The notes beneath the pieces are model-generated. The model saw only the letters and a program-made list of their open reading frames with translations, was not told the origin of the DNA and did not search any database. Of a stretch of DNA of 64,000 bases, positions 1 through 64,000 are shown one piece after another (the first letter of the stretch is position 1; each line of letters starts with the position of its first letter). Source of the DNA: Panopea generosa (taxonomy: Eukaryota; Mollusca; Bivalvia; Adapedonta; Hiatellidae); NCBI GenBank assembly GCA_029582155.1, contig CM055897.1, positions 1,202,501-1,266,500 of the forward strand, read 5' to 3'. Made by a program: the position numbers and the translations under genes.

Positions 1-2185
1 ATGGATAACTGTGTCATCACTAACTCATTGTACATATCTATCACGGGTAACTGTGCCATCCCTAACGCACTGTATATATATATCACGGATAAGTGTGTCA
101 TCCCAAACTCGTTGTACATATCTATCACGGATGATTGTGTCATCCCTAACCCATTGTACATATCTATCACGGATAATTGTTTCATCCCTAACTCATTGTA
201 TATATTTATCATGGATAACTGTGTCATCCCTAACTCATTATAAATATTTATCATGAATAACTGTGTCATCCCTAACTCATTGTACATATCTATCACGGGT
301 AACTGTGCCATCTCTAACGCACTGTATATATCTATCACGGATGATTGTGTCATCCCTAACCCATTGTACATATCTATCACGGATAATTGTGTCATCCATA
401 ACCCATTGTACATATCTATCACGAATAACTGTGTCATCCCTAACTCATTGTATATATTTATCATGGATAATTGTGTCATCCATAACTCATTGTACATATC
501 AATCACGGATAAGTGTGTTATCCCTAACCCATTGTAAATATCTATCACAGATAATTGTGTCATCCCTAACCCATTGTACATATCTATCACCGATAATTGT
601 GTCATCCTTAACCCATTGTACATATCTGTCACGGATAATTGTGTCATCCCTAACTCACTGTTCATATCTATCACGGATAATTTTGTCATTCCTAAATCAT
701 TGTATATATTTATCATGGATAATTGTGTCATCCCTAACTCATTGTACATATCAATCACGGGTAACTGTGCCATCCCTAACGCACTGTATATATCTATCAC
801 GGATAAGTGTGTCAACCCAAACTCGTTGTACATATCTATCACTGATGATTGTGTCATCCATAACACATTGAACATATCTATCACGGATAATTGTTTCATC
901 CCTAACGCATTGTATATATTTACCATGGATAACTGTGTCATCCCTAACTCATTATAAATATTTATCATGGATAACTGTGTCATCCCTAACTCATTGTACA
1001 TATCTATCACGGGTAACTGTGCCATCCCTAACGCACTGTATATATATATCACGAATAAGTGTGTCATCCCAAACTCGTTGTACATATCTATCACGGATGA
1101 TTGTGTCATCCCTAACCCATTGTACATATCTATCACGGATAATTGTGTTATCCATAACCCATTGTACATATCTATCACGGATAACTGTGTCATCCCTAAC
1201 TCGCTGTATATATCTATCACGGATAAGTGTGTCATCCCTAACTCGTTATTAATCTATCACGGATAAGTGTGTCATCCCTAACTCATTGTACATATCTATC
1301 ACGGATAATTGTGTCATCCATAACCCATTGTACATATTTATCACAGATAATTGTGTCATCCCTAACCCATTGTACATATCTTTCACGGATAATTGTGTCA
1401 TTCCTAAATCATTGTACATATCTGTCACGGATAATTGTGTCATCCCTAACCCATTGTGCATATCTATCACGGATAATTGTGTCATCCATAACCCATTGTA
1501 CATATCTTTCACGGATAATTGTGTCATCCCTAACTCACTGTTCATATCTATCACTGATAATTGTGTCATTCCTAAATCATTATAGATATCTATCAGGGAT
1601 AACTGTGTCATCTTTAACTGATTGTACATATCTGTCACTGATAATTGTGTCATCCCTTACTCACTGTATATATCTATCACGGATAATTGTTGCATCTTTA
1701 ACTCATTGTATATATTTATCATGGATAATTGTGTCATCCATAACTCATTGTACATATCAATCACGGATAATTGCGTTATCCCTAACCCATTGTAAATATC
1801 TATCACAGATAATTGTGTCATCCCTAACCCATTGTACATATCTATCACCGATAATTGTGTCATCCTTAACCCATTGTACATATCTGTCACGGATAATTGT
1901 GTCATCCCTAAATCACTGTATATATCTATCACGGATATTTTTTGCATCCATAACTCATTGTATATATTTATCATGGATAATTGTGTCATCTCTTACTCAT
2001 TGTACATATCAATCACGGATAAATGTGTCATCCCTAACCCATTGTAAATATCTATCAAGGATAATTGTGTCATCCCTGACCCATTGTACATATCTATCAC
2101 GGATACTTGTGTCATCCTTAATCCATTGTACATATCTATCACGGATAATTGTGTCATCCCTAACTCATTGTATATATCTATCGCT
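1..2185. repeat. 42-bp satellite array (about 52 units)
   Basis: Units of 42 bp of the type GGATAATTGTGTCATCCCTA followed by an ACCCATTGTACATATCTATCAC-like second half, head to tail from the first base, so the array is cut by the window edge. 42 is divisible by 3 and the unit lacks stops in several frames, so long repetitive reading frames appear on both strands; these are a by-product of the period and not evidence of genes. Variant units recur in blocks: bases 1-240 resemble 967-1200 (offset 966 = 23 units), and related blocks start near 253 and 715, which points to a higher-order repeat. The array ends abruptly at about 2185. Confidence 0.95.
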
Positions 2186-5100
2186 TTAGCACTTGTTTGA
2201 AATAATATTTACTCGACATTTCATTTCATTTATCTAACTTATCTTCAGCTAACATGTTAAGCTGTTGATATGTGTTACTTCGATAAAGATAATCAAATTG
2301 TGTCTTTATTAGAAGAAAAGTTTATAAGAAATTTATAAAAGCACAAGCAATGGTTCTTAACAGTTAAAGTATAGTTTGAGTTCTGGTCCTTTTAGAATTT
2401 AGAACACTTGGAAACGAATACTCTTCTGTTTAATAATTGAACACTTTATCCATGTTATAAAATCATTTTGTTCATTGTTAATCAATGGTCTTTTAAATTC
2501 AGAAAACAACTCGGTCACCAACTCAACATTTTCAGACAGAATAATTAAATATTTATTAGATTTTCAGATTTTCATTAAATATACTATGGCTATACCTGAA
2601 ATGAACATACTTTATAAATAAATTGATGAAATAATTTTTAAATCAGTAACTGGTAATCCATTCGTTGTTTGTTTTGTTCCTAGCGGTCGGGAAGGGGGCG
2701 TTCAACCGGAACGTGTTCAATTGGTAGAGCGTCCGCTTTGCATATGGAATATCGTGGGTTTGATCCCCGGTCGGGTCATATGAAAGACTTGGAAATGGTT
2801 CTTGTAAACATTCTTTAGAAATACAGTTATGACATTATTCTAAAATCAGAACTGGTAATACTTTAGTGTTTTTGTTCTGTTTGTTATTGTGTGTGTTTTT
2901 TTCGTTGTTTTTTTGTGTTTTTGTTTTTAGTTATGTTTTCGATAGATCACGTACAACGCGGTATTGACGGCGGCAGACGACAATTGCTGAGACGTTCCGC
3001 TTTTTTAAGAAAACAGCTAGAGTAAATAATTTGAAACCTTTATTTAATTAATATATCGTTCTGACAAGTTGTCAATCTGTATTCAAGATTGTCTCGTCAA
3101 ATGTTATATAGTGACAGTAAAAATAAAAACCAAATATTAGGCGTCTTAAAAGAATGGTTAATTTAGAACGTCGAATCGCTTATAACCAGCCATAGGGACA
3201 GTGTTATAGTATTTTTAACGACTCATTTGTTCAGACAAATGCACCGCATCTTTCGTAATTGTTCAATTGCTGTGTTTATATTTTTTTTTAAAGACTTATG
3301 CTCAACAAATTGCGTTCTTTTATTTGAATGTATTGTATTATACTAAGAGGACGACTGAGTTTCTTTATTCACCACACTAGGATGGGTGTGTTCTTTTAAT
3401 TATTTTTCCTATTGAACATCAGTATCATTTCTATTTGTTTTTCTTTCTAAATAACTTTATCTGATATGAGTTAGGAATGTATGAATGTTTCTAACTAGGA
3501 GCGACTTTTCTAAATTGCATTCTGTCATTTTTGTCCTTTGAAGGGATACATGGAAATGTTACTGATGTACATGCATCTGATCAATCTTTACACGTATAAA
3601 CGTGTGATACCAAACAGATATAATAATCAAGAAATCATTATCATTTTTTACTATAAAAATAATGGTGTTAAGCCAGTTTTAATATATAAATAAGGCATTT
3701 TTAAATGATGCACTTTTATATTTGTCTTTGGACTTTTTCTATTATACTGAAAAAAAAAGATTAAATTAAAATATATTTAGCAATTTTTGTCACAAAAGGT
3801 CGTAAAATTGGAAAATAGGAATTATTTCAATTATTGAACAGAGTTATGTTCCATATCATAATAGAAACAAAAGGTAGATTCTGAAAATATACACAGGTAA
3901 ATATATAATGCAGATGTTTTATCTGGGGAAAAAAATTTGAACGCAGAGTCATAAAATTTATCGTGGTTATCTTAAACATTGATCATGTGCTTACAATTAG
4001 ATAAAACATGTACCTGGACATTGGTCTTTATTCGTAGATTCTAATTAAAACACTGTTTCCTATCATCTTTTATTATGAAAATTATGTATAGTTTTATATT
4101 TCAAACTATCTTTGAGCCCTTTTAAAGAACTACATCATTGAACCGTCTTAATGTACTTCTTGATGATAATACTGTTAAAATACAGATAGAAATAAATTGA
4201 AGGTTATGTTTTCTGTAAAGAAACTACGAGTAAATCTTTAAGCCTGTATACAATTTAAACCATCGAAAGTTTATTCAAATTCATTCGATTAATTTGGAAG
4301 TGAATTAAATTTCCTGGAAATAACTAATCGAATGATTACATTTAATGAATAATTAGACCTCATCAACGTTTGCAGAAATCAATCTGCTTAGTTAATGTCA
4401 GTGATCATTATTTTCCGAATGCAAAACTTAATTTACGTAAGAATTACTTTTTATGATACGAGTTTTAACGAATTCGTGTTCATCTCGTGGATTTAAAGGA
4501 TTTCATCAAAATTACAAACTAAACTAAAATAGACCGATCATTTCCCATTACCATGAGCTATTTAAAACAAATAGATTTGGAAATAAATGACAAATCATTT
4601 TATCTTCAAATATATTGTAATTCAGTTGGGTCATACATTACAGGATAGTAAGATCCCACAACAGAGGTTTTTTAACTTATTAAACCAACGACAGATAGAA
4701 TGCTATTCAACACATTATGTAATCACTTTTGATGAAGGAAAAATAACAAATCACATTAATATATATTACCTTTATTTACAAACAGAATAAGATGTGATTG
4801 TTGTAGTTTAAGGTGTCTGTAAGTTTCTAAATGAAATATCAAAATAAAAGAGATTATTTGATCCTCCTTGGTACATATCAAAATACGAAACAATGTGCTT
4901 ATAACTACAGGCTTAAATAGTAGTGAAATGCGGCTCGGATGCTTGATTTGTGTAAACCCTCATAGGACTTGGCCTACAACCGACTGGTTAACAAATGATA
5001 ACAAAATATAAGACAAACCCATCGTGATCATCTTTAATAACTTTTCGGTTTTTGTATTCTTTTTCTTCTGGTATAAAGTTCGGATGTACTTGGTCATAGA

Positions 5101-6030
5101 CGGAGGAAGGAGCTACGAGCAATGATATTTTGAATTTAGTCTAGGCGAACGTGCTAAGTGCTCTAAGAAAAGTTGTAGTAATAAGTCTGTGATCTTTCAA
5201 TTTTAAGACAATGTTGTCTCCTAATTCAACATTCGCTATGCACAGATAAAGAATTAAATTTCAGTAATCAGTTCAAATCTACAGCAATATTCAAATGCAT
5301 TGCCAAATGTGTCTTTGTTATGGCTGCATTTTATCAAATAGACAGTAATTCAATCTTTTTATAGGTGTCCTTTAGAATTAATAATTGGAAAGACTGTATT
5401 TATATGGCAATTGTGGTGCATTACGCAATGGGACAAATTGATACTTTCTCGATTTAAAGTAAGGCTAGGCTACACAGACGGAACCCACCTATATACAATT
5501 AACTGTTACAGAAACCATAATTTTCCACATACACAATGCATGGCTAGGATATAAAACATCAAAAGCAATCTGTACTGCATCTGTGCAGACTAATCAAAAA
5601 TAAAATGGGAAACATAAACATAGAATTGAGTTTGGCAGCATTACAATGCTATAACAGTATCAGTGATGCTATAGTGCAGCACCGAAAAGATATTTGTCTT
5701 TTTAATAGAATATATCTTGTTTCTAACAAAATAATCCATAAGCTATAATAAGGGAATACTGATCCTTGGTGCACTTCGAAAAAATGTATGTGAACATACA
5801 ATTTAGTCTTAAACATTAGTCCATTTTGTGTTGCCTAGGTACTCATTTAAAAAAATAGCCTAAGAGTTAGACGTGAAAATTTAATTCGAGCTTAATTCTT
5901 ATGTAAAGCAAACTTCTACTACTCTGCTTATGGTGAAGAAAAATATGATAAAAGAATTACACGGATAGAAACAATTAACTTTTGTTACCCCTGTAACCAT
6001 GAAAAATGTAATTACATGACATGATGTCAA
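2186..6030. other. AT-rich spacer, no gene seen
   Basis: Only short chance reading frames, no recognisable exon and no long repeat. It contains the tRNA-like fragment described separately, a T-rich stretch at about 2880-2935 and a modest 14-bp inverted repeat around 4281-4335. Confidence 0.7.
2706..2777 (+). repeat. tRNA-Ala-like fragment (SINE head or tRNA pseudogene)
   Basis: The stretch carries an A-box-like segment (TTCAATTGGTAGAGCG), a possible TGC anticodon loop (CGCTTTGCATATGG) and a B-box-like GGGTTTGATCCCC. The acceptor arms pair poorly, so it is not a functional tRNA. Imperfect direct repeats around AATCAG..ACTGGTAAT at about 2641-2658 and 2842-2858 flank it, as expected of a retroposed copy. 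Confidence 0.55.
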
Positions 6031-6033
6031 ATG

Positions 6034-6160
6034 TTATTGTTGCTGTTGCTGTTGTTGTTGTTGGTGGTGGTGGTGGTAGTTGTGGTGGTATTAGTTGTTG
6101 TGGTGGTGTAGGACTACTACTGTTACTGCTGCCCTCCCCCCCCCACCCCCCCCCCCCCAG
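6034..6160 (+). repeat. Compound microsatellite (TGT)n/(GGT)n and poly-C
   Basis: TTG/TGC and GGT trinucleotide runs, followed by interrupted C tracts at about 6132-6160. Confidence 0.9.
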
Positions 6161-6542
6161 TGAATCAAAGCCGCATACAACATTTCAATACGATTGAGGT
6201 TATATTTTTTTAAGAAGAAAATATCAATTGTTTACAAACGCACGACACACAACAGACAACGACGGACAATAGACGATCGCAAAAGGTCCCTTGAACCAAG
6301 TCTCAGGTGACCTGAAAATATTTGTATATTATTTATACCTTGTGAGGTAATTATTGTCAAAACAATACATCAGTTACAGTCTACTGTGTCAAACATGGAA
6401 TAAGGTTTCATATTCAAAATATGTCCAAAACTCGCTCTTTATTTATTGTCACAGTATGACATTATTTATCGTGACTATAATCACCATCTTTTCAAATCTG
6501 AACCATGCTTCTTTCTTTATTCATTATCCCAATATATCATAT
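6161..6542. other. Spacer with a small interspersed-repeat remnant
   Basis: Around 6240-6320 lies a GACGGACAATAGACGATCGC-type stretch followed by a GGTGACCTGAAAATATTTG-like end, typical of the end of bivalve interspersed repeats. No gene seen. Confidence 0.4.
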
Positions 6543-6615
6543 GTGGAGCACGCGGTCCAGTGGTAGAGCATCGAACCCTTGACAAGATTAAAAATAAATA
6601 AGTTAAAACTAATAT
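6543..6615 (+). mobile_element. SINE family A, internally deleted copy
   Basis: The head (CGGTCCAGTGGTAGAGCATC) and the tail (AAAATAAATAAGTTAAAACT) match the full copies at 35204-35410 and 33198-33412, but the roughly 140-bp centre is missing. The head resembles a tRNA A box. Confidence 0.6.
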
Positions 6616-6825
6616 ATTACAATATATCACACTTTATTTAAAATACTGTTGCAATATACCTGTCCAATACTAGCTACTTTATTTATTGTAACTTAATGTC
6701 AAATCAGTTCTGACTCTCAATCAGGCTTTTTAATTAACTGTGTGCAATAATTGCCTCATTAGTTATTGTCACAATGTCATATCAGTTCAGCAGCGATTGA
6801 GGAATCATATTTATACTTAATATTT

Positions 6826-7800
6826 CTTCACTGTCACTGAGGATGTGACGCAGACGTTGTCACTGTTATAGAACATTATTGTTTTTGTATCCAATACTCG
6901 ATTATTTATTCATCGTCACTGAGGATGTTACCCAGGTGTGGTCTCTTATAGCATATTATTGTTCTTGTGTCCAATACTCCCTTATGTATCTATCGTCACT
7001 AAGGATGTGAAACTCGATTATTTATTCATTGATACTGAGGATGTGACTTGGACAGAGTCACTGTAATAACACATTACTGTTCTTGTATCCAATACTCGAT
7101 TATTTATTCATTGTCACTGAGAGTGTGACTGAGGCGTAGTCACTATAATATAACATAACTGTTCTTGTATCCAATACTCGATTATTTATTCATTGTCACT
7201 GAGGGTGTGACTTGGGGGAGTCACTGTAATAACACATAACTGTTCTTGTATCCAATACTCGATTATTTATTCATTGTCACTGAAGGTGTGACTTAGGCGT
7301 AGTCACTGTAATAACATATTACTGTTCTTGTATCCAATACTCGATTATTTATTCATTGTCACTGAAGGTGTGACTTGGGGGAGTCACTGTAATAACACAT
7401 TACTGTTCTTGCATCCAATACTCGATTATTTATTCATTGTCACTGAGGATCTGATTTAGGCGTAGTCACTGTAATAACACATTACTGTTCTTGTATCTAA
7501 TATTCAATTATTTGTTTATTGTCACTGCGGATGTGACTTGGGCGTAGTCACTATAATAACACATTACTGTTCTTGTATCCAATACTCGATTATTTATTCA
7601 TTGTCACTGCGGATGTGACTTAGGCGTAGTCACTGTAATAACACATTACTGTTCTTGTATCCAATACTCCATTATTTATTCATTGTCACTGAGGATGTGA
7701 CTTAGGCATAGTCACTGTAATAACACATTACTGTTCTTGTATCTTATATTCAATTATTTATTGTCACTGAGGATGTGACCCAGGCGTGGTCACTGTAATA
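6826..7800 (-). repeat. 82-bp minisatellite derived from the endonuclease 3' end
   Basis: About 12-13 tandem units, mostly 81-83 bp apart, anchored on ATTGTCACTGAGGATGTGAC and CAATACTCGATTATTTATTC. One unit near 7020 is shortened. Read on the minus strand, the unit beside the Helentron endonuclease (7745-7800) is the endonuclease's own coding end, including the Ser-Asp-His motif at 7786-7794. Most other units read Ser-Asp-Tyr followed by a stop. The array looks like a tandem expansion of that coding segment. Confidence 0.85.
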
Positions 7801-8420
7801 ACACATTACTGTACGTGTGTCCAATAGTTGAAGATGAGCAGTGTATAATTGATCTAAACAGGAACCTGAGGCATGTGTTGGGTCTGATACGTGCTGGGTG
7901 AACCCTTCAGATGAGAGTTTCTGCAGAATATGGGAAAGACGCTGTTCTATTATATTCTGGTTGAAATCACCTGTGCAAATGATAGGTGGTTGACATTGTA
8001 GAACTGGTATACGTTTGTTTGACGTAATACTTCAACATCACAGTGTCTTGGATGGTTCATTGCATTTGGCGAGTTATAGACCCCTATAACATAGATATGA
8101 CTATTCAATCTGGTTGTAAGTCGAACTGTTACAATTTGAAGGAATTTATCCATGAAACAGTCTATTTGTTCACATTCAAGAAATGACCGTTGTTTAGCTA
8201 ATACAGCAACTCCACCTGAACGGTGATCAAGGTGACTGGAGGGCTTGTCTGAGCGGAATATGATGTAATCACTAGGGAATATTGCAGTTTGCAGTTTGCT
8301 CATCCAACCATGTTTCAGTGAGGACAATCAAATCCGATTTAAGAGACACAGGGTCACACATGCATGAAGTCATTCTGGTGATGTGGATATGATCGTATAT
8401 TTAGGACTGAAGTAATGATT
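7745..8420 (-). pseudogene. Helentron EEP (apurinic-like) endonuclease domain, frameshifted
   Basis: C-terminal nuclease domain of the Helentron polyprotein. It is read in pieces on the minus strand: a segment with LIVLTETWLDE (the catalytic glutamate motif, about 8300-8330); a second frame, about 7950-8290, with the conserved RSGGVAVLAK strand; a third frame with TGDFNQN (GDFN at 7960-7971), a PTHASGSCLDQLY stretch and YYSDHAW (SDH at 7786-7794). All the metal-binding motifs of the EEP fold can be recognised, but at least two frameshifts separate them. It lies directly downstream of the helicase, as in other Helentrons. Confidence 0.85.
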
Positions 8421-8484
8421 GACTCTTTCCGCTCATTGAATAAGTCAAAAAATACAGGACACCTTTTTGATGTTTGTAGCTGTT

Positions 8485-9660
8485 TCATTTGTATTTGTAC
8501 CTTTTTATTGGCAGTATTTTCTTTTCCTCAAATTTAGATATGTATAAACCAGTTAGTGTCTTTGCTCTACTTAAGGCAACATATGCTTGACCATTCCTGA
8601 ACTGGCTTTGAAATGAAACAAATATTTCATCAAGCGTGAGTCCTTGAACTTTGTGAATGGTACATACCAAGCATAATTTAAGCGGGAACTGATACCTTGT
8701 AATTTTCAAGTCTTTGGTCTTGCGTGCCACAGTGAAACTATTTTCTGACCTCAATACTTGTGTTGCATCTGGATAGTGTTTGTTTAAGTTCAACTGTGAA
8801 CTGTGATTTGCGTCTAGCTGCATTTTCAGTATTACTTGAGTTGAATCTCACTAAAACTGCAAGTAATTTGGAGAAAGAACCTGTTCCTGATCCAATGAAA
8901 CCAACAACTTGATCTTGACTCCCATCAACCAGACCATCTGCGTTGTCAATATTTCTTATCAACATAACTCTTGCTCCAAGAGTAATCTGACTTCACTTGG
9001 TAAGCCACCAGTGAATTTTTGAGTCATCTCTAAGTTGGAAAGTTTCTAAACCTTTTGTTGTTGTTTTTTGTCCACAGCAATGATGTTCTCTTCTCTACAG
9101 GTTGTTTAAGAGCATCAAACTGTTCTTTGTTATGAGAATCAACATCACAGTTTCGTGCAAAAACATACAAAGTTTGCTTTGGGTATTCGCCTGGGGAGCA
9201 TTCTCTTGAATTTAGTACTTGCAAGTCTTCACTAGTTTGAGATTGTGTTCGTATCCGGTTGAGCATTTCAGCAAAATAGCAATCTTCCTTTTGTCTCATT
9301 ATTCTGGTTAGTTTCACAAGAAGAAAGTTACCCCACAGTGATCCATATAACATGGCAATAGGATCAGAAACAGAATCAAACACAAACTTCTGTTTGACAG
9401 GCAGTAACTGGTACAATTCGCCAAACACTATCACCGATACACCTCCAAATAATTTTCGAGATGACTTAATCTCCGACAGCCTATAGTGTAATTGAAGGAA
9501 AAGGTTATAACCTACCATAGATATTTCATTAATGATAAGCAGGTCCAAATTTCCAGACTTTGATCTGAGAGTGTTTCTTTTATCATCTGAAAGTTTTATA
9601 AAACTTTTTGTGTGACCTAAGGTTAACAGAAATGCGGAATGGAGAGTTGTGCCGGATATA
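8485..9660 (-). pseudogene. Helentron Pif1-like helicase, middle and C-terminal motifs
   Basis: DNA helicase half of the transposon protein. Visible on the minus strand are SGTTLHSAF (motif Ia-like), LLIINEISMVG (Walker B; the usual DE reads NE), GVSVIVFGELYQLLPV (normally GDLYQLPPV, here GE), LTRIMRQ, and at the C-terminus [13 protein letters not shown] and [16 protein letters not shown] (motifs V and VI). Frames change around 9030-8965 and 8820-8740. The acidic substitutions in Walker B and the neighbouring GD motif suggest loss of ATPase activity even apart from the frameshifts. Confidence 0.85.
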
Positions 9661-9661
9661 T

Positions 9662-10132
9662 TTATGTTCCAGTCGATGCTGTAAGTAGCACTTGTATGTC
9701 ATCAGGGTTTTCACCTTCTCCTTGCAACTTTCTTAAAGCCATCTGGTAAATGGCTGAAATCAGATGCGATTTACCTGTAACGGCTTCTCCAGATACAAAG
9801 AGAAGCAAAGGTTCAGGGTTACTACCTGTTCTGTGGGATATTGATTTTTCATAGCACCATTGGAACACAGTTTGGAATGTATCTCTTTGCTCAGCATTGA
9901 GATGTCTAACATGCGTGAAATAATCATCTTCTTGCCAGAAACCAGACCTCATCTCCAGTGCAGAGGATATGTTGCCCAAAGCAACTGGAAAATATGTTAG
10001 AGGTGGTTGATTGGGTATGTTGCCATCTGGATTTAAAACAGCAAAGTCTACATCTTCAACAACTTGCTCATTATCATTTTCCTGTTTAGTACTTGCTGCA
10101 ATATTATCAAATGCATGTACTGGGGGCCACAC
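9662..10132 (-). pseudogene. Helentron helicase N-terminal part with Walker A
   Basis: 156 residues ending in a P-loop region: LLLFVSGEAVTGKSHLISAI. The canonical GGAGTGKS is altered (GEAVTGKS) but keeps the terminal GKS. It is preceded by LNAEQRDTFQTVFQW, typical of the Pif1/Helitron helicase Q-motif region. It ends in LLTASTGT just before a frameshift; the next frame continues with SGTTLHSAF. Confidence 0.8.
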
Positions 10133-10455
10133 GCCTCAAACTGTTCAACAACGAGAGAAATAATGTCGGAATGCTGTTCAAGCTCTGAGGATTCTGTTCA
10201 ATTATAGTAATGTAAGTGCTGTAATGATTGTGGTAACATCATAAGCTGAGCAAGTCAGCCTCTTCATTTGTCCATGGTAGAAAGAGAAGTAATTGTGAGT
10301 AGTAGTAGTATTCTGGTTCTTTTGTTTCAAATCTGTGGTGGTAGCGAAGAACAGATTTCTTGGACTTTTTCTTCATAGAACCAAGACCATTTTTAACTGT
10401 ATTGTAACAATGGTATTTTCAGATTCCTCTTGATCTGATACTTCTGAAGTATTGC
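10133..10455 (-). pseudogene. Helentron Rep-helicase linker, badly eroded
   Basis: Lies between recognisable Rep and helicase segments, is interrupted by stops in all frames, and carries no motif I can name. Assigned by position only. Confidence 0.4.
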
Positions 10456-11101
10456 TTAATGGTGAATAGGAAATGCAAAGTGAGCTAGACACATATTTTC
10501 AAGTTGAATAGGTCTTGCAGAAAATCTGTCTAAAATCGATGTAATGAAGACATTATCTCCTTCATCTTCCATGGTTATTACTATGAACACTGGCTTAAAA
10601 AAGGCAATTCTCTTTTCTGGTAAATCAGATGGAACAAACACTGTTGAAAAAATAGATTTAAACAGTGTAGGCTCAATAATCTGTATACTGCTTCTTGTGA
10701 ACTTAATTCTCTAGCATTCAGAAAAGTAGAAGCACAGGACTTTAGCTGCTCTCTCCAGTCATGATGGCACACCTCTCGAGTGACATTTTAAAGAACAGAA
10801 GACATTTCCATTTCATCTTTAGTGATATAAGAAACCATGTATGCTATACAAGCATATGGGTCTAAACAATATTGCACATCCAGATTTGCTTGCCAAGTAA
10901 TTGATGTATGCTTCATCTGGCCGTCTTTGAAGGACAACAGTTTTACCTCTTTTTGTAATGGAAAGAGCATACATATACTGTTCCATGGTGACTTTTGACC
11001 GTTGAAGTAATTCACAAACAGAATCAATTTTGTGGTATTTGTCTTTCTCTAATGTGTTTAAAACATTTATGAGAATATCAGCAGCTGTTTCAATGGTGCC
11101 T
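10456..11101 (-). pseudogene. Helentron Rep C-terminal part with the catalytic tyrosine region
   Basis: The segment at 10788-11101 reads KKGTIETAADILINVLNTLE and later QYCLDPYACIAYMVSYITKDE, which matches the two-tyrosine (YxxxY) region of Helitron Rep. The next pieces carry RELSSQEAVYRLLSL (10581-10772) and VFVPSDLPEKRIAFFKP (10456-10641), conserved blocks downstream of Rep. Frames change between about 10788 and 10772 and again near 10620. The upstream half of the same domain lies across the LINE at 16971 and beyond. Confidence 0.85.
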
Positions 11102-11113
11102 TTTTTGAAAACA
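11102..11113 (+). repeat. Target-site duplication, 5' side of LINE
   Basis: TTTTTGAAAACA, identical to 16959-16970. It marks the LINE insertion point inside the Helentron Rep reading frame. Confidence 0.9.
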
Positions 11114-11765
11114 CCCCCCTGTTGGTAGGGATAAGAATTTGCCGACTGCTCGTTCCAAGCAGAGGGGTAAGATCCTCCCCGAAAAGGAACCCACCTGTTA
11201 ACCGTGGGTGGCGACCCGTGCGGTTGGATAAAGGAGTCCTGGTGGTAAAGCGCCACAGGAGTCTGCGACGCAACACACCACTTTGGTCCGGATTTCAAGT
11301 CAAGACGGGAGGTCGGATGGGCCCGGTCTTGATCAATCGGTCTGTCATGATATTTTACTTGGATTATATTTTGTCATGTATCATCCTTTCTCCATTATTT
11401 CATCCCCATTGATTTTTTCCATTCTCATTTACTTGTCTATATTTATTTTCTATGAATATATATATTAGTTATCTTACTCTCAAATTCTTGAAAACTATCA
11501 TGGCTTATGGGCTAAATTTGTAAAGTGAAATGCTATATGGTTATACGTATGCCATTTTAGATGGATGTTGGTGCGGTTCTTGTCTTGTCGGGACTTGAAT
11601 TTACATCCATCGGGTGGTATGCGGGATCTGATGTATTACTTTGCTGGAGTATATTATCCACGTATTCTTGTCATCATGTCTGTCGGATATCCACAGCATG
11701 TGTCCCCTTGTTGGACTCCGCGGCGGGTGAGAAACGTGGACAACGAACCAAACACAAACTCATTA
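11114..11765 (+). other. LINE 5' untranslated region
   Basis: Starts at the target-site duplication and runs to the first plausible ORF1 start. Relatively GC-rich for this window at 11120-11330. An internal RNA polymerase II promoter would be expected here from the family, but no motif can be pointed to. Confidence 0.5.
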
Positions 11766-13045
11766 TGGCTTCAAAAAAAAACACCAAACCAAAACTACTA
11801 CTCGAACTGTACCTGCTCAGTCTTTACACAAGCGTGCTCGGCACGATTCTGTTGAGATTGAATCAGATGAGGATATATCAAATATTAACTGGCCACGATT
11901 TATTACAATTACATCTACAGATGGATCCAGACCTGTTACGAAACTTTCACCGTTTGCGATTCACAAGCAAATACTTGGTATTGCTGGTGAACCGCGAGAG
12001 GTAAAAAAAACTCAAATCTAATAAAATTCTGGTTGAATGTCAAAAAAAAGTCATTCTGACAATCTACTTTCTTTGAAAAAATTCGTAGATATTCCTCTAG
12101 AAGTCCGTCCCCATATAACACTCAACTTCTCCAAAGGAGTCATTCGTTCCAGGGAACTGGAACACTGTACTGTTGAGGAGATGAGTGTTAATTTGAAACC
12201 ACAGGGAGTTTCAGAGGTGAACAGGATTAATACCAAGAAGGATGGCAATATGAAACCGACCAATACCTTTATTCTTACTTTCAATAACCCAAATATATCA
12301 ACAAATGTCAAGATCGGTTATATATCTTTACCTGTTGACCTTTTTATTCCTAATCCTCTTCAGTGTTTTAACTGTCAACAGTTTGGACATTATCGAGAAA
12401 GATGTAGACGAGATGCTCTGTGTGCTCGATGTGGTGAACAAGGACACACGGACTTCTCGTCATGTACAAAACTCGCCTTTTGTATTAATTGCAAAGGGAA
12501 CCACGGGGCTTTCTCGAGAGATTGTCCGAAATGGAAACATGAACGCGAGATTCAAAAGGTTAAATTGAAAAACAAAATTTCGTTCCCGGAGGCCAGACGT
12601 CTTGTTGAACTCCAATCTCCATCTACTCCATCAGGGAAATCATATGCTGATGTGAGTAGACATGTTGAGAAAAAATCAACAAGATGTATGGAAACTCCAA
12701 AAATCGGTGAACTCGGGGAATGTCCCGAATTCACCTAAGATATCGAGCTCTGGTGGCACCAAGGACTCGTCTTCTGCGAGCTCTGGTGGTACCAAGAGCT
12801 CGTCTTCTGTGAGCTCTGGTGGTGCCAAGGACTCGACTTTGTCGAGCTCTGGTGACACCAAGAGTTCAAATTCTACACGTAGGGCTGGAAAAGTAAATCT
12901 GGTCACTGCTAAATTTTGTGCAGGGAGGCAACTAGAAGGGTCCGATGACCCTGTACAGTTGCATAATAAATTTTCATACCTGGATATGGAAACCGATGAT
13001 GTATCATCGGATTCATTCAAGGTTGCTAAATTGAAAGTCCCTTAA
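11766..13045 (+). pseudogene. LINE ORF1, zinc-knuckle nucleic-acid-binding protein, frameshifted
   Basis: Gag-like ORF1 that would coat the element RNA. Three frames follow one another: 11766-12004 (a segment with SVEIESDEDISNINWPRF and FAIHKQILGIAGEPREV), then 12020-12670 with three consecutive Cys/His knuckles (CFNCQQFGHYRERC, CARCGEQGHTDFSSC, CINCKGNHGAFSRDC), then about 12665-13045 with a Ser/Gly/Thr-rich tail of roughly 30-bp tandem repeats and LDMETDDVSS. Every frame change falls at or near an A run (about 11772, 12004, 12668), so slippage or assembly error could explain them. Confidence 0.8.
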
Positions 13046-13065
13046 GCACCTATACTTCCACCTAA

Positions 13066-13881
13066 ATGAACACTTCAAATAAAATAATACAATGGAATTG
13101 TCGCGGTTTAAAACCAAATTATGATGAGATTAGTCTACTTTTAAGTGAACATAACCCTATTGCATTTTGTCTTCAAGAAACGTTTTTGAAGTCAAATGAT
13201 AAAACAACTTTTAAACAGTATTCTTTATATAATACTTTATGTGATACAGGTGAAAAAGCAACTGGTGGCGTGTCTATTCTTGTTAATAGAAACGTCCCGC
13301 ACAGCTCTATTGCATTGGACACTAATCTGCAAGCAGTTGCAGTTAGTGTTACAATGCATAGAGTTATTCCAATTTGCTCCTTATATTTACCACCAAGTGC
13401 AACCCTTGATCCGAAGGATCTCGATAAACTCATTGCACAATTACCATCACCTTTTATGCTTTTGGGGGGTTTTAATGCCCACAATTACATATGGGGTTGT
13501 AAAGACATAAATGATAAAGGTAATAAAGTTGAATCTTTTTTAAATCAAAATAACCTATGTCTTTATAATGACAATAAATCTCATACATATTTACATCCTG
13601 CTTCAGGATCGAAAACTTCCATCGATTTATCAGTTTGTGAGCCATCACTTTTGTTAGACTTTTCATGGAGTGTTGGTAATGATCTCTGCGGGAGTGACCA
13701 TTATCCAATATTTCTTGAAAATATTGGACCTCCACTTCTTGATAGAAATCAACGATGGAAACTTCGCAAAGCAGATTGGCATATGTTCCAATCTCTTTGC
13801 GAAGAACAGTTTAAGCCTGATATATATTTAATTATACGGATGATCCTGCTGGTCAGTTTTCATCAATATTATACAGTATAG
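13066..13881 (+). pseudogene. LINE ORF2, EEP endonuclease domain
   Basis: ORF2 starts 20 bases after ORF1 ends. The first 250 or so residues form an apurinic-like endonuclease: IIQWNCRGLKPN, FCLQETFL, GGVSILV, LLGGFNAHN and GSDHYPIF. The GDFN motif reads GGFN because the codon at 13468-13470 is GGT, so the catalytic aspartate is lost by a single A-to-G change. The frame is broken near 13830; the downstream frame continues with KPWYDDDCKNAV before the RT region. Confidence 0.88.
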
Positions 13882-15724
13882 CAGAAAAATATATCCCAAA
13901 AACCTCGACAAATCCAAAACGTCCTCAAAAACCATGGTATGATGATGACTGCAAGAATGCAGTCAATTTAATTTACGACCTACACAACATAATTTAGACA
14001 ATTTTAAAGTGTTTCGTGCAAAAACAAGACGTACTCTAAAGGAGAGTAAGAGAAAGTCCTGGAGAGATTACGTCTCTAGGCTTAATTCTCGTACTAACCT
14101 TAATAAGGCGTGGGACATGGTCCGAAAAATCAACGGTAAGGGTACTCCAGGTTGCGTAAAAAATTTAAAATCTGAAAATCATACTGCCACATCTGCCAAA
14201 GACATCGTTAATACTTTGGCAGATACTTTTTCAAAAAATTCATCTACCACTAATTGCAATCCAAAATTTTTAAAACATAAACATCAGACTGAAAAACAGA
14301 AACTAAACTTTAAATCAAATAATTCAGAAAAATATAATAAGAAGTTCTCTTTGAGTGAATTGAAAAATTCCTTAAAGAAGGCACATGATACATCAGCTGG
14401 TCCTGACGATATCCATTATCATCTTTTAAAACATTTACCCGAATCGTCCTTATTATAAATATACTTGATATATTTAACTCTGTTTGGGTGACTGGAAACT
14501 TCCCCGAGTCTTGGAGGGAAACTATCGTTATTCCGGTACCGAAACCTGGGAAAGATAACACGGATCCAGTTAATTACCGTCCAATTGCTTTGACAAGTTG
14601 TGTTTGTAAAACCATGGAACGTATGATTAATGGTCGCCTCGTTTGGTTCTTGGAATCCAACAACTTAATTACTAAGTATCAAAGTGGATTCCGACGCCAA
14701 AGGGGCACTACAGACCATTTAATTAGATTTGAATCGTTTGTTGGGGAGGCTTTCATAAAGAAAGAACATTTAGTCGCTGTATTTTTTGACTTGGAGAAAG
14801 CCTACGACACCACGTGGAAGTATGGCATTACGAAAGATCTTCATAATATGGGCCTTCGTGGCCGTTTAGCTACATTTATTTTAAACTTTTTAGATGATAG
14901 ACAGTTTCAAGTCCGAATGGGAACAACCCTCTCCGATGTTCACAAACAGGAGATGGGCGTCCCACAAGGCAGTATTCTGTCTATCACACTTTTTAATATT
15001 AAAATTAATAATATTGTTAAGACTATAAATCCTGGTGTGGATTGCTCTTTATATGTTGACGATTTTGTAATTTGTTACCGTTCAAAAAATATGAAAACTA
15101 TTGAAAGGCAACTACGGCAATGCCTTAATAAACTTCAGACTTGGTCTGATGAAAACGGTTTAAAATTTTCTAATAAAGTCTAAAACAAATTGTATGCATT
15201 TTTGTCAACTACGTAAACATCACGATGATCCCAATCTAACGTTAGATGGGACACCTATACCTGTTGTTGAGAAAACAAAAATTTTAGGTCTTATTTTTGA
15301 CCGTAAACTTACTTTTATTCCTCATCTTAAATATCTTAAGACAAAGTGTAATAAAGCACTAAATTTATTAAAAGTTGTTGCCAATACTAATTGGGGTGCA
15401 GATCGTAAAGTTTTACTTAGACTTTACAGATCTGTAATCAGATCAAAATTGGACTACGGCTCTATTGTATATGGATCAGCTCGCAAGTCTTACTTAGCGA
15501 TGCTTGATCCTATAGACAACCAAGGACTACGACTCGCCCTTGGTGCCTTTCGAAAGTCCTCTGCCGACAGTCTTTATGTAGAGGCGAATGAATCATCATT
15601 GTATTTAAGACGTGAAAAACTGGCTCTTCAATATGCAATTAAACTTCATTCAAATCCATCTAATACTGCTTTTAATCTTACTTTTGACCCAAATTATGAA
15701 ACTCTCTTTGATAAAAAAACCTAA
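13882..15724 (+). pseudogene. LINE ORF2, reverse transcriptase domain
   Basis: Pieces at 14009-14455, 14456-15183 and 15184-15724 form a continuous RT with stops between them. Motifs in order: SAGPDDIHYHLLK, VIPVPKPGKDNTDPVNYRPI, YQSGFRRQRGTTDHL, AVFFDLEKAYDTTW, MGVPQGSILSITLFNI and LYVDDFVICY, with the catalytic YVDD at 15052-15063 intact. The thumb and connection follow (KTKILGLIFDRKLTFIPHL, LRLYRSVIRSKLDYGS). The stops at 14456 and 15181 would truncate the protein. Confidence 0.9.
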
Positions 15725-16640
15725 AGCTATTCGAACTTTTGGTCTCCGGATCAAACCAAAACTAACCGAAGCCAATATTGATCTTAATTTAATTGCTAAG
15801 TACAAAGTCTCAGAAATACCACCATGGACTTTGGAAAAACCAAAAATCATTTTTGAACTTTGTAAAGACAAACAATCTGAAACAGACTCCACTATCTTCC
15901 AAAGTAAATTTAATGAAATCAAATCGTCTTACAATCATTATTGTCACATATATACAGATGGTTCTAAAGATGGAGAAACCGTGGCTGCAGCTGCTGTTAC
16001 AGGACAGCACACCTCAAAGAGCCGATTACCAAACGGAGCCTCCATCTTTTCAGCTGAACTCAAAGCCATTGATTTGGCATTGGACTACATTAATGATTCT
16101 GAGGAAAAACAGTTTATTATATTTTCTGATTCACTTTCATCTCTTCAAGCCATAGATGGCATGAAAGATGATAATCCTCTTGTTCTTCAACTTTTAAATA
16201 AATACAATGTCCTATGTGAAGATAATACTATTGTTTTTTGCTGGCTTCCTAGCCATACAGGAATTCGAGGAAACGATAAAGCTGATAAGGCTGCAAAACC
16301 AGCCTTAAGCTTGAATATTATTACTTTTAAACTGACTTTTACAGATTTTAAATCTCATATTAATAAATATATTTTTAGTTCATGGCAGTCGTCTTGGGAT
16401 CTTGCTATAAATAACAAATTACATGTTATAAAACCAAAACTTGGCGAATGGCATCCTAGCAATAGATGTATTCGTCGAGAAGAAGTTGTATTAGCTCAGT
16501 GTAGAATTGGGCATACGCGCTGTACATCTTTTAAAACGTGAACCTGTTCCAGAGTGTGTGCCCTGTTTTGCACCGCTTACTGTGAAGCACATACTTGTCG
16601 ACTGTGTGGACTTTTCTCCAATGCGAGAAAAGTACTACAG
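15725..16640 (+). pseudogene. LINE ORF2, RNase H domain and C-terminal CCHC
   Basis: RNase H acidic residues are in the expected order: IYTDGSKDG, FSAELKAIDL, FSDSLSSLQA and GNDKADKAAK, with WLPSHTGIRGN before the last. The domain removes template RNA in the I group. The frame shifts near 16525. The next frame carries a CVPCFAPLTVKHILVDC stretch, the C-x2-C-x7-H-x4-C knuckle typical of the end of this ORF2 type. Confidence 0.88.
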
Positions 16641-16649
16641 AGTCAACAG

Positions 16650-16958
16650 TATGAATTAATTATTTGATAAAATTGATGTTTCACATATATTTGGTTTCCT
16701 TAAAGAGGTTAAGCTTTTTAATCATTTTTAGTACAGTTATTATATTATTGACCTTGTTCACTTATTTGTTGTTGTTGTTTTTTCATTTATTTATTTGTAA
16801 ATAGTTTTCATTTATTTATTTGTAAATAGTTTTAATAAATTTTTAACCATATTTATTTTATATATTTTTGTCATCATCACGTCCATTAATCTTTGCGCGC
16901 ACAAAATGACCTATTTATGTGTTGACGTGCCGTAAAACACCATTCATTCATTCATTCA
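16650..16958 (+). other. LINE 3' untranslated region with CATT tail
   Basis: T-rich 3' UTR with a short duplication (TTTTCATTTATTTATTTGTA twice, about 16778-16825), then a conserved-looking end (TTGACGTGCCGTAAAACACC) and five CATT repeats to 16960. Confidence 0.85.
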
Positions 16959-16970
16959 TTTTTGAAAACA
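16959..16970 (+). repeat. Target-site duplication, 3' side of LINE
   Basis: TTTTTGAAAACA, a perfect match to 11102-11113. Confidence 0.9.
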
Positions 16971-17732
16971 GCGTCATCAGATTATATGGGAGTTGCAATT
17001 AATGTACTAGGCGATGGCATCTTTGGGTTTCCAAAGCGGCAGTAGTTTGAACCCTTCTTTTTACAAGTTGCTATGTGGTGATGTTTTTGTGCTGTTGTCA
17101 CAAGATTATACAGTTCTGGGTTATCTTGTTTGGATGGTATTTTACATGTAATGTACTTGTCAATAAACTGTGTAACTGTTTCTACAGGGTCTGTTGGCTT
17201 GGGTGCATTTGCTATCCCAAGAACATAATGTACATGAGAAGAACCCCTTTGCTGGAATTGTACTCTATATGAATAGTGAACAATTTTTCCAAACACATGT
17301 GCTGGACTGAGTAGGATGTCATTTAATAAACACTGTACTATATGATCAAAATGTCTGGCTGTTGTCACTGGGTTTGATCGTAGCAAAGAACATTTTTTCC
17401 CAAGTAAGGTTTTCTATTTCTTCATCAGTCATATGTTTACCTTGCTGTCTTAAGATGGCAATTAGTGAGTCAGATCACTTCATATCTGCTGATGACAATG
17501 TGACAAAGAATATAAAAATGCCAAACTGGCGTATTGCTGCCATCAACTGGTACATAGCTTTCTACCAGTATGGTGGGGAACCACGAACTGTTTGTAGGAA
17601 ATGGTTTGCTTCGTTTTTGAATTTGAAAGAGTTCTTGGGAGACTTGTACAGAGTTCATTGACATCAACAGGTACTTTGATAACTTTTCCTAGAATACCTC
17701 GTTGCTTTCCCTTTGGTAATTGTTTTCATGAA
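16971..17732 (-). pseudogene. Helentron Rep (HUH) N-terminal half, frameshifted
   Basis: Rolling-circle initiator domain. The frame 16982-17386 carries TTARHFDHIVQCLLNDIL, then VQFQQRGSSHVHYVLGIANA, the His-hydrophobic-His (HUH) metal-binding motif, and a Cys/His-rich HHHIATCKKKGSNYCRFG segment. Upstream, in another frame, lie FFVTLSSADMK and LIAILRQQGKHMTDEEIENL; a TGA replaces the expected Trp after DMK. At the LINE border the frame runs through a TAA (after LIATPI) and then directly into the frame resumed at 11101, so the insertion split one domain. Confidence 0.88.
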
Positions 17733-17949
17733 CTGATTGATTGATTGAATATTTAGCGTCATTATTATACCATCGAGGGCTAACAGACGATCAGTTAACC
17801 TAACCACTGTTTCCTGGGATTAAACAGTACTCGAGCACACACCATCTCTACAAGTAAATGATAACTTTCCCACTTGAATCAGTGGTAAGAGAAGAATGAT
17901 AATGAGATAAACGAGACTCAATGTCGTATATCAATCATCACGGAGACTA
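17733..17949 (-). mobile_element. SINE family C inserted in Helentron
   Basis: 217-bp element flanked by the 10-bp duplication TTTTCATGAA (17723-17732 and 17950-17959). On the minus strand it ends in ATTCAATCAATCAATCAG, a short-repeat tail. A second copy at about 56560-56905 (+) shares the whole body (for example CTGATCGTCTGTTAGCCCTC and CAGGAAACAGTGGTTAG). Confidence 0.85.
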
Positions 17950-18300
17950 TTTTCATGAAAGGGTATCTCCTTGCCAACAGCCTACTTTCAAACTTTGTCA
18001 ATTCACTTAGAACTTCAGGTGAGTCTTGGATTAACATTTTGTTGATTTGAGCTTGAGGACGAGTTTTATTTTTGTTCACATCTTTTGCAGTTACAGCAAA
18101 TGTACTGACAGCCATCAGGTGAAATTTCACATGTACCGATAGACCTCGATAAGAGTGTTTCCTGCTTAAATTTTGTAACTCTTTTTCTAAACATTGTCCT
18201 GTGACAAACAGTACAAACATATTCAGGAGCATGCTCAATGTTATTTTTGAAATTGGTTGCAGCAACATCTATATCTGATGTATGTCTATGTGTATGTTTT
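17950..18300 (-). pseudogene. Helentron DUF6570-like segment
   Basis: Reads LLNMFVLFVTGQCLEKELQN and later LSELTKFESRLLARRYPFMK, a conserved block upstream of Rep in Helitron proteins. The frame is cut by the SINE right after RYPFMK; beyond the SINE the same block resumes as TKGKQRGILGKVIKVPVDVN. Confidence 0.7.
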
Positions 18301-18341
18301 CTTATCTTATCTTATCTTTGAACCTGTCACTATGTCTTTTT

Positions 18342-18600
18342 TCACATGATGATATTTTTTCTGTGTTTACTTTTACGAGTTTTATCATTCAACTTATCAC
18401 TCTGTCTTTGTTCTGGTGTCAATTTCTTTCTGTTGTCACTTTTACGAGTTTTTTCATTCAACCTATCACTTTGTCTTTGTTGTGATGTATTTTTGTTCGT
18501 GCGTTCATTCTTACTTATCCAATTATTTAACCTGTCATGTGACTTTTGTTCAGATGTTAATTTCTTTTTGTATTCATTTTTATCGCTTTCTGTCATTGCT
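18342..18600 (-). pseudogene. Helentron basic repetitive linker
   Basis: About 84 residues of near-tandem KKLTPEQRQSDKLNDKTRKS repeats, encoded by roughly 66-bp DNA repeats. A basic, disordered, probably DNA-binding linker between the peptidase region and the DUF6570-like segment. Confidence 0.6.
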
Positions 18601-18629
18601 TCTCTGAATTATTTCTTCAGATGTACGAT

Positions 18630-19502
18630 TTATTCGTTGCATTTTTTACGTTTCCTATCTTTATTTCTTTCCATTTGTCTTTGTTGGAATGATTTTAAAT
18701 GTCTTTTCTGCACCACAGTCATTGTTGAACTGTTTTGATAATCAGTGTTTTGAACGACAGTATCATTTTCAAAGTCCTGTTCATTTTGAAGCATATATTC
18801 ACTTTGTAGAACTGGTGTTTGGAGCACAGTATTTCGATTTCTCATTTCCTTTTGTATATTTAACTTCTCTTTAGTAATTCTTTGTTGTCTTTGTGAATAA
18901 CTATTAATCCAATTGTTTTGGACTATTGAAGATGTCAATGGAAATGCAGATAACAAGCCAGTATTAAAACAGGTTTTTAAATGCTGTCTCGCTTTTGTAA
19001 TATCATAGTTCATATCTACTGGATTTCCACCAAGGAAACACGTGAAAGCAAACGCAAGTGCCATCACACCACAAATGGGTTCTGTAAATTGCTGTGTGAC
19101 TTTGTCATATATAAGAGTATTTACTATTTCACGCGGGTACAAGTGTAACAATTGTAACTTTGCTGGCTCCATGTGAGATATGCTCTGGAGGGAATCATAT
19201 AGATATAATTGTCTCAGAACTGAATTGTAGTATGACGTCACCCAATGACCATTTAAAGGGTAAATGTGGATAGAGTTTTTATTTAATGGTAAAAAAGTAG
19301 AATTATTCATTTTTGCTGTGGTAGTAATAAACTAAAGTTCAGCAGGAGTGTAAAAGCCATAATACTCGTCTTGTCCACTTGATTTTATCAGCTGTAAACC
19401 AGCGACTATGATGAAGGTTATCTCAGTATCCTTATCTCCGGTCATCTGCGTCAACTGTTGTGGATGGTATGCCAGCGATGTTGCTCCTGAGTCTGTATTC
19501 TG
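18630..19502 (-). pseudogene. Helentron C48 (Ulp1)-like cysteine peptidase region
   Basis: N-terminal region of the element protein. From 19310 it reads IHIYPLNGHWVTSYYNSVLR, then LYLYDSLQS and EPICGVMALAFAFTCFLGG: His (HW), Asp (YDS) and Cys (CG) in the order and context of a C48 peptidase. The tail is basic (KRHLKSFQQRQMERNKDRKR). An upstream segment in the same frame (19311-19502, with LAYHPQQLTQMTGDKDTEIT) follows a splice-acceptor-like TTAATTTCAG and is separated from it by an in-frame TAG at 19332-19334. The peptidase could process the polyprotein or act on ubiquitin-like conjugates; this is inferred from the family. Confidence 0.65.
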
Positions 19503-20530
19503 AAATTAATAAGTATCCTGAATATAAGATATAAAATAATCAGGGAATACCACACCAAGCGTACAGATAACTACTTTTATATCTATTATACAACATTTTG
19601 TTTATAAAATTATTTTCATTTCAAGCTCAAATAAAAACTATTAAAATTAAATGATGAACAGTAAAATATTTCTTTACAAACATGACGTAAATAGAAACTG
19701 AGGTGCAAAAGAGTTGAGCATATTTCTAACCCAATTTTTAGAATGCTGCTTTACCTTTTCGTGGTCTTTACTCACTGTCCGTCACTTCTGCTCTCGCTCT
19801 TTTTTCTTTTCGGCGCCTATTCATAATGCTTCAAAGCAATTGTATTCAAAATTATAACAAAATTACAAGAAATTCATAATAATAACAAATGATATGTTTT
19901 GTCTTATTATGCTGTTTCAACATTGTACAATCAAAACATCAGGGGTGTGTTTCACTAATGTTCATAAGTTTACAAAGTTCTTAACATTAAGTTTGAAGTT
20001 AGGATAAAACATAATGAAATTCCTTTAGTGTTTCACTAACAACAACAAAGGAACTTTAGAAAGTCATGTAAATAAGTTTTTTTTAAAAACTCACAATAAC
20101 TTTTTGCTAATGATACATCTACAGGTGTTTACATTTATTCATACGAAAATCTTAGATTAAGAAATGTTAGTGAAACGGGCCCATAAAGATTTGAAATAAA
20201 TATTTTACCTAAAAGTGTTTGTTTTGATGAACGGTTTGTTGTGCATGTGAAACATATATACCAAATTATGAATAGGCTTAGTCTGGGTCATATAATTAGG
20301 ATAAATTTATCAATCATTGGTTTTGGAAGTACATGTAAAACTATCCATCAAATGAATTATGTATATGAGTATAAGTATATAAGTATTGTAAAATATGTTA
20401 TGTACTGATTTTCCTGTTAGCAGACATAACAATAAATTTAGATGAGGAAGTACCAAAGAGATTCAATAAATAAGATAATAAAAATATGTGAACTTACCAG
20501 TGTGTCACAATATTGTACTTCAAGAATGAT
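19503..20530. other. Spacer, no gene seen
   Basis: May include the Helentron 5' region, but no terminal motif could be identified. The segment around 19940-20180 (GGGTGTGTTTCACTAATGTT to TTAGTGAAACGGGCCC) has inverted ends, GTGTTTCACTAA versus TTAGTGAAAC, and could be a small MITE-like unit. Confidence 0.4.
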
Positions 20531-20757
20531 TATTTTTTTAAATTGAGTTTAACACATTTCAGGTTATATATGGCATATCCAATTTTATTGGTGGAGGAAG
20601 ACCTCAGACTGAGTAGAACCACCGTCCTTCAGCAAGTAACTGGAAACTTTCTCACATAAAGTTTTTGGTGCGAGCGGGACTCAAACCTATGACCTTAGCG
20701 GTGAGAGGTAAGTGATCTTGAGACGGCTCCTTAGACCACTCGGCCTCGGAGGACCCT
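20531..20757 (-). mobile_element. SINE family B, minus copy
   Basis: Read on the minus strand, the head GGCCGAGTGGTCTAAGGAGC resembles tRNA-Leu/Ser, with a B-box-like AGGTTTGAGTCCCGC, then a body ending GCCATATATAACCTGAAATG. The same family is present at 60781-61015. Confidence 0.85.
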
Positions 20758-20811
20758 CTTTCAAGAATAAATTTATCTTAAGGTGAAAGACAGAATTAGT
20801 CTTTGATGTAA

Positions 20812-22480
20812 AAAAACAAGAGGGCCAGAGTGTCCCTAAATCGCTCACCTGTTGCAGAGGAGAGAATGATTGTGAAAAATGGCAAGCGAGCAATACCTCA
20901 GCCATTTAAATTTGGTCAGTTGAGATAGTATAGATATATAATTTCAGTCCAAGCATTGTGAAGATATATATATATTGCTGTAGTGTACACAAATTCATAT
21001 AATGCAATCTTTGTTATTTCAAGGGCCATAACTCTATATATTAATGATCTTATTTGGCCAGTTCAAGAACTTGTCCCAAGATATTATGGTCGTTTAACTA
21101 CTATGTAAGTTTGGTGGACATCAAGTGAAAAATGCTGGTGCTAGAGTGCACTTCGGTCAAATAGTGCAGTTTTTTTACTATTTAAGGACCGTTACTTTGA
21201 CATTTATAATCAGATTTGACCAGTCCAAGAACTTGTCCGAGATATTATGGTTATATAACTACTGTGAAAGTTTGGTGAGGATCAAACATAAAATGCAGGT
21301 GCTAGAGTGCACACAAGGTAAAATAGTGCATTTTTTACTGTTTCAATGTCCATAACTTGTGACATCAATAATACTATTTGACCAAGTCAACAACTTGTCA
21401 AAGATATTATGGTTATATAACTACTATATTATACTGAAAACCAAACGTTCAGTCAATAAAATACACAGGAAATCCTATTGGGTACATTTAAAGCCGGATA
21501 AATGCCTGGATAATTCAATACTATTTTAAAGACCCAGTCTTAAATTGAATTTGGGTTTGTAACAAACGTAATCGGTGATTAAACAAAATATAACAAGCTT
21601 GCATAACATTTTTAACATTTTTTCTTATACATCTCTTCGTAAAAAGTGACATATGTTATTAATGCAGCTTTTAAAGAAAAAACGCTTAAAAGTTCTTTAC
21701 TGGCTAAAAAGTAGTCATTGATTTGCAACTTTTTATATTGTTTGGGTAGAAAATTCATGACATCAACATTTTCATTTTGCAAAACAAATGCATCTTCATT
21801 AAAGCCAATAAAATGCTTCAAAATTTGGTACCAAACACAAAATATTTTATTTTTTCCAACATGGCATTTTTTTTGGAGAAAATACAGTGCACACGGAGTA
21901 TAGTTATATAACTGCTGTACAATTTTGGTTAAGTTTTAATGAAAATGGGGATGTCGTCACATGTACATGAAAATTTCAACATTTTCTCTATAATAATAAC
22001 TCTTTGCAAAACAGTGAACCATGTGGTGACCCCAAATTTGACCTCAGGGACCCAACTTCAACAAATCTTTCAGGGGACATCCATGCAATACTACATGTAA
22101 AACGAGATGTTGGTTATATAATTTCTATAAAAGTTTGGTTAAGATTCAATTAAAAATGGTGGTGATATTGCCAGGCCCGCAGAGCTACAAATTGGTAAAA
22201 AATTTCTAGTTTACAGCGGTTTTGCATGATATAGGTTTATTATAGTATACCACTAGGTAATGTATAGTAGACATTAGTAATTTTTAACTTAATAAATTGC
22301 AAATAAATATAATTTCCACAAGCAATACAGAAGTCCCCTACCGGTTTATACTTTCCGAGTTATTGCAAATTGCTGTTGTATCTATAATTGTGTTGTCATG
22401 GCAACAACAACTTGTCTAACTAAAAATATTCACAACCCAGTTTGATTACTTTTTTAGTAATTAGTAATATTTCCGGACGG
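20812..22480 (+). repeat. Bivalve-type interspersed repeat with about 162-bp monomers
   Basis: Starts with AACAAGAGGGCCAGAGTGTC and a TCGCTCACCTG stretch. Three clear monomers follow, anchored on ACTTGTC..AGATATTATGGT near 21069, 21231 and 21392, each with GTTTGGT and GGTGCTAGAGTGCAC blocks. Diverged material continues to about 22480. Chance reading frames here are not genes. Confidence 0.75.
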
Positions 22481-23980
22481 ACAAACGAATAGAGGGTAAA
22501 TCTAAAGTCCAATTGTGTGAAATTATCATGACAAAGACGAAGTAAAACAATTAGTTAAAAGCAATAAAAAATTCTTGTCTGGTTTGAGGATTGTCAAAAA
22601 TTGCTTGCCTGGTTTGAGGATTGTCCTTTCACATGTAATGATTTTTTATGGAATGAGTGGTCTGCAGGTTCGTAAAAACAGCGGGAAATTGAAATGTGCA
22701 CAAAGTTAATCGACTGTGAAAAACAAGGGTCATCCAAAAAGTAGTAAGAGCAGTTTTATAAATATAATACTTAAAAAAAATAGATTACTCACCTTGCTAC
22801 ATATCAGTGTAATTTCTTTTTTTTATTAAATGACACTCTTCCATCTGCCTGGCAACACTTGCATGCTATTGATAAGCAACCTCGGTTGATCACCTTCACC
22901 TCTGTCTTTACAGCAGGTTGCAATTCGTTGAAGTTGGTGAAGAAGATTAACCAGAGCAATTGTGTTAAAATTTAAAGTTTGGTGGGCTTGGCTGCTCTTC
23001 CAAAATGCTGGATATGAGTACTTTTCAAAATAATAATTTTTTTTTAATTTTTTCTCTCCTAACTTTAATTTCATTCACTTTTAGAAAGTGTTTGCGGGCA
23101 ATTCATGGACCAATCAATGTTGTTAATAAATTTGTTGAGTTTCAGCTGGATGGCTCAATCAGTAAAAAGGTTATGTAAGAATATATAGCTAAATTTGTCC
23201 CCTGTACACCCAAAAAAGTGATATTTTACATGAAGGCTTATATTCATATGTGTTTTATTTTTTGAAACCTAATTGTATGGGTTTTTTTTTCTTTTTTATG
23301 TAACTTAACCCTTGACCATTTGACAAAACATACTTTTAATAATAAATTACAAGTTATTCTAATCAAATTTTAATGTCATGTGACGGAACCCCATTCATTA
23401 AAAAAAAGAGATAAAATTTACTTTTGGAACACTACCATTCCAGCACTATTTTTCTAAAATCCTAATGTTCTTTTAATCCCTTTAACCTGTCTGCTTTGAA
23501 CAAATATCATAGTTTTATTAATTAATACATTATTTTGTTGGATGGTTTAAAGCAGCCCCCTGTGCACCCTGTTTTGGCAGGTGTCAAGAACATGTCAAAT
23601 GTGTACATAATATTTAGGCAACACTTGATAGTTTAGCAATTGGAGGTTCGGTGTATTATAAATACTGAGGCATATAAAATGACATATTTTGGAACTCAGT
23701 ATATTATGAATGCAAGATGAACAAATAAGTGCACCACACTGATGTGGATGTTGATATAATTACAAAGCCCCATATACATAGAAAGGGACCAACACTTTAT
23801 TGTTAAAAGAAGCATACGTGTATACCCTAGTGCATACCTAAGTAACATTGACTTAAATATAAGCAATTACAGTAAAGCACAACTGATATCAAAACTGAAA
23901 TGAAGAGTTTAAATAGAATATATGGGCATTTCACACTGCAATATCACTGTCGTGATCGTGATACGGCATAGCTTTTCCGT
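22481..23980. other. Spacer, no gene seen
   Basis: AT-rich, no exon or repeat recognised. A minus-strand frame at 22826-23074 lacks any known motif. Confidence 0.5.
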
Positions 23981-23988
23981 GTTCGGGC

Positions 23989-24027
23989 ATGGACAACCAA
24001 GATGGCGACAGCGATAACAACAAAAAG
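23989..24027 (+). CDS. Possible short first exon
   Basis: ATG followed by 13 codons (MDNQDGDSDNNKK) and an exact GTACGT donor. The context is a 5'-end-like CAAGATGGCGACAGCG. The phase (0) does not match the zinc-finger-like frame at 24807 across the acceptor at 24797-24798, so linkage is unproven. Confidence 0.2.
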
Positions 24028-24806
24028 GTACGTCTCATTTTCAATCTGTATTTTGCTTTTACCAACGAATTAATAACACTTTGTATGGCTGTTTACTGAA
24101 GGGAACTAGCTATGTTGTTGATTGCATATGCGTACAGCTTTTGGTTCCTTTGAATAAAATAAAGAATCAGCGATAAATGTGTCTCTATGATGGCGGTATT
24201 TTTTTGATCGAGAGAACCACCTAATTTGGGTCATTTTCTCTATCCAACACGATTTCTTTTTAAATATAAACCCGAATAAAATGAAAAGAAAATACCTTAC
24301 TGTCTCCCTGTAAAGTGCAGACTCGATAAATTTACTCTATGTATTCAAAATTCGTTATTTTCTATTTTGTGTAGTACACGGCATAGACACCGTGAAACGG
24401 CATGTACTTTCCGGAAAATAAGCCTAATATTTGGATACGGCATAGCCTTTATCGAAGAAAAGGATACGGTGCAGACACGTTTTTCTTAGTTTATACATTT
24501 GGTAACCTGAAACTATCAATTCAACTTTACAGCATTACTTATCAGATATACACAGATTATTTGCCTAATACATGTATTAAGTAATTGATCAGTATTACAT
24601 ATTTATCTACATGTAGTTTTTGAACTCATGCCATAGTGATAGCATTATATTGAAAAATAAAATCAAGCGATTTTATGAACACATAACAGATACGTGTTTG
24701 TCATATTTGTAGGTGTGTTGTGCATTTTTTGGTATACAATGGGAAAAAATGGAATATATAAGGTCGTAAATTATCAGTATGTTGTTTTCTTTCTCCAGAA
24801 AATATT

Positions 24807-25217
24807 ATGGATAGTCAGTGCTATTACTGCGGGTTTTCAACAAACCGTCTTCAAGACTGTGTTGATCATCTCGTCTCCCATCATGGTTCAAGTGTATTGA
24901 AGTTAAAGCACAGATCGTTAAATGCCCAAACGGGTGAGTCAGGATTTGTTACTAAAAACATCGGAATTGCTCCACAGCGATAATTAACCGCTAACCAATG
25001 TTTACATGTAGACGGAGGAAAATGGTGCGTGCATATTGTAATAGAAAAAATGACATCATTGGAAGAGTCTTTGCAAAACATGTTTCTTGATCTGAATGAT
25101 GACGATGCAGTTTTACAAAGTCCATTGTTCAAGAAACAAAGAAATTCAACGCCTCGAAAACAATCCTCGCAGTCTGTTGTTGCTGTTTTGAAGGATTGTG
25201 AATATGATCGACTTTAA
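24807..25217 (+). pseudogene. CYYCGF zinc-finger-like multicopy family member, in-frame stop
   Basis: After an acceptor-like TTTCTCCAG, the reading frame MDSQCYYCGFSTNRLQDCV, then HLVSHHGSSVLKLKHRSLN, shows a C-x2-C...H-x4-H zinc-finger-like start and a basic segment. It then runs on as TGESGFVTKNIGIAPQR, hits TAA at 24981-24983, and continues open as CLHVDGGKWCVHI and an acidic/basic tail to the stop at 25217. The arrangement resembles an expanded bivalve family of proteins beginning with a Cys-rich finger, whose function I do not know. The one stop in an otherwise open 136-codon frame suggests a recent pseudogene, a truncated product or a hidden intron. Confidence 0.5.
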
Positions 25218-25950
25218 AGTTACCGGGAGCCCAATATGATACATAGTGCCTTGGAGTATAAACATGCACACTTATAGCAAGTTCCATCCACATCAATGCT
25301 AGCCAAGCACACTTATGAACAACTTGCACTGAAACTTTAATGCAGATAGACACGGACATGGACGCTTGGGCATGTACAAAATCTTCCCTATTCATTGATC
25401 AGTGAAGTTTAAATATGGAATGAATCACCACACCAAAAGCAAACAGCAATGATTATACAGATCTGTTTTATTTTGTTTTTGGTTACAAGACAATTATCAG
25501 TAAAAAGTGATGAGTATATTGTTATGTTATAAGAATTATCAGTAAAAAATGATGAGTATATTGTGATGTCATAAGTAGTGAGGCGTATTTGCTGTCTGAA
25601 ATAAACAACATAATGGCAATAAAGAATCAAAAATAGAATGAAAATGATTACATGGTTTTTAATGGAATATTATAGAAGGAAAGGAAATTTCCATCTCCCT
25701 TCTAAATGCATGAAAAAACATATATGTATGAAAGTAATTTATTGTTGTAAACATTGTTAAATGTGGGAAATAAAATGAATTGGTGTCTCTATTGTATCCA
25801 TATGGAGTAAAAAAACACTGCAAAACATGTTATATATTTTACCTTACATATTTTTGTAGTGCACACATCAGTTTGTGTATTCTTGTTCTTGAAGCTGTTA
25901 AACTGTTGAAATCCCTCCAAGTATGAAAAAGTAATGAACCGTACACGAAA
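25218..25950. other. Spacer with a short duplication
   Basis: The segment AATTATCAGTAAAAA.TGATG is present twice (about 25493-25512 and 25535-25553). No gene seen. Confidence 0.5.
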
Positions 25951-25954
25951 TGTT

Positions 25955-26400
25955 GCATTGCAGATATGAAATGTGCGGTATGACAAAGTTACAGCCGGAC
26001 ACAAAATGTCACACAGACTCAGGGTTGTCAAACAATCTGAAAGTGTGACCTTGACCTTTAAGATACGGGTGTGGGTGTTGCGCGCGACACGTCGTCATGT
26101 TATGTTGATCATTTGTAGCAAGTATTAACAAAATCCATCTATGCATGACAAAGTTACAGGCCGGACACGTAAATGTCACACAGACTTAAAGTGTTGTCAA
26201 ACAACCATGAAAGTGTGACCTTGACCTTTAAGATACGTGTGTGGGTGTTGCACGTAACACGTCGTCATGTTATGTTGATCATTTGTAGCAAGTATTAAGA
26301 AAATCCATCTATGCATGACAAGCCGGAAACGAAATACCAGACGCACGGACGGTCTTACGGACGGACGGACGGACGTTCTGGTGGAAGTTTTGTTGTGGGG
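25955..26400 (-). repeat. About 170-bp tandem monomers (family D), minus orientation
   Basis: Two tandem copies, sharing GTGTGACCTTGACCTTTAAG and TAACATGACGACGTGT-type blocks (minus sense), run into a GGAC repeat at about 26345-26378. The same family in plus orientation is at 58786-59290. Confidence 0.85.
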
Positions 26401-26599
26401 TGCATAATTTATGTTATAAAACATTTTTTTTTTCATAAAATAAAACAAAACCTATTTTCTTTCTAACCCTAATGTCACAAACCTTGAGATCCAACCCTAA
26501 TGACACTAAAAAAGAATGAAAAAAGGTGAAAAAAAAGTAAAAGAAAAATGTGAAAAAAATGAAATTAACCCCACAATGCCATTTGGACGCGTTTTCGCA

Positions 26600-26628
26600 C
26601 TTGTGGGGTGAACATTGCACCCCACAAG
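26600..26628. repeat. Perfect 11-bp hairpin
   Basis: CTTGTGGGGTG (26600-26610), a 7-base loop, then CACCCCACAAG (26618-26628). It lies in a decayed repeat. Confidence 0.8.
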
Positions 26629-26739
26629 TACCAAAAAAACCAACAATGACATTCTGTACTGGCAACGCAACCCACAACTGCTGCTCCAGACGTACGAACA
26701 GACGCTGAGATTACTATATGCCATCCCAATTTTTTTTTA

Positions 26740-26770
26740 ATTTTTTTGGGGGGAGGGGGGGGGGGGGGCA
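26740..26770 (+). repeat. Poly-G tract
   Basis: Nearly pure G run with a single A, about 20 bases; prone to assembly error. Confidence 0.9.
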
Positions 26771-27153
26771 TAAAAAGAAGACATGATAGTTTACCGTATG
26801 AAATAATATATGTCAAGTTTTTAACAATGCTGTCGAGGGTGAATATCATTTTCTACTACTATGACCTGACTATGTACATCTGAGAGAACAATTATTGTCA
26901 TGTAAGTATTTGCGCCAATCGATCAGCGACAAGTTCAATATATAAATGTCATGCAAAAATGAAACAATAGTTCATGTCTTTTCATTGTTTGTTTACATAG
27001 TTTTATGAAACGCAATGTATTTTGGTATATTCAAATACGTCATAGCTTTGTATTTAATTTGTGAGTTTCATCCTAATCAAGAACACCAACCTATTATTAT
27101 GTTTTTAAATGCAGGTAGACTAAAGTTTACCAACTACTTCCTTAGCCCTCTGA

Positions 27154-27158
<5 letters not shown>

Positions 27159-27212
<54 letters not shown>
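27159..27212 (+). repeat. (GT)27 microsatellite
   Basis: Uninterrupted GT dinucleotides. Confidence 0.97.
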
Positions 27213-27214
<2 letters not shown>

Positions 27215-27855
27215 CCGATAACTTACTAGGGCAACTTTCTTCAAAATATTTTACAATTTTATTTTACAATAAATGAAATTATGAATACACAAATATTCAA
27301 TATACACAAATTAGTAAGATTAGTAAGATGAGCAAACATGAAAAAAATCCGGTCTATTAACGTTCCAAGCTGTAATTACACTAGCACTGTCCACTGTCCA
27401 CGTCAAGCTTTAGTTTAACTGATGTCGCGATACAAACTGCTATTCACTAGTATATTACTAATGTCGCGATGCAAACTGCTCTAAAACGTTAATTAATGTT
27501 TTTTACTGTTTTAAAATCAATAAGGTTATACTTATTCAAACACTTCGTCCGCGTCCGTGTGCGTAGGTATATCTCCAATCGGGTTATCTTCCCGTGTTCT
27601 ATGTAGTACTGAACTTCTATGGCCCTGCGTCGCCTAATGCCGATTACAATCTGACATCAGGAATGTCAAGTCGTCCATATGACAATTATGTTCGCTGTCA
27701 ACATTTAGATTACTAAACTATAGAAAACATAATATAAAAAGTACCCACTCATATACCGTATGTCGTGAACAAATTATAATGTCGTACACTCCTTGTCATA
27801 ACGTTCCGCATGGTGAAATTTGCTAACTGACAGAGATTTTGGTTTTCACACTGTG
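27213..27855. other. Spacer, no gene seen
   Basis: Contains a short direct repeat, GATGTCGCGATACAAACTGC near 27421 and TAATGTCGCGATGCAAACTG near 27460. Confidence 0.5.
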
Positions 27856-27857
27856 TA

Positions 27858-28325
27858 TATGGTCAGCTACTACCATTGCGTTTTCCATAGACTTACATAA
27901 TAACGTTTGGCCAAATTTTCACTATTTCTATCATTCGCGGCCCAAAAATCCTATATCATATTAAAGTTCTATCCTAGACTCAAATTAAAATGTCCCAAAA
28001 ATGGGGTCAAAAGTACCACATTCTACCACTTTTTGCCCCCCCTTAAGTTGGGTACCCCCACTTTCAGAATGAAAAAAAGTAAACTTCACCAATTTTACTT
28101 TCCATGCAGTTCCCTTGAAAAAACGAATTTAGTCAGTTACAGAAACATAATCCTAATTTTTTATTGAAACAAACATAATAAACTTATATTTTATTGTGAT
28201 CATTTGCCAGTTTAACATGTTCATCTAACCAGAATTAAGCTTACTATAAAAATATATGCCCTGAACATCCCTATACTTTTTTCAGCCAATCAGAGAGCTC
28301 GTCTCAATGGTGGTAGCTGACCATA
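27858..28325. mobile_element. MITE-like element with TA target duplication, 468 bp
   Basis: Terminal inverted repeats TATGGTCAGCTACTACCATT (left) and AATGGTGGTAGCTGACCATA (right), with TA on each outer side (27856-27857, 28326-28327). The interior encodes nothing recognisable. TA duplication suggests a Tc1/mariner-type or PIF-like source. Confidence 0.7.
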
Positions 28326-28763
28326 TATACGAAATAACCACATAAATACAGGTATATCTAAAAAAAAATTCATGGAATAAACCTGTCACGCGATGCCGTA
28401 CGATTCTAACTGTACAAAAAAGTTTACTGGTAAAATATGATTAGTTTTACAATAATAAACCCCTTTACTTTTTTTAAAATGCTCATCACTCATCGGATTT
28501 TTATAAAATAAACGTCAACGTGACTTATTCTTTAACCTTAAAATGAATTTATAAATATATATGTACAATGTTTTATCCCTATCTATCTAGCGATAAGGTA
28601 AACAAGCCTGTGCTACCTGATTTATATACATGTCTATACAACGTACAAACTTTGTACCAGGCTGACATGCTAATTCAGGCCACATAAATTAGTTTATTTT
28701 GTTACTTGTAAATATGTTTTTGTTGGAGGTCTTTGTAGCTATCGAGTTGTGAATATCTTGTAA

Positions 28764-28945
28764 CAGGTCCGTATACGGTAAATATACGGAGTTCAAACAG
28801 GTCTGCATATACGGAATTATAATAACATCGTATACTATAGACATACGGAGTAAAAATAGGTCCGTATATGTAAGTAATACGGAGTTTAAACAGGTCCGCA
28901 TACTTTAAGCACACGAAGTAACAACCCGTCTGTATTCTACAGATA
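28764..28945 (+). repeat. 34-bp minisatellite
   Basis: Imperfect units ACAGGTCCGTATACGG...ATACGGAGTTCAA, about 34 bp, four or five copies, one longer. Confidence 0.75.
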
Positions 28946-29587
28946 TAAGCCCACCATTGATTTTCTTCTTATTCTATAGTATATGAAGTATTTCTGAATG
29001 CTTGTCATTCATAGAAAGACCCAGATAAAAAATGGAAAACTTACAATTTATCGTTTGTTGACATCTGCAGTATGAGAAAAATAGGGGTCATCCGAGTTAT
29101 TGTTTTCAGGGTGTACACTGGTGACCGCATGAAAGTAGACGTATGTATCCATACCTCCAATCTCGAAGCATCGTTTCCTTTCAATGACAATGCTTTTAAA
29201 ATGTTCCAAATGCCAAATGAGCAATTAAGGTAGTTCGCGGTGTTTCTATCGGATTTTATTACATCTGGCGAAAATTATCAAAAATCTGTACACTTATACT
29301 ATGAAGTATCACTTTTCGTTTTAGCGTTGTTTTGGGACAATTTTCTCCGGGTTTATTCCCTAATATAATGGTCAATATTAATTGAAAATTATTTTAATAA
29401 CATTTTTAGATTGCTTCTTTTATTTCCTGTGATTAGATTATGACGATATTACAGATAAATCGCAGTTTATGTTACCTTTACATCTAATCGTTACAACGGG
29501 GTTGATTGAAACGCAGGTTTAAAAACAACACATTTTGAATTTCACGCTTGATTGCGTAAAAATGCTCTGGTACAAATCTTGAATTTT

Positions 29588-29922
29588 ACATATGTTAAAC
29601 TTTATTCATTTTACTACAATATAACTGAATAAAAAGGCGGTGTTTACGCTAGTTTTTTTCATAATTTGAATTCAAATAAAATATGAAACACTTAAAAAAC
29701 ATACGACGTTTGTCTGCTATTTCGGACGACGTCATATTTTACGTTAACTATTCAGTATATGGCGTTTTCATGACGTCGTCCGAAATCACAAACAGACGCC
29801 GTGTTTTTTTAAGTGTTTCATTTTAATTTAAATTCAAATTTATGAAAAAAACTAGCGTGAACACCCCCTATTTTGATTCAGTCATATTGTAGTGAAATGA
29901 ATAAAGTTTAACCTTTACATAG
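29588..29922. repeat. Long imperfect palindrome (foldback), about 145-bp arms
   Basis: The left arm ends in ATTTCGGACGACGTCAT (about 29732), the right arm starts with ATGACGTCGTCCGAAAT (about 29770), with about 38 bases between. Pairing continues outward through GAAACACTTAAAAAA/TTTTTTAAGTGTTTC, GCTAGTTTTTTTCAT/ATGAAAAAAACTAGC and TTAAACTTTATTCATTT. Probably a foldback transposon. Confidence 0.85.
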
Positions 29923-29971
29923 AAACAGTCCCATGACACATTGAAGACGTTATCTTACAAAATAGTATTAT

Positions 29972-30605
29972 TCGGTATTTTATAAATGCTATGATTGATT
30001 CAGTATTGTGTAAATGCATGATTCGGTAACGTGTAAATGCAACAGTATTGTGTAAATGCATGATTCGGTATTGTGTAAATGCATTAATTCAGTATTGTTT
30101 AAATACTGAGATTCGGTATTGTGTAAATGCATAAGTATTGTTTAAATGAATGCTTATGTATTGTGTAAATGGATGATTCGGTATTGTGTAAATGCATGAT
30201 TCGGTATCGTGTAAATGTTTTATTCAGTATTGTGGAATTGTATGATTCGGTATTGTGTAAATGCATGATTCGGTATTGTGTAAATGTATAATTCGGTATT
30301 GTGAAAAGGCATTATTCGGTATCGTGTAAATATTTAATTCGGTATTGTGGAAATGTTTTATTAGGTATTGTGGAAATGCATAATTCGGTATTGTGGAAAA
30401 GCATAGTTCGGTATTGTGTAAATGCCTGATTCAGTATTGTGCAAATATACATATAATACGGTAGTGTGTAAATGTGTGATTTGGTATTGTGGAAATGCAT
30501 GATTCGGTATTTTGTAATTGCTTTATTCGGTATTGTAGAAATACATGAATCGGTATTGTGTAAATTCATGATTCGGTATTGTGTAAATGCATGGTTCGGT
30601 ATTTG
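29972..30605 (+). repeat. 23-bp minisatellite
   Basis: About 27 units of ATTCGGTATTGTGTAAATGC plus ATG, with point changes and a few shortened units. Confidence 0.92.
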
Positions 30606-31189
30606 CCAAATTGTCACTTAAGAGCTTAAGCCTGATTTATATGTGTAAACATATTCGCTTCTCTTCCGTAACCACATCGTAAAAGAAAATAATGTTAATA
30701 AAAGTAGCCCCGCCAGATTTTTTTCCGATATAGATACCGCAGCACTCACATGTGTATTCTGTTATACACAAATACGCTGAGATAAATAAATAATTAAACA
30801 TATTACAAACAAATACTGCTGTTAGCAGAGTCTATATTAATGCGGTAGTCAGAGAAGCAAAACAATGATAATTAAGAGCATGGCAATAACGAAAATGGCG
30901 CCTTTTCCGCTTAAGATTCATGCGCAGTTCTCATACAAATATGTATGATAAAGAGAAACAAATGATGTTATACACAGATATTTTCCATGACATTCCAGTA
31001 GCAAGAATAATGATTAAAGTTATCATAAAAACTGAAATTCTCGATAATGGCTCTTCTAAATATGCCATCTGCAATAAAAAGATACCAATGGTTATATTTG
31101 CCGGAAATGCGATAACCTGGCTGGTAGTTACGGGGAACATGAGCTTAAAGAGGCCTCATCTATTAATGTATATCCTCCTTGGTATTACC

Positions 31190-31265
31190 TGGGTTCAGTT
31201 AGCTCAGTCGGAAGCGTCTGACTGGGGGAAGGGCGGTGGGTCAGGACGCACTTCTCTCATTTCAG
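31190..31265 (+). repeat. tRNA-like SINE head
   Basis: CAGTTAGCTCAGTCGGAAGC is a tRNA A-box-type stretch. It is similar to 58703-58785. No matching B box is intact. Confidence 0.45.
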
Positions 31266-31598
31266 GAAATCCGAAGGTTCGTCTTATTATCAATCTGTCA
31301 ATCTAAACAGTGATCGGCCATTTCCGCCTCAAGTGTTGTTTCGGTTGGATTTTTTCAGTCGAATATGAGCGGATGGATTATTCTGTTTGTTATTGGAGAC
31401 TTTGAAACGAAATGCGATAAAGAAGAAACAACACTGTATATTACAAAAGCAAAGAAATACGTTTCTTAGCAAAAAGTTCATATATAGCTTTATTAGTACA
31501 AACAATCATATTTACAGATGCATCTTTACACTGTTTTATTATATGTTTGTTGCTGTTGTTGTTTAATAAGGTATTCGGTTACATTAGGAATGTTTTAG

Positions 31599-31841
31599 AA
31601 TTCCAAAACTAGAAAACTGCGAGACCGATATGATGTAATAATTGAAGACGTTGAATCAGAACTGTTCGCTGATCGAAGACTGTTTGAAACGATTAGAAGA
31701 TTTATGAAGTCGTCGACTACTTTGAAAATTGCAATATTAAGATCTATGGAGAGCTTAGATTTTCCAAATAAAACAAAATCAATGTTGAGTGGATGTAATT
31801 CTCTAGATGAATGGAATAAAATAGTTCTCTGGTTTCTATAA
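31599..31841 (+). CDS. Possible terminal exon, unknown product
   Basis: After an acceptor-like GGAATGTTTTAG, an 80-codon frame (NSKTRKLRDRYDVIIEDVES, then LFADRRLFETIRRFMKSS) runs to TAA. It is charged and helix-prone and looks protein-like, but I do not recognise it and no partner exon is identified. Chance is possible in AT-rich DNA. Confidence 0.25.
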   Translation, partial: NSKTRKLRDRYDVIIEDVESELFADRRLFETIRRFMKSSTTLKIAILRSMESLDFPNKTKSMLSGCNSLDEWNKIVLWFL

Positions 31842-32625
31842 TAAATACAGTGGAAAATGAAATGATACAATTTGAAAATGTACAAAAACTTTCCCTTAGA
31901 TTGCAAAGGTACAGGTCGTTATTAGTTACCACACTTACATGCATAGCTGATATAAAGGTGTTACTAAAACAAAAATAAGACGGGGCTTAGTCCAGTTCTA
32001 ATAAATAGTCTTTAATTCGAGATTTAAAGGTCGGTATGGTATCAGAATATTATTTCCAATATACGAGTATGTCGAGATATTGAAAGGTACGCAACTCAAA
32101 CTTCATTCAGATTGTTGCAGGGAACAAAGTTTCGGGCCTTGAACAGCCACGAAAACACACATAAATAAAAATATGGTGTCAGTGGAGAAGTGACATCTCA
32201 TGTCTCACTATACAGTTGACGTTTGCTGTTTGACCTATGTAAAATAAGCTCTAGGATTTCCACGGTAAAAAATCCAAGTAGAAAAGTTTTCAAATTAGTT
32301 TTCCATAGCATGATTGTATCGCTCATAAAGTGCGTAGTACGTACTGGGTTTTTAAAGGAATTAAAGTGATACCCACCTGCGACTGTCTAGCTGATTTTTT
32401 TCCCGGAGGACCATGCCCCCGGACCCCTCTACAACTGTGCATACATATCGTTTTCAGCCAGGCTACGCCCCTGGCGATGACGATGCTGCAAATGCAGATG
32501 CTGATACTTCCTCTCTTGAGTAAGATTTCTATGGTAATATATTGTTACATTGCAACATTACGACAATAATATGTACAGTCGTTGATTATTATTCAAAATG
32601 TGAAGTTAGAAGTACAGCAATAGAT
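31842..32625. other. Spacer, no gene seen
   Basis: A GC-richer patch at 32395-32480 (CCCGGAGGACCATGCCCCCG) looks like a repeat fragment. Confidence 0.4.
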
Positions 32626-32628
32626 AAT

Positions 32629-32660
<32 letters not shown>

Positions 32661-32661
32661 A

Positions 32662-32727
<66 letters not shown>
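32626..32727 (+). repeat. (ATT)n microsatellite
   Basis: About 100 bases of ATT with two small interruptions. Confidence 0.95.
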
Positions 32728-33197
32728 ACCGTTATGGAATGGAAACGCATTTTAATCATTAGCATACCGTCCTACAATAAATAATCGGTCGATATAATTT
32801 CCCTCCATGGACTTGGTATGGTTTTATGACCCTTAGTATGTGTAGAAATATGTTGCAGGTCTATTTTGTCGTTAAGTATATAAGCAGAGACATTATAAAC
32901 ATTAATTAAGTCACTTATATATGCTTCTAGTTTTATTCTTTATATATTTTATTGCATCTAGATCTATATGCTCATTTAATTCCTTTTAGAAGATAGTGTT
33001 GATCAGTTCATAACAAATCTGATTCGAGGTGATATATATATTAGGAAATTTCTTCAGTATACACATTAATTTTTGTTTTTCCACTCAGTATTTTACCCGC
33101 TTTTCATGTCATTTTTAGACATATGGTCAAGATAAGTATCATTTTCGCTGTTTTATCTCATGTACATAACGTGTTGTATCAATGACTTGTATGAATA

Positions 33198-33412
33198 GTT
33201 TAAACTTGTTTATTTTTATTTCGATTGTGAAACAAGTTCTTACTACTTAGACAAATCACGCTCAAAGTCTTCGTGGGTAGAACCAGTTTTAACCATATGC
33301 GGAAAACTGTGTCTTTCTCCAGGCACACCACACACAGCCTAGGCGGAGGATAGAATCCTAGACTCCACGATCATGGGTTCGGTACTCTACCACTGGACCA
33401 CTTACTCCACTA
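33198..33412 (-). mobile_element. SINE family A, minus copy
   Basis: Minus-strand head AGTGGTCCAGTGGTAGAGTA, centre GGAGAAAGACACAGTTTTCC, end GACTTTGAGCGTGATTTGTC and a tail of AAATAAAAATAAACAAG. Aligns along its length with 35204-35410. Confidence 0.88.
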
Positions 33413-33991
33413 AATGATAATTGTACGAGAATCTCACAAGATGATTATATCCATTTATAACTTTCTTTTTCATGCAAATATTCGCCAATAGTTACACATA
33501 GCTTATGTTTATTGTCTTATATTTCATGCCGACTTTTAAAAAAATATATATTAATTATATAAACTACACACAGTATACCCTAGTGCGACAATTTTTATGT
33601 TGTCATTTTGTTTAGTAAAGATATTGTTATCATAAACAATTATTACACCAGTATTAATTTATGAAATTTAATTCAAATAAATAAACCATAGAGATAGTTA
33701 GACAGAAAAGTTTGAGACAGATAGAGGAAGACAAAATATGGATTAAATAATAAATACAATGCATGACAATATATGGATATATTATGTATTAATTTTCCTC
33801 TCAAATAGCCTAAACTGTAATAACACAACTACTAGTAGTATATATCGTGAAATATTAGTCTTTACGCCACTTCTGCACTCCCGTTTAAATGTTTTATATT
33901 TCTTATACGCTTTACATTTTTATAGAATAAATAATTATTACTATATTATATTATATCTAGTTGTGGAATTTCACATCATCACCGAAACTAT
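33413..33991. other. Spacer, no gene seen
   Basis: AT-rich sequence between the SINE and the inverted-repeat element. Confidence 0.5.
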
Positions 33992-34552
33992 ATACGTGAG
34001 GCCCTCCCAGAGGGGTCCATGTTCTCTGGATCTCTTAAAGTAATGCCTTTTGTTCCCCAGATCTCAAAAAGTATTTACCAAAGTTCCCAAAAAGTATTTT
34101 GTCCATGTTCCCCAGATCTCTAAAAGTATTTCCACTGTTCCCTAGATCTCCAAAAGTTTTAAACATAGTTCCCTGAAAGTACCAAATAGTGTTACCTTAA
34201 GTAAAACGTCTACTATAATATTTTCTATTATTATTTACACATCATCATAATAAGCAAAATCCATGTACTGTCTTCTTTTCCTTGTTTAAAATATCTATGG
34301 TCTATGGCTTGAACTTTCAGAGAAAAGGTGTGTTTTTTAAGTTACCTTTAAAATGTGCTTGTAAGCCCTGTGGCAGGGAACATTTGTGGTTCAATCACGT
34401 TATTTCAAGAACTTCGAGAGTTTATGATTATACAAATGCTGTGCGAGTTTGGATAAGATTCTTCGAAAAATGTGGGGGATGCTATAGCTTCTACAAGAAA
34501 AAGGTTAACGGATGGACGACGGACAATTTACCACAACATAAGCCCTGCTGGC

Positions 34553-34628
34553 CCTGCCGGGTGGGATTGAACACCAGTCTTACGATCCAAAATCTACGAT
34601 ATGAACCACTGCACTATTCTGCCTTTAA
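34553..34628 (-). repeat. tRNA-like SINE head, minus
   Basis: The minus strand reads AATAGTGCAGTGGTTCATAT, then GGTGTTCAATCCCACC, A- and B-box-like, inside the inverted-repeat element. Confidence 0.5.
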
Positions 34629-35203
34629 TCATCAGTACTGTAAATATATCTTTGTTCGCAATTACCATCCAAAATTTATTTCGGATACATACGATTATGG
34701 GATGAAGTTGTGCAGGGGTTAAGACTAACACGTTAGAAACGTCCAAAGCTGTCACAAGCTGTTTCAATCAGTCGACATCTTATTTTAAAAGTAAATTATG
34801 ATCAAGTATAAAAAGTATACATAAAATCAGTGACTTAATTACAGAGACTGGCAGACTAATAGCAATATAATGTCCACGGCACTTTTAGTATTTCTATAAT
34901 TATTTAACTCTTCGAATCTTGGTCCGAATTTAAAAATTTGGTGCCAAAGTAAAGCTGATAAATATGATGACCAAATCTAATTATCAATTATTTAATATTT
35001 TTTCTTCTGAATTTTAATTATTACGGATTGAAATCGAAATATGTTGAAATTTCACGAAAAAGAAAAAGATTTTTAAACAAAAACGATAGTCTTGATTTAA
35101 CAAATACCATGTTCGTTTAAACAAAACAATAGAATTGATACCATAATCACAAAAATATGTTGTTTGATTCCGGAGGATATGTGTTTACATGATTTAGAAA
35201 ACG

Positions 35204-35410
35204 CCACGTGGTCTAGTGGTAAAGCACCGGCGAACCTGTGATCCTAGGGTCGTTGGTATTTCAATCCTTCGCCACGACTATGTGCGTTGTCCTTGAGAAA
35301 GACACTTTTTCCACATATGCTTAGTACTGGTTATACCCAGGAAGACTTCGAGCGTGATTTAGTCGTAAGAACTTGTTTCAAAATCGAAGTAAAATAAATA
35401 GGTTCAAACT
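35204..35410 (+). mobile_element. SINE family A, full copy
   Basis: tRNA-like head CGTGGTCTAGTGGTAAAGCA, degraded B box, conserved centre CCTTGAGAAAGACACTTTTT, then GACTTCGAGCGTGATTTAGT and a tail AAAATAAATAGG. The CCTTGAGNAAGACACTT centre looks like the shared central domain of a metazoan SINE superfamily. Confidence 0.88.
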
Positions 35411-36352
35411 AAACTAGAAAAAGCCAAAATGTACCACCTGAAATTTAGACAAGTGCCTCCAGTTGCCTATCTCTGTTTATATGTCTCTGATAAAATTGAT
35501 CAAATTAGGTACTTTTTTCATTAATAACAATATCCCTAGATCTCTAAAATTAGATCTTTGATCCATGGATCTCTAAAAGTAATGGCCAATGTTCCCCCAG
35601 TTCTCTGAAAATAAATAGCCATGTTCTCCAGGTCTCCAAAAAACCCGGGAGGGCCTCATACGTCGTGTAGATCCAAGTGTGTATTTATATACCGATATAT
35701 CAACTGTTTTTAACGCCTCATAGTTCCATTCTTTAACGAACTGACGTTCTGGAAATTCTTGTTCACCACAGAATCAAGATGTAGTGTAGACTCCTGTATT
35801 TGGCATTATTTTGGTACTTCATAATTTTATGGTTCATGAATCAACATTCCACCCAAGGTAGTACCATTTATTACCGTGACCCAAAAGGACGAGATATTTT
35901 TATAAGTAAAGAAAATTGCTTTTCCTATATAGAAAAGATACTGAGGAATTTAATAAAAATTTTCTCGCGTAAATCGTATTTACATATCAATATTGTATTA
36001 CACCGCGAAAGACATTTGAAATTATGCGATACTCAATATAAGACAAAAACATAATAATTCCAGTGTGACGAAAAACGCCTTGTACATATAGAAATCCATA
36101 ACATCGGTGTATTTTGTTACGCCGCTATACTTTTCTGTTGGTTGGTAACTTTATATTTACCTTTTATATATGAATAGTCTAAGTATTCCTTATTGTTTAT
36201 TAAGTTACATTAATAAACGTACAGAAAACGTAGTAAATAAACTGTCAGGTAGACGCTTATTGAATTTGATTAAGGATGGTAAATTCAATTGAATCGCATT
36301 ATCTCGAAAGTCATTACGTGGTCGTACAACACTAAGGATGCCCGATTGAAGC

Positions 36353-36373
36353 CATGTGACTAGGTCATGTGAC
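36353..36373 (+). promoter_or_regulatory. Paired E-box/M-box-like sites in LTR U3
   Basis: CATGTGACTAGGTCATGTGAC. The second copy contains TCATGTGA, the M-box form bound by MITF/TFE-type bHLH-zip factors in animals. It lies just upstream of the TATA box and is conserved in both LTRs. Binding is inferred. Confidence 0.35.
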
Positions 36374-36379
36374 TTCTGT

Positions 36380-36386
36380 TATATAA
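36380..36386 (+). promoter_or_regulatory. LTR TATA box
   Basis: TATATAA, repeated at 40223-40229 in the 3' LTR. Confidence 0.6.
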
Positions 36387-37189
36387 CCAGCTGACCGCCT
36401 GTATTCTTGTCAGTCTGATGTTACAACTCGACGGAGAAGGAGCTGCAAGAAGACTTTGCATAATTAATTTATCAATTAATTATTATTATTTGGTAATACA
36501 GGCTGGGACTTTGGACCGAGGTAACAAGTGAACGAGGGATTCCCAGAAGTACAGTTTTCAACTCAGAGTTGCAGAATCCTCTGAAACTTGTGAACAGTGC
36601 TCCGGGTCGTAGTCTGTTGGGTGCCATTGTTTGCCTCAGACAGGTGTTGGGACAGGCTTGGAACATTGCTGCAGAACTAGTTTTATTTAGTTGAAACAAA
36701 GTCCTGAGCAAGTGTTTGAGACGTAAGTCTGATACTTTGGTGCAGCTAGGAGTTTCGAGTTTGGTGTGCTGCAGGACTAGTTTTATTTATTTAAAACAGA
36801 GTCCTGGGCATTTGTTTGGAGTGCTGCAGGACTAGTTTTATTTATTTAAAACAGAGTCTTGGGCATTTGTTTGGAGTGCTGCAGAACTAGTTTTATTTAT
36901 TTAAAACAGAGTTCTGGGCATAGTGTTGTGCGAAACGTTGGTTTGAAACGTTAGTTCGAAACCTTTATAATTTGGTTTTATATGTAAAGTTAATTGTACG
37001 TGATTATTCTTTTTCAAACACGAATCATTTGTTCAATCATTTGTCATCTAATCATAAAGCAAAGTAGCTTGAGGAAAATTATTTCACCATTTATCTTAAA
37101 TCAAACGGCAAGTAGTCCAAGAAAAATTCTTGTATATCATATTTATTAGTAGTTGTGTGCATAATCCGCTCGGTGCACGCTACAAAAAT

Positions 37190-37207
37190 TGGTGGCAGCG
37201 GTGAGAT
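37190..37207 (+). other. Primer-binding site, tRNA-Leu type
   Basis: TGGTGGCAGCGGTGAGAT lies five bases after the LTR and complements the 3' end of a metazoan tRNA-Leu (expected TGGTGGCAGCGGTGGGAT) with one mismatch. Confidence 0.75.
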
Positions 37208-37252
37208 AATTTAATAATCTACAGTTATTACTTTACCCATACTTAATTCAAT

Positions 37253-38134
37253 ATGGATGATAGTCAGGAATTTAATAGTAGGATGCAAAGTTTAGATGAA
37301 CGTTTGCAGGAGATGAGACGGCAAAACGAAATGAGTAAGGTTCAGACTGAAATATCATTTCTTGAACGACAGATAGAAAACATGGAATTGGGCATGTCTA
37401 CAAATGAAGGACGGAGCAGTTCAGCATTGAAAAAGATATCAAAGATGGAGGATAGACAAGATTTAAAGAAATGTTTGAAGACAGAGATTGGTGTTGGCTT
37501 CAAGACTCCGCCTTGGTGCAGTCCCATTAAAAAGGAATATGATGAGTTTGAGACAACACTCGTCAAGGAACCTGACCGTTTTGTTACAAAACGAAGGAAG
37601 TCTGACCCGAAACAGACATGTTCAACACCAAAACATGAAGTAGGTGCAGAACCTGGTAGTTCGAAACCTAGCTCAGGGAATGGTTATGGAGCAAAAGTCA
37701 AACCAGCAACGTTTGATGGTTCGGGCAGTTGGCTGGACTATAAAGCTCATTTTGATGCTTGTTCAAAAATAAATAGTTGGACAGAAGAACAGAAAGGACT
37801 TTATTTGGCTGTATCACTTAGAGGACAAGCTCAGGGTGTTTTCGGAAATTTAAGTTCAGATGCTAATGACTATAACGAGCTGGTACGGTCTTTAGAAGAA
37901 AGATTTGCCCCACCTAATCAAACTGAATTATACCGTGTTCAGTTGCGTGAGAGGAAGCAAAAGGCGTCAGAAACTCTGTCTGAACTTGGTCAGGATGTCA
38001 GACGGCTTACTAATTTAGCCTATCCAACAGCACCAACTGATGTTCGGGAAACTCTAGCAAAAGAGCAGTTTATGGACTCTCTTATAAGCTCAGACATGAG
38101 ACTTCGTATCAAACAAGCTAGGCCGTTAATTTAA
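37253..38134 (+). CDS. LTR element gag (capsid) protein
   Basis: Starts 46 bases after the primer-binding site. 293 residues: an N-terminal coiled coil (about 1-50, MQSLDERLQEMRRQNEMSKV), a basic linker, then a retrotransposon-gag capsid domain (about 145-290) with PATFDGSGSWLDYKAHFDAC, LYLAVSLRGQAQGVFGNL and YRVQLRERKQKASETLSELG. It stops just where the next frame continues the domain (VNLNDAVRHAVELEAYNRAE), so a one-base loss near 38127 probably split gag. The nucleocapsid knuckle is in the following frame. Confidence 0.85.
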   Translation: MDDSQEFNSRMQSLDERLQEMRRQNEMSKVQTEISFLERQIENMELGMSTNEGRSSSALKKISKMEDRQDLKKCLKTEIGVGFKTPPWCSPIKKEYDEFETTLVKEPDRFVTKRRKSDPKQTCSTPKHEVGAEPGSSKPSSGNGYGAKVKPATFDGSGSWLDYKAHFDACSKINSWTEEQKGLYLAVSLRGQAQGVFGNLSSDANDYNELVRSLEERFAPPNQTELYRVQLRERKQKASETLSELGQDVRRLTNLAYPTAPTDVRETLAKEQFMDSLISSDMRLRIKQARPLI

Positions 38135-39603
38135 ACGATGCTGTACGGCATGCAGTCGAGCTTGAAGCATATAATCGTGCTGAAAGGAAGCATATGGAGG
38201 GACATGGATATTTAAGATCAACTTCAGATAAAGAGACAGAATTAAGAGAAGAATTAAAATGTCTCAAGAGCATAGTTTCAGATCTCAGCAAGGCATTCCA
38301 ATCATGGTCTCATGAGAAGACGGTTTCGGAACCACAGGAGGCAAAAACCAACCAAAGTAGAAGATTTCAGCATGGCCGACAGAACTCTCGGGTTGAAGTC
38401 AGGAGAAAAAGAAAATGTTTTAATTGCGGATCCGAAGATCATATTAAACCTAATTGTCCTAAACTTCCGAATGCGAACACCAAATCCAATCCTAGTTCAT
38501 CTAATGATAAACAACATGTTGCAGCTGCTGGTTCAGGTCTTTATGTTGACACCAAAATTAATAATATATTGACAGAATGTTTGATTGATACTGGAGCAAC
38601 TCTCACAATAATTTCTACAAGAGTTTGGGATATTATTAGACCTTGTTCTAGTGAGCTGAAACCGTTTAGAACACAAATCTTGTCAGCATCAGGAGATCCA
38701 GTCAATATCAAGGGCAAAACTTCAGCATGCATAGAGATATGTAGTGTGCAATGTGTCAGTGACATTGTGGTTGCAGATATTGAGATAGATGTTTTACTTG
38801 GTTTAGACTTTTTGCAAACTCAAGATTGTAAACTTGATTTATCTAACAACACATTAACTATTAAAGGCAAGTCATGTCAGTTAAAACTAGCTGGAAGGTT
38901 AGGTTGTTACGGAGTAAATGTTGTCGATCAGTCCGTTTTACCGGTAAAGTCTGAGGTATCTATTCTTATGCAAAACCAGGGAGAATCTATTAACACTGTA
39001 TACAAAAACAAAAGCATTTGTAAAGCTAAATTAGAAAAGCTTAAGTGCATGAAAGACAGACCAACATGTGTGGAATGTAATGTAACTTTTAAAAAGACTG
39101 CATATCTGTGGAGACATTTGAAAAGGAAGCACGGAGTAAAACATATACTGGACCAAACAATAACACTGCAGGAGCATGAAACTAGTGCAACAGAAATATT
39201 ATGTAAAATGACACCAGCTTCACTGCCAGTCCGAGAACCTTTCAAGACTGTGATGTATTCTCAAGATAGTGTAGATACTAGCTCTGAATTATATGTAAAA
39301 TGTGAAACAAATACATTTGAGGAGGCTGGAACGAGTTGTGATCCGAATAGTCGACCTGGAAAGAACGAAAAGTTACGCAGACAAAAAGAGATAAAGATGC
39401 GCCCCAGGGACCAGAGCGTTAATTCCAAACATGTGTTTGAAACTGAAAGTTTGATTGAATTCAATAAAAGTAAAAGAAGCGAAACTAGAAAAACGACCAG
39501 AAGGGCTGACATTCACCATGATGCAAGAAGCACAAAACACTCTTTCGAGGTTAAAGGAGGATTTAGTTCTGGTTGTATAGAAACTTTTATGGAGCATAGA
39601 TAA
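38132..39603 (+). CDS. LTR element nucleocapsid-protease-C2H2 finger fusion
   Basis: Open frame continuing gag; the first ATG after the shift is at 38194. In order: capsid end, basic segment, CCHC knuckle CFNCGSEDHIKPNC (about 38418), aspartic protease LIDTGATLTIIS with the later VLLGLDFLQ (about 38580-38820), and the start of the protease-RT linker (SVLPVKSEVSILMQNQG). Instead of reverse transcriptase the frame then enters a C2H2 zinc finger (CVECNVTFKKTAYLWRHLKR, then KHGVKH) and a basic tail rich in Lys/Arg. Total coding length is only about 780 residues, against well over 1,200 for a complete Gypsy gag-pol. The fusion frame is open for 470 codons, which fits maintenance or a recent deletion. 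Confidence 0.85.
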
Positions 39604-39907
39604 GTTGATGAAGTAAGTTAGGAAACTGAGACTTTTAATTGTGTTTGATATTCATGTAGTCTGAAAGAATATGTTATTTATGGACCATTTTTTCATTATT
39701 TTGATAAACAACAGATTGATATCTGTTCAGCTATTTTTGGAAGTTTTACATGAACAAATATATATGTTCTGGACAAATTATTGTGTTCGATGAATATACC
39801 GATATTTTTCTAGTTTGTATTATCTATTAAAGTTGAGTGTATGTTTTATGGATGATAAATATGGTTACATGATCAAGCGGGACGCTTGTAGTCGGAGGCG
39901 TGGGTAA

Positions 39908-41027
39908 TGTGACGAAAAACGCCTTGTACATATAGAAATCCATAACATCGGTGTATTTTGTTACGCCGCTATACTTTTCTGTTGGTTGGTAACTTTATAT
40001 TTACCTTTTATATATGAATAGTCTAAGTATTCCTTATTGTTTATTAAGTTACATTAATAAACGTACAGAAAACGTAGTAAATAAACTGTCAGGTAGACGC
40101 TTATTGAATTTGATTAAGGATGGTAATTCAATTGAATCGCATTATCTCGAAAGTCATTATGTGGTCGTACAACACTAAGGATGCCCGATTGAAGCCATGT
40201 GACTAGGTCATGTGACTTCTGTTATATAACCAGCTGACCGCCTGTATCCTTGTCAGTCTGATGTTACAACTCGACGGAGAAGGAGCTGCAAGAAGACTTT
40301 GCATAATTAATTTATCAATTAATTATTATTATTTGGTAATACAGGCTGGGACTTTGGACCGAGGTAACAAGTGAACGAGGGATTCCCAGAAGTACAGTTT
40401 TCAACTCAGAGTTGCAGAATTCTCTGAAACTTGTGAACAGTGCTCCGGGTCGTAGTCTGTTGGGTGCCATTGTTTGCCTCAGACAGGTGTTGGGACAGGC
40501 TTGGAACATTGCTGCAGAACTAGTTTTATTTAGTTAAAACAAAGTCCTGAGCAAGTGTTTGAGACGTAAGTCTGATACTTTGGTGCAGCTCGGAGTTTCG
40601 AGTTTGGTGTGCTGCAGGACTAGTTTTATTTATTTAAAACAGAGTCCTGGGCATTTGTTTGGAGTGCTGCAGGGCTAGTTTTATTTATTTAAAACAGAGT
40701 CTTGGGCATTTGTTTGGAGTGCTGCAGAACTAGTTTTATTTATTTAAAACAGAGTTCTGGGCATAGTGTTGTGCGAAACGTTGGTTTGAAACGTTAGTTC
40801 GAAACCTTTATAATTTGGTTTTATATGTAAAGTTAATTGTACGTGATTATTCTTTTTCAAACACGAATCATTTGTTCAATCATTTGTCATCTAATCATAA
40901 AGCAAAGTAGCTTGAGGAAAATTATTTCACCATTTATCTTAAATCAAACGGCAAGTAGTCCAAGGAAAATTCTTGTATATCATATTTATTAGTAGTTGTG
41001 TGCATAATCTGCTCGGTGCACGTTACA
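39908..41027 (+). repeat. 3' LTR
   Basis: Near-identical to 36064-37184. Preceded by a purine-rich CGGAGGCGTGGGTAA that may serve as polypurine tract. Confidence 0.93.
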
Positions 41028-41379
41028 CCAGCAATATCAAATATTTACAATGTATCACTCACCGAACTTCACACTAGAATTCTTGAACATCAGCTTTATA
41101 TTATCATTCTCGCCTCATCTTGCATTCAACTTCACTTCAACAAGCCATTTTCCTATACCTATGCAAGGTACCAGACCTTTATGCAATACAACACATCTTC
41201 CTCTCTCATAAAACCAATGCAACTGACCAGTTACACCTTGCAGTCTACACATAAAAAGTGTTCACTTATGATTTATGTAATTACATGTAATTACCTGTAC
41301 GTAAAGAGTACTGTGAAAGTTTAAGGGTTATGTGTAGTCATTTTATGTGTAAAAAGGTTAATTTTGTTACACAAATGGG
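41028..41379. other. Spacer, no gene seen
   Basis: The frame across the LTR border is fortuitous. Confidence 0.5.
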
Positions 41380-41980
41380 TAAATATAAACAACACAATTT
41401 ACCATATAAATATAAACTACACACAATATACCATATACACATAAACTACACAATGTACCTTATAAATATACACTAAACACAGTATACCCTAGATATATAA
41501 AGTACACACAAAGTACCATATAAATATACACTACACACAGTATACCCTAGACATACAAACTACACACAAAGTTGTGTAGTGCCATATAAATACACACTAC
41601 AGACAGTGTACCCTAGACATATAAACTACACAAAATGTACCATAAAAATATACAATACACACAGTGTACCCTAGACATATAAACTACACACAATGTACCA
41701 TATAAATATATAAACTAGACACAATATACCCTTGACATATAAACTACACACATTGCACCGTATAAATATATACCACACACAGTATACCCTAGGCATATAA
41801 CCTACACAAAATGTACCTTATAAATATACACTACACACAGTATATCCTAGACATATTAACTACACACAGTGAACCATATAAATATACACTACACACAGCG
41901 TATCCTAGACATATAAACTACACACAGTGTACCATATTGATATACACTACACACAGTGTACCTAGATATATAAATTACAC
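41380..41980 (+). repeat. 58-bp minisatellite
   Basis: About ten units of roughly 58 bp, each made of two related halves (CACACAGTATACCCTAGACA and CACAAAGTACCATATAAATA). Confidence 0.9.
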
Positions 41981-42558
41981 ATAACAGCCCAGTTCACCTT
42001 CCTCTCATCATCACACAAATGGGATAATTGTGTTGTTTTGTATCAGTTTGGGCACTTTAGCCTGCTTTCGCATTATATCTTGTGACGATCACGATGATGA
42101 CAGATCATTTTTTTGCAATACCCATATTTTCTTACTTCCTGTATGAATTCTGGGACTGTCAGCTGTCGTGGAAAATTAGTGTAATAAGTTAATATTTAAC
42201 CATCTATTACTTATTGTCGGTAAACATAATGTCTTAACCAAATATAGTTAATGTTTCTTAGAATAATGGATCCATTGTTTATTGAACTTAAGTATGCACT
42301 CATGTGACCAGGAGGTCCAAATACGTCGTTGTAGCTTTCAAATACCTGTCATTTTTATTGATTTGTGGGTGGAGTATAACTTCTGTGATTGATGAACTGG
42401 AGATAAATTGTTCTTTGATGCTTGAAAGCAACATAAATACATTATAGTCATGTGTTTAGTTGTCCTGTTATTTTCACAATCCACATACAATGTATGGATA
42501 TTTTACTCCTTGCTTTTCATTTTACTCCGTGCTTTTAAAATTAAAGAGTATCCCTTGT
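41981..42558. other. Spacer, no gene seen
   Basis: Unremarkable AT-rich sequence. Confidence 0.5.
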
Positions 42559-43240
42559 ATACTGGTCATACCTAATACCGCGAGTCCAAATTTTTTTCAA
42601 CCATGTAAAGAATGGCGTCAATAATAAACAGCAATAAGGTTACTCAAGTATGCTGAGTAATAAACAGTTGCCGATACGAAATGCAAACAAATGCCGATGC
42701 TAAAGGAAGTTGGAGCTTTGTGCACGTCTTCCCAGGCTGTTTTTATACGGGCATTCGCGGTAATAGGTATATCGCGGTATTGGGTATACTGTATATATAT
42801 ACAGTATACCTAATACCCCAGTATACCTTTTACCGTGAATGCCCATATAATGACGATCTGGGACGACATGCGCAAAGCTCCAACTTCCTTTAGCGTCGGC
42901 AACTGTTTTTTACTCAGCATACTTGTGTAACCTTATTACTGTTTATTATTGACGCCATTCTTTACATGGTTGAAAAATTAAGACTCACGGTATAAGGTAT
43001 GACCAGTATATACCTAATAACGCGATATACCTTATTACCGCGAATGCCCGTATAATAACAATCTGGGCAGACATGCCCAAATCTCAAACTTCTGTTATCG
43101 TCAGCATTTGTTTGCATTTTGTATCGGCAACTGTTTTTTTACTCAGCACGCTTAAGTAACCTTATTACTGTTTATTATTGACACCATTCTTTACATGGTT
43201 GAAAATATTTTAGACTTGTGGTATTAGGTATGACCAGTAT
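42559..43240. mobile_element. Three-armed foldback element
   Basis: Ends are inverted (ATACTGGTCATACCTAATAC; the minus-strand right end is the same). A perfect 28-bp palindrome sits at 42783-42810. The left arm 42599-42782 is inverted as 42811-42975, and that right arm is repeated directly at about 43023-43205. No coding sequence. Confidence 0.85.
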
Positions 43241-43954
43241 GCCAACTAATTTACAGGAGTATCAAGACAACTGCATTTTGAAATGATAAAGTATTTACTG
43301 AAATGAGTTATTGAAGCAGTGTATCATCATCAAATACCCACTCAGTACAGTGTAGTACCAAGGCTTGACAACTGTCAATATATGCATTAAAATAGTAGTT
43401 TTTAGGTTGGAATTGGCCATCACCATATTTGAACAACTAAGGTGCATATAATTATTGAAATATGAAGTTTCTGGTTTGAGACACTTTTACAGATCTGTTA
43501 CCAATCATTACTGTCGTTCACCTTCTGTATCATTAGTTTTCTTGTGCGTTAACTGTTTATATGAAGTTTTACAAATATTTCATTCATTGTATAGATGTTT
43601 AAATAGCAAACCTTTCATAGACATTACATCTGCATACGACATTAATTTGTTTTAAATAACCAGTATTTCTTACCTAAAATGTTTCATAAATGTGTGGAAA
43701 GTATAAACTGGATTTGAAAACTAGCTTAAAAAAGCTCGTGTAAATTTATCCCCATCATATTCAGGTGAAGAGGATATTTGATTCAGTTTGGTTGATGAGT
43801 TAATTTCTACCTGAGGTATTACCTGCTTTTATGACACATACATATTTTGAATCCACAGTTTGCACTACTAAGGAGAGTTGATCAGGCCTGTTTGACTTTT
43901 TATGTTTAGTTACTGAAGAGGAGACTTCATAATAATTACAAATTTTATTTTCAG

Positions 43955-46900
43955 CTATAAAGAAAAAATGGAACTAAAATAGAATGTCTGGCTTCATTCC
44001 AATGGTGTCATCATCCCCACCCCCTATGGATGAGGGTGGAGGCTTTGATTGGGATGAAGATGGTGATGAGTTTGGAACATTCACCGGAGCTGATGAAAAT
44101 AATGGTTTTCAAGGTATATTGTTAAGTGCTTCATACTGTGTCTCCTTTACTTCATAACTTTTATTATTCTTTTGTAAACAGATATAGAATTGTCTCTCTT
44201 CCTTCAAAGCAAAAATAATCATTATGATATATACATATATATTGTGTGCTTGCAATGAAAATGACAAACAATCCTCTGTGATTTTATCACTAGTGAGAGG
44301 TTTTAATTTATATCAAAGTTACAGTATTCTAATATAAAAGTAGACTGGTATGTCAGTATTAAGAGTGTTTCAGAAATCTTAGCAAGACCCCCATATTTAA
44401 AAAATATGGATTCCTTTTTGACACTCTCTTGAAAAAAAATAGTGGTGTCGAACCATGAGTATCTTTTGATGCTCCCCAAAATATTTTGGAGAGCTTATAG
44501 TTGCCTCTTTGTTTGTCCTTTGATTCTCTATCTTGCCCAGGACTTAGTTTGAAAAGTTTGGATAATTTGATGATATTTGTTACACTTGCTAAACATAATG
44601 TGGTCTTGTGCACAATGCCATAACTCTGGATTGTTTTTGGTCAGAATTACTTCTTTTTTTGTAATTTTCTACTTGTTAAGAGCATATCTTTAGCTCTACA
44701 TAGAATTTACCTGATGCGGGCTGTCAATGAAACAAGAGATAATCCAATCATGTTGATATTAGTTGCCAACCATCATTCTCCTTAGACAAGCTAACTATGA
44801 TCAAGTAAACACTACATTGTATAAACCCTAAATTATTTTATGGTATTTGCTGGCAGTCACCAGCCTGAATTGACTACTACCCGTTACCGGTACGCGAATA
44901 TGGCATTTGGTAAATCCAATAATATTTGCACGATTGTATCATTCTTACGAGCGCCGCTTGCAAAACAGATTTCGCAATATTGGAAAAGCATGAAAAATGG
45001 CCTTTTTTGCGGCGACAGTTCTGGCTATTACATTCAGTGCTCCAAGAATAGGATAGCCCGATGTCCGGGCTTGTCAAATCTGGAACCAGGCATGTGCCTT
45101 TTTCAAAGTTACTTGCCTGTCCGGCTTGTCTTAAAAAATCGGACAAGCTAGCTTTTCACAATACACAGATCTGAAAATATCTCTATTCGATACGACACGG
45201 GTAAAACTGCTGTTTATAGACTGTAACTAATCAGTAAAAACAATTGACCTCCGCGGTGTTTATAACACCACATGCCCGATATTGCGACTTAGGAAACCCT
45301 CTCATGCATACTCAATTATCTATTTTTATTCCTCTAATGTAATTGGTGGATAGCTTTGAATATAAATTAATCTAGTTTTAATAATCGCTCTGATTGGTCA
45401 GATATCTACAACCAAGGTATACATTTCTTATCACGCACCTGAGCAAAGATAAAAAAAAGACAATGACGTAATGCGCGGGTGTTCCTCAAAGATTCAGAGC
45501 ATAAAATTATCTCCCTTTGCCAAAATGATTGTGTTTTTGCAGATAATTTGTGATCGATCGCATTATATATAATGTCAGCTTTAGCTTCTGGTAATATTAT
45601 AAATATTTCGTAGATTTACAATAATTGGAACTGTATGTATATAAATTTTCTTCGGGGAAAACGTGAAAGTTGATATTTAAATCAAGTTAACGGTAAAGAA
45701 AAATGTGGTTGGGGTATTATAGCAATAAACTTATTAGTTTTTTGGTTGTGTAGTTTCAGCGTATAATTTTCTTTGGCATGATTAAATATAGTATTGAAAA
45801 CAACAATTAAGACCAATTATGGGTGTGGTTTTTTTTTTAATATTTGAAATATAGTTGACTAGTTGCACTTTCTAGATATTTGAAGGCTATCATAGACTGC
45901 ATTTATTTATCATATTGCCAAGTTCTCTTTGATAGATTGAATAGCTTTTGTAGGCTTGACATTGTCATTATTGTATGTTATGATAGTTAGCAAAAATTAA
46001 AAAAGAAGAGAAAGGTATTTAAAATAATGTTTTAAATAAACTCCTGCTCCCACACTGCCACAAAGTCGACAGAACAGAAATGATAGTCAGTAAAGAACAA
46101 AGATAAAATACAACATAATAAGTCAGGCATACTGATAGAGATATAGTCAGTTCTATATTTACATATTTCATATTCCGCAGAGTGTATTGGTAACACAAAT
46201 CTGGGCATGTGAACCGTTGATCAGGGCAAGCTATTTTTCAGCCAAATTTTAAGATATATGATGGTTCAGTCATGAGGTTTATTTGGTATTTTCAAAGTAT
46301 TGAGCTTTAAAAAAAGATACATTGTCATAAATATTGCTTTATTATAAATATAATGTACATGTATAACATAGACATGTTTGTACTAATATTAAAAGTTTGC
46401 TCTATTATTTTGCCAGACTTTATAATTAATTTAGACATAAAATGTTGATTTTAGATTTAAAAACGAAATAGCAGGCATGTCCTTTTTAGCTCACCTGAGC
46501 ACATGCTCTGGATGAGCTATTGTGACCACTAACCATCCATCATCCATTCATATTTACTTCAAACAACATATCCTCCTTAACCAATTGATATAAGTTGATA
46601 TTTGGCATGGATGTTCCTTGGAAGCTCATCTACCAAAGGTGTTCAAAGAATTCAATTTGATTTCATGATATTGTTCAGTTATCCGATCCCAACCTTGTGA
46701 AGCTGTATGATAATCTTGCTCATACATCCAAAATTACAGTTTAAAAAAGCTCGTACTTAAAAATAACAGTTAAAATCTATCAGCCACACTGTTCAAAGCT
46801 TGCAATGATGGCAAGTGACTAGTCTTCACAGAAAGTACTTTCCACATGACTGGTATTACGGTTTTTCCACCATATTGCTCATTTTTGGTCTAGCTATTTG

Positions 46901-49900
46901 CAGCTGCACATCGAAAAATTCGACAGTTAAAATGTCAGATCATATATTACAACAGATGCTCAGAACTCTACAACCAAAGATATTTTATTAAACTATATTT
47001 TTTCTCTTCTTATGGTCTGTATGGTAGTGGTATGATATCTAATTCAACTATCCATACTACAGGTCCAGTTTAGACAAAATAAAATAAAATGTTTTTCCTA
47101 TCTACCTACTCTATTCTGTTTTAGCATGTTACCAGAACCACAGTATTAGTTTGTTTTGACCCAATTGGAATATTATGTAATTTAGATAAACAATTTTTTG
47201 CAGTTTGAATAAATATGTTGCATTCAAATTCCCAGGTTGACTGCATACACTCTCATAGCAATAGTCCTGTGATATACCAGTTTGGTTTCGTGAAGAAAAT
47301 CTGTATTATATGCTCAGTCAAGTCTTCACATAAGCTCTCCGTTGATCTTGAATATTGTTTAGTCCTAACAGTTGGGTCTGGGTCCTGTAAAGGGGATTTA
47401 ATATCTCTTCATAAGGGTCAAAAAGGTATAAAATTTCAAAATTTTAAAAATCTTCTCAAGAACTGATCAGCCAGATTTGTACATATATTGTATAAACTAT
47501 CCACATGAGCATGGGTTTTAAGTTTGCTCAAATGAAGATGCTAGGGTTGATTGGGGACAAATGAGGAAGTTTTGATTTTATATGGGGAAAAAATTTCTCA
47601 TCTATAAGTTCTTCATAGGCTTATTCAATTCATATTTTGAAAATAAATGACAGGTGAATTTATGAGAGTGACTGAGGCTTGTTTGGGCATCTTGTTTGTG
47701 TTCTACATGTTATAATAATGATCAATATTAACCTACATGTCTATGTTTTTTACAGAAAAGTTCTCTCACCATGAAAAAGATAGCAAAACATCAATTCCTG
47801 ATGATACTGTGTCCGACTGGAATCAATCTAAATGGCTCAAACCAGTGCAATTCTGATAACAACACTTTTGCTGACTTTGCAACATTCTCCACTGATCCAA
47901 ATGGAAACATTGATGAAGATTCTGAGATCACAAATTCATTCTTTGACTTGAGCGATGTAAGACCAAACACAATAGAGTTAATTAAAGATGCATGTAATAC
48001 AGCAGTGCTCAGTGATGATAAAGTAAGTTCTAATAAGTCATTGAAAGAAACTGGTCATGACAGTAATGGTACATTAACAGATTCTGGTTTATATAGTTCT
48101 GATGTGTCTCCAGTTCCACAATATGATGACGTAGCTTTAAAAGAAAAAGCTCAAGGTGATTCTGACAGTTTGGAAGAATTTCCAGCAGACCTGCCTTCAG
48201 GACAAGATCAGTTGAGCAGCAAAACATCTGATGTAGATTGTTCTGAAGAAACTGCTACAGAAAGTAAGAGTGTTTCTGGTGAAATAGAAAGAGATGATTC
48301 AGAAACATCTGAGCTTACTGATTCACATTTGGTGAGTGGTGACACTTGTGAGGTGAATGTCAGCAAAGATGGGTTTTCACATGTTACTGATGTTAAAATA
48401 GAAAGTGATGAAAATGATCAGCTTTCAGAACAAAACTGTAGGGTTGATAATTCACCTGTAAATGCTATAGGGGAAACAAAAGAAGATCTGGCAGGTGACT
48501 CAAGCTATGCTGCAGAGGATAATTCGCAATCCAACATTCCATCCAATAACACTTGTCATTCCAGTGCAGTACACACAACTACTGTCACAGATGATTCAGG
48601 AAATTTGGCTATTGACACATTCGAATCTATTGACAATGCAATTGAGGACAGCAGTATTTTGTCAAATGATAAAGACAAGTGTAATACTTCATCAGCATTT
48701 TCAACTACACTGGAAGTAGACAAACATAAAAACTGGCAAAAAGTTGAAGATGTAAATGAAAAAGACTTGTGTATGTCTGATTCAGGAATCCTTTCAAATC
48801 CAGAAAGAATTAATGATCAAATTGATGATACCTATAGTGATATTTCTAATGAAAATAATACCAGCTGTGATTCAAACATAAGTAAAAATAATGAGTTACC
48901 AATGGACAAAAGTTCGGAAGTGGAAAGTGACATAAAACTTCAAAATTCTATAGCTGACTCCATTCCAGAAGATAGTGAAATTAATTACACCGAAAAATAT
49001 GAAAACTCTAAAGAGAAAATACAATTTGAAAATTTAAAAGCAGACCTGAAAACAGAATCACTTAAAGCAAATAGTGATGATGATGTAACAAATCTAGAGA
49101 TAAATAAAGAAAACAGTGAGCCTAGTCCTACAGAAGTTAATAAAATTGGTGATAGACTTGAAAATAAAGATGGTGTAACTGAAGCAAGTCTAGATAGTTC
49201 TACAGATAAACATGTTATTGATGACGAAATGACATTTAAAGGTTTTTGCGAGGCTGAAAAAACTACTGAAGCTGGATTAGAAGCTTTTAGTGAAAAAAAT
49301 GATTTTGGAGATTTTTCTGGTACACCTGAAGATGATTTTAACAATTTCAGTGACAATGATGATGAGTTTGGTGATTTCAATGCAAGCGGCTTTGCCAGCT
49401 TTAATGACAGTGTTCAGCCAGAAACTGCTAGTGGTCAGTCTGATGACTGGGCAGCATTTTCTGAAACACAAACAGTTGCTGCTTCTAATTCAGTGGCTGA
49501 AGATGAAGACGATGAATGGGCAGCATTTGGTGATGAAACTGTCGAGACAACATCACCGTCAGTTGTTTCATCAGTTGAAGATGAAAGTGAAAATATATCT
49601 CAAACCAAGATGCAATCTATGGTATGTCTGGTCTTTCTTTAACTTGATTAATATTTAAATCTACTTTCTTTTAAGTGTAACAAAGGTCATTTGAAGCTGC
49701 CTTGATGACACTCTGTAGTTCTTTCCATTTACAATCATTGTAGTTTTATACTGTTCTTGTCTCTTGTCACATAAATACATTTTCTATTGTTTTTATATGG
49801 TTTATTGATTTTGTGTCTTATATTGCCTTATGCTTTTATAACAGCTGCATAATAATAATTTCAATTGAATTTCTGTGTATTTAGAACAAACATGAGAAGA

Positions 49901-52900
49901 TAATATATGCAGTTACGACATGTTTTCCCACCAGCAGCAGCTCAACAACTGGTGATATTGAAGCCAATGTACAAATAACAGATATAAATACTCTTATAGC
50001 TGTTGGGAGTAATGCTGACAGGTATGTACAAAAAATGCCCATGATTCTTCTCCAAAACCAACAAACAAGTTTTTACAAAATGCTGCGAATGATAGATGTT
50101 TTGGTGCCTTTGCAGTTTTCCTTGCAGCCAGTTTTGCAAATTACAAGTAATATTATTACAGAACTTGAATGAAGGGGAAACATAGTTTTTCTCAGAAAAA
50201 TAATTTCTAGTTATATATTAAATCTCAGAAAAATAATTTCTAGTAATATAAGATGAATTTGAGGACTTTGCTTTATTAACAGCTACATGTAGATCTACTG
50301 CTTTGATGTAGTTTCATAGTCATAGTGGCTGTCAAGTTTTCGTAAGTTTTTATGAAATTGGCATAGTCATCCCAATTATTGTTTGATGTGTACTTGTCTG
50401 TCCGATGTTATTCCTGCTAAAACCTTCTCACGCATAAAGGAATTGTAAAATAACCTGGCACAAATGTTAACAAGGAGACGATGTGTAGTAGCTCAACAGT
50501 CAAGGTCACACTTGGATGTTCAAGATAAAACATAGGTACAAAATTGTGAGTTTTCTCCCTGTCTTGTAAACCACATGACAGATTTTGTAATAACACGGCA
50601 AAAATGTTCATCATAGTCCGACGATGTGTTGCATGTAAGATTTAGGTCCAAAGTTACACTGAGAAGTTCAAGGTCAGAAATATGTAAAGAAAAATTTGTC
50701 ACTTCATAAACAAATTTTTAAATTTAAATGGAACAAATGTTCAACATACCAGAAGATATCTCGCACTAAAGACACATCCCTAGCTCAAAGGTCAATGTCG
50801 CACTGGGTGGTTCAAGGTCAGAAATATTTCATGTCAGCTCCATACATGTATCTTGTAAACAACTTGACCTATTTTGAAATAACATCTTAATCAGACGATG
50901 TGTTGCAGGCAAGATTCAGGTCCGTAGCTCAAAGGTCAAATTAGAGATACAAGGTCAGATATAAGTAAAAATTTCATGTCCACTCCATATCTTGTAATCT
51001 ATTAAACAAATTTTAAAACAACATGGCACAAAAAGTTTCCATAATCATACTATTAGTCCATAGCTAAAAGGTCAAGATATTCAAGGTTCAAGGTCAGAAA
51101 TAGGTACAAAATTTTGTGTTTGTTCCATATTTTGAAATAATTTGGCATGAATATTGACCATTACGAGAAAATATTTCATATACAAGGCCCAGATCTGGAG
51201 GTCAGTCATATTTTAATGTCAGGAATAGGTTTAATGTTGGGGTACAAAACTTTGTGTCTGCTCCATTTCCTGTAAATCACTTGATATAATATGGTACAAA
51301 TGTTCACCATTGTAGCCCTTGGGTATCTTGGGCATCTGTTATTAATGATTTATTATACCCCCGACAAACAAAGTTTTGAGGGGGTATATTGGAGTCACCC
51401 TGAGGTCGGTCTGTCGGTCTGTCCTTTGCAATTTTCCTTGTCCGGAGCATCACTTGAAAAGTACTGGATGGAATTTCATCAAACGTCATACAATGGTAGA
51501 ATATAACGAGAGGAAGTGCAGTGTACAAGAAACATAACTCTATTCTTGCTAATTACAGAGTTATTGCCCTTTGATATATTTCCCTTGTCCGGAGCATTAC
51601 TTTTAAAGTACTGGATGGAATTTCATCAAACTTCATAAAATGGTAGAATATAATGACAGGAAGTGCAGTGTACAGGAAACATAACTCTATTCATGCTAAT
51701 TACAGAGTTATTGCCCTTTGATATATTTCCCTTGTCCGGAGCATTACTTTTAAAGTACTGGATGGAATTTCATCAAACTTCATACAATGGTAGAATATAA
51801 TGACAGGAAGTGCAGTGTACAAGAAACATAACTCTATTCTTGCTAATTACAGAGTTATTGCCCTTTGATATTTTTTCTTGTCCGGAGCATAACTTGAAAA
51901 GTACCTGATGGAATTTCATCAAGCTTCATACAATGGTAGAATATAATGAGAGGAAGTGCAGTGTATAGGAAACATAACTCTATTCTTGCTAATTACAGAG
52001 TTATTGCCCTTTGATATATTTCCCTTGTCCGGAGCATTACTTTTAAAGTACTGGATGGAATTTCATCAAACTTCATACAATGGTAGAATATAATGAAAGG
52101 AAGTGCAGTGTACAGGAAACATAACTCTATTCTTGCTAATTACAGAGTTTTTGCCCTTTGATATATTTCCCTTGTCCGGAGCATTACTTTTAAAGTACTT
52201 GATGGAATTTCATCATACTTCATACAATGGTAGAATATAATGAGAGGAAGTGCAGTGTACAAGAAACATAACTCTATTCTTACTAATTACAGAGTTATTG
52301 CCCTTTGATATATTTCCCTTGTCTGGTGCAGTACTTTTAAAGTACTTTTAAAGCCATCAGTGATAACAGTTTAATAAAGTTCATGAAAGAACCAAGTTGA
52401 TGAATACATGGAGTTCGAGCAAAGCAGGTTCGATATTGTATTCCTAGTGCTCTTGTTTGTTTCTTATCCATAAAATTGTTGTCCCTCAACATAACTCGAA
52501 AAAGTATAACATTTATTGATTGCCATGAAAGCTTGTACACTGCACAATAATTAAAAAGAACGTTTTAAATTTTAACAAAACCATAAAAAAATTAACAATA
52601 CAAACAACTCAATCCATAACATTCTCTTTTATTAAGAATTTCTTTTGTCTGGAGCATAACTTTAAAATTATTGGATATAATTTAATAAAACTTCATACAA
52701 TGGTTAACCATTTTCTGTCATGGCGGCGTTCAGGGGTATTCATCACTACAGTGATAGGTCTAGTTTTTATCTGTTGTTGTTTCAGTGAGTCGAGTGTATG
52801 GTGCCATATAAAAGGTTTAAAGTCTACAAACTCACTGACCTACCAGTGGACAAAGTCCAAATGGAACAACCAGCTATTTACAACATTACATATTGACACC

Positions 52901-55900
52901 AGAAATGTAGTAAGTGGCAGTGAACGATTCAGTGTTTTATTTTTGAAGAACCTGTATCAAATCATGTTTATCAAACAACTTTGTCAAAATATTTTTATCT
53001 TTGATTATAAAAAATACAAACCCTTGACAATTGTTGTTCTCTTAAATTGTGCATGTAATTTTGTATCTATCTTGCATTTGAAAAAAAATGTAACTTATTA
53101 AAAGGAATCACAAAATACATACTCAAAGGTACAAGACTGTTGGGTCCCTTATATATTTTATATACATATAAGATAGTCACTAGACTAGTATATGGTCAAA
53201 AATGCAATTATTGGGTTCGACCCTCGGTATAGGTTTCAGGCTAACACTATATAATCTTTTTATTAATCAGTCTAGACCCAGCAGTGATACAAAGGACCCA
53301 TTAATCGACTTTTGACCCAACAATACAATCTCATAATGAAAGAAATGCCCACAATGTTACCAACTTTAAGTAACAAAATATATAATGTTGTATCTTGTCA
53401 TTACTGCCTGTATTGTATATACATGTGAAACTATTTTAAAGCACTCTTATAATTTTTCCAGTTAATTGGACACAAAAAGGCATCAATGCCAATATTTGCA
53501 TCTGGTCTGACAATGTTGGAGCCGACGAAGGGAGCTGGTGGGGCAGCCTCTAACACATTACAACCAGACATTCTGGTGGACACATCGAAATCTGATCCCA
53601 TACCTACATTATCTCAGGTCAGTCAATGAATAGTTGCTCCATGCAGTGTGAGTTGAGGACACTTTACATACACTAGCTCAGGGGAGTTAGTGATATTACA
53701 CTATCCTGACACTGTCTCCTGCAATATGTTGACTATTTTCTCTCAGAGATAGAATAATTTGTGTATTGTTGTAAACATCCACGTGTTTCTGTTTAACGGT
53801 CTGCATATTTTATTTTACATTTAAATATTGCAATGTGTTAATAATTTCATAGCAGTACCCTTTAAAAAAACTAGATTCATTTAGACTTGTTTTAAGATCA
53901 GTTTTTTAGTGAATCAAATAGAAAACACACACAATCAACACCTTTCTTTTGTAGTACATTAATTTTATATTTGTGCAAAGATAAAATAGCTAAATAATAT
54001 TTTAGTCTTCAAATTGTTGGAAAAAAGCAGTTGTATAAAAAAAATACATTCATTCATTCACGGGCAGTTACTTAACAAGGTCATTGTTAAGTGTCGGCAT
54101 TGTATAAACTCACTGTAGTATTCAAAACTAAATATGATAATTTAATTAATATGTGCATATTGTGTTCAAATACTTAAACAATTAAAAAACCGTAACAGTG
54201 TGTAAGTTTTAGTTTGCAGCTTTTAGCTTGGAGTTGGCTTCACCAAAATGTATTTTGTGTACTTATTTAAATTATGTTTATACATTTGAACTTTGTTGGC
54301 TTGAACTCGGATAATATGTTTTCTATTGTTCTGCTATGGTAATCTGGACCCATGATAACTGGACTCTTGAACTACATGAGTGGAGTCAAAGGACATTTTC
54401 CCGTTGTTGTTAGAATTATTCACTCTGACAGATATCTGGAGTGTGTCTGACCAAATTTGCACTTTATGTAACAGCAAACAACTGGTGTTGACATATGCAT
54501 ATTTCAACACCTTGTGAAATATGCAGTTAAAGCAGGCATTTACAGGGTGCAAATAATTTTGTTTTTTACTCAGTAAGTTTATTGTCAAGCCCTCTTGTGG
54601 TGAAGTTTGGTGTATGTGCATGCATGCATCCCTCAGATCTTGTCTGGGCTATATGCATAAAGGGATTTGCAAGTTACATGGCACACATGTTCACCATAAT
54701 CAGTCGATGTGTTGCACGCAAGACCTAGGTCCGTAGCTCAAAGGTCAAGGTCACAATTATGGGTTTAAGGTCAGAAAAGTTAAATATATTTTGTGTCCAC
54801 CAAATATCTTGTAAGCCACATAACAGATTTTGAAATAACATGGCACAAATGTTCACCATAATCAGACGATGTGGCACGTGCAAGACCCAGGTCCATAACT
54901 CAAAGGTTAAGGTCATACATGTTCACCATAAAGAGGCTATTAACTAAGTGATTAGAAATAATAGCATGACTGTTTTCATTCTCGTGTTAAAAACTAATTG
55001 GACAGTTTTAAGGGTCATGAGATTAAAATGTGACAAAAACGCATAGTTTGAGTGTCATAGAAAACCCTTAGAATGTTTATTGACTTAAATATATGACTTG
55101 ATATATATTGATTTGAAATGGTCACTGATGAAATGTACAAATGTTATCGATTTGTCGATTTTACTCAATCAAGTTCACCAGGACTATTGGTTAAGAGAGT
55201 CCAGAAAGGTTAAGTAGGTTTGTAGGATAGGGTAGATGTCAGTGAAGGAGGTGAATTCCAGGTGAACTTAAGCTGAATTGGGTGTGTGACAGGCTGACAT
55301 TCTCTTTAAAGACGATTGCTACAGTTTCATATTTTTTTTTTCTAACCAATAGATGTTGTTGAAACTTTCAGGGTTGTTAGATAATTACAAATGTTATACA
55401 AAAATGAAATAAAAACAGTATGTCACCATGCTTCTTTTTATTATTTTGACCCTTTAAGATGTACACTTCCTATGCTCGGAGAAGAAAATACCATGAAATA
55501 TGAGAAATCCCAAAAAATGAAAATAATACATAGTCATAACATGAATTCTACACTAAATACATGTGAATACAAATAGTTTCCAGAAATAAACAACAAATTA
55601 CATACAAATAGTTTCTTCTTGGAAAAAAATAACATGTTGAGCAATTTTTTTTCTCAAATTATCTCCCCTTTTTTTTAAATTGAAAAAAAAAAATTCTCAC
55701 CAATAGAATTTGGTTAAAATTGCATGAATTATTGATCAAACATTGTTCTATAATATAACATCTTAAAAACAATAGCTCACCATGCTTATTTTTGAAAAAA
55801 ATGAAATTGACCTTCTACATGGCAAAGCAATTATTTTCAGTTTTCTTAATTTTCATGTTTTGCCAATCAATAAATTATTACTTCTTTTGCTCTTATTATA

Positions 55901-58900
55901 AAAAAATTTATTTCAGGTTTGTGATTTAATATGTAACTTGCAATAAAAATTTGTCCAAATTATCCGAAAATACATCAAACGGTGCAACCGGTGCGCACGT
56001 AAAATCATAACGTTGTGAAAAACGGAAACTACCGCAATCGCCTTTAACAACTGATCATGTGACTTATTTTAAAGGTCCAAGCGTGTTCAAGCTAACAAAG
56101 TTCAACTGTGGCAATTTTTATAGGAAATTTGTTTTTTATTTTATTTGCTCGACCTTGTTCATTGAACTCTGCATGCTTGGTTTGTTTACTTTAAGCAAAT
56201 TTGATTATATTTTTGTTGAGTTTAGTTTATTTTACACTGCAGATTCGCTCTAAACCTGTAGCGAGACAAATGAAAAAAAATGCAAGTAAATACGCTCCTA
56301 TAAAATTAAATGCTTGATAATTATTATAGATCTTGGATTTGTAACTATTAACCAAGGGCGTTGCTTCGGTTAACCTCGTTAAAAAGTTTGTTTGCTGTAT
56401 ACCTACATAATCTTGTTAGTGTTCTCTGTCTGAAACATTTTGAAGTTCACCATCATATTATATTTGCTATTCTTATAATAATTCATTTTCTTTTGCAAGA
56501 ATCTCACAGTTTGTGATAAAATAAAGAAAAAGCTATCCAAGTAGCTACCTGCCTAAATATTATGAGTCTAGGACCAGAGAAATGACAAATAAAGTTTTTT
56601 ATGAGGTTGGCCTTGTCTGTGAACATGTGTAGTTTGGGTGTCTGTGATTATGTGTTATTTGTGTAATATTCTTTTTGTACTCTGAGTTTGAATCCCCACC
56701 AGACTAGTCTCATTGATGATTGATAGTATGACATTGCGTCTCCTGCTGATTCATATGGGAAAGTTCTCAGTAACTTGCGGAGATGGAGTACTGGTTAACC
56801 TTCCAGGATACCAGGAAACAGTGGTTAGAATAACTGATCGTCTGTTAGCCCTCGATGGCATAAAAATGACGATAAAATATCCAGTCAATCAATCGATCTT
56901 TTACTACTCCTTACCATGTGTAGTGTGTTATGTTCATAAACGTTACATCTGACCATTCTGCTCATGTACTTGTGTAAGTAGTTTGACTTTGTTATGTCAC
57001 ATCACTTTTAAAAAGGCCTCACCTATATCGCCAATATTTTTTCAATGGTAGTAAAACTGCACATTTATACCAAACATCATATATTATAGATATTCTGTTC
57101 AATAACTTCTATTGTATTTTGTTTTTAAAATGTATAATCCTTCAATTTTGTTGACCAAATACTAAACCATGGCCCATGATAAAGTCACTCATTACTAAAC
57201 CATGGCCCATGATAAAGTCACTCATTGGCCAGTATCAGGTTATGCTAAAACATTGACAGATAAAACAGAAAATGCTGACCTATGTATTAATGAATTTCTC
57301 ATAAATCAGATGAACTACTAGAACAGAATCAACTATTATCTTCAAATAGGACCTATGTCTTTGCAATTCAATAATCTTTCCATCATTTGTTTAATGGAAA
57401 ATGATATGTGATGCATCTTTAAGCATATTTGACTGAGAATTGAATCAAGAAATCCCTAGAAAGAGAATACAGATTCACTCTTTGCTTACAAAAAAAAGAT
57501 AACTACCTGTAAAATAAAATTAAACAAAACATCAATCAATATAATATGCAGAATAAAACTCAAAAACCTTGATAACTGCAGATATCCATGTCTCATTGTC
57601 CTTCACCTCTCACCTCTTATTCAATTGAGAAAGTTATCATTTGCAAGCAGTGATGGTTCTCTATTTTTGCCTGGAAACCATACTGGTCTGATGGAAAAAT
57701 AATCACGTGGTTACTGGTCCTGTGAATAATAACTTTGAAACTCTGTTATGAAAAAATGAATGTTTAGAATATAGGCCAGCCTTAAACAGTAAGTGTGAGA
57801 CAGCTACATGTTTAGTAAGGTTTCCTAACAGATAATACTTTAAAGAAAGTGTGATAATGTATGTTGGTATAACATGTGTATAATTTAAATACTGTAGAGC
57901 TCTTGGTGATGGATAGATAGTTGTTTATTTAATGTATTCAGAGACAGGCTAGTAACATTCTGCTGGTGGTTTTAACATTGGTATGCGATACAATCAAACC
58001 TGTCTTTAAGCAGCCAGTCATGGCCTTTTAAGACAGATTGTTGCTTAATTCAGGTTGTTTTGCTCTGACAGCATGGAAATGGGAAATAGCAAATACGGCT
58101 GCTTACGACAAGTGGCTATTCAATAGAGGTGACCATTTACAAAGGTTAGACTGTATATCTATATGCTGATGGTTATGGGTGAGTACTCAGTGAAAAATAG
58201 TTATATAAGCTGCCTCACGTCACCATCAACATTTAGAGGATAGTTCTAGACCTGGTAGGCCTCACATCAGTATAATGTGAATAGGTGTTGTATAATGCCA
58301 CGAGTCTGCAGAACTCTTCCTGCACTGTTTTCAAAGGCTTTCTGTGATTGATGCCAGAAAACGCGTATCTATGGAGTAAAGGGTTAAATAAACTTTATTA
58401 AAATTCTGCTGAGTGATGATGTTTCAGACATAATTATGTTTTGTTGGCTTAGAATTTATTAATACCATTACTTAAATAGAAAAAAAGGTTTTATTATTGA
58501 TGACCACATTTCTTGTATTTCTTCCTTGAGTAAAACCTTTTTCAATATTGTTCTTTTATCTTTATATATTGTTTAACATGGTCACCACAAGTTTATACTG
58601 AGGATACAGTTTTAGAAAAGACAGTAATGTTACAAGAAATGTTTATAGTAATCTTCTGTTGTCATGATCTATCTTTCAATCTATTTATACACATTCCCTT
58701 GCCAGGCCCAGTTAGCTCAGTCGGTAGCCTGTCTAACTATCTATCCAGACATCATGAAATTGAATTCCCACCCATCCACAAGTGTTTTTTATGCCCCCCC
58801 CCCAAAGTAATCGCAGCTTCCGTCTGGTATTTTCGTGTCCGACCTGTAACTTTGTCATGCATAGATGGATTTTGTTAATACTTTCTACAAATTATCAACA

Positions 58901-61706
58901 TAACATGACGACGTGTTGCGAGTAAGACCCAAACCCGTACCTCAAAGGTCAAGATCACAATTTAACTTTGTTTGACAACAGTCCGTTTGAGATTTAGTGT
59001 CTGGTCTGTAACTTTGTCACCTTTGAATATATTTTGAAAATACTTGACTCAGATGATCAACATGACATAATTAATTGTCGTATGTAAGACCAAGAACCTT
59101 TCCTCAAATGTCAAGGTCACACTTTCAATTTGTTTGATATTGGGTGTCTGCTCTGTCTTTAACTTGGCTCAGTTGATCAAGATGACATGACAACGTGTCA
59201 CAAGTAAGGCCTAGATCCATTCCTCAAAGGTCAAGGTCACACTTTGAGTTTGTATGACAACACTTTGAGTCTACATTCCTGCTATGAAAAAAGATGCTTT
59301 AAAAAAAATCTATGTGAAATTCTCATTTTTACTTTGGAAAACCTAGACCTTATTTTATATAGAACAAAGAACAAAAATTCAACTGCATAGTGAGATCTAC
59401 AAATATTATATTTGTTGAATGTTTGACCCTTGTAACCAGAATGAATGAGTGATTGAATTGCTTTCCTTCTGTGACATTCTGAACCTACATGTGTGTCTGT
59501 GGTCATAATGTACTTGTATATCTCTTTATATCTTCCTTGACAAATATCCATCTTCCTAGTTGTTATTTTAGTCTACAATGATATCAGACTATAAATATAA
59601 ACTTGTTGTAAAGTTACTCTTCCTTGTCGTAAACATGGTATTCAGTCATATCATGACCACATCTGTTGACAAAGCATTTTTTAAAGTAGAGAGTATCAGA
59701 TTTATAACTAAATTCACAATTTTTACAAAAAAGGTAGTTTTGTTTTCTACAGCTAAAATAATTGTGTCGGTATTTAAAGAATGTTTTAATACTACTGATT
59801 TGGATAGTGGTTACCTGTCTTTTTATGCATCTTGTTAACTTTTAATCAGAGCTTAGGAAAATGTTTAAAATTTGCAACTATCGGTAGTGAATATTTTTTT
59901 TAAAAATGTGTATTTATTATTATCTATAATTCATAAAGACCCATAGTATTATGTAATAGTTCATAGTCGAATTCCTACAAATTTAATTATTTTTGATAGT
60001 TCTTTATTTGTAACTTTAACATAAATGTTTCTCATTACAAAATATTCAACTATCACTAAACACATGAAAGGATTCAGATAACAGTGAAATTTAAGCAGTT
60101 GCTAGAAATTATACAAAATATTTGAAAATATATTAATGTACATGTGTTTTTGTTATATTTGACATAACAGTTTTAACCGTTAAAGATGTGTAAAAAATGT
60201 CTAACCTTTGTAAATGAGCACTTTTGTAAGCATGATATACTGGTAATATGACTGTCTCTATAACACATTTATAAAAGCCAGTAAATATCAATTCACACTT
60301 AATTTTGCCATTTCGCTAGTGTTTTCTTTAATCAATTTAAGTTGTTTAGGATTTTAAAACATTTCAAGAGCTCAAAATTTGAAGAAAAAGAAATCTTAAG
60401 AAACTGTTTATATTGATTAAAGTTCTTTTAAAAGAGGCTATAATGTACTCTTTTATTTTTTGTTCATTTTATTAGTACTAAGGAGCTTAAAGGAGTTGTT
60501 TGTGTATTGCCAAGCAACAAATTTGTTTGTTGACATGTTTGTGTGTACTATTTCAGGAAACTATACCTCCGGCCCAGTTTGATTGGGGTGGCAGTGGACT
60601 GACGAACCCTTTGGAAGGTAAATTGTAACTCGTAGCTTGCACTTCACATCATTGGCATCATAACTCACAGTGTGACCTGGATCTGCACTGTTTGCCTCCT
60701 GAACTTTATTTTATTATAATCATCCCAGCACAAATCATAATGGAACAGTCCAACAACATGGATTCAGTGATCTTTTAGGATCCTTCATGGCCAAGTGATT
60801 TAAGGCGCTGTTTCAATATCACTTACCTCTAACCGTTAAGGTCATAGGTTCAAGTCCCATTCCAAAAACTTTATGTGTGAAAGTTTGCCAGTTACTTATG
60901 GATGCATGGTGATTCTACTCATATTCATTCTGAGGTCTTCGGCCACCAGTAAAACTGAATATGCCATATATAACCTGAAATGTGTTAATCCCAGTTAAAA
61001 ATAAAATCATTAATCTTTTATAGAAATTCAACAAGTTGTGGGTTAGATGAAGTTGTATGGTGTTTTCACAGAATACTTTTTTAAGTTTAAATGAATACAT
61101 TTACTGTTCCCTGACAAAGTGAAGAGTCACGCTTCATGTACAGTTTCTTACAGGTCTTGTGTTATCCTTCTTTTATAAAGTGGTTAAGGGGCTGGTGCTA
61201 GTCATTCATTGCCTTGGCTGCTTAACCTATGTCTGTGGCAGTTGTCAAACCTAAGCTGGGAAATTGTTAGACTGTAAATCAGATGATATTGTAAACCATT
61301 TACTAAATAACAGTGAATGCTTTAAACTTGTGCAGTACAAAAGTGCCTCATTCCATAACTCTGTTTGCCAAAAACTATTATAGACTGGAACCAACTGGAA
61401 GATTGTTTTGTGTGAGGATACAGTTAACAGCTTTAAATCGGCCATCTTTCACTGGGACTAAGTCATGTTTTCCCTGACCTCCTTTCCGTTGTGCATACAG
61501 GTACAACATATTTATCCAGATCCTCTAAATGCTAGACATAGTGTTATTAGTCCTTGTACCTGATGCTAAATATTTTCATTGTCTATTACATTCCTTGTCA
61601 TTTCATGTTTAATACCCATTTTATATCATACTTTCTCTTTCAGCTAGCAATAAAACATTGAATTTGGATTTTCTTATTCAGGACACAACAGCAACAAAAA
61701 GTAGTG
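43955..61706 (+). CDS. AFTPH: Aftiphilin homologue, 5' and middle exons (gene continues beyond window)
   Basis: Clathrin-coat accessory protein that in vertebrates binds AP-1/AP-2 ears and clathrin and works with gamma-synergin in trafficking from the trans-Golgi network. Seven coding exons: 43984-44113, 47756-49621, 49885-50021, 52786-52909, 53462-53617, 60557-60617, 61644-61706, all GT-AG. Phases agree from exon 2 onward (0,0,2,0,0,1,1). Diagnostic blocks are SSSPPPMDEGG with an acidic EFGTF start, FADFATF, repeated DFGDF/DDWAAF motifs, SLTYQWTKSKWN, HIDTRNV, MPIFASGLTMLEPTKG and PPAQFDWGGSGLTNPLE. The C-terminal region is not in the window. The exon 1-exon 2 phase conflict is treated as a finding. 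Confidence 0.9.
43968..43982 (+). promoter_or_regulatory. Four-codon upstream reading frame in the 5' leader
   Basis: ATG GAA CTA AAA TAG ends one base before the aftiphilin start at 43984. The leader exon begins after an acceptor at 43953-43954, so a non-coding first exon lies upstream. Confidence 0.5.
43984..44113 (+). CDS. AFTPH: Aftiphilin exon 1 (coding)
   Basis: MSGFIPMVSSSPPPMDEGGG, then FDWDEDGDEFGTFTG: the conserved Ser/Pro stretch followed by an acidic EFG/F motif of the family N-terminus. Donor GTATAT; phase 1. Confidence 0.88.
44114..47755 (+). other. Aftiphilin intron 1
   Basis: 3.6 kb, no further exon recognised. Holds interspersed-repeat pieces at about 44830-45170 and 46485-46720, the latter beginning TTTAGCTCACCTGAGCACAT, a motif common in bivalve repeats. 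Confidence 0.6.
46485..46720 (+). repeat. Bivalve-type interspersed repeat fragment
   Basis: TTTAGCTCACCTGAGCACAT, GAGCTATTGTGACCACTAAC, repeated CATCC and GGCATGGATGTTCCTTGG blocks. Confidence 0.6.
47756..49621 (+). CDS. AFTPH: Aftiphilin exon 2, large acidic exon
   Basis: 622 codons, rich in Ser/Asp/Glu/Asn and predicted disordered. FADFATFSTDP lies near the start; towards the end lie NDFGDFSG, DDFNNFSD, DEFGDFNASGF, DDWAAFSET and DDEWAAFGDE, the acidic FxxF/WxxF motifs that bind adaptor ear domains. Ends at ATG|GTATGT in phase 0. The first 32 codons read better in the frame expected from exon 1 (FSHHEKDSKTSIPDDTVSDW), which stops at TGA 47854-47856. Confidence 0.85.
49885..50021 (+). CDS. 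AFTPH: Aftiphilin exon 3
   Basis: KHEKIIYAVTTCFPTSSSST, then INTLIAVGSNAD. Start of the conserved, clathrin-binding half. Acceptor GTGTATTTAG, donor GTATGT, phase 2. Confidence 0.85.
50410..51300 (+). repeat. Tandem monomers of about 130-170 bp (family E)
   Basis: Diverged units with GGCACAAATGTTCACCATAAT-like, GACGATGTGTTGCATGCAAG-like, AGGTCCATAGCTCAAAGGTC and TTCAAGGTCAGAAATA blocks, about six copies. TCAAGGTCA occurs at 50500, 50668, 50812 and 51088. Related units at 54620-54930. Confidence 0.8.
51340..52340 (+). repeat. 147-bp tandem array (family F)
   Basis: Headed by a TATACCCCCGACAAACAAAG stretch and GGTCGGTCTGTCGGTCTGTC, then units starting CTTGTCCGGAGCATTACTTT at 51437, 51584, 51731, 51877, 52024, 52171 and 52318 (spacing 146-147). 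Each has GATGGAATTTCATCAAACTT and AACATAACTCTATTCTTGCT. A diverged unit lies at about 52645-52705. Confidence 0.95.
52786..52909 (+). CDS. AFTPH: Aftiphilin exon 4
   Basis: SSVWCHIKGLKSTNSLTYQW, then TKSKWNNQLFTTLHIDTRNV. The YQW...IDTRN block is the most conserved part of the family. Acceptor TGTTTCAG, donor GTAAGT, phase 0. Confidence 0.92.
53462..53617 (+). CDS. AFTPH: Aftiphilin exon 5
   Basis: LIGHKKASMPIFASGLTMLE, then PTKGAGGAASNT and a Ser/Asp-rich end. Acceptor TTTTTCCAG, donor GTCAGT, phase 0. Confidence 0.9.
54620..54930 (+). repeat. Family E tandem monomers
   Basis: About two units with GGCACAAATGTTCACCATAA, GACCCAGGTCCATAACTCAA and AAAGGTCAAGGTCACA. Confidence 0.8.
56560..56905 (+). 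mobile_element. SINE family C, plus copy
   Basis: Shares its body (about 56705-56905) with the minus-strand copy at 17733-17949. Upstream GAGTTTGAATCCCCACC is B-box-like, so a tRNA-derived head is plausible. Tail CAGTCAATCAATCGATC. Confidence 0.75.
57161..57226 (+). repeat. 33-bp direct tandem duplication
   Basis: Two identical units containing ACTAAACCATGGCCCATGAT. Confidence 0.95.
58703..58785 (+). repeat. tRNA-like SINE head
   Basis: GCCCAGTTAGCTCAGTCGGT (A box) and GAAATTGAATTCCCACCC (degenerate B box). Confidence 0.55.
58786..59290 (+). repeat. About 170-bp tandem monomers (family D), plus
   Basis: Three units with GTCCGACCTGTAACTTTGTC, ACATGACGACGTGTTGCGAG and CCTCAAAGGTCAAGGTCACA. 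Same family as 25955-26400, opposite strand. Confidence 0.88.
60557..60617 (+). CDS. AFTPH: Aftiphilin exon 6
   Basis: ETIPPAQFDWGGSGLTNPLE plus one base. The P-x-QFDW...GLTNPL block is characteristic of the aftiphilin C-terminal half. Phase 1. Confidence 0.93.
60781..61015 (+). mobile_element. SINE family B, plus copy
   Basis: tRNA-like head GGCCAAGTGATTTAAGGCGC, B box AGGTTCAAGTCCCATTC, body ending GCCATATATAACCTGAAATG and an A-rich tail. Lies in intron 6. Confidence 0.88.
61644..61706 (+). CDS. AFTPH: Aftiphilin exon 7
   Basis: Completes Ala from the split codon, then SNKTLNLDFLIQDTTATKSS. Acceptor CTCTTTCAG, donor GTAAGT in phase 1. The reading frame leaves the window with the donor open. 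Confidence 0.9.
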
Positions 61707-62013
61707 GTAAGTTACTTTCCCTCTCTCACTTTCTCTTTCTTTCTCTCTTGAATCTTTCCGTGTGTGAAGAATGGTTATCTGTGTTCTTTATTTGTTGAAT
61801 GTAGATAGTAAGTTGCATGGTATGTTTGATTTTATTTACTTCCTTGACTTCAGGAAGTTCACATTTCATGACTGTGGTGTGTCATTGGTTAATAACGAAA
61901 CGGTGACTTCTGCCAAGCATTGGAAGAACTCGGACAAAGCAAAGTTACAAACCATTTCTTTAGTTTAGAAAGGCAAATCACAATCTTTGCTTTTTTATCA
62001 ATCAGACCAAATA

Positions 62014-62120
62014 CAAAACATCGCTTGTGTCCAGCATGGTTAAATTGAAATTTGACCATGCTTTTTTCCAACATGGCCAACCAAATGCTGTTTTGTGTCC
62101 AGCATGGTTAAGTCAAAATC
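62014..62120 (+). repeat. About 65-75-bp duplication
   Basis: TTGTGTCCAGCATGGTTAA occurs twice, with similar flanks. Confidence 0.7.
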
Positions 62121-62619
62121 TTTCCATGTCCATAATAATGAAACAATTTCTCCTGTCAAACAGAATATCTACCTCCTCCCTTACACTGTTAAGGCAGTTA
62201 TACAGAAGGCAGTCATATAGCAATTGCTTCTTCTGTCAGTTATTTGATATCTTCATAGGTGTTAATTTCATATTTAAATGCTAGAACAGTACGTGCCTCA
62301 ATTGTGGACTTGATATCCAAACAGGTAATTCAATAACTACATGTAATATTTTGTCACTATATATGTTATGTATTGTCTTTTATAGTTTGTTTAAATTTTG
62401 CCTGTTTGTTCGTGTGATCAGGGTTTGTCTGTTGGTATTTATAAGTGTATGTATGTTACTGGCTATAATCCCACTAAGTGATTGTTTAATGTCATCATCT
62501 ACCTCATTTTAATTTGAATGTGTTGTGGTCTTCACGTTTATTATCCTCACACAAAGATTTTTTTTCCAAATGTGGATAAAGGGTAATTATGTCTCTGTCT
62601 CTTGGAGACATTGTTTTTG

Positions 62620-63480
62620 TGCTTCTCCTAAAATCCACAGAACTCCTCCGACATCTAAGGCTGGATTTACTGAAACTTGCTGGGAAGGATTAGTGTAAGG
62701 TCTAATTGTACGTATCCATTTTTCATTCCAGCTTGATTACTTTCTATGACCATTTGCATTGAAAATATTAAAAATGTCTGGTGAACTCTAACATCTGTAG
62801 TCAGATTTAGGTAAGATTTGCCAGGAAGGATAAGTGTGAGTTCCTGTAGTGCACATCCATTTTGCAGTGATTTTTTACAGAGTTACAAACCTTTGCATAT
62901 TGGGAATTTAAAATCTTGTCCAAAAAACTTCTCCAACATCTTTAGCTGAAACTTGCTGACGGGAACAGTGTGGGATCCAGTTGTGCATATGTTTTTATGT
63001 TGCAGTTGGAGATTTTGGCCAAGTTACAGCCTTTAGTGTTTTCATAATTAAAAAATCTTGTTTGGAGAGCTCCGATACCTGTTGCCAAATTTAGCTGAAA
63101 CTTGCTTGGAAGGATCAGTGTGAGGTCTAGTTGGGAATATTTCTTTTAAGTTCTTGTTCATTGATTTTGACTGACAAGCTTTTTTTTTTGCATTTTTTTT
63201 TAAATAATATTAATATTGTAATGTTTCATCTCTTGAATCAACTCACATTTCAATGAAGTGCTGAGAGGATCAGTATATTTGTGCATATCCATTTTGCATT
63301 CTAGTTCAGTGATTTGAAGAATCTTGACTATGTTGCTTCTCTTGAACCATCAGTTGGAATTCACTGAAACTTTTTTTTTTTTTGAAATTTCAAATATAAA
63401 AATCGTGCCCATACTTCTCCACAGCCAATGATCGTGTTTTGATCAAACTTGTGTATCCACTTTGCTTTTCAGTGCTATTG
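62620..63480 (+). repeat. About 145-bp tandem monomers (family G)
   Basis: Units anchored on CTGAAACTTGCTNGGAAGGA near 62670, 62813, 62951 and 63097, with GTGTGAGGTCTAGTTG and CATATCCATTTTGCA blocks. Diverged later copies. Confidence 0.8.
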
Positions 63481-63839
63481 AAGTTTTTCTTGCAGCCCTA
63501 TCACCAGTCCTAAACCATGCCAATTTTGAGCATTAGCAATAACATTAAGATAATTTTCACAACTGTGTGAGAGTCGGACATACCTGGTAGTTTTTCTAGA
63601 TTTAACTTTTGATTTAATTTTTGTATTCACACTTGCACTTAAATTTAAAAGGATCATACCTTCACAATAACAACTAGGAAGTTGTAATAAATATTATGTA
63701 AATCTAGGGGCAATCAGTATTTCAGAAAATTTTCATTCTTATTGAAATGATGAGTATGCATTAAACTGAATCTTGATAAAGCCTGATAAATATATAATGA
63801 TAGGAGTTTTATGCTTTTAAATTATATAAATATAACATT

Positions 63840-64000
63840 AGCTTCCGGTTTAATTTGTTGTCGGCGGCGTCTGTAGAAACCCAGGTTAAACTTTTGCGTT
63901 AAGTTTAAGATATCTATGCTACCTCTCATTGGATATGAATGAAACTTTGCATGTGTGTTCTGTATCATCAATGGAACACACATAGACAAGAACCATAACT
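63840..64000 (+). repeat. Start of another interspersed repeat (cut by window end)
   Basis: CTTCCGGTTTAATTTGTTGT, GGCGGCGTCTGTAGA and AATGAAACTTTGCATGTGTG, resembling the head of a bivalve tandem-monomer repeat. Confidence 0.45.

Follow-up and report, generated by a model that had tools for sequence, protein, structure and literature searches.

The locus considered here raises a simple question: can a tandem array standing at the end of a rolling-circle transposon be traced to the coding sequence of that transposon? Helitrons and Helentrons have been named as frequent examples of short internal array expansion (PMC12628747), and two origins have been weighed for the tandem repeats of the oyster HINE elements, captured filler or sequence intrinsic to the element (PMC7492417). 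In the window, that is, the whole 64-kb stretch of DNA that was analysed (GC content 34%), copies of an 82-bp unit lie against the end of an endonuclease frame. We propose that this array arose by tandem duplication of the coding end of the endonuclease together with its stop region. For the one locus at which it is seen, a probability of about three in four may be given to this reading.

A broken Helentron on the minus strand

The neighbour of the array is a broken rolling-circle transposon of the Helentron type, carried by the minus strand. The assignment is supported by the joint presence of a Rep, a PIF1 helicase and a C-terminal AP endonuclease, the three parts of the Helentron plan (PMC4067079). 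To judge by its layout, this DNA would be animal. Along the minus strand, the order is DUF6570, Rep (with a LINE within it), PIF1 core, C-terminal part of the helicase, endonuclease and array. The DUF6570 segment (17921-18268; PF20209, E 1.9e-5) is located upstream of the Rep segment (16985-17413; PF14214 Helitron_like_N, E 4.1e-14), where FQQRGSSHVH is read. The PIF1-like helicase core (9033-9698; PF05970, E 8.4e-16) is preceded by an N-terminal part (9662-10135), with weak AAA and PIF1 matches under the cut-off (E 0.0051 and 0.046), and followed by a C-terminal part (8488-8847), with weak Pfam helicase matches also under the cut-off (best E 6.8e-5).

The endonuclease sits directly after the helicase and is weakly recognisable as the AP endonuclease expected of a Helentron. 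It is split into three frame pieces (8373-8275, 8327-7959 and 7995-7753, minus strand). The N-terminal and middle parts form two overlapping broken frames (7959-8373) containing LTETWL, GGVAVL and VYNSPN, which we take to be endonuclease motifs; the middle piece (7959-8327) has no endonuclease match in Pfam. The C-terminal piece is considered below.

The LINE inserted in the Rep is on the plus strand (11114-16958) and encodes a CCHC zinc knuckle, an AP endonuclease, a reverse transcriptase and an RNase H. A 12-bp repeat, TTTTTGAAAACA, flanks it at 11102-11113 and 16959-16970. This repeat is the longest word common to both LINE flanks searched, with the Rep text VFK on either side, and it is taken as the putative target-site duplication of the LINE. 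Upstream of the DUF6570 region, an open frame of 233 aa (18633-19331, minus strand) has no Pfam match; it reads GHWV...LYDS...CGVMALAFA, which we take to resemble a C48-like cysteine protease. An exact 11-base search for subterminal inverted repeats, comparing 19200-23000 with 5901-6830, returned only a TTG-microsatellite match.

Extent and borders of the array

A preliminary description of this DNA had placed about 12 tandem copies of the 82-bp unit at 6826-7800. The array and its copy number were recovered, with borders that must be moved to 6821-7826. TRF gives 10.0 copies of 82 bp at 7012-7826, with 89% matches, and a poorer stretch at 6821-7010. With a profile built from the same 12 units, nhmmer finds 12 units across 6821-7826, each at E <= 1.4e-19. 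On the minus strand, from the gene outwards, the array comprises the coding unit (7744-7826, hereafter unit 1), nine interior units of 84-96% mutual identity (7012-7743), a partial unit in the form of a 34-bp stub (6977-7010; nhmmer E 0.0075), a far-side unit (6896-6976) and the outermost well-kept unit (6821-6895), which is open in the endonuclease frame and reads LDTKTIMFYNSDNVCVTSSVTVKK. Between 7176 and 7419, units that have one particular loop base take turns with units that lack it, which amounts to a higher-order repeat on a small scale; a period of 163 bp is likewise scored by TRF over the array.

Past 6821, the array probably continues on the minus strand as decayed units of about 80 bp each (6390-6820). 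It would then span about 1.4 kb, decaying away from the gene and reaching about 6390, because these units pass tests of motif spacing and of shuffling. Copies of a 25-base motif are found at 6437, 6515, 6677 and 6757, spaced by 78, 162 and 80 bases. The Smith-Waterman score of 6390-6820 against the tandem unit, 56, was equalled by none of 300 dinucleotide shuffles. For the part-stretches 6390-6544 and 6640-6820, 0 and 1 of 300 shuffles reached the score, against 211, 97 and 271 of 300 for three control stretches, none of which was significant. nhmmer returned no significant match on the decayed units (best, 6437-6454, E 5.4). They are broken at about 6530-6582 by a repeat-like piece resembling 33371-33423 (83%, E 2.2e-8).

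Elsewhere in the 64-kb window, the 82-bp unit has no significant match (next nhmmer match, E 0.92), and no non-autonomous carrier of the array is found there. Viral contigs gave no pattern match to the helicase query, four to the endonuclease-end query, with 0 confirmed, and 0 to a 23-base unit pattern. From prokaryotic contigs, the endonuclease-end query drew 40 pattern matches, of which 0 were confirmed. This absence of relatives says little, because these collections hold viral and prokaryotic DNA. Sequence matches of the endonuclease end in the PDB were two chance antibody matches only (E 0.29 and 1.3), and were discarded.

Unit 1 is the coding end of the endonuclease

The C-terminal piece of the AP-type endonuclease (7995-7753, minus strand), identified from its translation and from PF03372, has 81 residues. 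It starts with CQPPIICTGDFN, carries GDFN, LDQLYT and a final YYSDH, and ends with SSVTINN before the stop. The array starts at about residue 57 of this piece, the last 24-25 residues lying within unit 1, which reads LDTRTVMCYYSDHAWVTSSVTINN-stop. According to the preliminary description, the array adjoins the Helentron endonuclease, its first unit is the coding end of that endonuclease, and this unit reads CYYSDHAWVTSSVTINN-stop, with SDH, on the minus strand. All of this proved correct. The endonuclease frame, open from GDFN through unit 1, runs straight into the array; the reading is found at 7803-7753, in frame with the upstream endonuclease, and the stop comes 11 residues past the His.

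The Pfam family Exo_endo_phos (PF03372) aligns residues 3-70 with profile positions 146-225 of 225. The match is weak (E 0.0034), its 17.6 bits falling short of the curated cut-off of 24.5 bits; Exo_endo_phos is the sole Pfam family that matches the piece at E up to 10. Its last profile position falls on the His of SDH. When the piece is cut at the array edge, the score is 15.2 bits, the contribution of the tail being 2.4 bits. Seven shuffled tails give 14.1-16.7 bits, the best of them 0.9 bit behind the real tail, which by score alone ranks first of eight tails. The end of the profile is reached by the real tail only, and by 0 of the 8 other forms (the cut form and the shuffled tails). In the LINE endonuclease aligned to the solved TRAS1 (1wdu), SDH likewise stands at the domain end, about 9 residues before the chain stops; a BLASTP comparison of the Helentron endonuclease end with this endonuclease of the window was not significant. 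With unit 1 encoding the endonuclease end in frame, the repeat shares its sequence with a coding part of the adjoining element, as expected of a minisatellite derived from a transposon ORF.

State of the other units and direction of the change

Among the other 11 units, six read SDY, three SDS (two of which miss one base just after SDS) and one SDN, while CAC is kept in one, which has a two-base gap upstream. In four of the 11 (7257, 7420, 7584 and 7666), TAA stands in place of the Trp codon, all four being SDY units. His changed to Tyr together with Trp changed to stop, which had been ascribed to the other units at large, holds for these four, and not for the remaining seven. In the nine interior units, both the His and the Trp codons are lost without exception. 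Five of the 12 units are open throughout in the endonuclease frame, the coding one included: 7744 (SDH, W), 7502 (SDY, Q), 7094 (SDY, S), 7012 (SDS, Q) and 6821 (SDN, C). Three units are frameshifted (7176, 7339 and 6896). As 82 is not divisible by three, the reading frame shifts with each successive unit.

Comparison of the units bears on the direction of the change. Seven of the columns 1-72 distinguish unit 1 from the interior consensus; an eighth is in the last codon, where the shifted tail of unit 1 begins. The far unit 6896-6976 carries the base of unit 1 at four of the seven, namely in the Asp codon, in the His codon and at two Trp-codon sites, downstream of its two-base gap. By comparison, one of the 38 differences of the nine interior units taken together is common with unit 1. 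Fisher's test gives 0.0011 for 4/7, 0.0020 for 4/8 with the eighth column in, and 0.019 for 4/15 with the whole shifted tail. A plain column-overlap test gives P 0.014 over columns 1-72 and P 0.157 over all 80 columns. The outermost unit 6821 has just one of the four bases common to unit 1 and 6896. Since the far unit has four distinguishing bases of unit 1, the endonuclease-like sequence seems to be the ancestral state, retained at the two edges, and the interior seems to derive from one altered unit that expanded later. The bases shared by the edge units could also be due to exchange between the array edges.

Two LDTRT codons of unit 1 have synonymous counterparts in the interior (GAC/GAT for Asp, CGT/AGA for Arg); apart from these, the remaining four of the seven columns (His, Trp twice, Ile) alter the residue. 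The synonymous differences, at two codons only, fit past selection on the coding unit. Identities range from 84 to 96% among interior units, from 77 to 84% for the two far units against all others, and from 74 to 80% for unit 1 against the rest, the latter value partly reflecting the shifted tail of unit 1, aligned without gaps.

Proposed origin of the array and alternatives

The following scheme may be envisaged. The starting point would be a Helentron endonuclease gene ending in YYSDHAWVTSSVTI, with a stop codon soon after. A segment of about 82 bp, starting at the LDTRT codons and ending a few bases past the stop, would have been duplicated in tandem. Coding function would have stayed in the first copy while the downstream copies drifted, the early ones decaying at the far side. 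One copy whose His and Trp codons were already changed would have seeded a later interior expansion, unequal exchange or slippage then maintaining the similarity of the interior units. The direction from gene to array, the order of events and the mechanism of exchange are inferred. The proposal of the preliminary description that the repeat grew from the nuclease end stands as the simplest origin, given the in-frame source unit at the array edge, for this one locus. The array itself is probably a by-product.

In a different scenario, the array or its seed would have been captured as filler from another Helentron or from a satellite with this endonuclease end, and placed here by recombination. 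Capture of filler is the favoured model for insect Helitrons (PMC7492417), and no other of the 12 units is as divergent as unit 1, as expected from separate histories. However, the repeat register continues in phase from the coding frame, with no junction except the array's own edge, and the divergence of unit 1 is equally explained by selection on the coding unit and homogenisation of the interior. Capture is on balance improbable at this locus.

Still less credit can be given to the idea that the array has a role in the transposon, for instance by marking the region of the 3' end with hairpins; a 6-bp stem, GTGACC/GGTCAC, over the SDH..W codons would have been kept over the catalytic codons through a C:G to T:A change. 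Nine of the 12 units have this stem completely paired. In the nine interior units, its 12 columns hold two minor-state cells (0.17 per column), the corresponding values being 1.57 for the loop and 0.49 for the other coding columns. Over all 12 units, however, the stem is not more conserved than the other coding columns (0.83 versus 0.80 per column), and the paired change counts once, because the interior units have one founder. Moreover, the stem was picked after being seen. The folding energies of six tested units are ordinary (z -1.07 to +0.20), neighbouring non-repeat stretches having z of -2.01, which is better folded, and +0.99. Because these energies are ordinary despite the stem, an origin driven by folding was also set aside; the stem could still have been an aid to slippage.

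Finally, SDH might be a coincidence, the endonuclease having been deprived of its true end and reading by accident into an older array of different origin. This agrees with an element broken elsewhere (frame changes of the endonuclease) and with a tail that adds few bits to the Pfam match, but is very unlikely, since YYSDH comes after LDQLY and coincides with the end of the Pfam profile, and since a short hydrophobic stretch comes next, before the stop. At the rate of the window (9 SDH in 127,996 six-frame positions, or 7e-5 each, Helentron and LINE copies included), an SDH would be expected at about 6e-4 if nine positions are assumed suitable.

Comparison with known tandem repeats

Duplication of the endonuclease end may be set beside known arrays. 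Central tandem repeats of Helentron-type elements (HINE, DINE-1, Cg_HINE, Pearl) are likewise short arrays (PMC7492417, PMC4067079). HINE arrays stand between a left and a right flank; in the oyster elements, the array is followed by a right flank of some 60 bp (PMC7492417). Oyster units average 140-180 bp and occur in non-autonomous elements, whereas the unit described here has 82 bp and adjoins a coding end; the oyster survey took in 100-500 bp repeats only, a range outside which an 82-bp unit falls (PMC7492417). In that survey, the oyster HINEs could be related to 0 of 10 autonomous elements (PMC7492417). In D. virilis, 154-bp repeats are likewise in tandem inside a full-length Helitron, Helitron-2; they are close to one end, at positions 237-1087 of 9141, a region treated as the 5' part (PMC3833285), and thus away from the endonuclease end.

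Tandem repeats from transposon coding sequence are also known in other element classes: HinfI (part of CR1 ORF2), PROsat (L1 ORF2), a rye satellite (gag) and a satellite derived from a CACTA transposase (PMC9659126). In contrast to these, the repeated piece is here the nuclease end of a rolling-circle element, and the source copy is still in frame at the array edge. Within the accessible portions of PMC6947457 and PMC11136912, no endonuclease source is named for Helitron repeats, the word 'endonuclease' being absent from those of the latter, and the literature covered, largely open-access and at the level of titles and abstracts, yielded no Helentron array traced to an endonuclease end. Arrays from transposon reading frames being already known, what is new is an unusually legible example from a Helentron endonuclease end.

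With the parent codons in frame at its edge, the locus offers a readable case for the intrinsic route, and comparing central-repeat consensus sequences with endonuclease C-termini would be a simple exercise for other families. It is tempting to imagine that the central repeats of Helentrons often have their beginning in a duplicated endonuclease end of the element itself, a generalisation that we regard as unlikely. If it were true, the HINE layout, with an array between a left and a right flank, would be what remains of a Helentron after its genes have been lost by internal deletion, and decayed nuclease ends would account for many 'orphan' HINE repeats.

Other features of the window

Two stretches, 6240-6318 (minus strand) and 46480-46560 (plus strand), resemble what we take to be bivalve-type HINE left ends (T-rich start, CACCTGAG). 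The former lies just past the decayed array, in the orientation of the Helentron, and is followed by GTCC/GTCT/GTCG-like text; besides the motif, the identification relies on the GTCY microsatellites described in PMC7492417. An array of three 55-bp copies is present twice, at 36759-36921 and 40602-40764, on both sides of gag and protease frames; these two arrays are likely the two LTRs of one retrotransposon. At 3-2182, a 42-bp array of 52 copies contains stop-to-stop frames of 204 and 315 codons.
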